A stretch of 64,000 nucleotides of DNA from Petrosia ficiformis (taxonomy: Eukaryota; Porifera; Demospongiae; Haplosclerida; Petrosiidae). Positions 1 through 64,000 of this stretch are shown here, one piece after another (positions within the stretch are counted from its first letter, which is position 1; every line of letters starts with the position of its first letter). A program made the translations under genes and the position numbers. The stretch lies in contig OX345636.1 of assembly GCA_947044365.1 (NCBI GenBank), positions 17,223,115 to 17,287,114 on the forward strand, given 5' to 3'. The notes under the pieces are model-generated. The model was not told where the DNA came from. It made no database searches and saw nothing but the letters and a program-made list of their open reading frames with translations.

Positions 1-72
1 CGACGACAACATTTAATTAGATGCCAAAAATTTATGAGCCGGCCAACTCCAAAATCCTAGCTACGCCACTTA
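1..72. repeat. End of a dispersed element (GCGTAGCTA-type terminus)
   Basis: The sequence ending TAGCTACGCCACT near 49-61 recurs almost exactly at about 14083-14097, where it also ends a GC-richer block. A shared terminus at two unrelated places suggests the edge of a dispersed transposon. The rest of this copy would lie left of the window, so the family is not identified. Confidence 0.3.
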
Positions 73-639
73 GAATCCCGTATTAATAGCAAAAGGTAAC
101 TCAGTACGGTTCCGTACTCTTCCTTCTCAGAAAAACATTAATAATCATTAATGAGAAATTGAAAATGAATTATTAGACAAAAAATTGCAATCTCATGGTT
201 ACTTGGAATGAATGAATAAAATAAATAAATGAAAACAAAATGTTTAATGCATAAAAAAGGTATAAAGTACTAATAAACATGGAAATGTTAGTCGGTGCAA
301 GTTTTTCATAAGGATTCACCACATAGTGATTGAACCCTAAAAATGATAAAATTTCTGCCTTGCTGTGCTCAGTAGCTTGAGGGCTTTAGTTCACGCTGCA
401 AGGTCGTCCCTATCACTTTAACTGAAAACAAAAGGCAATCAGTTCTTACAAGTCTGGCAAAGGCAAAAATCACAGTTGAGACACACCTGAGAAATTTTCT
501 AAATCTATTCCCTTTCAAATATCCTCTTTGATAATTATAATCAGGAAAACTCCTGTATACAATATATACATGTAGCTTCAGTTAAGTATGTATATATGAG
601 CCAGAGCTAGATAAAGGAATTAAGAAAAGATGCATTCCT
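73..639. other. Non-coding stretch, nothing recognised
   Basis: AT-rich sequence with stops in all frames and no exon-like segment, homology to the receptor family or obvious repeat. Confidence 0.4.
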
Positions 640-676
640 CCTCCTGGGGTTATTGATTTTCAATAACCCCAGGAGG
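640..676. repeat. Perfect 16-bp inverted repeat with 5-nt loop
   Basis: Left arm 640-655 (CCTCCTGGGGTTATTG) is the exact reverse complement of right arm 661-676, with loop 656-660. The arms are GC-richer than the surroundings. It could be a fold-back element relic or a transcribed hairpin; no flanking target duplication is visible. Confidence 0.75.
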
Positions 677-1092
677 ACAAATTTGCAACATGATCATGAA
701 GAGGTTATTGAGCATGCTAAGAATGTGTTCATTCAAAATGAAGTCTGACCTGAGTCAGCAAGAGCCAGTGGAGTGTCGTTTGAAATAGATAACCCTGATG
801 ACTGGGTATTAGAAATATTTATTAAAGACTATGGGTTTCAACCAAGTAATTTACATCTATATTTGCTGTATAATCCTAAGGTTGTATGCATTATAGTTAA
901 ATAATCTTACTATAGTGTATTATATACTCACTACATATAGGGATTTGCAAAAATGATGAATTGAAGAGGTATCTTCTACAAAGACTTAATTTTAAGTACT
1001 TGTGTTATTCTCATAAATTAGGTTTCAGATATTGATGAAGTATTTATAGAAAGTGAAAAAGTGTCTGTACCACAAGAACAAAATAAACAATA
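677..1092 (+). pseudogene. Possible decayed coding remnant, unrecognised
   Basis: On the plus strand two short stretches read like protein: about 698-865 (frame broken by a TGA near 747; contains NPDDWVLEIFIKDYG) and, after an intron-like gap ending TTTCAG near 1026, a segment ending at a TAG near 1092 (DIDEVFIESEKVSVPQ). I do not recognise a family. Chance open frames in AT-rich DNA are an alternative. Confidence 0.2.
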
Positions 1093-1099
1093 GGATTTT

Positions 1100-2420
1100 T
1101 CACTTATAATGCTACTGACTATTTTCTGAATTATATTACTTTACCTCCTCATACAACCCAAAATGGCAATAGTCAGGAAATGTAATTAATGTAACAGAGT
1201 TTTTATGTTCAATTGAAAAAAGCATGTGCCACTTGCTAGATGGCCTGGTATGTTACAGTGATCCAGTTCTAGAATGTCCCTTTTGCAACAAGAACATGTT
1301 TAGACTAAACACTTTGAATTTGAAACATTTCATACAACAAACCACATTCTTCAGGAATGAAGTATAAATTTTCAGGTATGCCACCAGGAGTCTCGGCATT
1401 ACATGACTGTCTAATATAGGATAATTCCTATTCTATCTAGCTCACTTTGAATTAAATGTCCAAAAACAGAATCAGAGTGGTTCACTAATATGATGTATAA
1501 AATAAATTATAGGTTATGCTAGCACTATATACAGTTCAATGCCGATCAACTTACACATGATAAGAACAGAATCATCAAATGAACCCCATGTCTGAAGCTC
1601 CTAAATGGAAATATTAATATTATTTTATGCAATGTATTGCTATACACATTCACACATCCTCACACATATACAAAAGAATAGTATCTACTAGTCAGTAAGA
1701 TTTGTTCTGAGAAATGACCACAATGATTCAATATAATTATATAATATATATACATCAATACAACCATGGATTGTTATTCTAAATGGTTTCAACTTGTCAT
1801 ATAACTATCTATTTAGCGAAATGAAATTTGGACCCTTTCAATATAGGGTAGGAAATAAAAATCATCATTGCTATACTGTACACTACATGCATGATTATAT
1901 GCATGCACTTCACTTCTATAAACTTCACGCTTCAACCTCTTCCTTGATCTCTCCTGAGAAGCTTGCAGATGCAAGAGTGCAAGAAGCATCATTACAGTGT
2001 CTCTAATATATAGAATGGAGGTACACAAAAATAATTACAATAATATTAAAATATTTGAAATATAAAATATTATGACTTGTATTCTAAAAAATAAACAATG
2101 AGTAACAAGTAATCTATAACACAATAGTGAACTTGAACGTTGAATTTCCTTCTTTATTTTAATATAGTGAACCTGAATGTTGAATTACCTTCAATATGAT
2201 TATAATGTGTCACAAAGGATCTGTTTACTGAAACAGTTATGATTCCTACTGTGAAGGACTAAGAGAACTACCTAGAACATTTTAATTAAGACATTGTTTA
2301 TTGTTATTATAATTCACTGTTACAATAAGTGATATATATATATACTATCCCATTTGAATGTTGTAATAATAATTTTTGCAACTATTAATAGTTTTATGAT
2401 ATCGAGAAACGTACGTATGC
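1100..2420. other. Non-coding stretch
   Basis: AT-rich DNA with short TA runs near 1735-1752 and 2333-2344. Short open frames at 1794-2028 occur on both strands without splice context or recognisable content, so I call no gene. Confidence 0.4.
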
Positions 2421-2426
2421 AACTAG

Positions 2427-2782
2427 ATCCAGGGCCACTTACATAGCCAGAACAACAGTAACTGTTAGATTTATAGGCTATACCATAACGTGTTACTGGA
2501 GTTAGTCAATATCCAACTCTAAAAAAAATCATGGTGAATGTAAAACACACGCATGCAGGTTTTAAAATAATGCTAAATCAATACACAAACACACTGTAAT
2601 ATTTTGGAATGCACGTTATGCAATAATGTGCATTCAAACAAATCACTCTCTTCTACCTGTAACTAGATCCAGAGCATCTGCTCCACCCAAACCATCCACA
2701 GCTGTAATAGTGTGGATAGTAGTACACTGAAGCTGTATTGGCTTGCCATGAGGTAGTGTAAGCTTGAGCAGAATAACAAACT
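2427..2782 (-). pseudogene. Orphan EMI-domain fragment (two exons, second with a stop)
   Basis: Exon 2657-2782 encodes the first half of an EMI domain (VCYSAQAYTTSW near the start, GWSRCSGSSYR at the end) and matches gene B exon 38520-38651. It has an AG acceptor and a GT donor. The next exon, from 2518 downward, reads LTPVTRYGIAYK then SYCCSGY, matching gene B exon 38113-38213 including the EMI CC-G-Y motif. An in-frame TGA lies at 2505-2507. Neither a signal-peptide exon upstream nor further exons toward position 1 are visible. It is therefore a separate, truncated copy of the receptor 5' end lying downstream of pseudogene A. Confidence 0.75.
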
Positions 2783-3386
2783 CTGAAACATAAAAATGAT
2801 ATAATATTAATAATATAATTATATATGAAAATATTTTATTGTATATAATAAGACACAAAGAATTTGTGATATATGTAATAATTGTTAGACTTATAGTTCA
2901 CTGGGTAAATAATAAAAATTATTCATGCAATGGGGGACCCTAGTTCACTGTGGGGATCCCAATTTCTCTAAGGTTTTTGTAATCCAGGATACATATATCA
3001 CTAGCTAATTAATAACCCCCCGTCCCTATTTCTCTAGGGATTTACGGATGGGGATCCCAAATTCAAGGGGTCCCTATTTAACCCTGACACCGGTACCATT
3101 TGAGGTACACCGGAAATTTGTGCAGTATGTAATTATTATAATTATGTGCGTGGGTGGATTTACGGATAATTGATAACCAACTTTATCATCTCATGTTACC
3201 ATTATATTATACCTTGTGGGGTAGACCAAAATACTCAAACACAAATTAGAACACAATGGTAAACCAGACTTTGTAGGGATGCAATAGAAAAAAAACACCG
3301 GTTGTGTTTGAGACAGCATGTTCAAAGTGAGGATGCTGACAAAATTTGGGGGGCACAACAAAATATGGGATGTGCCCCTTCCCACA
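2783..3386. other. Non-coding spacer with repeated segments
   Basis: Contains several GGGGATCCC-type words (2940-3080). A segment at about 3210-3320 (GTAGACCAAAATACTC, TTGTGTTTGA) recurs near 60800-60870, so it is part of a dispersed repeat. No coding signal is seen. Confidence 0.35.
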
Positions 3387-3439
3387 TTAAGCATGCATGG
3401 AGGCTAAAAAGTAATTCCCCAAAGGTCTACTCAAGTTCT

Positions 3440-5333
3440 TATGCAATGCTGCTGTAAGTGTTTGTTCAATAGATTTTGCCTGTGGTATTGGGGTATCTTG
3501 AACACTAGAAAAGAGAGCATCAAATGCTGAGTGCAGACAATCAATAAAACAAATATCACTGCCATTTATATCATCAAGTGTTTCTAATAATTTGGTTATG
3601 GAAGATGATTTGTCATTTGTAAGTTGTGTATATGAATCAACAAACAAAGTTCTGTTGCTGGTTAGTAAAGTTGTTGTAATTTACAGAACTATTGTTGAGC
3701 ACATCAAAGAAACTATTTTTGGTATTTTCAAACCGCTCCGATGATTCATTAAGTGATGCTGAAATCTGTTGAATGTATGATTCAATGTTGGCTGTATTAA
3801 AACATGTGTGTGAAAAATTGTCATTATATTGCACTGTCTGTCTATTGCGAGAGGACACGTGACTCCCTAAAATATCTTCAAGAATTGTCTGTGCTAGTCT
3901 ACTGTATATAAACTCTTTAGGTCTGTCAAAGTTGATGACAATGTTGATTTGATGTGATTGACCGGCATATTCATAAATAAAATTTACAGGGAAGGCAATG
4001 GGTGTAGACGTGATTAAAAGAGTAGTGAATGTTACATTTTTTATGTCTGCAATTTTCTCAGAGTCACTTAAAACACCTACTACATTAATGATCAAAAAAT
4101 TCTGTTTCCTGTAAAATTTTATCTTTGGCCTGTTTTTTGATATTCAAGTTTATGTATGTACTTTGAAGTGCATTATCAACAATTTGAAATTCTTGATCTA
4201 CTGCTTGTAGTTTTTTATATATTCTTGTCATTTCAACCTCAGAAATGGTGAAATTTGCTTTTGCGTCAATATAGGCTTTATACTTCAATGAAAGACTGTT
4301 TTCTAAATTTGCTAAAGCCTCTAGCATATTGTCTCGGCACTCCAAATTATTTATCAAACAGCTAAGATTTTGAACACACTCGCTGCATAGATCTTCCATA
4401 CAACACTCAAGATTCCAGCAAACGATAAGAAGTGATAATTTGAATATGTTGATATGCTGCTATAGATACTGACTGAAAGCCAAGATGGTAGCAGATCTTT
4501 AATACTTTCCAGAAATGTAGTGGACAGGTAATCAAATGTGAGGAGGTTTTGAACATCATATTCAATAGTCATGTTTGTCTCAACACACTGAAAGCTTTCC
4601 TTTTCACAACTGAAACACCGCTCTGACAGTATATCTGACATTGTTGGGAGAGAAGCTTTAAATGACGATGAACTGCTTTGTACATCAATGCCAGCTATCG
4701 ATAACGGCAAATTTAGAGTACGACCACCAATGAATACTACACCCTTCAATATGAACTCTGTTTCTCCCTCGGCTGAAAACCAATGACAAGAAGAGAAGAA
4801 GGAAAGTTTAGAAATACATTGTGCTGATGACATGAATAGACTGTTGCTACCGCAACCTAATCCAAGTTGACCATCACTTAATTCCAAAGCCTGGAAATAA
4901 TTGTTATCTTTTTTCCTAGATGAGTCCGAGGATGTTACGAGTACTACTGAATTTTCTGGTTTATGAAAGTTATTTTTAGGTTCTATATTATAATGAACTT
5001 AAAACAACCCAGGTTCATTGGGATGTAAAGTATAAACAACAGTAGTACTGTCATCTGTTGGGATAAACTTTTGAGTTTCTTCACTGACAATATTCAAGGC
5101 AGAAATATTAGTAACAGTAAGAGTGAGTTCTCTTTCAATTTGTGGTGAGGAAGTGATTGAAACATCGAAATCAGTGTTTGTTCTCAATACTGGTATAGAT
5201 GGTATTTGAAGGAAACCAGTTTCACATATCTCTCCAGTATGGAATGTACCTTCACAGTGACACTGGAATCTTCCTTCATCATTAACAGAGCAAATTCCCG
5301 GAGCACATACATTATTGCCACATACCTCATTTT
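3440..5333 (-). pseudogene. Copy A fused ectodomain block (deletion joins two exons)
   Basis: From 5333 downward this matches gene B exon 12: the EGF module, then the unique region beginning RTNTDFDVSIT. A CAA-to-TAA change gives a stop at 4997-4999 and further frameshifts follow. Near 4400-4425 homology jumps directly to the middle of gene B exon 14 (around 22510), skipping the equivalent of about 3.4 kb, including the exon 12 end, exon 13 and the exon 14 start. It continues in fragments (coiled region, then [12 protein letters not shown]) to about 3440, where homology ends before the Ig domains. Confidence 0.85.
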
Positions 5334-5634
5334 CTAAAAATATTTAAATAAATGAATAAGCATAGAATATTTCTCTTGCAGAGATGGCTACAGATGCATA
5401 GTGCAATTACTCTTTTACATAAAGTAATTAATATCTACTGTTTGGTTATACAAGGTTATGGGTATATAATTACCACAATATATTAAAGATTACCATGGCA
5501 ATTGCCCATGCACCTTTGTATAATCCCTTTAAGTATTAAGTTTAACAAGTATTATATTTAATAATGCATCCCTATAATTTTTGACTATACAATAGTATAA
5601 TTACAATGACTACGATAACTTTTTGACAACATAC

Positions 5635-6008
5635 CAATGCACACAGTTATATTTGTCCATTCTACAGCTCCATTATCAGCTAAATTACATGTTTCTAATG
5701 ATTCTATAGAGCCCAGATTGTCATTAACATGATATCCTTGTTCACATATTATTACACAGCTTTGTGTGTATTAAGACATGGTAGTGTAACTAGGGCATTT
5801 TCTGGTGCAGTAAGCTGTTCACATCGTAATGGACGACAAAGAGTAATTTCCCCACTCCATGTGTGATCTGATTGACATGTACGAATGTAAGAATCAGTCA
5901 GATTATAACCGGGATCACAAGTAAATGTGCAACTTTCATCAGTTGTTTGAGGACCAGTACACGATATTTCACCATTCAAAATATTGGGAATCGGTATGCA
6001 ATGATCTC
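5635..6008 (-). pseudogene. Copy A CCP (sushi) exon with 4-bp deletion
   Basis: Matches gene B exon 27240-27617 (two CCP modules; conserved [12 protein letters not shown] and HTWSGEI). It is 374 bp against 378 bp. The bases encoding LNEYTQS in B are shortened by four (around 5766-5770), which shifts the frame and destroys the second CCP. The splice acceptor (after 6008) and donor (before 5635) remain. Confidence 0.85.
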
Positions 6009-7291
6009 CTGTTGAGTTAAAGAGTTAAAGGAAAATACATGAGTTAAGAGATAACAATTGTGTCTGTCAAAAACTGATAACCACATAAACTATGATTACA
6101 AATGTATTTATGTGTCAAATTACTTACATAATGAATTATATAATTAGGAGTGCAAGACAATGTCACTCAGATCTGAGAGCAATTAGCAACATAATTACAT
6201 AATCACAAATATTATTGTAATAACACAGTTCAATGATGATAATTGTGTTTTATCAATTTGGTCTTCTCCTATGTCTAGAAATGACTCTTGTTATTACAAA
6301 TACTACAACAACTCACAATGAAAAGCGAAACAAAATTTGCACTGGCTGCAGGTACATTTCTTGTCATGATTAGTGATGCACTGATAAGAGATTTTACAAT
6401 ATTTTGATAAACCAGTAATTACTTTAGACGTGCATGTACTGATAATCAATATGGATCTGATTTTATGCCTCCATGTACCTTATGGTTTCTGATTCTTTCA
6501 ATGAAAATGAGCATTTTCTCAATAATTATAAGTATCACAAAGCCAATTATTTATGTTATAATCACAACATGACACTATTAGTACACTTGTCACAATATCA
6601 GTTACATCTTTCAGAAATAACCGATACAAATAATAGAATAGTGGTGGATAATAATCAATACTGATTGCAAATCACATTATTTGTGCATCATTAGAGCTGA
6701 GCGATAGTGCATTTTTCACTATTGCGATAGTGTTAGACCCAATATTCACGAATTAGGATCTGTTGATTTTATATATACTTTATATATTTTATATATTTTA
6801 TATTTTAGTTAGTTAACTGTAATTAGTGTATAGTTTAATGTCATAATGTTAATACATGATTTTACCTTTTCTTCCAGAAATGTACGTTATCATGTAAAAT
6901 TTAAGAGATAAAAAGCTGAAAACATTTGCTCCACCTACTACACTGATTAGTTTTGGCAGTTATATAACGTCTACTTGAACTCTACCCAGTTTTCAGTGGC
7001 TCTCAGAACAAAATAGTTAATAGAAAGCCCCCAGTCAATCATTTCTCATGGAGTGGTAGGGGTGGGTGACATTAGGTCGTAACTACATGCATAAAATACT
7101 GTCCTGTTGGAGGTCTTGATATACAAAGCTTCCCCTTATATATATAGTACCTCTTACTGTTCAATACATTGTAAAATCAGTTGTTAAAGTTATAGTTTCA
7201 AGAAATAGATTACTTCTAAATGACATGAAATATGAGAAAACAAACTAGAACTTCTTGTATTTGAATATCACTGTATAAACGAAGCTGTTAA
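6009..7291. other. Copy A intron, homologous to gene B intron
   Basis: Non-coding. About 7085-7290 aligns with gene B intron sequence around 28290-28500 (for example GGAGGTCTTGATATACA), confirming that the A and B loci duplicated with their introns. The alignment breaks at a TTAA where an element is inserted. Confidence 0.5.
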
Positions 7292-7833
7292 TTAATTAAC
7301 CTTTAGATAGCTGAGCATGTTTTTGGCAATGCTTCTCATTTCCAAAGCTGCTGGCTCTGCTGCAGATATTTCCACCATTGTTCACTTTCTATACCCCAAA
7401 CCTGGCTCCTTTTCTGACATGGAGTACTACTTTTATCAAACTGTTTATTGGGACTTGAAATTAAATTTCCAAAACACTTTGTCAAATGCAGTGTTCTCCT
7501 TCTTTTGACAACATCAGGGGCAAACAAAATGACCCCACTACATGTCGGTACCAGCTATACCCACAGTATTGGGTTTTCCAGCAAGAGAAATGTCTCAGCT
7601 ACCCACCAAATTTGAACACTCATCAACGTGGGGACAGCCACTTTAAAATTCTCACCATATTTAGGGCAAACGGTAAGCGAAAAACCATCGACTTTTTTAG
7701 TAATTTTCTTTGGCTTATCATCACTGAAATCACATTTCAAGTGCTTCGTCAAAGCTAAGAATGCACTCCTAAGTGCATAAGGGTAAAATGTCACAGATAT
7801 GTGGCATCGATCCTCAAAGCATTATTAATTAAC
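7292..7833. mobile_element. TTAA-targeting small transposon, copy 1 (piggyBac-like MITE)
   Basis: About 540 bp between TTAA at 7288-7291 and TTAA at 7834-7837. The homologous site in gene B, around 28494-28502, has a single TTAA with matching flanks (GATGTTAAAGTACA), so it looks like an empty site. The interior matches, in reverse orientation, the element at 23891-24436 (shared core around CTCAGCTACCCACCA). The ends carry TTAATTAA with CCTTTAGA-like sequence. There is no transposase, so it is non-autonomous. The piggyBac assignment rests only on the TTAA target. Confidence 0.65.
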
Positions 7834-8024
7834 TTAAAGTACAGCTCAGTTACAATAATGTGCAATGATGAGTATGTGGATGCATATGTACATATGTGTA
7901 TGTACATGTATGTTTGTGAAAATTATAATGTGTATGTTTGTTTGTGAAACATATCATGAACACAAATATCTAGCAATCACTGCTGCAATTATTTAATTAA
8001 AGTACAAATTACTAATCGCCTCAC

Positions 8025-8147
8025 CAAAACAGGAATGTGCATCTATTTCAAGTGTGTAGCCATTGTGACACTGACAGTGATAAAAACCATATTCATTAAT
8101 ACACAAATGATTACACTCAGCATTTTCATTTGCACACTAGTCAATAT
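8025..8147 (-). pseudogene. Copy A EGF exon with premature stop
   Basis: A 123-bp phase-1 EGF exon matching gene B exon 29013-29135 ([17 protein letters not shown] conserved). The expected DIDEC start reads DID-stop-C, a GAG-to-TAG change at 8136-8138. The six cysteines downstream are intact. Confidence 0.85.
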
Positions 8148-8342
8148 CTGTGGCAAAACAAATTGAGCATGTTAATGTAATGTGGCACAAGAGGTTAAAT
8201 AAATTATTATAGCTAATTGAATTATATATGTTTACATAACAATACTTCAAAATTGTACTTTATGTCATATCAGCATTAGCAAAAACAGAATGATGAGATG
8301 AATGGACATTGGAATAAGTTAATGAATGGTTTTTACTCCTAC

Positions 8343-8440
8343 CTATGCATGTCTTGTTATCTTGATGTAACAGAGTGAAACCACTTGGGCAAGAGCATTC
8401 AAAATATCCAGGATGTTTTCACAACCATCACCATCAATGA
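8343..8440 (-). pseudogene. Copy A truncated EGF exon
   Basis: The 3' part of an EGF exon matching gene B 29544-29669 (CSCPSGFTL) is present, with a 1-bp loss near 8423. The 5' part is missing. Just past the break the sequence (GAGAAAGAGTGT) matches gene B intron sequence around 30081, so a deletion equivalent to about 450 bp in B removed the exon start and its acceptor. Confidence 0.8.
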
Positions 8441-9008
8441 GAAAGAGTGTAAGTAAGTAAATCATAATTACATTTTCTTCAAAATAATATCTACATTTAA
8501 ACACTCAATATTAGGCCACTGTATATAAAACTACAATTACATTAAGCATATAGGTGGAACAATAGTTGCTCTTCCATGATAATTAGTTGGTTTTCTGTAA
8601 CACCTGTCTGAATAGAGAGTATTGAAATGGACATACATGGTGACAATTAGCATATGCATTTGTCAAATGACACCTGTTATCAAATAATGTTTCAGTACAA
8701 AGGCTTCTTCAGCTAGAAGTAGAATAACTATATATCCCCTTCAGGCAAAAGTGTTCTTTTATAAATTGTGTTACTACATGTTCCAAGAAACCCATAATGG
8801 ATACAATGAACGCAATAAGGATGAGTTTGAAATTACATTATTACAAAACAGTTATAACAAATAAATAAGTATGCATTATAGTTTTCAAATACATTGAGGT
8901 AGTTAATTAGTTTCAAAACTGTGCCGGGACTTTAGATTATGCAAAGCAAATAATTTTACTTAGCAATTTAATATCAGAATATTAAACAGGTAATATATTC
9001 ATCCATAC

Positions 9009-9128
9009 CTTCACAGGAATGTGTATTAACTAGTGTGTATCCATCATAACACGAGCAGTTATATCCACCTTTTGTGTTATAACAGGTATGATCACAGTGG
9101 TGCGTGTTATTTGTACATTCATCACGAT
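9009..9128 (-). pseudogene. Copy A EGF exon, open
   Basis: A 120-bp exon with intact acceptor and donor encoding an EGF module (DRDECTNNTHHCDHTC then GYTLVNTHSCE). It matches gene B exon 30664-30783 and no lesion is visible. It belongs to a broken gene, so it is classed as pseudogene. Confidence 0.8.
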
Positions 9129-10156
9129 CTGCAGGAATCATTATACAAATAATGTGAATGACTTTTCATAAATTTTAAACAAACGTCTATATTATACTTA
9201 TAATAATTATGAATGTACTTAAAATTTCATGTGCATGAAAGGCAAATTTAGTACATGGGTGTAAACCAAAACAGCTTATTTCACACACACACACACAAAA
9301 AAAACATTTAACATAGATGTACATGTATATTGCAAGCAGTATGGCAAATTGTGATTATTTGGTAACAGTGATATATATTAAATTAAACTCAAAACATTGT
9401 ACATATAATGCAAAATAATGAATAAAAAAGTGCAGCTATTAGAATTGATGTAAGTAAACAAGAAAATGAGGACTGTAGCACAGTCACAAGCTCTTCAAAT
9501 ATACACATAGAAATACTTAGTATGATAAATCGTGATGTACCAATGAGAGATTCTACCAATATTCTAATAATTAAAATTAAACCAATAATTCCTTAAGATA
9601 TGTACTGATAACTGATATGAATCCAATCTACCTTCTGGTTTCTGATTTCCTTTCAATGAAAATGAGGTCAGTAATTTTGAGTATGATAAAAGCAATTAAT
9701 GATGTATAATCACAAAAAATGACATATTATCAGTAGTTGTTAGCTACTATATCAGTTTCCATCCTTCAGATACCAATACTAGAAATAATGGCAGATAAGA
9801 ATCAACACTGACCCCTGATCATATTATTGGTGCATTACCAAGAATGTGCTGATGTCATCTGTGGTATAGCACAAACTGTGATTTTTAAATTATACAATAC
9901 TAAATAGCTACCACCCAATCAATACTAGCAAAAGTAAAATGGCGGATACTTATATAATGATGAATATTATGTGTTCATTATATACACAAAAGATATACAT
10001 TTTACATTATCGTTGTTGCATATTATATAAATTATATTCATAAGTATGTTGTTATACATTAAAGGCACCTGCAGTATATACAGTATAAACCACTGTTTAC
10101 AAATACCATGACTAAGCAATATAGTCCATTTGCATAGTAAAGAAACCTGTACTAAC

Positions 10157-10279
10157 CTGTACATCCTCTATGATCTTCTAGTAGTAAGTATCCCATCTGA
10201 CAAGTACAGTAATATGAACCAATGGTATTATGACAATAATTATCACACTGTCCATTTACCGACAAACATTCATTAATAT
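10157..10279 (-). pseudogene. Copy A EGF exon, open
   Basis: A 123-bp exon with acceptor and donor encoding an EGF module ([16 protein letters not shown] then [13 protein letters not shown]), nearly identical at its C-terminal half to gene B exon 31644-31766. A (GT)n run lies in the intron just upstream, as in gene B. Confidence 0.8.
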
Positions 10280-10284
10280 CTGGA

Positions 10285-10320
10285 GAGAATGTGTGTGTTT
10301 GTGTGTGTGTGTGTGTGTAG
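10285..10320. repeat. (GT)n microsatellite
   Basis: Alternating GT tract in the copy A intron; the homologous intron in gene B has a similar tract at 31778-31812. Confidence 0.8.
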
Positions 10321-11199
10321 CCATAAGAGGAAGATAATATATGCTGTGTACAAGCAGTGTTTATTGCAGAAATTAAATTAAAATTTTATAATATTATATG
10401 CAGTTTACACATTGTTTTCCCGAATGTGATACTTCTGCTTATATTAATATAAGCTTAACAGTTATGTAACCACAGTGGCACTATTTTGTAGTAGAAAATA
10501 AAATAAAATAATATATAATATTATACTCATATACCATGGTTAATAGTTGTAATCTATTTTTGACAGAATACTGGTGAATCACAAGAAAATGTGCTCACTT
10601 TTAAAAGATGTAAACAAGTATTAATTGGATAATACATTACTTTATATATACACACTGTACTGTAATAAAATATAGAGTAATATATTCTATATTTATTAGA
10701 GTACACACAACTCGACTGTGTTCTCTAATTGTTTTTGGCTTTGCCTCGGCCCATTAGAGTACAGTTAGTTGTAGTCCAGCATACACATACATAATTTACA
10801 TTTACATAAGTATAATTATTATACTTATCTATGGTAAAAATGTGTACATTATACTATATGCGTATTATTTAGAGGTCTATATGCGTTATATAAATAGATG
10901 ATTTAGGGAACATTGCTTTAATATCTTCTTGGTTCAGTTTTGAACATTTCTTCAAAGGCTTAAATCATCGTAGTGATTCCACTCTTTTCATTTCATCATC
11001 AAGCATTGTTCTAAAATTTCCAAACATAGTATCATTGAAGGAGTTGACATCATGCATTTCATTACAATTGTAAAATGCTTGAAACAACAAACTAGACAAC
11101 ACAAACATTTTGGTGAGTATTCCATACAGTCTTTCTTGTGAACCTCCGAAACATACTTACCCATCCAATAAGTCACAAAGACGCATTTCTAACAAAGAG

Positions 11200-11830
11200 A
11201 GGAGCAACATAGAGAAGAAATGAGATTTGAAAAGAAGAGGAAATGATATAAAGAGGAGTATCATAGAGAAGAAATGAGATATGAAGCAGTAGAAGCATGT
11301 GGAGTGGCAAAGGAGAAGTGGTCAGATATTTTAGCACCACCATTGACTGATAAGGCACAACAAGTTTATAATACTTTGAGCAGTGAACTTTCAAAGGACT
11401 ATGAGAAGGTGAAGGAAGAAGTATTCCAGCATTATGCTATAAATGAGAAGACTTATAGCTAGAGATTGCATTCTACAAGGCCTAAGGAGAATGAAGCACC
11501 ATGGTGCTATAACTGTGATGGAAATTAAAGGGACATATATCAAGACTGTGTACAGCACCTTCTACCAGTTATAAGAAGAGGACGTAGCAAAGTGAGGATT
11601 TCTAGGTCAAGGCACTGTTGAAAGAAAGACGGTGAATGACATTTTACTTGACACAGGATAACTCTGGGACTTTGGTCAGAAGTGACTTGGTGGACAAGAA
11701 GAAGCTTCTGGAAGAAGCAATCACAATTCAGTTTGTTCGTGGAAATACAGTGTGGTATCCATTGGCTGAGGTAGAAGTACAAGTGGAAGGAAAGCTTCTC
11801 ATCTAGAATCTTGTTATCTTAGCCTATTTA
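11200..11830 (+). mobile_element. Decayed retroelement gag/protease relic
   Basis: Plus strand, opposite to copy A whose intron it occupies. 11274-11460 encodes a gag-like helical segment (WSDILAPPLTDKAQQVYNTL, then YEKVKEEVFQHYAINEKTY), similar in style to gag/SCAN-type capsid segments of Ty3/gypsy-like elements. A stop is followed by a partial zinc knuckle (CYNCDGN). Near 11635-11680 an aspartyl protease signature (ILLDTG) is followed, after a frameshift, by GTLVRSDLV. No reverse transcriptase or LTR is seen. It is a multiply broken fragment; the superfamily assignment is inference. Confidence 0.65.
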
Positions 11831-11939
11831 AGTGACTTATTATTTAACACAAATAATTATGATTTTATAAACAGTATTATGTAGTTTTACCATAGCAGTG
11901 AGAGTTCTGTATAGTATTACTTATTATAAGAAGTCTTAC

Positions 11940-12032
11940 CAATATTACAAGAATCTCCAACCCATCCAGACTGACAGGTACAAGTGTTTGGAGCAGTGCA
12001 ATTACCGTATTGACACCCCTGAGTGCAGTTTG
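11940..12032 (-). pseudogene. Copy A EGF exon, open
   Basis: A 93-bp symmetric phase-1 exon encoding a compact EGF/laminin-like module (NCTQGCQYGNCTAPNTC then CQSGWVGDSC). It matches gene B exon 37637-37729; splice sites are intact. Confidence 0.8.
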
Positions 12033-12828
12033 CTATAATAAAATAAGATAATAATTATAGATCATTGATTGTGAAAGTCTTTCCATCTGCTAATTCATTG
12101 GGTTAAAATATTTTTCAATATTAGCTAGCTATAATATTCCACCAATTATACTAAAATAGCATTAATTACAATCTATTGATATAATTATCATGGATACAAA
12201 AACTATATAATAATCATTGTAGTCATAAAATACCTTTTTAAATGCAATTTCAGGTTTTTAAAGACCAACTTACATCATTACTCCCCTAATGGGCTGTTTA
12301 CAAAAGAAATTAATAATTATTAACATCATGTGATATTACATGCTGATGCACATCCCTCCCCCTATAATGTCACACATGAACGCATAAACTTTTACCATCG
12401 AGAAAATAACTAGAATATATTTGAAATATATTGTGGAACAATGGGTACAACAACAGGCATCAAAACAATATATATAAATATTCTTAGACATCAAAATTAC
12501 AGATATGTCATCCTTACCTTTTACAATGTAGACTGTAGACTCTAGTTTTATTGAAGTTTCTGGTGAGTTTTTCATCTTGTGTCAACTGTCATGAACCTTA
12601 ACCTCCCCTATTGTCACAATGACTTTAATTTAAGTTGTGAACAGCCCCTAAATAACATCACTGGTTTTTAGGCTAGTAACATATAATTATTGTAGTAAAA
12701 AATGTTTTTCTTTTCCTGATAGACACATTAATCCATGTTTGCATTGAATACCATTATGTTAAAATATAATTATATATATACTTTCAAAATTCAAAATTAG
12801 CTATGGTAGCTAACACAAACAAACTTAC

Positions 12829-12929
12829 GATAACAATTGCCACTGGCACTCAGATAACCAGGGCAACAATAAGTAAATGTCCTGTATGCTGTAGCATAAT
12901 TTATCTGAGGAGCCAAGCGGTATGCACTT
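12829..12929 (-). pseudogene. Copy A EMI second-half exon, open
   Basis: A 101-bp exon matching gene B 38113-38213 ([20 protein letters not shown]). Splice sites are intact. No first EMI exon or signal-peptide exon exists between here and the conserved 5' flank at 14925, so transcription of this copy would lack a secretion signal. Confidence 0.8.
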
Positions 12930-13064
12930 CTATAAGAAATAATTAAGATTAAGTACATTCATACATGTGTATTTACTGAAATTAACTCATTAATAATTGA
13001 TTAGTAATAGCATAATCTGTATCACTAATTTCATTTATTATGTTTTTCTAGAATTGTTAAAATC

Positions 13065-13350
13065 ACAAATGTACTGGTTAGTACTGTAACAAAGATGCAA
13101 ATTATAATTTAATTGGTCATACAGGTTGTCATGATGGCATACGTATCTATAATCAATTATCATGTCCAATATCTCTAGTAGATGCACAAAAAAGGTTTGG
13201 AAACCTAATAAAATATTATTCTACTTCTTTGTATATCTAATAGACATTATAAGGATAATTGAAATTACAATTATTGGATTACAGTAACAACCTACACAAC
13301 CAATTAAATTATAAATTCCCGTATTCCTTGCAAATGTATACTAACCAATA
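13065..13350. mobile_element. Small inverted-repeat element (MITE-like)
   Basis: Imperfect inverted repeats of roughly 60-70 bp: the left arm around 13073-13140 (contains ATAATTTAATTGGTCATACA) mirrors the right arm around 13285-13350. No coding capacity. It lies where copy A should have its first exons. Confidence 0.5.
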
Positions 13351-13819
13351 AATTAGACATTTTAACATTTCTATTTTTGCAGTGTATGATTTCATTAATT
13401 TTCCGTAATAAGTCAATTATTATTATTTAGCTATCAGTTAAACAACCAATTTCTGTTTTCAGTTGAGTATCGTACAGTCTGACTTGGATTCCAAATACCC
13501 CTTCATTTTTTTGCACCAGTCTCTTTCTTCCTTTAATATTATAGTAGCCATAGGCGGTGGAATGGGGAGAATATTGGGGGGGCTGAGACTTGCGGCACGT
13601 GAAGGGGCAGCGATTTTTTTCATAATTATATTCATGATGGGTGTGATCTAATTAATAATTATTATTTTTACGCTCGATAATGATTAATTACAAAAATTAC
13701 ATTTTAAAATGATCCAAAAAATTATCACCAAAACCAACACTCTCAATTTCAGCCATGTGTTCTTAAGCAAACCGCACCTATAATAGTAGTCATTGGTGGT
13801 CTTGATATCATTACTTACC

Positions 13820-13960
13820 AGCTGCATCTCCTGTGCATGAGTTTCATCACTATGCTGCTGCCTTTGTCACTTAGAAGCAGCAGAATCTAACTGATTCACA
13901 TCTAAACAGTCAAAAATAGTCTGCTGTCTACCTTCTGAAAGGCCATCTCAAATAAACAAA
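13820..13960 (-). pseudogene. Possible exon remnant, unrecognised
   Basis: The minus strand reads DGLSEGRQQTIFDCLDVNQL, an in-frame TGA, then HSDETHAQEMQL before a GTAAGT donor. It looks like a decayed exon of unknown origin in transposon-rich debris. Confidence 0.2.
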
Positions 13961-14044
13961 CTTGACAAGCGTCAATTACACGGAATATTATTGTTATTAA
14001 TTTTAATTAAAATTCGAATGTAATTCTGATGTCCGGGCCCAGGC

Positions 14045-14425
14045 CTAGTCAGGCCACGCCTGACTACGCCAGGGCGGCGCGGGTGTAGCTACGCCACTGG
14101 ATAGTTTTGAAATCGATCTTTCCACATGACCTACTAGTTCTCCTGATTTCACAATAGACACTGCGTACTTGTCATGTTCATTGTCCAGTTCAAGAGAAGT
14201 ATTCCAAGTTTCTCCTAATAATGGAGTCCATCTAGAATTATAAATGTGATGTCCGCAATGACACTTTCCAGAGTTAACGCGGTCATGTTTGATAAGGGAG
14301 GCCACACCTTTTTGAATAAACCACTGATTATTAGGCGCATGCGTTATAATAAGCGCATAGTGATAAGCGCGTACCTTAAAAAACCAGTTTTGCCACATAT
14401 TTATAACCACACCCATCTTGATCAA
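14045..14425 (-). pseudogene. HIRAN-like domain fragment, transposon-associated
   Basis: A minus-strand open frame of about 126 codons. Its middle (SRWTPLLGETWNTSLE, then HDKYAVSIVKSGELVGHV) resembles the HIRAN-like module that often appears in repeat-associated invertebrate proteins: W-T-P-x-x-G-E followed by D-x-Y-A-V and V-G-H-V. Only this fragment is present and the C-terminus runs into the repeat terminus ending near 14098. The family assignment is from remembered pattern. Confidence 0.45.
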
Positions 14426-14654
14426 GCATATAATGTGAGGTGTGGCTCAGCATCACAGATGCAACTGAATGCAGCTTCTTTGCAACTTTCTGGACCTCCT
14501 GAAGCAATCTAACACTCATCTCAACTATGCTTACTGCAAGTCTGCAAGCGAACGGTATTTTTCACTTATTCTTCCAACATCCCTTTCTCTCTCACTAGAA
14601 CTAGCTAGAAAGCAAGTCTATGCATCACACAGATCAACATTTTCCTTTTACTTT

Positions 14655-14720
14655 CAAGTGTCCGCCCTTTGATGTTACTTTGAAGCTAACTTCAAAGTAA
14701 CATCAAAGGGTGGACACTTG
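14655..14720. repeat. 31-bp inverted repeat, 4-nt loop
   Basis: Left arm 14655-14685 and right arm 14690-14720 are reverse complements with a single C/T difference (CCGCCC against GGGTGG); the loop is CTAA. A near-perfect long hairpin, possibly a fold-back element remnant. Confidence 0.8.
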
Positions 14721-14924
14721 AATCAACAAAGCGTGGGCGTTTTTGACCGACATGCCGCCACCACATTGGCATACTCTAGTAATCTACAGTAATTTGGGGT
14801 GTGGTACATCCAAGATCCCGTGAATTGCAGTTTAAATTCAGTATTCTATTAAGTTGGATACACTTCCTCTCTGACAGGATGATGTAAAATTACAACCTTA
14901 TAAAACTGAAAGGGATAGCAGACA

Positions 14925-15200
14925 TGCAACAGGAAGTACACTTCATTCGACTATATTTTGTGTGGGAAGCCAAGCAAAAACTGTTGGCTCATTACAAAAA
15001 CGAAACTCATATATATATGACCAATCATGTTGCAATTCAGTTTTTCAAGTGACTTCATATTAATAGTAAAATCAGTAAACAGTGTATTTATTTTACTCTA
15101 CACCTTAATTACATTTGCTTATTCTGTTATTTATCAAGAAAATCAAAAGTATCTAATTTCAAATTTACATAACTAGCAAAGAGTGATTATATAGAGTGAA
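14925..15200 (-). promoter_or_regulatory. Conserved 5' flank of receptor copy A
   Basis: Aligns in patches with the gene B upstream region 39070-39560. CAGGAAGTACACTTC occurs at 14930-14944 here and at 39073-39087, about 72 bp upstream of the gene B ATG. Further shared blocks are CAGTTTTTCAAGTGA and TTTATTTTACTCTACACC. The GGAAGT core is compatible with an ETS-type site (inference). Conservation by duplication alone is the alternative. Confidence 0.45.
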
Positions 15201-15383
15201 CACAAATTAGCAATTATAAACCACTTTACTATACACTTTTGTGTGGCAATCTTCATACACGGGTTCTAAGCCCTATAACCATTTTGATACTGATGTAGTG
15301 TCTTCTCACCATTGCAGTTGAAAGTTGATCTCCATGCACCTAGTAATATAATATGTACTTGTTCATCTTCTCTATTATTTTTA

Positions 15384-16260
15384 GGATTTTCCTCCCTGGC
15401 AACATGGCATATTGAACATAAACATTATGATTCAGGTGAGAGTGTGTAAATAAACTTATGCTTTTGTTATACAGTTGTTATGGAAGTATGGCTGGGATTA
15501 CAGTTCAAAAATGAACATATAGGCAAAGATGCAGTAGACATCTGCAAGTATCTTCAACTGTTTGTACCTGGAACTGGTCAGGTTTACCCGGTTGTACATG
15601 TAAAAGTCACCTTGCTCAAATTGCTTTTGGACAATAGAGTTCAGTGAATGCCATGTGTGAAATTCACACAGAGTCCTAATGTTTAAATGGAATTGTGGCA
15701 ACGACTGAGGATTGGCATCCAAAACAGTGTTTACTTCAGGTAAAAAAGAATTATAGTGATACATTAATTTTTTACATTTCAATTATATTATAATTATGTG
15801 TACAATTATACCACTTAAGATATTATTATAACATGCAATTGCAGGTAATTTGGCATATGCTGTACACTGAAGACTCTGCTGCTGACCAGTTTACACTATA
15901 TAAATTACAAAACCTCATTAATAGGAGAGAAGCTGAGCTGAGAAAAGAGCCTACTCATTATCTATTGTTGATAACTACATGCTTCCCCTATCCCCACGTG
16001 CACACTGGCGTCTTCTGATTCAGCAGAGCAAGACTATGTATTAAATTATGCCAAGATTTTGCTGACACTTGGAATGATTCATCGCTATTTTTGTGACTTT
16101 GTAAGGGAGGGAGATGGGGATCGAGTGCTCATGTGTTGGAAAATGCTGCTACTACTATTTAAACAAGATGGCAGAACATAATATGCACTAGGAGCTTTTA
16201 TATATATTATTAGTTCATGACTCAGCTCTGCTTTCTGCTCAAATGGCAACTCGACACAAA
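15384..16260 (+). pseudogene. Decayed DUF6589-family gene with introns
   Basis: Plus-strand exons at about 15384-15435, 15475-15739 and 15845-16260, with GT/AG introns between. The pieces follow the order I remember for DUF6589 proteins of transposon-rich invertebrate genomes: NEHIGKDAVDICKYLQLFVP; then, frameshifted, TEDWHPKQCLLQ; across a clean splice VIWHMLYTEDSAADQFTLYK and LQNLINRREAEL; then YAKILLTLGMIHRYFCDFV, REGDGDRVLMCWKMLLLLFK; and finally HDSALLSAQMA. Stops and frameshifts (for example TGA at 15655, TGA at 16016, TAA at 16178) show it is dead. It sits just upstream of the copy A 5' flank. Confidence 0.75.
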
Positions 16261-16329
16261 CATAATTATAATTATATGGTTTGAAAAGCGATGGCCCAAT
16301 GGGCCATAACAACACTATCTCCTCCAATA

Positions 16330-17780
16330 CAGTAAGTCGAACCCAACAACATATATATCCATTCTTTTTACAGTCTTATACATAATTTTTAACAGTTCTT
16401 ATATCAGTTTTACAATTAATGTATTTTAGCTAAAACAGCTAGACTAAGTAATTGCAGTTTCCTAAAGCTGAATTCGATGGTATTAAATAGTCTGTCACCT
16501 TGAAAGTTGAAACACAGAACTGCATCTCTTAATACACTATTTATATAATTATAAATGCACATTTACATTTATATATATATATATCTATATATTATGTATA
16601 TTTACTAGCGTAGTTTTAGTTTGACAGAACTGACTAGTTTTAGTTGTAGTTATAGTACTCCTAGTTTTCCTATATACTTTGGCTTGTGGCTTTGTTTCTG
16701 TTATATTACACTGGTTGAAAGAGTGCTCAAAAGCGGTGTACAAACACTGATCATGAATTGAGATGACAGAATAAGTGTGGGTATTATAAAATTAAATGAA
16801 ATAATAATAGTTCTAAAAAATTCTGTTGCTTGGGTTCAGTTACGTCATAATTGGCTATTGTCCCTATAGAGTGTGCTAACATGCTACTTTTTTCTCCATT
16901 TGATTTTTTTCGTTTAAAATAATTTTATAGCATTATGTTGTTCTTTTCAACAGTCATTGCATTACATCATACACTCCAGGAAGTCAACTTGTTAAGGGTT
17001 TTGAATCTATAATTGAATGGTTTTGTTTTGTTACGGTATATGCTATCTTTAATTGTGTAGCTAGTTCAAACCATATTGCAAGGTGATATATGCACAATTA
17101 TTTTCAATGTTGTAAATCCTATCATGTCATAGAGGTGCAGTGCTGCTTAGTTTATCACTTTTTGAAATCATTCTAGCAGTGAATTTTCGGGTTCTTACCA
17201 ATTTATCTTCATAACCTTTGTTGGAGGAGTCCATATAGAGTCACAACAATTAAACTGAGGTACGTATAGGTATTACTAGACAAATTAGATACAACTGTTG
17301 ATTTGATAAGCATATAAGCTAACAAATCTGTTTCTAGTCATCATTACTACATATATTGCAAACGTCAAGGACCAAAATTGCTCGCAAGCTATAATCACTA
17401 TATATAATCGCTTGTCTGGCAGTTTTGCTTTAATGGTGGGGTGCAGTTTTCAATTTATAAATATAGTAAAGCATTTTTTCTATTTATAGTAGCATACATT
17501 GCATGGAGAAACTCCCACAATAACATCTAAAAAGCACCACCATGCACCTCTGCCCTTTCCTCCTCCCTAAATGATTAAAGTAAACCATTGTTTAAATTTC
17601 TCATGTTAATTTATAAAACTACAATCAAGTATTTTAGAGCATGTATAGTACTACAACACATGTAATGCACGAATTGACTAAAACTGTATAACAAAATATT
17701 GATTAAATTTTAAAAAAGGAGTCTGTTTAAAAGACAACAATTATGGAGTTGTATGTATTAAGTATCACACGAGTCAAATA
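16330..17780. other. Intergenic stretch with a dispersed repeat
   Basis: No coding signal. About 16680-16790 (GGCTTGTGGCTTTGTTTCTG through GAGATGACAGAATAAGTGTG) recurs as its reverse complement at about 41290-41390. The part from about 17340 to 17780 is homologous to 49320-49640, so it is the shared 3' flank of the duplicated receptor genes. Confidence 0.5.
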
Positions 17781-17783
17781 TGT

Positions 17784-19710
17784 TTACTGGTTCCCACCCT
17801 CATCCTCTCTATTTTCATTGGGTATTTCTCCAGCCATGGTGTAAAACGGATTAGTAGCATTCATCGGCATGTAGTCACCATCACTTCTCTTGCTCTGGAT
17901 TGATATAGTGTCTTCTTTGTCTTTGACAGTAAAAGGATCAAGAGGCATTGTTGATGATGGCATAGGAAGTGGTGATGGAGTTTGGCGTTGAAAAGATCTC
18001 GGAACATCATAACTATTCTCATTATGAGGAAGTTGCTCTAACGATTCATATATTGGATCTTGTGCGAGTTTCAAAAATGGGTCGTCTCCAAGTTTACCTT
18101 TCATGTCATTGTTCATGTATTCCGGGGGAAGCTTTTTATCATAGTCATGGAGTTGTATTCGCTCTATAAGTAGCATTCTTCTTTTCAGTTTTCTTTTCCA
18201 AATGGTCACCACAATTATAATCACCAGTATGATCAAGACTATTGTGAAGTGATATAATAGGAAACATTTCATATGGTATGTGTGAATAATTGTAGCACTC
18301 CATAACATTTCATTTTCTCATGAATAGTATGTAATAACTAATTATACAGTTACCTATGCTATTAATTCTTAATATCATTGCAATTGCACATTTGATGCCA
18401 ACAATGAAAAATGTCTGATCATCACCTGATGATTGACCATTGCTATTGGCGTCATTGCATGCATGCATGCATACAGTAGGTATAAAATCACTGCAAAGTT
18501 AAATAAAAATGCATAATTATGCTAGTAAGAATTCATTAATATAATTCCTTAATGATTTTTTAGATCTTTTTCTTGTTGCTCAAGAATTGGCTTTTGATTT
18601 TTCACAATCATAATTATGTATGCCTTAAGTGAAGTGATTCTAAGCAGGTAAGTCAGTGTAAGTGCTTAGTTTCTAAAAGTGGGACATCTTCTCTCAGCCT
18701 CAGTCATTCATAGAAGTAGTTTAATAGTATCGCTAGTATCTAAACTATATACACTTTTCACACGTGGGAATGGGAATGATTATAATACACTACAGGTTAT
18801 ACCTATAATACTATGATATATTATTTGTTATTAAAAATACAAGTGTGTATATAGTAATTATGTTACTTTCTGTAAGAAACACATGTTAGAATGGATAATA
18901 CACCACAGTTTATACCTATAATACTATGATATATACATTGTACTGCTGTTTTTGTTACTATGCTTTATTATGACATGTAGTTGATATACTACTCCATATA
19001 CATCAAGATGAAGTAAAACTAGTACTTGTAAATATTTCCTAGCAGGAAAAACAAATCAACATTAAGAAAAATAAAATTGCATTGAAACTCCTGTAACCAG
19101 CTGAAGTGTAATTAATCTGTGATTGCATGTTTAGTTGTGAAATGTAGGATAAATTTAACTCATGTTGTTTCTAAAGTGGCAAATTTTTACTAGGCTGTAC
19201 CCCATCCACCATGTACTTTAGAAACAACACTTGTCTGATTTATCCTAAATTCCAATCCCCACCCATGCTATTACAATACAAATACGAACAATGAAAGCAT
19301 GGAAATAAATTTGAACGGTCCAATAAAGCCATGGTTTACAAGTATAGTCTTTGATCAAATAGATCCAGTATTTGAATTAATTCTACTAATATTAATTTTA
19401 GTAAATGGCACACCCTCAATTTCATATATGATAATTGTTTAGCATGATTATAAATGTATTTTGGATTAAACAGAACACAGAATGACTTACTCATTAGGAA
19501 GGTAGTTACAATTACAGGAATTATCAAAGTGAAAGTATTTCCTTCTGATTGCTAAGTTGAAGAAATTAGATATTGGTGACTGAAAATACAAACCAAAAAG
19601 CTTAACATGACTTGTTACTTCATTGATGCATGTAATGAACTACTACCATACCTTGGACACTACTGAAATTGATGGAGTTACAGAAGCCGATTCAGAAATG
19701 ACAGCTACAT
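17784..19710 (-). CDS. Gene B exons 17-19: stalk, transmembrane helix and signalling tail
   Basis: Exon 19652-19710 is a Ser/Val-rich stalk. Exon 19491-19551 encodes [15 protein letters not shown], and exon 17784-18238 continues [14 protein letters not shown], then KRKLKRR as stop-transfer. The tail (about 137 residues) has tyrosines near 2379, 2387 (YMNN, Grb2-type YxN), 2410 (YESL, YxxL), 2423 (YDVP, Crk-type), 2469 (YMPM, PI3K-type YxxM) and 2479 (NPFY, PTB-type NPxY). Stop TAA at 17784-17786. Confidence 0.85.
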
Positions 19711-22700
19711 CTGAAAGTATTACAAAATGGTATATTACACTTCAATACATACACCACTGACTAAATAATTAGTAAATAAACTGACTTGTTGTTGTAGTAG
19801 TAGTTGCCTCCACTAGTATCATACATTCATCCAAAAATGATGTTTCATTTGTACAAAATGAGCATTCACTTGAACCATACTCTGTTTGGTAGTGAGTTGG
19901 TGGGCACTGGGTACAAGGTTCCATTCCAGTGTCAGAATATGTATTTGGTTGACACAAAGCTATATATGTATTTAGTGGAAAAATACATGACTACTACCAT
20001 TATTTATTAATGCACAAATGTTTTACATTATAATAAATATTATTTGTATATACCTGTGCATTCTTCTAGAGATGAAGCTCCGATATCAGCTGTGCTGTAG
20101 TAATCAGGACATTGTTTACACTCAGCTTCACCCTTATCATTTTGATACATTCCTATCGGACACTCCAAACACTGAGGAATCTGTTCTTCCATGAACTGTC
20201 CATTACCACGATCAGTAAGTTGATCCACTAGTACATTACCATAATAACCAGGGGCACAACCAACTGTGAAATGAAGTGAATTTAAACAGTGAAAAACATA
20301 TGCATAATGACAAGAATAGATCTCATAGTGAACATTGATATATATTTCTATACTAACCACAAATGACAAGGCTTGAATCCACTTGGTATCCATTAGGGCA
20401 CACAAACACTCGAGGGCTAATACTCAGGCTGTTTTCAACAGAGTGGAAGTTTAATCCACTGATACTCATTACGATGCCACCATCTTCAGATGTCAAACTT
20501 ATCAAATTATTTCTATCTAGTTGAAGTTGTATTACTAAATCTCCTACTTTTGAGAACACTTCCTGTATACTATCGTAGGCAATATACTGAACATGAGGTG
20601 TCATCAACTTGAATGAAATAGTGATATTAAAATTCTTTTCAATAATTAGTTCGACATCTTGGATTTGAGTAGATGTCAGCTGCAATGAATTGTGAATGGT
20701 ATCGGCTACCATTTGTTTATAGTCAGATCTGTTGAAGTCTATACCAGCTGCAAGAGAAATGTCAAAATCTGGAGTAAAACGAATACTCATAGAATATTCA
20801 ATTCTTGCTACAGAAGCTGGCAACACTGTAAGGTATGTAGGTTCTGAAGAGACATTACCAATCCAGTTATAAGCCATACATGTATACCATCCCTCATCGG
20901 AAAGCCTTGGTTTGTCTAGTGAAAGTACATTGGCATTCACATCTACAATATCTGTCCATTCATCTGTGTTTGTAGCTCTGTAGAACCACCTCCAACCAGG
21001 AGGAGGCCAGGAGTGAGCATCGCAAGCCAAATTCAAACCATTGTCATACCCCTCAAATGTTTCTACTGAATTCACAAGGCTGAGATTGAGGATTGGTTGA
21101 TAATAGACATTAACAATTGTTGGAAGTGATGTTGCAATGCCAGAATCACTTGTGACAGAACAGCTATAATTACCTCCTTCTGATCTTTGTATATTCTGCA
21201 CAGAAAGTGTATTTGACCTTGAACTTAGCAGCATTGAGTTCCTTCTCCAAAGATATTTTAATGGAAGGTTTGAGGATACTCTGCAGGATAACTCCAGGGT
21301 ATCACCTATTGAGATATTCACCTCAGCTGGAGGTTGTTCAATGATCTGCGGAGGATCAGAGCACCAGTATTCCAGCCTTTTAAGATCTGACAAAATCTCC
21401 ATAACCTGTGAGAGAATGGTTTGAGCTTGATAAAATGTGTAGTTTTCATTGTAGCCTAGCCATAGAAAACTCTCCTTTGCTGCTGTAAGTGTTTGTTCAA
21501 TAGATTTTGCCTGTGGTAGCGGGGTATCTTGAATAATAAAAAAGAGAGCATCAAATGCTGATTGCAAGCAATCAATAAAGCTAACACATGAGAAGCCACC
21601 AATATCACTGCCATTTATATGTACCATTTCCATATTGGTTTGCCAACGAGGAAAAGAATTTTCATGAAGTGTTTCTAATAATTTCGTTATAGAAGATGAT
21701 TTGTCGTTTGTAAGTTGTGTATATGAATTAACTAACTTTGAAAAGAATTCTAAGTTCTGTTGCTGATTAGTTAAGTTGTTGTAACTAACAGAACTATTAT
21801 TAAGCACATCAAAGAAACTATTTTTGGTATTTTCAAACTGCTGTGATGATTTATTAAGTGATGCTGAAATCTGTTGAATATAGGATTCAATGTTGGCTGT
21901 ATTAATACATGTGTGTGAAAAATTGTCATTATATTGCACTGTCTGTCTTTTGCGAGATGACACGTCACTCCCTACAATATCTTCCAGAATTGCCTCTGCT
22001 AGTCTACGGTATATAAACTCTTTAGGTCTGTTAAAGTTGATGATGATGTTGATTTCATATGATTGACCTGAATACTCATAAATAAAATTAACAGGGAAGG
22101 CAATGGGTGTTGATATGGTTAAAACAGTAGTGAATGTTACATTTGTTATGTCTACAATATTCTCAGAGTCACTTAAACCACCTACTGCATGCAAGATAGA
22201 ATCGAAAACTTCCGTTTCTTGTAACACTTTCTCTTTGGCCTCTTTTCTTATATTCAAGTTTATGTATGTACTTTGAAGTGCATTGTCAATAATTATATAT
22301 TCTTGCTCTACTGCTTGTAGTTTTGTATATATTCTTGTCATTTCAACCTCAGAGATGGTGAAATTTGCTTTTGCGTCACTATAGGCTTTATACTTCAAAG
22401 TAAGACTGTTTTCTATATTCGCTAAAGCCTCTTGCATTTTCTCTTGGCACTCCAAATTATTTATCAAACAGCTAAGATTTTGAACACGCTCACTGCATGG
22501 ATATTCCATACAACACTCACCTGAGACTGATTCTTCATACACATTGGTTGTGCAAGGCTCTCCAATAATCTGTGTATAGGGTTCTTCTGAGTAATAAGGT
22601 TCTTGACGATAATCTGTAAATGGTACACATTCAGTTGTACAACAATCACCAACTGATATATAAAATATTGAAAACCATCGAAATGTCAAACATGGCTTAC

Positions 22701-25700
22701 AACGAAGTTCATATCTCCAGCCCCTAACAAGTATTTCACGATAACGTATTACTGTTTGGTAACCACTGACAATTGTCTCACAGATGCCTGATTCTTCTAA
22801 ACGAGAAGGGCTATAGCATGTTGAACAGCTTATACCACGTTGACACAAATAAGCACATTCTGTTTCGGTACATATATCATCTGAAGACAATGAATTACTT
22901 TGTGCATTTTCATATTCTTCTTTCGTTTTAGCCATTTTCATTTTCCAGTAAGTGAATGTAGCATTCGCTTGCTCATACTGTTGTAGAAGATCAGCATATT
23001 CCCTTTGTTTGTAATTTAATTCTTTATCGAGTTTGTTTTTCATAATTACAGTGCTGTTTATACTCTTTTGGGTATTCCTTCGTCTTTCCAAAACACTATT
23101 AATTTCTGATCTAATATGTGAATTCAAATAATCAATGGAATTTGTTCGGAATCCATTGGCACCATCCATTATCTCAGCTGATATATCAATGTACATCGAG
23201 TCATCAGTTGAAGATTCTCCAGAAAACATGATATCATATTGGTAGAAAATAGTAGTACTGCCTCTGAACGAGATCCTAGGGCTATTAATTATCATCTCTG
23301 TGCTTACCTCAGAATCAAAAATGGAAACATTAACATTCCTTATTATACCACTAAATTGTGATGTTTTGGAACTGAATATTAGTTCTAATACTGTTATATC
23401 AGGATCATCCGAAACTACTTTATAGAAATTACCAAAATTGGCCTTTGGTGACTTCAGCTTCGAATATATGACAATAGTTGTTCCAGGATCTGTTTCTTGT
23501 TGAGAAATCAACCCTGGAAAATAAACAATGTACCTGAAAGTGTCTGGGAGTGCTAATTGTCCAATTCTTAATCCAAGACAATCGGTAGTTAGACTAATAT
23601 TGTTAACATTGAGCAAGTTGTCTACACTCATGAAACCATCGATGGGACAATCATTCGAATAGTCATGTTCCACAAACAGTGCTGAGAATAATGCTGCATC
23701 TGGGTAAGGAACTGCTTTGTATGTAAATTTAAAAGACATTCCAGGAGGTAATGAAGAACTCTGACTTGTTGATACACCTGCATGGTAAATATTAATGCTT
23801 TTTTTAACCTTCATTCAGGTTTCAACACAATATTAATAATAGACTATATAATTCAATATTGTTTTCCTTTGTTACTGGGTAATATACAAGTATTAATTAA
23901 CCTTTAGAGCACTGATGTTGATGCATATATCCTATATATATGCTTGTAATTGGTGTCAGGGACAAACTCATGAAATTGGCTAAAACGTTCATAGTTTTTA
24001 AGCTGCCCTTTGGCCTAAATAATGTGTACGGGGGGGGATTTTAAATGGAGGTGACCCCTGTTATTGGTGGTTGAAAACGGGCACAGCTCCCTCACCGCCT
24101 ACACAATTTGGGGGTTCAGTGAACCCGCCCATGCAATCTGGTGGGTAGCTGAGGCATTTCCCTTGCTGTGAAACCAGAAATTGTGGGTGTAGTTGGTGTC
24201 AACATGCAGTGGAGTCATTTTGTTAGCCCCAGTTCCAGTCAAAAGGAGGAGAGCACTGCATTTGATTAATCCTACAAAGAGTTTGGGGATTTTTGAGTAA
24301 GTAAGTTGGTAGAAGTAATACTCCATAATGAAAAAGGAGCAAAGTTTGGGATAGAAAAAGTAAACGGTGGCCAAAATATATGCAGCAGAGACGCCAGTGT
24401 TTGGAAATGGGAAGAACTTAGTCTTCTAAGGGTTAATATATTCCTTTGGATCTTGACCTATATTGACCTGTACATAAAATATATGGTGATATCAAAATCA
24501 ATACAATATACTACGTATAGTAGGTAAATCCTATACTAGCTTCGTATATGTGGTGACTTCTCAACTATCTGAGGAGTACGACAGATGTTATTCTTAAGTA
24601 CATGTACAAATTCACACACTAATTACTTTGGAATGAGCATGTAATATCTGCTAGACATTAGAATGGGAATGATCATGATACACCATAGGTTGTGCCTATA
24701 TACTATGCTACGTATATAGCTACATGGTATTAATATGTTTGTTGTCGTATGCTTATATGTATGTTTATATACTAGTCAATTTGGGTTGGGCAATATTGCA
24801 TACATTGCAATATTATTCCACTGAAATAATCATATCACATGATTTTGGCTTGCTAATATTATTGCAATGGCAAAAGTCTTACTGCAGTTAAAAAATAGTT
24901 ATAATAATTTGTGTGCAGTTAAAAATGTGATAACACTTGATGCCCTATGCTCTCAAAAGAAGGATCAGAAGTGTCACCTTTTGAAAAATGAGCCTGTTTT
25001 TGTTATCATAGATAGTATTGTAATAATTGCAAGTCACCTTTAGGCAATAATTGCAAAACTTAACTTTCAGTATCGCCCAACCCTATACTCAATATACATC
25101 TAGATCATATGAAACTAGTACTGAATATTATCTAGGAACTCCTACAACCAACTGAAGGTTAAACTTATGCCATTCGTTGATCAATCAATGAATTTATTTA
25201 TATTTAAACAGCCAACATTTAATTACCTGGAAATGTAAAAAGTGAGTTCTTTCCTTGTGATGATAAATGAAGTCTCACTTGCTCATTATTTACAATCGTG
25301 GAAACAATTACTCCAATATTTCCCGACAATAATCCTGGTACCTATGTGAGTAAATGAATAATGATACTACAACTGAATAAGAAATTAATAAACTTACCTT
25401 TCCTTTGTCAGGTTGAGACTGATGCATAGCGGATCCAACGAAATCAATGTACACTCCCAAATAGTTCCCAACAAACTCCTTTTCTAGTTTCATCTCCACT
25501 TTAAATTCAAATTTTGGAATTTGAGCTGTAAAGTAAGTATCACCACGCCAGTACTTGGAATCTATGAATCGAACATAATTTCCTCTCTCTGTAAATGTGA
25601 TAGTTTTAAATGAGACTTGCCCATTATTGGTAAGAATTTGAAAATATGGAAGTCCAGTCAATTGTGATGGTTGTAGAACGGGCGGAACCATGAAATGCAG

Positions 25701-28700
25701 TTTCGATTGAAAACTGCTACACATATCAACTATGATACAAACTGGTTTATTTGTTGAGGAAGAATGGAGAAATGCGGGAAAATTATCAATGATGACGTAC
25801 AGTGTTGATTTTGTCCTCAATGCATACAGCAGCCCTTTCTTCGCATCTGCTTGGTATGATTCACAACCTTCCAAGTTTTTAATTTCAGTAGAGGTTCCAA
25901 CGAAAGATAAGAAGTCATAATTTGAATATTCTGATATGCTGCTATAGATACTGACTGAAAGCCAAGATGGTAGGAGATCTTTAATACTTTCCAGAAATGT
26001 AGTGGACAGGGAATTAAATGTGAGGAAAGTTTGAACATCATATTCATTAAAACGAATAGTCGTATTTGTCTCAGTACACTGAAATGTTTCCTTTTCACAA
26101 CTAAAACACCGCTCTGACAGTATGTCTGACATAGTTGGGAGAGAAGCTTTAAATGACGAAGAACTGCTTTGCACATCAATGCCAGATATTGAGAGGGGCA
26201 AATTTAGAGTACGACCGCCAATGAACACTACACCCTTCGATATGAACTCTGTTTCTCCCTCAGCTGAAAACCATTGACAAGAAGAGAAGAAGGAAAGTTT
26301 AGAAATACATTGTGCTGATGACATCAATAGACTGTTGCTACAGCAACCTAATCCAAGTTGACCGTCACTTAATCCCAAAGACTGGAAATAATTGTTATCT
26401 TCTTTTCCAGATGAGTCCAAGGATGTTATAAGTACTACTGAATTTTCTGGTTTACGAAAGTTATTTTTAGGTTCTATATTATAACGAACTTGAAACAACC
26501 CAGGTTCATTAGGATGTAACGTATAAACAACAGTAGTACTATCATCTGAGGGAATAAGCTTTTGAGTTTCTTCACCAACAATATTCAAGGCAGAAATATT
26601 AGTAACAGTAAGAGTGAGTTCTCGTTCAATTTGTGGCGATGAAATGATTGAAACATCGTAGTTAGTGTTTGTTCTCAATACTGGTATAGATGGTATTTGA
26701 AGAAAACTAGTTTCACATCTCTCTCCAGTATGGAATGTACCTTCACAGTCACACTGGAATCTTCCTTCATCATTAATAGAGCAAATTCCAGGAGCACAAG
26801 GATTATTGTCACATACTTCATTTTCTATAGAATTTTAAATTAAATGGATAAGCATACAGTATTTCCATTTACAGAGATTGTTACAGGTGCATAGTGCTAG
26901 CGACATTAAGGGTATTATAGATCCATAACCACATCCATACAGTGTAATAAATGAACAACCTAAACACAAATGCTATAATGCACTTAAAATATCTATAGTA
27001 ATACTTGAAACTAAACCAAGGAATCTTTTATGTAAAGTAACTGGTTGGTTATACACAATTTTACATGGCAGGTTATGAGCATATAAATACCACAATACAT
27101 CAAAGGTTACTATGGTAATCACCCACACACCATAGTATAATCACTCCAAAATTAAATTAATTTAGTTGATATTGCATACGTATAATTTTCACTATACAAA
27201 AGTATAATTATAATGGCTTCGATAACTCTGACAACATACCAATGCACACAGTTGTATTTGTCCATTCTACAGCTCCATTATCAGCTAAATTACAGGTTTC
27301 AAATGATTCTATAGAGCCTGGATCACCATCAACATGATATCCTTGTTCACATATTACTACACAACTTTGTGTGTATTCATTAAGACATGGTAGTGCAGCT
27401 AGTGAATTTTCAGGTGCAGTAAGCTGTTCACATTGTAATGGACGACAAAGAGCAATTTCCCCACTCCATGTGTGATCTGATTGACATGTACGAATGTAAG
27501 AACCAGTCAGATTATAACCAGGATCACAAGTAAATGTACAACTTTCATCAGTTATTTGAGGACCAGTACACAATATGTGACCATTCAAAATATTGGGAAT
27601 CGGTATGCAATGATCACCTGTTGAGTTAAAGAGTTAAAGGAAAATACATGACTTAAGAGATAATGAAAAGCAATTGTGTGAGTCGGAAAACAGATAACAA
27701 CATAAACTATGATTACCAATGTATTTGTCAAATTACTTTATATAATGAATTATATAATTATGAGTGCATGACAAAAAATGATATTTTTAGTACACTTGTT
27801 ACAATTATCAGTTACATCTTTCAGAGAATACCAATATAATAATGGCAGATAATGATCATTACTGATTACTGATCATATTATTAGTGCAGCACTAACAATA
27901 TATTATCCATTAGCTGATAACATATGTGAGATAGCACTACTTGTGATTATTACATTATAAAATACTACATATCACCCACTCAATACTAGCAAAAAATGCA
28001 ATAGTGGACACTTATACATAATGATGATTATTATGTGTTTATTATAATATTATATACAATATCGTTCTTGTAATTAATACATATTATATTGATAAGTACA
28101 TTGAAGGCACCTGCAGTACATACAGCATAAACCATTGTTTACAAATCTCATGACCGAGTAATATAGTCCATTTGCATAGTATAGAAACCAGTTACACTAT
28201 AATAATTATAGTCTAATATGGTTTACTGGATTGGGCTTGGTATATAGCCATTATATGTCTTCTTCTGAGAGTTATCTTATTTCATGCATAAGATGTTGTC
28301 CTTTTGGAGGTCTTGATATACATGTATAAGGCTTCTCTTTACACTTGTAATGATATTGTACCTCTTACAGTTCTATACACTGTAAAAGCAGTTGTTAAAG
28401 TTATAGTTCCGAAAAGTACTGTCTAAATGACATGAAATGGAAAAGATAACAAACTAGGACTTCTTGTAATTGGATATCACTGTAGGAACAAAGATGTTAA
28501 AGTACAATTGCCAGGTTTTTAAATTACATGTAGTTGGTTTCATTTTGTCATTTTGCCCATATAATATTACATGTTTCATATCACTTATAAAAGTAACTGC
28601 ATCTAGCCATGGCCATTTAATGGTGAAAATCTCCAGCCACATAAATTTAGCTACACTCTTTAGTTTACCAACAAATAGCATAAAAGATGTGGTGATTTTA

Positions 28701-29777
28701 ATTATTTGAGTTGGTACAAAGTATTGGTTTGGCATCATATTATATGTTACTCAAGTATATTAGTCATGCACTAGGTGAAAGCTGAAGTAAGACATGAGGT
28801 GGGTGTATATGCAATGCAATAATGATGGCATGCATGCATATGCAATAAGTGTGTGTTTGTGTATGTGCGTGCATGTACATATGTGCGTGTATGTGCGTGC
28901 ATGTACATATGTGTACGTTTGTAAATTACAATAATTACAAATAGCTTACTACATGTACATGTAGGAATCACTACTGTAATTAAATTAAAGTACAAGTTAG
29001 TAATTGCCTTACCAAAACAGGAATGTGCATCTAGTGCAAGTGTGTAGCCATCACGACACTGACAGTGATAAGAACCATATTCATTAATACACAAATGATT
29101 ACACTCAGCATTTTCATTAGCACACTCATCAATATCTGTGGGAAAACAAATGAAAACAAATTGAGCATGTTGATGTAATGTGATACAAAAGGTTAAATAT
29201 ATTATTATAGCTAATCGAATAATGTTTACATAATGATAGATTATAGCCCTAAATTTTCATGGATACAATTTCACATATTGGTGATATTCAACTATTTTGT
29301 GCTAAAATCTTCGTGTTCACCAAAAATGCTCACACGTGGCAGGCATGACCATTATTTTCGCAAATAAAATTTTCCCAGTATGTCAGTTTATACAAAAAAC
29401 TCAAAATTTATAGCCCACGAAATTTTAGGACTATAATACCGTTACTTAAAATCATACTATATGTCATATCGCCATTACAAATAAAAGAATGATGAGATGA
29501 ATGGACATTGGAATTGATTAACAAATGTTTTTTTTTCTCTTACCTATGCATGTCTTGTTATCTTCATGTGACAGAGTGAAACCACTTGGGCAAGAGCATT
29601 CAAAATATCCAGGACTGTTTTCACAAACATCACTACAGCCTGATATACCTTCAGTACATTCATTAATATCTATAAAGATAGCAATCATAATAAAAGAAGT
29701 AGCTGTGGTTATTATATTGTTTTCATTACTTTTATGGCCTGTAGGGCCATCCCTATAATTGCTTTTCCATGGGTTTG

Positions 29778-29815
<38 letters not shown>

Positions 29816-32296
29816 GTATGTCTGTGTCACTTGTGTGACTATGCATAGTTCTGGAAGTTGCGTCATTGTGTGGGGCTCAGTCAATTAATGGGCGTGGTGC
29901 GTAAAAGAATGCGCAGTCAAGCTACAGACCAGTAGGAAGAATGTAAAATTGCTTCAATTACACTAGTACTATCAGCAATGATTGATACATAGTTATCACA
30001 AAACAATTAGAGGGATATGTTCCAATATATTATATATCTGGTTTAATTTCAATATTATTTATGATCACTATTATGAGGTCATCAGTGAGAAAGAGTGTCT
30101 ATCAGTAAATCATAATAAATTTTGATCAAAGGTCTACATTTAAACACTCAATATTAGACAACTATAATTATATAAAAACACAATTACTTCAGGCATATAC
30201 GTAGGCGAAACAATACTTGCTCTTCAATGATAATTAGTTGGTTTCTGTCTGAACAGAGAGTATAGAGTGTATATGATGACAAATGACACCTTTCTCATAA
30301 TAGTCACATATTATTACAAGGGTTTCTCTGAATGCATGATAGATAACACAATAAAATATTTTTATAAAAGAATGTTGCAACCCTAATTCTGATTCTAGCC
30401 TTCAGGCCAAAGTGTTCTTTCATAAAGAATATTTTGTAGTGTTATTATACACTGTAAGAAACCTGTGAAGGAACCTTTATGGGATTACATTATCACAAAA
30501 TAGTTATAACAAGTAAAATAAGTGTGCATTAATCTTTTCAAACATGATGAGGTAGTTGATTAGTTCCAACACTGTGTTTCAAACAGAGACCTTAGATTAT
30601 GCAAAGCAAAATTAATAATTTTACTTATTACTTGTCACAATTACGTATGCCATTCATCCATACCTTCACAAGATTGTGTATTAACTAGTCTGTATCCATC
30701 ATAGCAGGAGCAGTAATATCCACCATGTGTGTTATGACAGGTATGATTACAGTGATGTGTGTTATTTGAACATTCGTCGTGATCTGTAAGAATAATTATA
30801 AAATAATGCATTAGAATTAAACAAAATTCTGTATTATACTTGTATGAATTTTATTAAAATTTCACTTTCATGAAAAGCTAATTTAGTGTATAGACATAGA
30901 ACAAAACAACCTACATATTTCACAAATAAACAAATTCAAATATTAAAAATTTAATCTTGATGTATAATAATAGTGATATGGCATGTTGTGATTATTTGGT
31001 AAAAGTAATAATAAAATAAAGACATGATGTAAAGTAATAAATAAAATATATCATACTCACAATATAAGCACTTCAAATATATAATATAAAAATAATAAAT
31101 AGTGATGCACTGATAAGAAGTATTACTGACATTCTGATAAACCAATAGTCTACTTTCTGGTTTATGATTTTCTTTCAATGAAAATGAGCAATTTCCCAAT
31201 GTATATATAATGAGTATCATAAAGGCAATCAATGATGCTATAATAATCATATTATCAGGATATTTAAATTGTTACAATATTGGTTACAAAACAACCAATA
31301 CCAATACTATAAATAATGGCAGATAATGATATCATATTATTGGCATCACTAACAAATTAACAATAGAGACTTTTGTAGTATAGCACTACTTGTGATTCTT
31401 AAATTAAATAATACTACAAACCACCCACACTGCACTACCAAAAGTGCAACAAAAGACACATATATAATGATGTATGTACAAATTATATATTATACATTAT
31501 CATTGTTGTAATTATTATGTATTATATTTATAAAGTACATCATACAGTAAAGGCATCTGCAGTATATACAGTATAAACCACTGTTTACAAATACCATGAC
31601 CAAGCAATGTAGTCCATTTCATAGTATAGAAACCTGTACTAACCTGTACATCCTCTATGATCTTCTAGTAGTAAGTATCCCATCTGACAAGTACAGTAAT
31701 ATGAACCAATGGTATTATGACAATCGTGATCACACTGTCCATTTGCCAATAAACATTCATCAATATCTGGAGAGAATGTGTGTGCGTGTTTGTGTGTGTG
31801 TGTGTGTGTGTGATTACATAGAAATGAACTAAAATTTTGTATAATAATTATTATATGCAGTTCACATATTCCCAAACACATACTTCACTAATGTGGTACT
31901 TTTGTTTATATTGATAGCATCAGCTTAACAGAACATTCAAAATTCCTTAATTCCAGTGGTACTTAATTTTATATAATATATAATACTAGCAAAATGCAAA
32001 GCATTGTGGGAGCGAGCTTGAGTATGTTTTAATGTGTGCCTGGCCAAAAGGGATTCAAACCAGGATCCCCATGCTCCAAACAAACACACTGTAAAAATGA
32101 ACTAGTTATTTTAACCCTTATTTGGTTACTGGAGTTTCAATGCTATATTGATAATAAATATTATGCTTGTGAGGTATAAATTATTGTAATTCTCATTCAA
32201 TTATCTGTGGAGAACAATGTTATTTGTTGACAAATTCCACAGCTTTGTACTTATAATAACAAATAACAAATAAAAACATTTGTGTATATATATATC

Positions 32297-32329
<33 letters not shown>

Positions 32330-33351
32330 TGTATATACACAAATTTTTTTTAAAATCTACTTGTTATTTATTATTAATTTTGTTATTATAAGTACAAAGT
32401 TGTTGAATTTGTCAACAAATATCTCAACAGATAATTGAATGACAATTTATACCTCACAAGCATACTATTTATCATGCATTGAAACTCCAGTAACCAAATA
32501 AGGGTTAAAATAACAGTTTAATTTTTACAGTGCAGTGAAAAGAAAAAAAAAGATAACTAAGTGAGATTCAAACCCAATTAAGACACTTAGCTCTATACTA
32601 AAATAGTTTGTTCACTGAAATATACTCCATATTTATTAAAGTGTAGCCAACCTGACACTGTAATCTAATTGGTTTTGGCTTTACCTCAGCCTAGTTAGTT
32701 GTACTGTAGCTTAAACATAATTTACATTTACATTACATTATAATAATTAATATATATATATATATTATATATAATTTATACATAAATTTTATGTATATAT
32801 ATGTATATATGTAATATATATACCATGGCTTCGAGGGATATATGGCGAATATAAGACCCGAGCACCAAGATATTGGCCCGAGGCGAAGCCGAGGGCCAAT
32901 ATCGAGGCGCGATGGGTCTTATATTCACCATATATACCGAGAAGCCATGGTACATATAATATATTCTATAGCTAACAGAAACATCAAAGAAGAACAGGAC
33001 AATGGACACGAGTAACAGGCTAACACACCTTACACTTTCAGCGATATGGGGCGAATAGTTCCTGGGAGAAACGCCCATCTATTCGTTCTTTTTTTAAGAG
33101 ACAAAGAGAGCTTCTTTTGTGTGTTTACTTGTCGACATAGCCTTCATTCTCTGTAGACTTTTGGTGACTAGATCGACTGCGCATGTGCATGACATCATAC
33201 CAGGGATGATATATCGCATATATCCCTGCTGTACTCGTGAACGAACTTTGATGTGGTTGTATAACTTCCCTGCGGTTGTATAACTGCCCTGTGGTCGGGG
33301 ATATATGCCATATATACGCCCCGTCGGCTCTTTGATGTTTCTGTTAACTAT

Positions 33352-33407
<56 letters not shown>

Positions 33408-34328
33408 ATATAATTATATAGTACACTTACAGGTCTTATATACAAAAATATAGACCCGAGGTTTAGTGTCCAAGGATGTGATATAGCCCGAGCCTGCGAG
33501 GGCTATATCACATCCGAGGACACTAAACCAAGGTTTTATATTGTTTTATATAAGAACTGTAAGTGTACTATATACAATATATTGTATGCTGATAGATTAA
33601 AGATTCACAGGTCTATATACAAAAATATAAGACCTAACCACATCAAACGGTTGCCATGGTAGCATGCTATATATATATATATATGTATAGGTTATAACAC
33701 CCTACGAGTGCTATATCAGATTTACAGTCACTGAGCACGATGGCGAGGTGATTATAAATCTGATATAGCACAAGTAGGCGTGTTATAATCAATATATTTC
33801 ACGAACGACAAAACCTTTGTTGACGTCTGATGCTTCTCGTACCTTTTTGTCGGCACTTTGGAGAAGGTAAGCGTTGTTTTCTTGTAGTCTGTTTTGACGG
33901 CAGGTTTTATATCTGACCACAGGGTGCTATATCTGATATATAAACCTGGGGTTTACTTTGATGTTTCGCCGTATCAGGATATATATATATATATCTAATA
34001 ATGAGATTTATAGCCCATACATTTCTATGGGGCGTGTAAGTTTATATTTCTCATATAAACCTCAAAATAGGTTGATATTTTAAAATATCAACCTTGTGAA
34101 ACTCGACAGCGATTTTTGCGGACTCAATGACAATCTCTTGCAGGACAATCCAAGGTATGAATCTCATTCTAAAATATATCAGATATAACATGTTTCATCT
34201 TTCTATATGCGTTATATAAACCTGCCAACTCGGATGATATCACCCTCGGGCTACACCCTCGGGTGATATCTTACCTCGTGGCAGGTTTATATAACGCATA
34301 TAGACCTCTGAAACATGATATATATATA

Positions 34329-34372
<44 letters not shown>

Positions 34373-37120
34373 GTAATATGCCTACATACATACATGTACA
34401 TTGATATATATAACATGAGGCTTATAGAGCAGAGAGTATATCCACATAAACTTCTAAACACTAGAAGGTGTTATAGCTAGCATATATACTAGACATGATT
34501 TAACAACTGAATTTTGATAAGTGTATATGTAAGAGGCACACCATAAATATTACATAATTTATATATTAACATATATAATAAATTATATATATATGTGTGT
34601 AATATACATACATAATATAATAGTATACATAACGTACAATCATTATACTATAATTAGTAAGGAATAATAATTAAAAATGAAAGAGTATGTAGGGATATAT
34701 ATTAAAACCGAAAAAGCATGCAGGAACAAGATTGGGATAGTACATAAGTATCGCTTCTTTGTGTTTTGCCTTTATTCTAGCTATATATACTTATGTGGGG
34801 TTCTTATGTTTAAGTGGCGTCTAATGTGGAAGTGGAGTTAATTTTGTTGGCAAAGCAAGGCACCATCCCAATCTTGTTCCTGTGTCTTTTCAGTTTTGAT
34901 ACATACTCTTTCATTTTAAAAAATTTTTTAAATATTATTCTTGTTTCGATTCCATTTTTAAGTGACTCGGTATAATAATTTTTTGTTGGTAAATTGTTGA
35001 TCAAATACATGATAACTATTCTGTTTCATTGATATTTTCAGCAGGAATGGTCTCCAGAAGGAGACAATACTCAAAATTTACTGCAATATTATAATTATTC
35101 CTTATTAAAATTAATAATTACAATATAATTATTAAACTGAACCTGAACATGTCTGACTGTTGTCATCCAGAGAATAACCAGAATTACAACCACAATCATA
35201 TCCTCCTGCTGTGTTGTCACAACGCTGTTCACACCATAAATCACCACTTCCAGCCCCTCCACCTGATCCACCAATCATCACTATTCCTTCACTACATTCA
35301 TTAATATCTGAAAATAAACACATAATTGTATTTGTTCATCATATAGCTGGCATCATTATACAAGACAAGCTAAGAGAATAGCACAAATCTGTATAATATT
35401 TACAGTGGTGTAAGCAAATCTACAACGATGTATGTGTAGCGATGTTTCTGATAAGCTCATATAGCACACCATTGGTCCACATTTGGCTCTGCACAGTTAT
35501 CTGATTGGGCCAGTGGTGCAGTTAATTATGATTATATTGTCACTAACAGCATTAATTCTTTGTTAATTGGCTCAAGATGTATTCCTCAATGCTTCACAAC
35601 ATATCAAAAACTCTGATGTGCAGTAATAGAACCAAGCTTATGTAAGAACTAACAAACAATTATAAACATGGTGTGATGTGATATAGTTTATATGCATAGC
35701 AAGAGGCTTGGGAAGTTTGATGCTCCTTCATGGCTTCATTACTCTTATCATATACTCATAATAACATGTACTATTTACACACATATAAATATTTTCACAC
35801 CACATTACCTTCACATGTATGCTTATCATCACTCAGTTCATATCCATTATCACAAGTACAATAGTAACTTCCTTCAGTGTTAACACAATTGTGAGTACAA
35901 TTTCCATTCATATCAACACACTCGATAAGATCTGTTAATTAAGTATTATTAAGATAACGTTTTTCAAATAAACAATGTATGGTTTTCCAATTAAACAATT
36001 AAGTAGTGTTGTACAATGTTGAGTGTGTGATTCAAAGGACACACCATTGCTATAAATCATTTTTTTTTATCCCTCATGTATATCCCTGTGGTTTAAGCAT
36101 GCAATGAGTTTTGAATGTGTGGTTAAATAATGCACCATATTCACCCACTCAACATTACACAAATCAGTTGATAACACCTCTTGGAGGGTTCCATGGTCAG
36201 TTACTGTAAATCAGATACAGAGGTGTTTAACTAGTAACATAACTAGTAACATATATGTGTACATATAGAACTAAGTCTTGTCAATTTCAATAGTTTGAAT
36301 TTAAAAGAGCTAAATATAAACGCTTCTTTATACTATTATAAATTCTGTTGTACAGTAATAATTACCCAGTTTACAGAAACCTTAGTAAATTCATAGAGAA
36401 CATTTTTACTTATCCTAACAACCAAGAATGTTATTAGCAAATGACAAAAAGCAAACAAAGATAAGACTTTTAAAATGGTACAATGTAAATTTTAAAAAAC
36501 TCATTGAGATGGATGGGCTTGAACTGTTTTAAGTATACTACAATGATTTCTTGGAGAATATGTACAGCATTTTATTTAACACAATTCACAAAAAAATATA
36601 AACACCTGTTGGTACTTGGTTGGTACCACAAAGTAATCATGATATTGTAGTAAACAAAATTACATCTTTATGGCAAGTTATATGTGTGCACAATTATAGA
36701 AGTATAGTTATGACAGTACACAGTTTACTCTTTTTTAATATAATAATGTTATGTGCATTTTGTCTATATAAAGTGATTTGTGTTGGTGTGCATTGTACTT
36801 ATGTAAATAACATAATATCATTTATATAATATTCATCATATACCTGATATTGAATTCTGTGTTTATTTACATTAGGGTTATGTTTATATCATGAAGTGTA
36901 ATGAGAAATACATTACAATTTAAACTAAATTTCCGGGTACTACTTACACTGTCATAAAAAAATAGTTATACAAAGTGAATCTCTTTACTAATGTGAGATA
37001 AGGTTACAGAAAACAGAAACATTAGAAATTTTGTGGTAAATTACTATATCAATAGTAAAATTACATCTACTCATATAACATATACATAACTAAACATGCA
37101 TACATATATATAATTTATAT

Positions 37121-37201
<81 letters not shown>

Positions 37202-38442
37202 TATATATATATATATATATATTTATACAGAATATCCCCACATAATAATTATACTATTCATACTACAATACACAATATACACACAGTACAAGACATATAT
37301 AAAACTAAAATAATAATTATGATGGTGAAATCTTATGTGTATCTTAGTTGTTATAGCAAATAATGATAACTATATAAATTATGACTGTGGTAAAGTGACC
37401 ACAAAACTGGTGGAAGTTCCAAAGTTACGTTCCAACTATATTGTCATACAAAAACAGGTCCATCCACTTTTAATTTTGTGCGCAGTGCATTAAACAATAA
37501 TTATGTCATAAATTAGATCATATTATAAGCATTGATGTAAAATACAAATAATTATGATTTGCATATAGTTTTATCACAGTGATGAGAGTTCAGTATAGCA
37601 TTACATTCATATATATATAATTGAAAGAAATCTTACCAAAATTACAAGAATCTCCAGTCCACCCAGACTGACAGGTACAAGTGTTTGGAGCAGTACAATC
37701 ACCATATTGACACCCTTGAGGACAGTATGCTATATAATGAAATGAGATAATAATTATGGAATATTGATTGTGAATTTGTTCATTTGCTTATTCATTGTTA
37801 CAATATGTAAAGGATTCTTTCAATATTAGTTAGCTATACTATTCAACTAATTATACTAAAATACCATCAATCATAATCTACTGATTTACTGATAGAAATA
37901 CTCATACTAAAGGATAATTATAAAAGACGTTTTCTAATGCAAATTTGAAGACCAACTGCTGTGAGACCACACCTAAATAACATCACTGGTTATTAGGTTA
38001 GCACATTTTAATAAACCATTTTTTTTCCTTTTTCTTATAGGCACATACCCAAGTTTGTACTACTACATGGTTATATACTTGTTAAAACTTAACAAGTAGC
38101 TAAAAAACTTACGGTAGCAATTGCCATTGGCACTCAGATAACCAGGGCAACAATAAGTAAATATCCTATATGCTGTAGCATAATTTGTCTGAGGAGTCAA
38201 GTGGTATGCACTTCTATAAGGAATAAATAAGTATATTTATATTTACTGAAACACAATTAAAACATTAGTCATTAATAATTGATACCATAATCTGTATTAG
38301 TAATTTCATTCACTTTGCTTTTCTGGCATAATTATGATTTGATTAATGAAATATTTTTCCCTGACCCAATATGCCCAATATGCAATCATAAGCAGCAATA
38401 TAATATATATTTCGGCATTCAAAGGTAGATTTCGTGCAGTAT

Positions 38443-38487
<45 letters not shown>

Positions 38488-38815
38488 GGTTTACTGAATA
38501 TATTACAGTCATTCTTTACCTGTAACTAGACCCATAGCAAGTGCTCCACCCAAACAATCCACAACTGTAAGAATAAGACTGTGAATAGTAGTATATCGTA
38601 GAAACACTGCTCACCCACGAGGTAGTGTAAGCTTCAGCAGTGTAGCACACACTGGAAGAATTATAAGGAAATATAGTATAAATGTTATAATTACTATTAT
38701 AGAATACTATATATATTATACATAGTAAAAAATAAGTTTTAAAATTATAATAATAAATGCAGTAATAATTTCTGCTATGAAATGATAGGCTATGAAGGAA
38801 TTATTATTATAATTA

Positions 38816-38867
<52 letters not shown>

Positions 38868-39001
38868 TATATAATTATATATATAATACATATTGTATAT
38901 AATATATTTTACCCATTTGACTGTTGTTGAGCATCAGTAAGATTACCAATGAGAGCCAGAATCAATAAAACAATAACTGCAGATCTTGCAGAATGCTTCA
39001 T
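17784..39001 (-). CDS. Gene B: intact EMI/EGF/CCP/Ig single-pass receptor with tyrosine-rich tail
   Basis: Nineteen minus-strand exons join with consistent phases: 38913-39001, 38520-38651, 38113-38213, 37637-37729, 35809-35931, 35143-35307, 31644-31766, 30664-30783, 29544-29669, 29013-29135, 27240-27617, 25398-26824, 25227-25341, 20358-23777, 20054-20263, 19786-19959, 19652-19710, 19491-19551, 17784-18238. The total is 7,494 nt, 2,497 residues, no stop. Order: signal peptide, EMI (about 32-107), seven EGF (109-398), two CCP (399-524), EGF (526-565), unrecognised ectodomain with coiled coil (566-1840), two Ig (about 1846-2025), cysteine repeats (2172-2306), transmembrane helix (about 2333-2360), 137-residue tail. 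It should be a plasma-membrane receptor. EMI plus EGF plus NPxY/YxxL resembles CED-1/Draper/MEGF10 engulfment receptors, but Ig, CCP and the large middle differ. Ligand unknown. Exon joins are read by eye. Confidence 0.9.
19786..20263 (-). CDS. Gene B exons 15-16: ephrin-receptor-like cysteine repeats
   Basis: Exons 20054-20263 and 19786-19959. They contain [45 protein letters not shown], and [18 protein letters not shown]. The C-x-x-C-P-x-(G/T)-x-Y-(Q/S) pattern is that of GCC2/GCC3 or ephrin-receptor-like repeats. A threonine run (TTTTTT) follows as a likely glycosylated stalk. Confidence 0.8.
20358..23777 (-). CDS. Gene B exon 14: giant exon with coiled coil, cysteine region and two Ig domains
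   Basis: 3,420 bp, phase-1 symmetric, open throughout. After a beta-rich start (about 23777-23150) comes a charged coiled-coil stretch (about 23130-22900; [21 protein letters not shown] heptads), a cysteine-rich patch ([14 protein letters not shown]), a second helical region and many N-glycosylation sites. A basic SSRKRQTVQ near 21945-21960 could be a proprotein-cleavage site. Then two Ig domains and a region of about 140 residues before CPNGYQV. Apart from Ig I recognise no family in the first 800 residues. Confidence 0.85.
20820..21360 (-). CDS. Gene B Ig domains 1 and 2 (within exon 14)
   Basis: Ig1 (about 21360-21110): GDTLELSC, a core tryptophan in LWRRNS, and GGNYSCSV. Ig2 (about 21100-20820): LNLACDA, GWRWFYR, and [11 protein letters not shown]. 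Both have the paired cysteines, core tryptophan and Y-x-C of I-set-like domains. Neither is separated by an intron. Confidence 0.8.
23891..24436. mobile_element. TTAA-targeting small transposon, copy 2
   Basis: Lies in gene B intron 13, bounded by TTAA and CCTTTAGAGCAC on the left and CTTCTAAGGG-TTAA on the right. Its interior is the reverse complement of the element at 7292-7833. No transposase frame. The short frames at 24099-24527 lie within it and are not genes. Confidence 0.6.
24440..25226. other. Remainder of gene B intron 13
   Basis: Non-coding. Parts (for example around 24600-24720) match the copy C intron near 56280-56400, showing duplicated intron sequence. Confidence 0.45.
25227..25341 (-). 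CDS. Gene B exon 13: short linker exon
   Basis: 115 bp, phase 0 to phase 1, encoding [17 protein letters not shown] and onward. It is cleanly spliced between exons 12 and 14; the same exon is at 56764-56878 in copy C. Confidence 0.75.
25398..26824 (-). CDS. Gene B exon 12: EGF module plus unrecognised ectodomain
   Basis: Begins with a non-calcium EGF ([18 protein letters not shown]), then about 430 residues I cannot assign. The segment is beta-rich in character with a cysteine cluster ([13 protein letters not shown]). A paralogue is fused and broken in copy A and disrupted in copy C. Confidence 0.8.
27240..27617 (-). CDS. Gene B exon 11: two CCP (sushi) modules
   Basis: A 378-bp phase-1 symmetric exon. 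First module: [31 protein letters not shown]. Second module: [22 protein letters not shown], ending WTNTTVC. Tryptophan and cysteine spacing fit CCP/sushi. The family commonly binds proteins or carbohydrates at cell surfaces. Confidence 0.85.
29013..37729 (-). CDS. Gene B exons 4-10: seven one-exon EGF modules
   Basis: One EGF module per exon: 37637-37729 (compact, [12 protein letters not shown]), 35809-35931, 35143-35307 (with a glycine/serine-rich insert after ECSEG), 31644-31766, 30664-30783, 29544-29669, 29013-29135. The last six begin with D-(I/L/H)-x-E-C and have an aromatic in the C-x-N-x(3-4)-G-(S/Y/G)-(Y/F) stretch, typical of calcium-binding EGF. All are phase-1 symmetric, so modules can be gained or lost without frame damage; copy A indeed lacks two of them. 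Confidence 0.85.
29765..29815. repeat. (TA)n microsatellite
   Basis: Alternating TA tract in gene B intron 8. Confidence 0.85.
31778..31812. repeat. (GT)n microsatellite
   Basis: GT tract in a gene B intron, homologous in position to 10285-10320 in copy A. Confidence 0.8.
32087..32532. mobile_element. MITE with CACTGTAAAAA termini, copy 1
   Basis: Long inverted repeats run inward from CACTGTAAAAATGA (32087) and TTTTTACAGTG (ending 32532). The arms continue through GGGTTAAAATAAC, TTACTGGAGTTTCA and TACAAAG, about 190 bp each side with a TA-rich centre. No coding capacity. A second member is at 62679-63097, and arm-like fragments occur near 50760-50830 and 56590-56640. Confidence 0.75.
32750..34620. 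repeat. Cluster of fold-back palindromic elements in (TA)n DNA
   Basis: In gene B intron 6, at least four distinct palindromes stand side by side: 32821-32952 (ACCATGGCTTC arms), 33421-33568 (GTACACTTAC arms), 33691-33788 (GTTATAACACCC arms) and 34189-34317 (CATGTTTCA arms, inner CTATATGCGTTATATAAACC). TIR-like pairs also bound 32970-33350 (AACAGAAACATCAAAG) and 33990-34165 (AATGAGATT). TA runs separate them. None shows coding capacity. Confidence 0.75.
34657..34947. mobile_element. MITE with AAACCGAAAAAG arms, copy 1
   Basis: Inverted repeat arms of about 90 bp: the left arm holds GAAAGAGTATGTA, AAAACCGAAAAAG and AGGAACAAGATTGGGAT; the right arm mirrors these. A related copy is at 40165-40455. 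A minus-strand frame at 34810-35010 overlaps it and is not a gene. Confidence 0.7.
36000..37600. other. Gene B intron 4, with long TA runs
   Basis: The non-coding intron between EGF exons 37637-37729 and 35809-35931. It holds (TA)n tracts at about 37095-37160 and 37170-37225. No exon-like segment is seen on either strand. Confidence 0.55.
38113..38651 (-). CDS. Gene B exons 2-3: EMI domain
   Basis: Exons 38520-38651 and 38113-38213. The first contains [12 protein letters not shown] and [12 protein letters not shown], the second [15 protein letters not shown]. Cysteine spacing and the closing CC-P-G-Y match EMI domains, which lie at the N-terminus of MEGF10, EMILIN and related secreted or receptor proteins and mediate protein-protein contacts. 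Confidence 0.85.
38813..38885. repeat. (TA)n microsatellites in gene B introns 1-2
   Basis: TA tract in intron 1; another lies at 38446-38480 in intron 2. Confidence 0.8.
38913..39001 (-). CDS. Gene B exon 1: start codon and signal peptide
   Basis: ATG at 39001. The encoded [19 protein letters not shown] has a basic start and a hydrophobic core typical of a cleavable signal peptide; cleavage is likely shortly after, near NLTDA. The exon ends in phase 2 at a GTAAAA donor. Confidence 0.85.
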
Positions 39002-39059
39002 CTTTGCTGCACAATAGTAAAATAACTTCAGTGTACGTATACACGATAATATATATAGC

Positions 39060-39560
39060 TAAGACACTCAAACAGGAAGTACACTTCAACCGCAACTTTG
39101 TGTGCGGCTTCTAATTATAAAGTGCAAGTCTGCATTCCAAGAAAAAAGGAAATTCATTATTGGGTAAGATAAGGATAATTTCTTCTTGTCAAAACACTTG
39201 ATACACAGTGTTACTGTTACTGTCAAGCAGTCTTTATTATAGAGTTATTTAGCAGCTTTGACAGTGATTCTTACTGTCAATTAGATAATATGAATGACTT
39301 GTATGTTTGATATAACTATATATAATTATGATTATAAAAATGAAACTCATACAAATTGCTTAAAATAATAAATCAGTTTTTCAAGTGAATTTATGTTATA
39401 TATATAATTATAATTAGGCCCTACAGTGTTAACATCTGGATAAATAGTATAAATATTATTTATTTTACTCTACACCATAATTATATTTACATATATTCTG
39501 TTATTTATGGAGATGGTCAAAAGTAATTCAAATTTACATGACTAGTGAAGAGTGATGATG
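39060..39560 (-). promoter_or_regulatory. Gene B upstream region, conserved with copy A
   Basis: Immediately upstream of the ATG at 39001. It shares CAGGAAGTACACTTC (39073-39087) and several further blocks with 14925-15200. GGAAGT is compatible with ETS-family binding. No TATA box is convincing in this AT-rich context. The transcription start is not determinable by eye. Confidence 0.4.
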
Positions 39561-40164
39561 AAGTCAAGTCATTGTCAAAAATTATCTGTCAAAAATAACT
39601 AGTGAAGAGTGATCAGAAGTCAGGTTATTGTCAAACATTATTGCTGTTTATAAAATTATGCACATGTTAGCTTTCACTTTTGATACAGCTGCTGGGTGTA
39701 TAATTTCGTAGTCCCTAAAATAACTTACTTTAAGCTAAAACGCTAGTATTAAAAGTATTTTAGCTATAGTATTAAATCTTCAGATTGCCAAACCTAAATT
39801 ATGTAATATTGGAAGCTTAATACAACATACAATATATATAATTATGCAATTATGCTATTTTTTAGGTTGATGGCTAGCATAACAAAAACATCTTTTTGGC
39901 ACTGTAATTTCCCTTCAGTTAGCATGTTTAAATATCAATCTCATAATTGATGTTTACTCAACACTCACTGTTGGGACTCAGGCAAGCTACCTGCTACACT
40001 CAGGATAGACAGCACATAGTCAACAGAGTTGTTATTTCAATACTGTTGTGACCACAAGCTTATCATAACATTTGTAATGCAATATTTCATAATATATAAC
40101 CATTTTGGGATTCCAATAGTGATTATATGAAAGGTTGCTTTTTCCAAATATCAAGTGCAATATC

Positions 40165-40455
40165 GAAAATGAAAACCGAAAAAGCACAAGAACAACATTG
40201 AAATCGTTACCTCATTGACAGCAAAAGTAAACACCAGTTTCACATAACAGTCCTATACATAAGTATAGTTTTTAAGTGTTTTACTTTTACTCTAGCCATA
40301 TTAATATATACTCATGTATGGTTAGTATGTAGAAGTGGTGTTTAAGTTTGTTGCCAAGGTACTATCCCAATCTTGTTCCTGCACTTTTTCGGTTTTCATA
40401 TCTCTGCATCCTCTTTAATTTTTTAAAATGTTTTTATTATTCTTTATACATTATT
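40165..40455. mobile_element. MITE with AAACCGAAAAAG arms, copy 2
   Basis: Left arm GAAAACCGAAAAAGCACA near 40171-40190; right arm CCCAATCTTGTTCCTG and TTTTTCGGTTTTCAT near 40367-40401. The internal sequence is related to 34657-34947. The left outer part is shorter than in copy 1. Confidence 0.65.
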
Positions 40456-41191
40456 TTGCTTGATTTCCACCTAAATATCTTAATTATGATTATGTTATAG
40501 TGAATTTTAATATGAATTTATTTTGCACATTCTCTTATTATAGTATAATGCAGGCAAGCAAATACATATAACAGGGTTTCAGCTGATTGAATAAATACTA
40601 TTTAGCACATACATAAACCAAGTCTGTCTATCTCTCATACCTATGTTTGTTGTTTTGGCACCTACCATAAACACATGGGTTAAAAACTAAAAGTATACAC
40701 TAGTATTAAAACTGCATCAACTATAGAATGTATATTTTGCTGTAAGGGGAAAATGAGTCAGAAGAAATTTGTGTTAGAATTTACTATAGCAACATAATGA
40801 AGCAAACACATATAAACATGGTTTTTACAAATTGAACAAATAATAAAATGCCATTTAGTAAATACATAAACCAGATTCATATGCAAATCCCATATCACAT
40901 ATTCATGGGCCAGTGTTCAAATCAAAGAAAGGAACTGAATCAGCTTCATGTAACAAAGCTGTCTGCAATATTGAATGTAAATCAAATGTTTAATAAAATA
41001 CTTCACACAACCACTAGCAAAAATGAAGTACAGGCTTCCATTAAGAAAGAACATGTAACCATTGACAAAAGATATATACATTCAACAAGATAAGGTTAGT
41101 AACCAAGTATATAAGTCTTATTAACTTGTTTACATGAGGTCACAAATATTTACAGTAATTTACACCAATCACAATAACTAAAAAGATAAAT

Positions 41192-41516
41192 AACAGTGGT
41201 GTAACTGAACCTGGGCCCACACTAGCTGAGACCTTAGCAATACAATTTTTGTTTTAAAATAATAATTATTTTAACAATTTTTTTAATACACACACTTATT
41301 CTGTCATCTCAATTCATGATCAGTGCTTGTACACCACTTTTGAGCACTCTTTCCACCAGTGTAATATAACAGAAATAAAGCCACAAGTCGGGTCCAGCCA
41401 TAAATTTCCCCTCATTTGGTCTATTTAACTCTGAAAAACCCTTCAGCTTCTGGGGGCTTTACCATTCTCAATTTGTTGGCCCTGCCATCACTAAACACTC
41501 AGTTATGCCACTGGTC
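41192..41516. mobile_element. Small inverted-repeat element with CAGTGGYRTAACTGA ends
   Basis: Left end CAGTGGTGTAACTGA (41192) and right end TCAGTTATGCCACTGG (ending about 41515) are inverted repeats with two differences. The interior includes the segment (41290-41390) shared with 16680-16790 in opposite orientation. No coding capacity. Confidence 0.55.
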
Positions 41517-41519
41517 AAT

Positions 41520-42500
41520 ACAATACATGACCTGGTCCTAAAGACTTAAATAAGCATGACCTTGGGCAAAACACAAAAATGCAAAATAATGAACAAAGTA
41601 AACTTATTTATATGATTTCAGTTGCATGTACATAGTTGAAAGTCCATTTCAGGGTACAATTTGATCCATACTCACAAAAATAAGTTTACGTCTGGTTTAT
41701 CCACTGGCCATACTAGTACAGATTTTTCGGTCAATTCTCTAGAATGCATGAGTAAATTTACCTATTCCAATCATTCAAGATTCAGTCACTAATTCCAGTT
41801 TATAGTTTATAATCATCAATATCAAATTATAATAGTTGACAAAGCATTTTCTGTAGGAATTCGATGAAATGGTGTGATTCATGAGTATACATGTGTGGTT
41901 TAGTATGATTGGCAAACAGTAGATCATGTTTAGGAATCACTGATTAAGGCGTTTTACATGTATTGAAGTTCTCAGTAAGTTGATCAGACTTTCTACATTG
42001 CAGTAAGTTGACAAATTGATTGTATGTGATAAGACAAAAGATTGGTACCTCCATCTCATAGTAATACCTTGGAACTCCATGTCAACAAATAATGTGATCG
42101 ACCGGTAACTTGGCAACTGTTTCACTATAATCATATAGAGTAAGCGACCAATAATCGGACGAACCCATTTTCAGACAGTAGTATTTCTTTAGGACTATGT
42201 GCTAGCCGTCTGAAACTTCACAGCATAGTAGTGTCGTCTTAGTCCTATTTGCTTGCCAAATGAGAGCTTCGAATGTCCACTTATTAAAAAGTTATGTGAT
42301 GCTAAACGAGCTGTCCGAAAACCGCATATTTCAGACAAATTTCTCAATCTCCGGACGATGCTTAAACAACAAAGAATGAAAAGAGGAATCTCGAAATTAC
42401 TTTGCTATGATTGTATCTCTATTGTTTATTCAAGGAATCTTTAGGTCTTTGTTTATGAAAGTCAGCATCACTTCACAGAAAAAAAAATACTCGAGAGTTG
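41520..42500. other. Spacer left of the composite transposon
   Basis: A plus-strand frame at 42253-42444 is not recognisable. The stretch at 42136-42480 is less AT-rich than its surroundings and contains several CGGACR words reminiscent of the neighbouring inverted repeat, but no second copy is visible. Confidence 0.35.
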
Positions 42501-42660
42501 ACAGTGTAATTGAAGTCCGGACATATCCGGATACTTCCGTTTATTGGAAATTAGAACAAGAAATAATACCACACTCCCTTAATTAAAACAAACAAAAAAA
42601 AAGACTTAAAAAACATTCAACATTGTTTCATTACATCAACAAAAAACTGTAACAGTTGAT

Positions 42661-44092
42661 TCATACTGTTTTGCTTCCACGGGCTGGTGGAGTAAACTCC
42701 AGTGGTTTACTCACTATTTCAAGTCCTCTACCTTGACAAATGGAACAGGTCCAACTTTCAGGAATAACTCTATTGATGCCAGTACAAGAAAAATGGAACC
42801 ATTTCTTACAGTGGTCACAAGATATCATGTTTAAATCATACATTTCTGGCATGTTGCAGAAACAGTATCTTTTAATTTCAATAACTTTAGATTTGGACAG
42901 AGGAACTTGTTTATGAGTTGAAGGAAATCTTTTTAGGACACCATAGGTTAGACACTTGTGTAAGTGTTTACGCATTTTATCCTGATCAAAATGTATTGGC
43001 ATCCGACCTTCGCATATTTCAAATGCAAAGGCAATTGAAAATAATCCACAGTCTAACATGCCACTTTGTTGTTGCACACCCATTTTGTGAATTTTCAATA
43101 TGGCAGAATCATCTCGAAATATTGCAGCAATCTGTAAAATCAGGTCACGTCCTAGTGTCATTGAACTGGCAAGACTATCTAGAAGATCAATCCTGCCAGC
43201 TTCTTCAGTAGAAGACACACACACCCAATGATGAGATGAACCTGAGAATGAGTTTGATAACTGAAATTAACGGAAATGAATATTCAGTTACAGTACACAC
43301 TCATAATTAAGGTGTGGTTAGTGGTGAACAAGTATAACTTTTGAATGCTAATGAAAATCTCCATATTTACAAGTACATGTACACATGACTACATGTACTC
43401 TATGTCATCTCAGCATCAAAAGCAACCTGCTTCTAATAATGGCAGGTAACACTCACAATGTCTCACATACAAAAATTGAAGTAATCCTCTGCCTAAATGA
43501 ATTAATCATCTGTTATTCAGTCATTTACATGTATATACATGCTAACTAAATGTACATGGCTAGTAGAAATTAATTGCTGGTTGTAAGGATGCATTAACAG
43601 ATAAAATTATAATTATCATTTGTATGTTCAGTTTACAGTCCAATACTCAAAATATCATGTTGAGCATACACATGCATTCTGTACTGAGTGTACTATTTCG
43701 ATTATAATTGGCTGCAAAGCAAGAGGATTTCAATAAATCTGAGCAGAGTGCCCCACCCTGATCCAGCATAAATATAACTATTATGTCAATCAAAAAAAAA
43801 ACATTTCCTTTTTTCGGACATACATGACATTGCTAGTCATTATTATAACATCAATTAGCTTTACCTGTGTGTAAAATCTGAACACCTTTATTAATAGGTG
43901 AGAACTTGAGATAAGTACTTAGAGTAGTGTCTTGAAAACCTTTAAGATGTTGAAATTGTTTAGCCAAAAGTAGTTGAGCTGCATTGATTATTGAGGAATT
44001 CAATTCTCTTCCTGAGGTCAATATATCACTATCAGCTGTAGTCAGCTTAAGCTTCTCATTCCACCACTTTGAAACAACCACTTCACAGTCAT
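42661..44092 (-). CDS. Ulp1/SENP-like cysteine protease domain fused to a PHD finger
   Basis: Exons 43865-44092 and 42661-43241 (acceptor TTCTCAG before 43241 keeps the phase). The protein reads WWNEKLKLTTADSDIL, NAAQLLLAKQFQHLKGFQ, GVQILHTGSSHHWVCVSS, LLDSLASS, GVQQQSGMLDCGLFSIAFAF: the His (HHW), Asp (LDS), Gln (QQQSG) and Cys (DCG) arrangement of C48 Ulp1-type peptidases. The C-terminus has a C4HC3 PHD finger (CFCN, CDHCKKWFHFSC, WTCSIC). The reading frame is undamaged, unlike the transposase. It could act as a SUMO/ubiquitin-like protease or a targeting module; a 5' start independent of the transposase is not evident. Ends SKTV-stop at 42661. Confidence 0.8.
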
Positions 44093-44689
44093 CTATTAAA
44101 ACAAATACTGCAATAATGCACCCTTGCCACATTTACACATTTTTCTCAATTTACAAACATGCACACAATTAAAATTATATAAACATTTGCAGACAAAATG
44201 TAATAATTAATATGGCATATATTTCACTCTGTATTGTTCCTGAGGCCTCCTGGTATAATAAGACATCAGAGAAGCAAGTAGTACATAATTAATTAAGCTT
44301 GAAAATAACATGACATCCAATAAGTGACTGATGATATAGAAAATCTTAGATCCAGTTGATTTTCCAGCAAAAGTACATACTAGGTTTAAACAAGTAAGTT
44401 TCCATGATTTACATGTGTAATTGTTACCACATCTTCTCAAGGTCAGGAAAATATTACTGTGCATGAGTTGTAAAAATTCCCATATCCTTATGACCAAAAT
44501 GTTTTTAGCAACAGCCAATTGTTATTTTTCGTCCTTGCACTTGTATGATTTGAGTATGAATACATGTAGCTCTTAAAAAGTATTAATGCTCATAGTATAC
44601 AGAGACAATTAAACAGTGGTAAGGTATACTTCTTACAGTATACAATTTACTGACACAAACAATGACAGTTTCAAACAGTGACTACTAAC

Positions 44690-45860
44690 CAGCGATTGTA
44701 GACAACTTTACAATCTTTTCTTTAACTTGAGGCTGTTTGTCACACACTAATAATAATAACAGTTATTAATAATTCAATCACAACCATCTCACTTACCAGG
44801 TTCTTTTAATTCTTTTCTTCTACGAGTGACTATAGATGACTTTACTATGTTCCCTTTAACTTGAGGTTCTTTGTCACAACCTAATAATAATAACACATAT
44901 TAATACTTCAAATGTGAGTACTTTCACTTACCAGGTTCTTTTAAATCTTTTCTTCCACTAGTAACTACAGATGATTTTAATATGTTCCCTTTAACTCGAG
45001 GTTCTTTGTCAAACAAAAACAGGTATTAATAATTCAAATTCAAATTCAAATCATATCACTTACCAGGTTCTTTTAAATCTTTTCTTCCACGAGTGACTAT
45101 AGACGACTTTACTATGCTCCCTCTAACTTGAGGTTCTTTGTCACACCCTAATAATACTAACAAAAATTAATACTTTAAATTTCAACACTGTCACTTACCA
45201 GGTTCTTTTAAATCTTGTCTTCCACGAGTAATTATAGACGACTTTACTATGTTCCCTTTAACTTGAGGTTCTTTGTCACAACCTAATAATAATAACACAT
45301 ATTAATACTCAAATTTGAGTACTTTCACTTACCAGGTTCTTTTAAATCTTGTCTTCTACGAGTAATTATAGACGACTTTATTATGTTCCCTTTAACTTGA
45401 GGTTCTTTGTCACAACCTAATAATAATAACACATATTAATACTTCAAATTTGAGTACTTTCACTTACCAGGTTCTTTTAAATCTTTTCTTCCACGAGTAA
45501 TTATAGACGACTTTACTATGTTCCCTTTACCTTGAAGTTCTTTGTCATACCCTAATTAAGTTATTAGAATTTGAAGTACATGTATTAATATATCATTATT
45601 AATAACACATAGTAATACTTCAAATTCCAATACTGTATCTTACAAGGTTCTTTTAAATCTTTTCTTCCATCATTAACCATAGGCAACTTTACAGTGTTCC
45701 CTTTCTCTTCAACAAGTGGTTCTTTGTCATATTAATAATAACATAATATAATTCAAATTCCAATTATCTCACTTACTAGGCTCTTTTAAATCTTTTCTTC
45801 CACGAGTAATTATAGACGACTTTACTATGTTCCCATTAACCTGAGGTTCTTTATTACACA
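44690..45860 (-). repeat. Tandem array of 84-bp phase-1 exons (about 135-bp period)
   Basis: Nine units of about 134-135 bp, each with an exon, AG acceptor (TTATTAG) and GTAAGTGA-like donor. Full exons: 45777-45860, 45468-45551, 45333-45416, 45199-45282, 45064-45147, 44797-44880. The last, 44690-44746, is 57 bp. Units near 45644-45730 and 44932-45010 have lost the AG acceptor. Each full exon encodes 28 residues of the form CDKEPQVKGNIVKSS-IVTRGRKDLKEP, starts and ends in phase 1, and joins in frame to the transposase exon and to the protease exon. Confidence 0.85.
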
Positions 45861-45911
45861 CTAATAATAATAACTCATATTAATACTTAAAATTCCAACA
45901 GTCTCACTTAC

Positions 45912-47724
45912 CAGGTTCTTTACACAACTTATCCTTCATTCTTTGTTTTTCTTTCTCATATTCCCTTTTTTGGGCATTTTCTTCTCTTAATCTTTTCCGC
46001 TCTTCCTTCTTCATTGCTTCTTCTTCCTTCTTTTCTTCCCTCATTCTTCTCCTTTCTTCTTTCTGAAATGTTTCTTCCTGCTTTTTCTTAGCATTTTCTT
46101 CCTTCATTCTTTTTCACTCCTCTTTCTTCCATGCTTCTTCTTCCTTTTTCTTTTCACGCTCTTCAAGTATTTGTAAACTTTCTATACTAGTTAAAACCTT
46201 ACCTGGGCATTTAGTATGCTTGGTAGGCAGTTGACTTGGAGGTGTAGGAATAACAAAAAACTTGCTTATGCTAGTACAATTACGAAATGGCATAATAAAC
46301 TGATCTTCGCTACGACTATCATCCGAAGTTTCAAGAAAAGTTTCTTCTAAAACAGATGAGCTTTGATGTGATAAAGGACTGTCAGGAACTGGATAATGCT
46401 TTGAGGGTTTTGGACTATACAGTGGAATGTAGGCTAGTCCAGATGTTTTAACTACATTCTCTGGCTGAAAATGCATGTATGTAGTGTCTTCTTGTATTGG
46501 AATTTGAACTATTGTTCTGTCAAAAGGACAGACACCAGTAGTTTTAAAACCAGCTGCAATGTTCTTCATTGTCATTGATTTATACCAGGCCTCAGAAAAG
46601 AGGTAACAAAAATCGTAACGCGTTACACATCTTCCAGGGTTTTTTACTATAAAATTATGACAGGCTTCTTTCCAGGAATACTTAAGGGGAGAAAATGGTC
46701 CTTTATCAAGAGGCTGGGTGAGATGTGTAGTATTTGGTGGAAGTGCAAATATAATAATTTTTTGTGCAGCAGCAGTACGAATCACTTCAGGACAGTAATG
46801 ACTAGAATGACCATCTAATAATAGTAAAAATGGACGTGATGAAGGAGCATAGGGTAAGAAGTGATTAAAAAACTAGTCAGAAAAGAGAGACCTGTCAATC
46901 CACCCCTTCCTGGATAAACCATAAAGGGTTCCTGGTACTTCCCCAATGGTCAATTGAGGGTTAAGAGTCTTTCTGTCAAAGATAACAAACGGTGGAATTG
47001 CATATCCAGCTGCATTAGCACAAACTAATACTGTAATTTGTGATTTAGTATCACTTGTCAAATGAGAAGGTTGTTTCAATCCTTTTTTAGAAATAACTTT
47101 AGGTGCTTTTGGACTAAGTGGAAAGCCTGTTTCATCACAATTAAAGATGTTACTAGGTTGGTTAAAAATACCATTGGCTTCAAGTGTCTCCTGTAGCATA
47201 TCAAAGTAGTTTTCTAACATGGTATAGTCTGTTGCCATTGCTCTTGCCAATGATAATGGTACTGCTGTTCGTAAAGTTAAAGACGGATGCCTTATACAGA
47301 ATCTTTCCCACCAACCATTTGAGACAATAGTATCAATACCTTTGGAATTTAAAATTTGCTGCACAAGGCTTAGTACATGCTTACGAGTGTATGGATATCC
47401 TATTGTAGCACTCTTGTCTAGAAAACTGACCAATTCTTCCTCTTCTTCAATAGTAAGGTAAGGTTTGGGGCCAGACTTTGATCCCATTTGATGCTTTCCC
47501 ACATAATGATCATGTAGAGTTGAACGTGGGACACCATACATCTCAGATACCTGCCTTAGTGATTTCCCTTGTTCAACAGCAATAACTGCCTTCTCCAAAC
47601 ATATCTGCTCATACTTTCTATAGTTTCCACGGCTGTTTGGTGTAGGGTTAAGGGTGGGAGTAGGAGTGGTAGATCGAGAATGAATGATCCGTTGATGCAG
47701 TGAAGGATAGCCATATGCATACAT
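45912..47724 (-). pseudogene. Pogo/Tigger-like DDE transposase exon, two in-frame stops
   Basis: One long exon from ATG at 47724. A psq-type helix-turn-helix (KAVIAVEQGKSLRQVSEMYG, then VPRSTLHDH) is followed by a CENP-B-type HTH (GWWERFCIRHPSLTLR) and a DDE core: FNCDETGFPL, LLLLDGHSSHY, and TQPLDKGPFSPLK supply the three acidic positions. After an 'EDTTYMHFQPE' region comes a highly charged coiled coil (KEEERRRMREEKKEEE-like). A TAG at 46873-46875 replaces what should be W in the DDE domain, and a TGA at 46114-46116 interrupts the coil. The frame otherwise stays open to the GTAAG donor at 45912. DNA-binding cut-and-paste transposase of the Tc1/mariner superfamily; inactive unless the stops are read through. 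Confidence 0.85.
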
Positions 47725-49320
47725 CTGTGAACAATTATTTAAAAGATGTTATTAAAAATGATTATATATCAGTCAATCAAACATACATGTATATACATTT
47801 CATAGAGGGGGGTGGGTAGGGTGTGGTTGGGATTTTCCACAAAGTTAATATTATAAGGCAGCTGTTAAACCATCATGTTTTTGAATATTTACACATCAGC
47901 TATAGGCTCCAGAAGCCACCACAAGAAACCCTTGACTTAAAACTTTTCATGGTGGGGCATAGCCCCTATGATAATTCACCTATGCAAATCTTCTGTTACA
48001 TATATTTCACTTATTTCCCTCAAATATACATGTATATACATGTGTGTGTGTGTGTGTGTGTGTATAATTATATATACACACACATGGTATATAATTATAT
48101 TATATATAATTATATACCATGATTGCTGAAGTCAACTATTGAAAACTCAAGTGGTATAGTCAGCATATACCACCTGTGAAACCACAAGAGGTGTATTTGA
48201 GACTGCAACAAGGTGTAAATGAGACCACAGGTGTATATCAGACTGCAAGGAGTTGTATTTATGCAGAATTTAATAATAAAATCATATTATTATGTGATAT
48301 GTCCTTTATAGCCTGTGGATGTATATATTTAACACCATCATTATAAACCTCGAATCAAAGCAAGTTGATATACAAAATATAAACCTGGTAAAAATAATAA
48401 TCATGTTTGCAACAATTAAATACCCATCTGTAGTTAATTAGAAGACTACATGGGTTAAGCACACGGTAGGTGAAATAGAATAAAAGATGCAATAATAGTG
48501 AGTCTTTTTCTAACTTTGCGCAAGTAATTATTACATGTATTAACTGATACATTGGTGAACATGAATTTGTAAGCATTTGCATATCTGAATAAAGAAGGGA
48601 GGGAGGGTTGGCCCGGATCCCACCAAAATATCATTAAACCACATTTTCAGTTCCCAAGACCAAATGGTCCTGACATCAGAGCATATGTTAGTAGTTCAGA
48701 TTGTTAAATAATTTTCATAACACTAGTCAACTCAAAAAAAGAGACACTGACAAGCATACATGCCCGGATTTAAATAGTAGGAAGGTAAAATCAATACATG
48801 GTTAGAGAATGCAGAGACCCATCGGTTGACTATAAATACTCCCAAACATATAATACAATGTACAAAATAAATTATTATAATTATTTATATATCATACCTT
48901 ATCAAAAAAAAAACAACCAACTTGAACAGAGAAGATTACCACGAGATCACAAATAAACGGAAGTATACAATATGTGTCCGGAGTTCAAGTAAAGGACTTT
49001 GACAAATAGAGTGAATCACTATATGTCGGGTGTCTGTATTCACTGGACTTGGACTATTGGACTGGACTCTAATTATTAAAAATATTTGGAGTCTGAACAC
49101 CTATCAAACTAAAACAATACATGCATTGTTTGTTTTTGTATCCAATACAAACACCCACTACCCAATAATACTAGATTGGATTAGATAAATAGGAGTGTTT
49201 GTATTCGCTGGATGTGGTATATAGCACACCTTCTTTCAAGAAAGAAGACAAGGATCTTGACTGTGCAGGTGAATATAACAAATTTTGTTTCACCAAAACT
49301 ATAGCCACATTTCAAAAATA
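47725..49320. other. Right part of the composite element and spacer toward copy C
   Basis: Holds a (GT)n tract (48040-48064), a short palindrome (about 48072-48120, ATGGTATATAATTATA arms), the right terminal repeat (48951-49001) and, beyond it, two related words (GTATTCACTGGACTTGG near 49037 and GTATTCGCTGGATGTGG near 49202). No gene is seen. Confidence 0.45.
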
Positions 49321-49649
49321 ATTATATTTAATTAAAATTAAACCGTCAACATTGCTCTTGAGCTGTAATCACTACATATATATAGCTTGGTAGTTTAGCT
49401 TTAATGGTGGAGCACAGTTTTCTATTTATAGTGGAGAATGTATTCTATTTATAGCAGCATACCCCTTCCTGCATTGTTAAACTTTTCCATGTCAATTTAT
49501 AAAACTTCGATCGTGTACATTACAGCATGTATAATACTACAACACTTGTGATACTTGACTAAAAAAATATAGATTAAATTTTAAAAAGCAAAGAATCTGT
49601 TTAAAGGATAACATTTATAGAGTTTGTATGTGTTAAGTATCACTTATGT

Positions 49650-50065
49650 TCACTGGTTCCCACCCTCATCCTCTCCATTTTCATTAGGTATTTCTCCATC
49701 CATTTTGTAAAATGGATTAGTGGCATTCAGGGGCACATAGTCACCGTCACTTCTCTTGCTCTGCATTGATGTTGTGTCTTCCTTGTCTTTGACAGTAAAA
49801 GGATCGAGAGGCATTGTTGATGATTGCATAGGAAGTGCTGATGGAGTTTGGCCCTGAAGAGATCTCGGATCATCATAGCTATTCTCATTATGAGGAAGTT
49901 GCTGTAACAATTCAAGTTTACCTTTCATGTCATTATTGTTCATGTCTTCTGGGGGAAGCTTTTCATCATAGTCATGGAATTGTATTTGCTTTATAAGTAG
50001 CATTCTTCTTTTCAGTTTTCTTTTCCAGATCGTCACCACAATTATAATCACCAGTATGATCAAGA
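49650..50065 (-). pseudogene. Copy C cytoplasmic-tail exon with lost tyrosine motifs
   Basis: An open exon, acceptor at 50066, encoding transmembrane end [20 protein letters not shown] and the tail to a stop at 49650. Relative to gene B, YMNN has become DMNN, the segment carrying YESL is deleted (about 16 residues), YDVP is YDDP and YMPM is YVPL. NPFY is retained. Confidence 0.8.
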
Positions 50066-51099
50066 CTAGATATAATAGTAAACAAAAATCATTCATATTT
50101 GTGAATAATTGTAGCACTCATCATTATATGTCAGGTTTCATTAGTTGTAAATGATCTTTGTTTATACTATGCTATTATACATGTTTTAATGATTTACAAA
50201 CTTTTCTGGTATGATCAATTATATAACTTCTCATTTTCGCGTGAATAGTATTTAATATATGCTATTAATTCCTAATATCACTGCAATTACACATTTGATG
50301 CCAACAATGAAAAGCATCTCATCGCCTGATGATTGGCTGTTGTTATTGGCATCATTACATGCACGCATACAGCAGGTATAAAATCACTGCAAAGTTAATA
50401 AAGATGCATAATTATGCTAGTAATAATCATTAATAGACAGGAAGTTTTGATAATAAACAACTGCCATTCTTCCTCTAATTCCTAGTCAAGTTTTTTCCTT
50501 GTTCGAGAATTGGCTTTTGATTTTCCATTCATAATTATGTATGCCCTAAGTGAAGTGATTTTAAAGGAGCTAGAAGACACCTCCAGCTATATACAGTGCA
50601 AGTGAAAGCTAGTTATTCTAAGCAGGCAAGTCAGTTAAGTGCTTAGTTTCTGAAAGTGGTACGTTGACTGTCTAGCCTACTCTATTCATTCTGTCTTCTC
50701 TCAGCTTCAGTTATTCATAGAAGTAAGGTGTTTAATAGTATCTAAACTATATACGCCTTAAAAATTAATGGGTTATTTTAAACCTCATTTGGTTACATGA
50801 GTTTCAATACGATATTAATAATATGCTTCTGAGAATATATTGACTCAATAATTTAACAGATACAACAGATATTACAAGTACAAGTGTGATTCAAAATAGG
50901 TAACATCTGTTGTTTTCACACGTCAGAATGGGAATGATTATAATACACCACAGGTTATATATACCCGTTACTATAATTTATTGTGCCATGTAATTTCATG
51001 CTAGTTCATATAGATCGAAACTAGTATTTGTAAATATTACCTAGCAGGAAAAACAAATCAACATTGAGGAAATAAAATTGCATTGAAACTCCTGTAATC

Positions 51100-51310
51100 A
51101 ATCTAATTAACCAATCTGTGGTAGCATGCTTGCATGGTTGTGAAGTTTAGGATAAAATTCACTCATATTGCTTCTAAAGTAGCAAATGTTTACTCGGCTT
51201 TGGCTTGTGCAATTTTATCATCACATTAGAAACAACACTTGTGCAATTATGGATTACACAGAACACAGAATGAATGACTTACTCATTAGGAAGGTAGCTA
51301 TAATTACATT
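51100..51310. repeat. Local duplication of the TM-exon flank in copy C
   Basis: 51060-51250 is a diverged copy of 51306-51450, and 51275-51305 contains a fragment of the transmembrane exon with its donor (GACTTACTCATTAGGAAGG). From about 51306 the sequence switches to near identity with gene B from 19078. This looks like a junction left by gene conversion or unequal exchange. Confidence 0.65.
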
Positions 51311-52597
51311 GAAACTCCTGTAACCAGCTGAAGTGTAATTAATCTGTGATTGCATGTTTAGTTGTGAAATGTAGGATAAATTTAACTCATGTTGTTTCTA
51401 AAGTGGCAAATTTTTACTAGGCTGTACCCCATCCACCATGTACTTTAGAAACAACACTTGTCTGATTTATCCTAAATTCCAATCCCCACCCATGCTATTA
51501 CAATACAAATACGAACAATGAAAGCATGGAAATAAATTTGAACGGTCCAATAAAGCCATGGTTTACAAGTATAGTCTTTGATCAAATAGATCCAGTATTT
51601 GAATTAATTCTACTAATATTAATTTTAGTAAATGGCACACCCTCAATTTCATATATGATAATTGTTTAGCATGATTATAAATGTATTTTGGATTAAACAG
51701 AACACAGAATGAATGACTTACTCATTAGCAAGGTAGTTACAATTACGGGAATTATCAAAGTGAAAGTATTTCCTTCTGATTGCTAAGTTGAAGAAATTAG
51801 ATATTGGTGACTGAAAATACAAACCAAAAAGCTTAGCATGACTTGTTACTTCATTGATGCATGTAATGAACTACTACCATACCTTGGACACTACTGAAAT
51901 TGAATTGATGGAGTTACAGAAGCCGATTCAGAAATGACAGCTACATCTGAAAGTATTACAAAATGGTATATTACACTTCAATACATACACCACTGACTAA
52001 ATAATTAGTAAATAAACTGACTTGTTGTTGTAGTAGTAGTTGCCTCCACTAGTATCATACATTCATCCAAAAATGATGTTTCATTTGTACAAAATGAGCA
52101 TTCACTTGAACCATACTCTGTTTGGTAGTGAGTTGGTGGGCACTGGGTACAAGGTTCCATTCCAGTGTCAGAATATGTATTTGGTTGACACAAAGCTATA
52201 TATGTATTTAGTGGAAAAGTGAATACATGACTACTACCATTATTTATTAATGCACAAATGTTTTACATTATAATAAATATTATTTGTATATACCTGTGCA
52301 TTCTTCTAGAGATGAAGCTCCGATATCAGCTGTGCTGTAGTAATTGGGACATTGTTTACACTCAGCTTCACCCTTATCATTTTGATACATTCCTATCGGA
52401 CACTCCAAACACTGAGGAATCTGTTCTTCCATGAACTGTCCATTACCAAGATCAGTAAGTTGATCCACTAGTACATTACCATAATAACCAGGGGCACAAC
52501 CAACTGTGAAATGAAGTGAATTTAAACAGTGAAAAACATATGCATAATGACAAGAATAGATCTCATAGTGAACATTGATATATATTTCTCTACTAAC

Positions 52598-55500
52598 CAC
52601 AAATGACAAGGCTTGAATCCACTTGGTATCCATTAGGGCACACAAACACTCGAGGGCTAATACTCAGGCTATTTCCAACAGAGCGGAAGTTTAATCCACT
52701 GATACTCATTACGATGCCACCTTCTTCAGATGTCAAATTTATCAAATTATTTCTATCTAGCTGAAGTTGTATTACTAAATGTCCTACTTTTGAGAACACT
52801 TCCTGCATACTATCGTAGGCAATATACTGAACATGAGGTGTCATCAACTTGAATGAAACAGTGATATTAGAATTGCTGTCACTAATTAGTTCTACCTCTC
52901 GGATTTGAGTATATGTCGGCTGCAGAGAATTGTGAATGGTATCGGCTACCATTTGCTTATAGTCAGATCTGTTGAAGTCTATACCAGCTGCAAGAGAAAT
53001 GTCAAAATCTGGAGTAAGACGAATACTCATAGAATATTCAATTCTTGCTACAGAAGCTGGTAACACTGTAAGGTATGTAGGTTCTGAAGAGACATTACCA
53101 ATCCAGTTATAAGCCATACATGTATACCAACCCAGAAAGCTTTGGTTTGTCTAGTGAAAGTACATTAGCATCCACATCTACAATTTCTGTCCATTCATCT
53201 GTGTTCATAGCTCTGTAGAACCACCTCCAACCAGGAGGAGGCCAGGAATGAGCATCACAAGCCAAACTCAAACCATTGTCATACTCCTCAAATGTTTCTA
53301 CTGAATTCACAAGGCTGCGATTGAGGATTGGTTGATAATAGACATTAACAATTGTTGGAAGTGATGTTGCAATGCCAGAATCACTTGTGACAGAACAGCT
53401 ATAATTACCTCCTTCTGATCTTTGTATATTTTGGACAGAAAGTGTATTTGAACTTGAACTTAGCAGCATTGAGTTCCTTCTCCAATGATACTGTACTGGA
53501 AGGTTTGAGGATGCACTGCAGGATAACTCCAATGTATCTCCTATTGAGATATTCAACTCAGCTGGAGGTTGTTCAATGATCTGCGGAGGATCAGAGCACC
53601 AGTATTCAAACCCTTGAAGATCTGACAAAATTTCCATAACCTGTGAGAGAATGGTTTGAGCTAGATGAAATGTGTAGCTTTCATTATAGCCTAGCTCTAG
53701 AAAACTCTCTTTCCCTGCTGTAAGTTTTCGTTGAAGAGATTTTGCCTGTGGTAGCGGGGTATCTTGAATAATAAAAAGGAGAGCCTCAAATGCTGATTGC
53801 AGGCAATCAATAAAACTAACACATGAGAAGCCACCAACATCACTGCCATTTATATGTACCATTTCCATATTGGTTTGCCAATGAGAAAACGAATTTTCAT
53901 CAAGTGTTTCTAATAATTTGGTTATGGAAGATGATTTGTCATTTGTAAGTTGTGTATATGAATCAACTAATTCTGAAAAGAATTCTAAGTTCTGTTGCTG
54001 ATTAGTAAAATTGTTGTAATTAACAGAACTATTATTAAGCACATCAAAGAAACTATTTTTGGTATTTTCAAACTGCTGTGACGACTCATTAAGCGATGCT
54101 GAAATCTGTTGAATATAGGATTCAATGTTGGCTGTATTAATACATGTGTTTGAAAAATTGTCATTATATTGCACTGTCTGTCTTTTGCGAGATGACACGT
54201 CACTCCCTAAAATATCTTCCAGAATTGCCTCTGCTAGTCTACGGTATATAAACTCTTCAGGTCTGTTAAAGTTGATAATGATGTTGATTTCATATGATTG
54301 ACCTGCATACTCATATATAAAATTAACAGGGAAAGCAATGGGTGTTGATATGGTTAAAACAGTAGTGAATGTTACATTTTTTATGTCTACAATATTTTCA
54401 GAGTCACTTAAACCACCTACTCCATCAATGATAGGATCGAAAAAGTTCGTTTCTTGTAACACTTTCTCTTTGGCCTGTTTTTTGATATTCAAGTTTATGT
54501 ATGTACTTTGAAGTGCATTGTCAATAATTATATATTCTTGCTCTACTGCTTGTAGCTTTGTATATATTCTTGTCATTTCAACCTCAGAGATGGTGAAATT
54601 TGCTTTTGCATCATTATAGGCTTTATACTTCAGAGAAAGACTGATTTCTAAATTTGCTAAAGCCTCTTGGATTTTCTCTTGGCACTCCAAATTATTTATC
54701 AAACAGCTAAGATTTTGAACACGCTCACTGCATGGATATTCCATACAACACTCACCTGAGACTGGTTGTTCATATACATTGGTTGTGCAAGGCTGTTTCA
54801 TAATCATTGTATAGGCTTCATTAGAGACATAAGTTTCTAGACGATAATCTGCAAATGGTACACATTTGGTTGTACAGCAATCACCAAGTGATATATAAAA
54901 TACTGAAAACCATCGGAATGTCAAACATGGCTTACAACGAAGTTCATATCTCCAGCCCCTAACAGGTATTTCACGATTACGCATTACTGTTTGGTAACCA
55001 CTGACAATTGTCTCCCAGATGCCTGATTCTTCTAAACGAGAAGGGCTATAGCATGTTGAACAGCTTATACCACGTTGACACAAATATGCACATTCTGTTT
55101 CAGTACATATATCATCCGAAGACAATGAATTACTTTGTGCATTTTCATATTCTTCTTTCGTTTCAGCCATTTTCATTTTCCAGTAAGTGAATGTAGCATT
55201 AGCTTGCTCATACTGTTGTAGAAGATCAGCATATTCCCTTTGTTTGCCATTTAATTCTGTCTCGAGTTTGTTTTTCCTAATTGCAGTGCTATTTATACTT
55301 TCTTGTGCATTCCTTCGTCTTTCCAAAACCCTATTAATTTCTGATCTAACATGTGAATTCAAATAATCAATGGAATTTGTTCGGAATCCATTGGCACCAT
55401 CCATTATCTCAGCTGATATATCAATGTACATCGAGTCATCAGTTGAAGATTCTCCAGAAAACATGATATCATATTGGTAGAAAATAGTAGTACTGCCTCT

Positions 55501-56012
55501 GAACGAGATCCAAGGGCTATTAATTATCATGTCTGTGCTTACCTCAGAATCAAAAATGGAAACATTAACATTCCTTATTATACCACTAAATTGTGATGTT
55601 TTGGAACTGAATATTAGTTCTAATATTGTCATATCAGGATCATCCGAAACTACTTGAAAGAAATTACCAAAATTGGCCTTTGGTGACTTCAGCTTCGAAT
55701 ATATGACAATACTAGTTCCAGGATCTGTTTCTTGTTGAGAAATCAACCCTGGAAAATAAACAATGTACCTGAAAGTGTCTGGGAGTTCTAATTGTCCAAT
55801 TCTTAATCCAAGACAATCGCTAGTAAGACTAATATTGTTAACATTGAGCAAATTGTCTACACTCATGAAACCATCGATGGCACAATCATTCGAATAGTCA
55901 TGTTCCACAAACAGTGCTAAGAATAATGCTGCATCTGGGTAAGGAACTGCTTTGTATGTAAATTTAAAAGACATTCCAGGAGGTAATGAAGAACTCTGAA
56001 TTGTTGATACAC
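52598..56012 (-). pseudogene. Copy C giant exon, frameshifted in Ig2
   Basis: 3,415 bp against 3,420 bp in gene B. The frame is open from 56012 through the coiled coil, cysteine region and Ig1, to about 53132, where 5 bp are lost next to the Ig2 strand that should read DEGWYTC. The frame then ends within a few codons at 53107. Coding quality on both sides is high, so the lesion is young. Confidence 0.85.
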
Positions 56013-56948
56013 CTGCATTGGTAAAGAATTAATGGAATATTTAACCCTCATTTGGATTTCAATATGATATTAACAATAGACTATACTGTTTGCCTTTCTT
56101 GCTGGGAAATATATTCAAGTAGTATATTATTCCTTTCAATCTTGTCCTATATTGACTATATAGTATACAAGGTATATGCCCTAATAATGGTATCAAAAAC
56201 AATACACTCATATAGTATGTAAATCCCATACTAACTACAAATATCTCTCTGACTTTTCAAATATCTGATGAGTATGACAGATTTTATTTGTTATTATACA
56301 TAATTACAAATTCATGTACATACTAATTACTCTGGAATGAGAATGTAACATCTGCTAGATGTTAGAATGGGAATGATAATAATATATATAGCGCAGGGTG
56401 TGCCTATAATACTATAATGCCTATAATGTTGTGTATATTACTACATTGTATTAATATGTTTTAATCATATGCTTTATTATAACATGTAATTTATATACTA
56501 GTCAATATAGATTTAGATCAAACATGTCAATATTACCTAGCAGGGTAAACAAATCAGCATTGATGAAAAATGAAAATACAATTACATTGAAATTCCTATA
56601 TACAACTGAAGGTTAAAATAACGCATTACATTTTACAGTTTGTCGTAATAGAATTAATCAGTGAGGTAATGACACATCCCATTCGTTAATCAATCAATGA
56701 ATTGCACATACTATTTGTTTATATTTAAACAGCCAATAAAACTTACGGAATGTATCTAATTACCTGGAAATGTAAAGAGTGAGTTCTTTCCTTGTGATGA
56801 TAAATGAAGTCCCACTTGTCCATTATCTACAATTGTGGAAACAATTACACTAATATTTCCAGACACTAATCCTGGTACCTACAATGTATGCGAGTAAATG
56901 AATAATAATTTATTATACTGTAACAGACTAAGGAATTAATAAACTTAC

Positions 56949-58341
56949 CTTTCCTTTATCAGGTTGAGACTCTCAAATCATTACCAACAAATTTCTTTTC
57001 TAATTTCATCTCCACTTTAAATTCAAATTTTGGAATTTGAGCTGTAAAGTAAGTATCACCATGCCAGTACTTGGAATCTTTAGATCGAATATAATTTCCT
57101 CTCTCTGTAAATGTGATAGTTTTAAATGAGACTTGCCCATTATTTGTAAGAATTTGAAAATATGGAAGTCCAGTCAATTGTGATGGTTGTAGAACAGGCG
57201 GAACCATGAAATACAGTTTCGACTGAAAACTGCTACACATATCAACTAAGATACAAACTGGTTTACTTGTAGAAGAAGAATGGAGAAATGCAGGAAAATT
57301 GTCAATGATGACGTACAGTGTTGATTTTGTCCTCAATGCTTACAGCAGCCCTTTCTTCACATCTGCTTGGTATGATTCACAACCTTCCAAGTTTCTAATT
57401 TCAGTAGAGGTTCCAACAAAAGATAAGAAGTCATAATTTCAATATGCTGATATGCTGCTATAGATACTGACTGAAAGCCAAGATGGTAAGAGATCTTTAA
57501 TACTTTCCAGAAATGTAGTGGACAGGGAATTAAATGTGAGGAAAGTTTGAACATCATATTCATTAAAACGAATAGTTGTGTTTGTCTCAGTACACTGAAA
57601 TGTTTCCTTTTCACAACTAAAACACCGCTCTGACAGTATATCTGACGTAATTGGAAGAGAAGCTTTAAATGATGAAGAACTGCCTTGCACATCAATGCCA
57701 GCTATTGATAGGGGCAAATTTAGAGTACGACCACCAATGAATACTACACCCTTCGATATGAACTCTGTTTCTCCCTCAGCTGAAAACCACTGACTAAGAA
57801 GAAAAGAAGGAAAGTTTAGAAATACATTGTGCTGATGACATCAATAGACTGTTACTACAGTAACCTAATCCAAGTTGACTGTCACTTAATCCCAAAGACT
57901 GGAAATAATTGTTATCTTCTTTTCCAGACGAATCCAAAAATGTTATAAGTACTACTGAATTTTCTGGTTTTCGAAAGTTATTTTTAGGTTCTATATTATA
58001 ATGAACTTGAAATAATCCAGGTTTATTAGGATGTAACGTATAAACAACAGTAGTACTGTCATCTGAGGGAATAAACTTTTGATTTTCTTCACTGACAATA
58101 TTCAAGGCAGAAATATTAGTAACAGTAAGAGTGAGTTCTCGTTCAGTTTGTGGTAAGGAAGTGATCGATACATTGGAATTAGTATTTGTTCTCAATACTG
58201 GTATAGATGGTATTTGAAGGAAACCAGTTTCACATCTCTCTCCAAAATGGAATGTAATTTCACAGTCACACTGGAAACTTCCTTCATCATTAATAGAGCA
58301 AATTCCAGGAGCACATGGATTGTTGTCACATACTTCATTTT
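56949..58341 (-). pseudogene. Copy C EGF plus unique ectodomain exon, broken
   Basis: Homologous to gene B exon 12. The EGF module ([18 protein letters not shown]) is intact. Frameshift near 57795, TAT-to-TAA stop near 57340, and a deletion near 56970 removing the segment before the donor. Confidence 0.8.
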
Positions 58342-58724
58342 CTAAAGAATTTGAAATAAAATGAATAAGCATAGGATATTTCCCTTGCAGAGATGGTCAT
58401 GGGTGCATTATGCTAGAGATATCAGGGTATTATAATGCATCCATACAGGGCAATAAATGAACAAACTAAATACAAATGCTATAGTGCACTTAAAATATCC
58501 ATATTAATACTTGAAACTAAACCAATTAGTCTTTTACATAAAGTAATTAACATCTACTGGTTGGTTATACACATGAAATTTTCCATGGCAGGTTATGGGC
58601 ATACAATTACCACAATACCCAAAGGTTACCCTGGTAATCACCCATGCACCTTGGTAAAATCCCTCCAAGAATTCTATATCAAGTATTATATTTTCATGCC
58701 TATGATAACTTTTTGACAACATAC

Positions 58725-59106
58725 CAATGCACACAGTTGTATTTGTCCATTCTACAGCTTCATTATCAGCAAAATTACATGTTTCTAATGATTCTATATA
58801 TAGAGCCTGGATCACCATCAACATGATATCCTTGTTCACATATTACTACACAGCTTTGTGTGTATTCATTAAGACATGGTAGTGCAACTAGTGAATTTTC
58901 TGGTGCAGTAAGCTGTTCGCATTGTAACGGACGACAATTTGTAATTTCCCCACTCCATGTGTGATCTGATTGACATGTACGATTGTAAGAACCAGTCAAA
59001 TTATAACCGGGATCACAACTAAATGTACAACTTTCATCAGTTACTTGAGGACCAGTACACAATATTTCACCATTCAAAATATTGGGAATCAATATACATT
59101 GATCAG
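58725..59106 (-). pseudogene. Copy C CCP exon with 4-bp insertion
   Basis: Two CCP modules homologous to 27240-27617. A TATA insertion (CTATATATAGAG against CTATAGAG in B) near 58797-58803 shifts the frame in the second module. Splice sites are preserved. Confidence 0.8.
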
Positions 59107-59109
59107 CTG

Positions 59110-61110
59110 TTGAGTTAAACAAAAATACATGAGTTAAGAAATGGTGAAAAAGTGATTGTGTCCGTTGAAAAACAGATAAACTATGATAATTATCTCTATG
59201 TCAAATTACTTAATGAATTATATAATTATGAGTGCAAGACAATGTCTCTCAGATCTGAGAGCAATTTACAACATAAATACATAATCACAAATATTATTTT
59301 AATTTCAGTCATAATAGTCATATTTTGTCAATTTAGTCTTCGTATATGTTTAGTCTTTGACTATTATCACATATACTACAATAACACTAATTGCTTAAAA
59401 TAAAAAAGATTTTTTTGATAATTATTATGATAAACCAATAATTACTCTATAGATATGTACTAATAACCGGTATCAATTCAATATTACACTTACATTCTTG
59501 TGCCGTATTCTTTCTATGAAAATGATTATTTACTCAATAATTAAATATGAGTATCATAAAAGCAATTAATGATGTTATAATCACAATAATGTCATTATCC
59601 ATACACTTATTACAATATTCATTACATCATTCAGAATTAATACTAGAAATTAAGCGGATCTAGCCTCGAAGAGTATCAGTGTTCTTAACAATAATGTTAA
59701 TATGACAGGGGGTCTGAGAACATACTCCCCCAGGAAAATTTTGACTTTTGACCTGAAAGAGGCCAATATGATGCAATCTGAGAATAAATTTACGGTTTGG
59801 TGCATTGACAACAACATAATACATTGTATTATATCGAATCCCTATGATTGCTTTGTGATGTCCAACATTTAGTAATCATGACTCACTTTCTCATGCCTGA
59901 AACACAACAGCCTACCATGGTTAACGTTATTATTTTGAGTATCTACACTTCTTACTTATTAAAGGATCTTGTAGAAGTTTAGAAATATTATTCACATAGA
60001 ACAGCTATTATAGTTCCAGTTTCTGTGCAAACTACAAGCATTTAGCCTTCTTCCCGCTGGTCTGTAGCACGAATGTGTGTTCTTTTAAGCATCGTGTCCA
60101 GTAATTGACCAAGCACCCAGAATGACACAATGAGTATGCAATTTTCTTAAAGCCAGTGATAAGTAAACGTATAGTTTATAAACTGTTTATATGCCTACTG
60201 TAGTGAAAATAATAATTTTACTTTTAGCTAGGAGGTTCTGGAACCCTTGGAACCCCCTCTGGATTCGCCATTGCTAGAAATAATGGCTGATAATTATCGA
60301 TAGTGATTAACAATCATATTATTGCTGCATTACTATAACTATAACAATAAACTATGCATTTGCTGGTAACATTTGCACTAATTATCAACTACTATTTCAA
60401 CCAGTCTGTGGTGTCTAAAAAATTATGTAAATATATATAATATAAATTATATATAATATTAATTATACACAACATTGTCTTCATCTCACCCAGATTCATG
60501 AGTAGCATGGCTATAACAAAGAGATAATATAAAGAAGACAATAACTGCATACGCATTTTGTCGAAGATTCCAGAAAGTTTTGTATCTTAGACGCTTTGTT
60601 TCTTGGGCCTCGTCGTAACAAGTGTTTCTGCAGCTATCTGTGAAGTCTTGTCACCAGTTCTGAGGAGATATGAATTTGAGTTGATGAGGAATGCCATGAC
60701 TCCCTGTTTCATTATTGATTGTTTATGCTGAGAAGCATACATTCATAGAAGCATCTTTTTAGCGAGGGTTCTGCACTTTAGTGCATTCATATTATACATT
60801 GTAGTAGACCAAAATACTCGAACATAATGAATAGATGAAATAGAAAAAAGCACTGTTTGTGTTTGAACTAAAATCAAAACATTTTAAAAATTGTCACAAA
60901 GGAGTTGACGCATGATGAAACTATTTATGACTCTATGTTCATAAAATCTATGGCACAGTCTATATGATGAGATAAAACAACTTCCAATGTAAATGCAAAT
61001 TTGATCATTGAATTCAAAAAATGTGGAAATAGTCTATCCTACTATAGTGCATATAGAAACAGTTTCTATTGCTGTTGACAATTACCCTTTTTATATCACT
61101 GGCAAACAAG
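59110..61110. other. Region upstream of copy C without receptor exons
   Basis: The first 500 bp resemble receptor introns. About 59653-60280 may be an inverted-repeat element (GCGGATCTAG on the left, CTGGATTCGCC on the right). The segment at 60530-60680 reads, on the minus strand, TGDKTSQIAAETLVTTRPKK with later stops, perhaps a transposon exon remnant. About 60790-60880 is shared with 3210-3320. The five EGF exons expected here are absent. Confidence 0.4.
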
Positions 61111-61114
61111 TTAC

Positions 61115-61237
61115 TTCCACAAGTATGTTCATCATTCTCTAGCTCATATCCATCTTCACATGTATAGTAATAACTTCCTTCAGTGTTTATACAGTTGTGA
61201 GTACAGTTACCATTATTATCACTGCACTCTTGTATAT
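61115..61237 (-). pseudogene. Stray EGF exon of receptor family, one cysteine lost
   Basis: A 123-bp exon matching gene B 35809-35931 ([18 protein letters not shown]). The expected YYCTC reads YYYTC, a Cys-to-Tyr change that removes one half of a disulfide. Acceptor present; donor GTAACT. Confidence 0.75.
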
Positions 61238-61332
61238 CTGTTAAAGTTTTAAAAATGTAAAATAATTATAACATTTCAAACTAAAGTTTAGCAACGTATT
61301 GCTGGTTTATTGATGTTAATCTCATTATATAG

Positions 61333-61425
61333 CTTACTGTGGTCAAGGATGTCAATATGGTGAATGTACTGATCCAAACACATGTACTTGTGAAACTGGT
61401 TGGACTGGAATTGCTTGTGATATTG
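61333..61425 (+). pseudogene. Inverted EGF exon of receptor family
   Basis: A 93-bp exon on the plus strand, with AG acceptor and GT donor, encoding YCGQGCQYGECTDPNTC then CETGWTGIAC. It matches gene B exon 37637-37729 in length and phase, but points the opposite way from its neighbour at 61115-61237 and from every other receptor exon here. Confidence 0.8.
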
Positions 61426-61814
61426 GTATAATTGATTTTAACACAGGGCCAAGGACAGTAATGTTCCATATGTAAACTATGTTGTATACTATAATCTACC
61501 AAATAGTATACAATGGTGTTATGTCTCAAGTACACTCTAGTAGATGAACTAATCTTTGACAAACAATATACAACATGTGTATATCCCAAGTTTACCAACT
61601 GTAAACCCTGGTAACCACTGATGTAAACTACAGTGTAAACTTTGTTAATCATTTATATTGATCAAAGAAATGATTGAATCACAAATAGAAAATAAAAAAG
61701 TAATTTTCCTTCATTGCAGTAGAAATGTTTCAATGTACATCTCTATTTGGTACCTGTGGATAACAAAATTCAATCACAAGAGTATCTATAGATTAAGTAG
61801 TAATAATACAATAC

Positions 61815-63742
61815 CTTGATCACTTAGTATTTCTTTGTTACCTGGAAAGTGAGATACAAATCAGACAACCACCATAGTATTACGGAGAACTCTTACTTGG
61901 ACTGACTGCCCAATCAAGAGCATTAAGAGGAGGATGAGATTTAGATGGAACACCAATTTGCTGTACTTTCTTTGCAACCATCCCTACTCTGAAATTTCTA
62001 TAATATAAGTAGTGTTCTTTCATTAACGCAATGACAACTATACATATACATGTATTTACAGTATTACATAGTTTCTTAAAATTCTAGTTCTGCATGGTAA
62101 AAAAGTCGGTTTACTAAAAGGGTTTAAAATTAAAATTAACACATGTCAATTATTGATACATATTGTGTCCAATTTAGATAACTAAAACCCATAATAAAAC
62201 AATACCAAATGAAATACTGCTACAATTAGGGACAGACACAGATTATACCCTTTCATGGCGTGATCTGTACTTTCGTTGTTTGGATTGATCTTCAACATAA
62301 TTTTCTTTTCCAGATTGAGTATGCCCTTCGAAGATTTTCATAACATTGTCTTACTGCAACCGAAATAGATACAAGCTATAGTAGATTTATACATGTATTA
62401 TATGATCTACAAAACATACTTCTGATGTCTTTTTCAGATGTTGTACAGTTAGGCTGACTTATTATCTCTTTAATTATTGTTTGTTGCACAAGTTTGTTAT
62501 GGTCTGAAGAGAACCTGTAAAACAGACAAAACAATTGTAAAACATAATTATAGACTTGTTTTCTTTTAATTTATGTCACTGTGGTTGACAGTAGCTGACC
62601 ACAGGGTGTTATATCTCCATTTATAAATGTATGGTTTACAATTTAGATATATTATAATGATAGATATAAATATATCTACACTGCAAAAAATGAATCATTA
62701 AAATAACAATTTTATTGGGTTAGTACTGGTGCATTCGGAATATCATGAGTTTCAAATTAGTTTGTCAATTACCATAGTGGCCATGGCTAATGCATGTATG
62801 TTTCTATAACATAATGTGCACCAAGTATTGGAAGGTATAAATTATATTATGTGTTTGTGGGTTTACAAAACGTTTTGAGAGAAAGGTACAATTACATGTG
62901 CTTTAGTATAAATAGTACATGAAATATGAGTGCAAAGCACCTTAAAAATGACTAAACCTTAAAAGTGATTCAACTATAATGTACAAAGTATCTGTGGTAT
63001 TATACTGGTATAAGATGTATGTATTCCTAACATCCAACTAATGGTGCAACTGTACTAACCATTAAATTAGTTATTTTAACTTTTTTTTTTTGCAGTGTAC
63101 TCACAGTTCAGATCTAATAAACTGCTTCTACAGCTCTTTCTGTAGAGCATATACTTTGTTTTACAATAAGGAAAAATTAAACAACCATGCATGCATGTTT
63201 ACATATAGTTTCACTTACTGAAAGAGTACAGGTTACCACCCTTTTTCTCTTCCCATCACTGCTTGAGCTTTGAGCATCTATATTAGGAGGATTATCAACC
63301 TTTGATTGTAGACATATAAGCTTTTCTTCCATTTGGTTCTGTCGTTGTTGCAATCCTTTTGACCATCAAGGACCTCCTGAAGCACCGCTTGTTGCTGTTG
63401 TAGCATTGTAATTACATCTTTTTCAGGAGAAATCAATGAATTCTGTATGGTTATCTGTGGTGGTATCGGCAGAACACTGTTTGTTGGAGTGTCACCATAT
63501 AACCCATTCTCACTGTCATCACTGTTAAAGTTAAAATCTTCAAAATCCTGATCCCTGCTAGTACTAGTGTGTCTGCTTGGTGTTACTGTGACATCTTGTA
63601 AACCCATTCTAGGACTGTAGATATCAATATGGCTACCGTCAGTGTCTTTGGGGCGTACTGGAGTATCACAGTTTACAAAGCTGTGCGAGAGCATCTTTGA
63701 TTGAGGGTAAAAACTTTTTACCTTTGATGCCGCCCTTATCAC
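61815..63742 (-). CDS. Unrecognised multi-exon gene at right edge, possibly transposon-derived
   Basis: First exon 63219-63742 from ATG at 63742: acidic/Ser-rich N-terminus (SRDQDFEDFNFNSDDSENG), a glutamine-rich helix (MLQQQQAVLQEVLDGQKG), then, after an apparent 1-bp loss near 63365, LQQRQNQMEEKLICLQSKV and a basic GKRKR. Likely further exons: 62420-62514 (DHNKLVQQTIIKEIISQ), 62249-62353 (AVRQCYENLRRAYSIWK), 61897-61988 (VGMVAKKVQQIGVPS) and 61815-61841. Exon phases were not all reconciled. I do not recognise the family; a nuclear coiled-coil protein or a transposon accessory ORF are both possible. Continuation below 61815 is not seen. Confidence 0.45.
62679..63097. mobile_element. MITE with CACTGCAAAAA termini, copy 2
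   Basis: CACTGCAAAAAATGAATCAT at 62679 mirrors TTTTTTGCAGTG ending at 63097, with TTAAAATAAC / GTTATTTTAA inside both ends. Same family as 32087-32532. It lies in an intron of the edge gene. Confidence 0.7.
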
Positions 63743-64000
63743 AGAGAAACTGGATCCGCCAAAACTTACGTGACAGTCACGAGAAGCTCACGTGACAGAG
63801 AACTGGATAATACTACCGTAATTTTTCTAAAAATTCGCAATTATAATTTCGAAAATAAATAATTATTATCTACGTAGATAGGTATCTAGTTTCGAATTAG
63901 TCTGGCGTAGCCAGACCCACCGCTGAAGGGAGGAGGGTCTGGTGAAACGCGTATACCAAAGTTGTTCTACTGCAGCCTACAGTGCAGCGATTGTGGTCAC
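63743..64000 (-). promoter_or_regulatory. Upstream region of the edge gene, with CACGTGA pair and a repeat
   Basis: Two ACGTGACAG words (63767-63796; one reads CACGTGACAG, an E-box) stand just upstream of the ATG at 63742. From about 63898 a GC-richer repeat begins (TCTGGCGTAGCCAGACCC, then GAGGGTCTGGTGAAACGCG), partly self-complementary. Its relation to the gene is unknown. Confidence 0.3.

What the first reader, a model, noticed from the sequence alone, without database searches (positions are those of the whole stretch)
42502..49001. Pogo-type transposon that has absorbed a Ulp1-like protease and a PHD finger
Matching inverted repeats enclose, on one strand and in compatible splice phase, a psq/CENP-B/DDE transposase, a repeat-exon array, a C48-type protease with its His/Asp/Gln/Cys set, and a C4HC3 PHD finger. 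Ulp1-like proteases are known passengers of some Mutator, CACTA and other elements. A pogo-type element ending in Ulp1 plus PHD is not an arrangement I know. PHD binding to histone tails together with SUMO-type proteolysis could steer insertion or counter silencing (inference). The protease frame is clean while the transposase has two stops.
Basis: partly seen in the sequence, partly recalled or inferred. Interest (0 to 1): 0.9.

Follow-up and report, generated by a model that had tools for sequence, protein, structure and literature searches.

The report
Pogo transposon with SUMO-protease and PHD
This is a damaged copy of a pogo-type jumping gene, probably from a sponge, whose intact copies seem to join the DNA-cutting enzyme to a SUMO-type protease and a histone-reading finger, a combination that could let the element handle its host's chromatin.

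Summary
The core finding holds; the boundaries do not. The window carries a pogo-type (HTH_psq/DDE_1) transposon with Ulp1 (C48) and PHD exons on the same strand. The repeats taken as termini (42502-42545 and partner ending 48988) are inner repeats. The true left end is 42138, after TA, and begins a ~339-bp terminal inverted repeat (TIR); the right TIR is missing from this copy. Ten same-family places carry the left/Ulp1 part. In 7 of 7 copies with both TIRs found (at least four distinct sites), the TIRs enclose transposase and Ulp1-PHD. Two full-length copies (7,620 and 7,625 bp) give a predicted, unverified spliced product of 1,097 aa: transposase, K/E-rich stretch, 28-aa repeats, Ulp1, PHD. 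Genome-wide, 34 of 128 transposase-like places have a same-strand Ulp1-PHD match within 9 kb downstream (0.41 expected). Four of six related elements tested have long TIRs with TAGAGT tips around both parts. A related copy's protease models as a SENP/Ulp1 fold; the PHD is nearest to H3K4me3 readers. Ulp1+PHD cargo is already reported in Ginger1, so this is a new variant of a known kind. Single-polypeptide, targeting and anti-silencing readings are inference; no RNA was available.

The parts
42136..42137 (.). TA target dinucleotide at the left end
   Evidence: TA flanks 8 of 8 left ends located (of 10 looked at) and 6 of 6 right ends located (of 8 looked at)
42138..42474 (.). left terminal inverted repeat (3' end of the gene); its right partner is missing in this copy
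   Evidence: homology to other copies starts at 42133-42136 in 7 of 8; left and right TIR of the copy at C1:33.9 Mb align 287/339
42661..43241 (-). last coding exon: C-terminal part of the Ulp1 protease plus PHD finger, then stop
   Evidence: Pfam C48 and PHD; acceptor and phase (exon edge read from the sequence)
42736..42864 (-). PHD finger
   Evidence: Pfam PHD, residues 126-168; PHD in 7 of 7 sequences
43003..43233 (-). Peptidase_C48 C-terminal match; His at 43228-43230, Asp at 43177-43179, Gln at 43066-43068, Cys at 43048-43050 (positions worked out by hand)
   Evidence: Pfam, residues 3-79; alignment
43865..44092 (-). exon with the N-terminal part of the protease
   Evidence: 39-48% identity to 5 of the 7 related elements; acceptor, donor and phase (edges read)
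44700..45860 (-). array of repeat exons; six units of exactly 84 nt with clean sites, others of other length or with altered sites
45912..47724 (-). transposase exon from ATG to splice donor, with stops at 46873-46875 and 46114-46116 in this copy
46546..47046 (-). DDE_1 domain (two Pfam pieces); spacing DD35D by my own count
47275..47598 (-). HTH_psq (47494-47598) and HTH_Tnp_Tc5 (47275-47448) DNA-binding parts
48944..48988 (.). inner repeat at the 5' side of the gene; the window copy leaves the family sequence at 48988, so 374 of the last 400 bases seen in other copies are missing

Best explanation
It is a damaged copy of a cut-and-paste transposon of the pogo kind with long TIRs at TA sites. 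SHOWN: in other copies the TIRs enclose a pogo-type transposase and, downstream on the same strand, a Ulp1/SENP-type protease with a PHD finger; the same order recurs in several diverged families of this genome; two full-length copies have splice motifs and phases that give one uninterrupted 1,097-aa frame. INFERRED, likely: the transposase exon is spliced through the 28-aa repeat exons to the protease-PHD exons, so one polypeptide cuts DNA, removes a ubiquitin-like protein (probably SUMO) and reads a histone tail. INFERRED, less sure: the PHD docks the complex on H3K4me3-type chromatin while the protease strips SUMO from the transposase or from silencing factors, favouring expression or insertion in open chromatin.
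Against: No transcript seen. A stop lies just inside the first intron, so the transposase could be made alone, and an AATAAA lies shortly past the transposase exon. In a within-family pair dN 0.031 and dS 0.024 show no constraint (one of the two is a decayed copy). 94 of 128 transposase-like places have no same-strand downstream Ulp1-PHD match within 9 kb, so pogo elements in this genome may do without it. The fold is as close to NEDP1 (a NEDD8 protease) as to SENP1. PHD binding is by resemblance only.
Confidence: 0.7

Rival explanations
1. Two proteins from one element: the transposase is made alone (first intron retained) and Ulp1-PHD is a separate helper from another promoter or an alternative transcript.
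For: Stop just past the first donor; AATAAA/ATTAAA words between transposase and Ulp1; separate ORFs are the commoner layout of transposon cargo (recalled).
Against: In two copies the transposase frame runs open into a splice donor, not to a stop, and all phases fit to the PHD stop; Ginger1 cargo is described at the C-terminus of the transposase (PMC2836005, passages).
Confidence: 0.22
2. Passive cargo: a captured Ulp1-PHD gene rides along and does nothing for the element.
For: Within-family dN about equal to dS in one pair; transposons do capture host sequence (PMC13317346, passages).
Against: The module is kept, with invariant Asp, Gln, Cys and PHD ligands, in seven sequences from six families 34-50% identical to the window protein; dN/dS about 0.13 in one pair; it recurs with pogo and in Ginger1.
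Confidence: 0.12
3. Neighbours by accident: a separate Ulp1-PHD element or host gene lies beside or inside a pogo element.
For: The genome has Ulp1-PHD-like places without a pogo transposase match nearby, one of them 2.3 kb downstream of an integrase zinc finger.
Against: Same order, strand and enclosing TIRs in 7 of 7 two-ended copies at no fewer than four sites and in related elements.
Confidence: 0.02

Closest known systems
pogo superfamily (IS630-Tc1-mariner group), Fot-like or Passer-like
   Same: HTH_psq and DDE_1 domains, DD35D by my count, TA target, TIRs
   Different: 7.6 kb against 1.2-5.2 kb, and a predicted 1,097 aa against 300-977 aa, in the 2020 survey; that survey ties very long TIRs (392-856 bp) to insects; Ulp1 and protease do not occur in its main text (PMC7386202, section 8 and passages)
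Ginger1 transposons, notably Ginger1-9_HM of Hydra
   Same: Ulp1 and PHD at the C-terminus of a transposase, inside TIRs (PMC2836005, passages)
   Different: Gypsy-integrase-like transposase with H2C2 finger, not a pogo DDE_1; listed Ulp1-plus-PHD member is 3.8 kb
Mutator-like elements with Ulp1 (Kaonashi/KIU, Vandal) and Crypton elements with C48
   Same: Ulp1-type cargo in DNA transposons; KIU-carrying Vandals are described as inducing hypomethylation of related copies (PMC13317346, passages; PMC3212892, passages)
   Different: Other transposases or recombinases; PHD does not occur in the text of either paper; the role of Ulp1 is called unknown there
SENP/Ulp1 proteases and H3K4me3-reading PHD fingers of host proteins
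   Different: 12-19% identity to those proteases; here joined to a transposase

Membership tests
pogo superfamily | DDE_1 transposase with HTH_psq and/or HTH_Tnp_Tc5 | tested here: met
   (HTH_Tnp_Tc5 below cut-off)
pogo superfamily | TA (or TAA/TAAA) target duplication | tested here: met
   TA at 8 of 8 located left and 6 of 6 located right ends; both ends of two full-length copies
pogo superfamily | terminal inverted repeats | tested here: met
   339 bp, 85%; absent on the right in the window copy
pogo superfamily | place in a tree with named pogo families | not tested
   no reference tree was built; closest named proteins are Amphimedon 'tigger transposable element-derived protein 2-like'
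Peptidase C48 (Ulp1/SENP) | C48 profile match | tested here: met
   window exon above cut-off; only 1 of 7 family sequences at E 0.01
Peptidase C48 (Ulp1/SENP) | His-Asp-Gln-Cys set | tested here: met
   Asp, Gln, Cys invariant in 7 of 7; His in the 5 of 7 sequences that cover it and in a separate exon of a sixth; roles recalled
Peptidase C48 (Ulp1/SENP) | SENP/Ulp1 fold | tested here: met
   modelled on a related copy (L085), pLDDT 87.6
Peptidase C48 (Ulp1/SENP) | activity on SUMO | not testable with these tools
   needs an enzyme assay; NEDP1 is as close
H3K4me3-reading PHD finger | C4HC3 PHD | tested here: met
   7 of 7
H3K4me3-reading PHD finger | cage residues of PHF2-type readers | tested here: inconclusive
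   Met and Trp invariant, first aromatic Tyr/Phe/His; PHF2 best match; cage assignment recalled
Ginger1 | Gypsy-integrase-like transposase with H2C2 finger | tested here: not met
   Pfam on the window transposase shows DDE_1 and HTH domains only

The most novel reading that the evidence does not exclude
A lineage of pogo transposons encodes one polypeptide that cuts DNA, reads H3K4me3-type chromatin with its PHD and strips SUMO from itself or from silencing factors, so the transposase brings its own chromatin targeting and anti-silencing tools; and the Ulp1-PHD cassette is shared between unrelated transposon superfamilies (pogo here, Ginger1 elsewhere).
Probability: 0.3. Interest if true: 0.8.

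Novelty: new variant of a known kind. Interest (0 to 1): 0.6.

Why it matters
Ulp1 and OTU cargo recurs in unrelated DNA transposons, and what it does for them is not known. Here it sits in the pogo superfamily, probably in one chain with the transposase and a histone-reading finger, in several diverged families and with full-length copies in a well-assembled genome. That makes an old question directly testable: mutate the protease Cys or the PHD cage and measure excision, insertion and site choice. The repeat of the Ulp1-PHD pairing in pogo and Ginger1 also suggests either exchange of a cassette between transposon superfamilies or convergent gain.

Tried and rejected
A plasmid-collection search with the transposase gave no match. 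Pfam C48 as a genome-wide query was too insensitive: 11 places. Agreement of transposase and Ulp1 identities (Mantel r 0.94, 21 of 720 permutations as high) rests largely on one close pair among six elements, so I do not lean on it. No clear SUMO-interacting motif was seen by eye in the 28-aa repeat. A short non-autonomous form was looked for: no two ends lie close together, but counts are lower bounds and four places have a single end (window copy, C1:24.21, C1:24.51, C1:0.61 Mb). One of six related elements (C7:2.76 Mb) gave no TIR pair and one (C2:14.35 Mb) a pair without tips. Two same-family-like transposase DNA fragments (C1:13.33 Mb at 86%, C1:28.43 Mb at 78%) have no Ulp1-PHD match within 9 kb. 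Whether pogo relatives at 45-50% identity truly lack Ulp1 was not settled. Ten paper searches listed no title or abstract start describing a pogo element with Ulp1; they cover open-licence PMC papers only, few were opened, and Repbase could not be searched. The best match in the viral fold library is an unnamed entry and was not pursued.

Rows dropped before counting: one search used 128 of 135 rows and 137 of 150 rows; the 7 and 13 dropped rows are further pieces of places already listed. Two of the 34 paired transposase places (both C7:2.76 Mb) share one Ulp1 place, so 33 Ulp1 places are involved. Read by eye, add two pairs (C8:2.22 and C8:2.25 Mb) and one PHD-only pair (C1:24.69 Mb), not counted in the 34.
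Full report
What the window is. It lies in a 191-Mb, 29-contig genome at G000:C1:17223115-17287114. Transposase relatives include Amphimedon queenslandica proteins at 55-56% identity, so a sponge is likely (inference). Around the element lie duplicated genes with Ig and Sushi domains.

Checking the observation. On the minus strand the two transposase pieces match HTH_psq and DDE_1 and the 3' exon matches Peptidase_C48 and PHD above Pfam cut-offs; HTH_Tnp_Tc5 is below its cut-off. The repeat array, the two transposase stops and the open protease exon are as described. In an alignment of seven sequences (six families, two being near-identical copies of one) the Asp, Gln and Cys and the PHD ligands are invariant; the His is present in the five sequences that cover it. 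Pfam finds PHD in 7 of 7 and C48 in 1 of 7 at E 0.01.

The ends. The left/Ulp1 part matches ten places (12 rows), the right part nine. Six right ends were read out and end in GGTCGCTTACTC before TA. The left end is TA then GAGTAAGCGACC. TA flanks 8 of 8 located left ends (10 looked at) and 6 of 6 located right ends (8 looked at). Left and right TIR of the copy at C1:33.9 Mb align 287 of 339. The window holds no right TIR: 374 of the last 400 bases are missing.

What the ends enclose. A tip pattern with up to 2 mismatches gives 16 tips, against 0 for the reversed control; the left TIR gives 19 places. Together they mark seven copies with both TIRs, about 6.5-7.6 kb apart: C1:33.9, C1:50.85, C10:2.33, C10:2.36, C1:0.22, C1:63.2 and, with a shortened left TIR, C1:0.16 Mb. 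All seven hold transposase and Ulp1-PHD matches inside. They are not seven independent insertions: the two on C10 share both flanks, and those at C1:0.16, 0.22 and 63.2 Mb lie in similar tandem repeats, so I count at least four sites. Four places have a single end: the window copy, C1:24.21, C1:24.51 and C1:0.61 Mb.

Full-length copies and the gene. Of nine transposase copies tested, two (C1:33.9 and C1:50.85 Mb) have a frame open from ATG into the splice donor, with the first stop two codons inside the intron; six have earlier stops and one lacked the start motif searched for. Both are full length (7,625 and 7,620 bp, TA on both sides), and joining the predicted exons gives 1,097 aa without a stop: transposase, K/E-rich stretch, eight 28-aa repeats, protease exons, PHD. 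Only exact 84-nt repeat exons were joined, so the true product may be longer. The window copy has six such exons, so the number varies. AATAAA lies about 116 nt after the stop; other AATAAA/ATTAAA words lie inside the element, one 57 nt past the transposase exon. Splicing is a prediction: no RNA was available.

More than one family. Of 128 transposase-like places, 34 have a same-strand, downstream Ulp1-PHD match within 9 kb, against 0.41 expected for uniform placement; 3 more have one in another order or strand. By identity to the window protein: 9 of 9 at 85% or more, 0 of 2 at 60-84%, 21 of 40 at 50-59%, 3 of 28 at 45-49%, 1 of 15 at 38-44%, 0 of 34 below 38%. Of six related elements whose two sides were fetched, four have inverted repeats of 323-404 bp (71-98%) with TAGAGT tips around both parts (two of the four are copies of one family), one has a 308-bp pair without tips, one none. 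An ancestor of these families probably already carried the module (inference). One pair of related copies has dN 0.019 and dS 0.152 in the Ulp1-PHD exon; a within-family pair has dN 0.031 and dS 0.024, no sign of constraint.

How it probably works. Shown: architecture, ends, recurrence, open frame. Inferred: cut-and-paste at TA, splicing into one chain, docking on active chromatin by the PHD, removal of SUMO from the transposase or from silencing factors. A precedent for an anti-silencing protein with Ulp1 is the KIU of plant Vandal elements, where the role of Ulp1 itself is called unknown (PMC13317346, passages). The Ginger paper proposes help with DNA repair (PMC2836005, discussion section read).

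Comparison with the known. The transposase fits pogo by domains, TA and TIRs; no tree was built. In the superfamily survey elements are 1.2-5.2 kb and transposases 300-977 aa, and Ulp1 and protease have no occurrence in its main text (PMC7386202, section 8 and passages); a second pogo survey has none for Ulp1, protease, peptidase or PHD (PMC7325037, passages). Ulp1 plus PHD is listed for Ginger1-9_HM; Ulp1 or C48 is reported for Mutator and Crypton elements. Hence a new variant of a known kind, not a new kind.

Noticed in passing
G000:C1:16557945-16560919 (outside the window): An integrase H2C2 zinc finger in a 736-aa open frame lies 2.3 kb upstream, same strand, of a Ulp1-PHD match: perhaps a Ginger1-like element with the same cassette in the same genome.
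   Followed up: partly
G000:C1:43529627-43532573 and C1:4817155-4819506 (outside the window): An H2C2 finger and a MULE transposase match each lie about 2 kb upstream, same strand, of a protease-part Ulp1 match.
   Followed up: no
44700-45860: Repeat-exon array whose 84-nt, phase-1 units change in number between copies (six clean units here, eight in each of two full-length copies) and would keep the frame; role of the 28-aa repeat unknown.
   Followed up: partly
17784-29256 and 49650-59200: Tandem-duplicated genes with Ig and Sushi domains (EGF-like parts by eye); the transposon lies between the two copies.
   Followed up: no
G000:C1:161686-168665, C1:218761-225313, C1:63225931-63233087 (outside the window): Three copies lie in similar tandem repeats near both ends of the 63-Mb contig C1, which suggests subtelomeric duplication.
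   Followed up: no
P0011 (Chaenocephalus aceratus, 216 aa) and P0044 (eukprot, 267 aa): Relatives of the module outside this genome: the icefish protein has C48 and PHD, the other a C48 match just under cut-off.
   Followed up: partly
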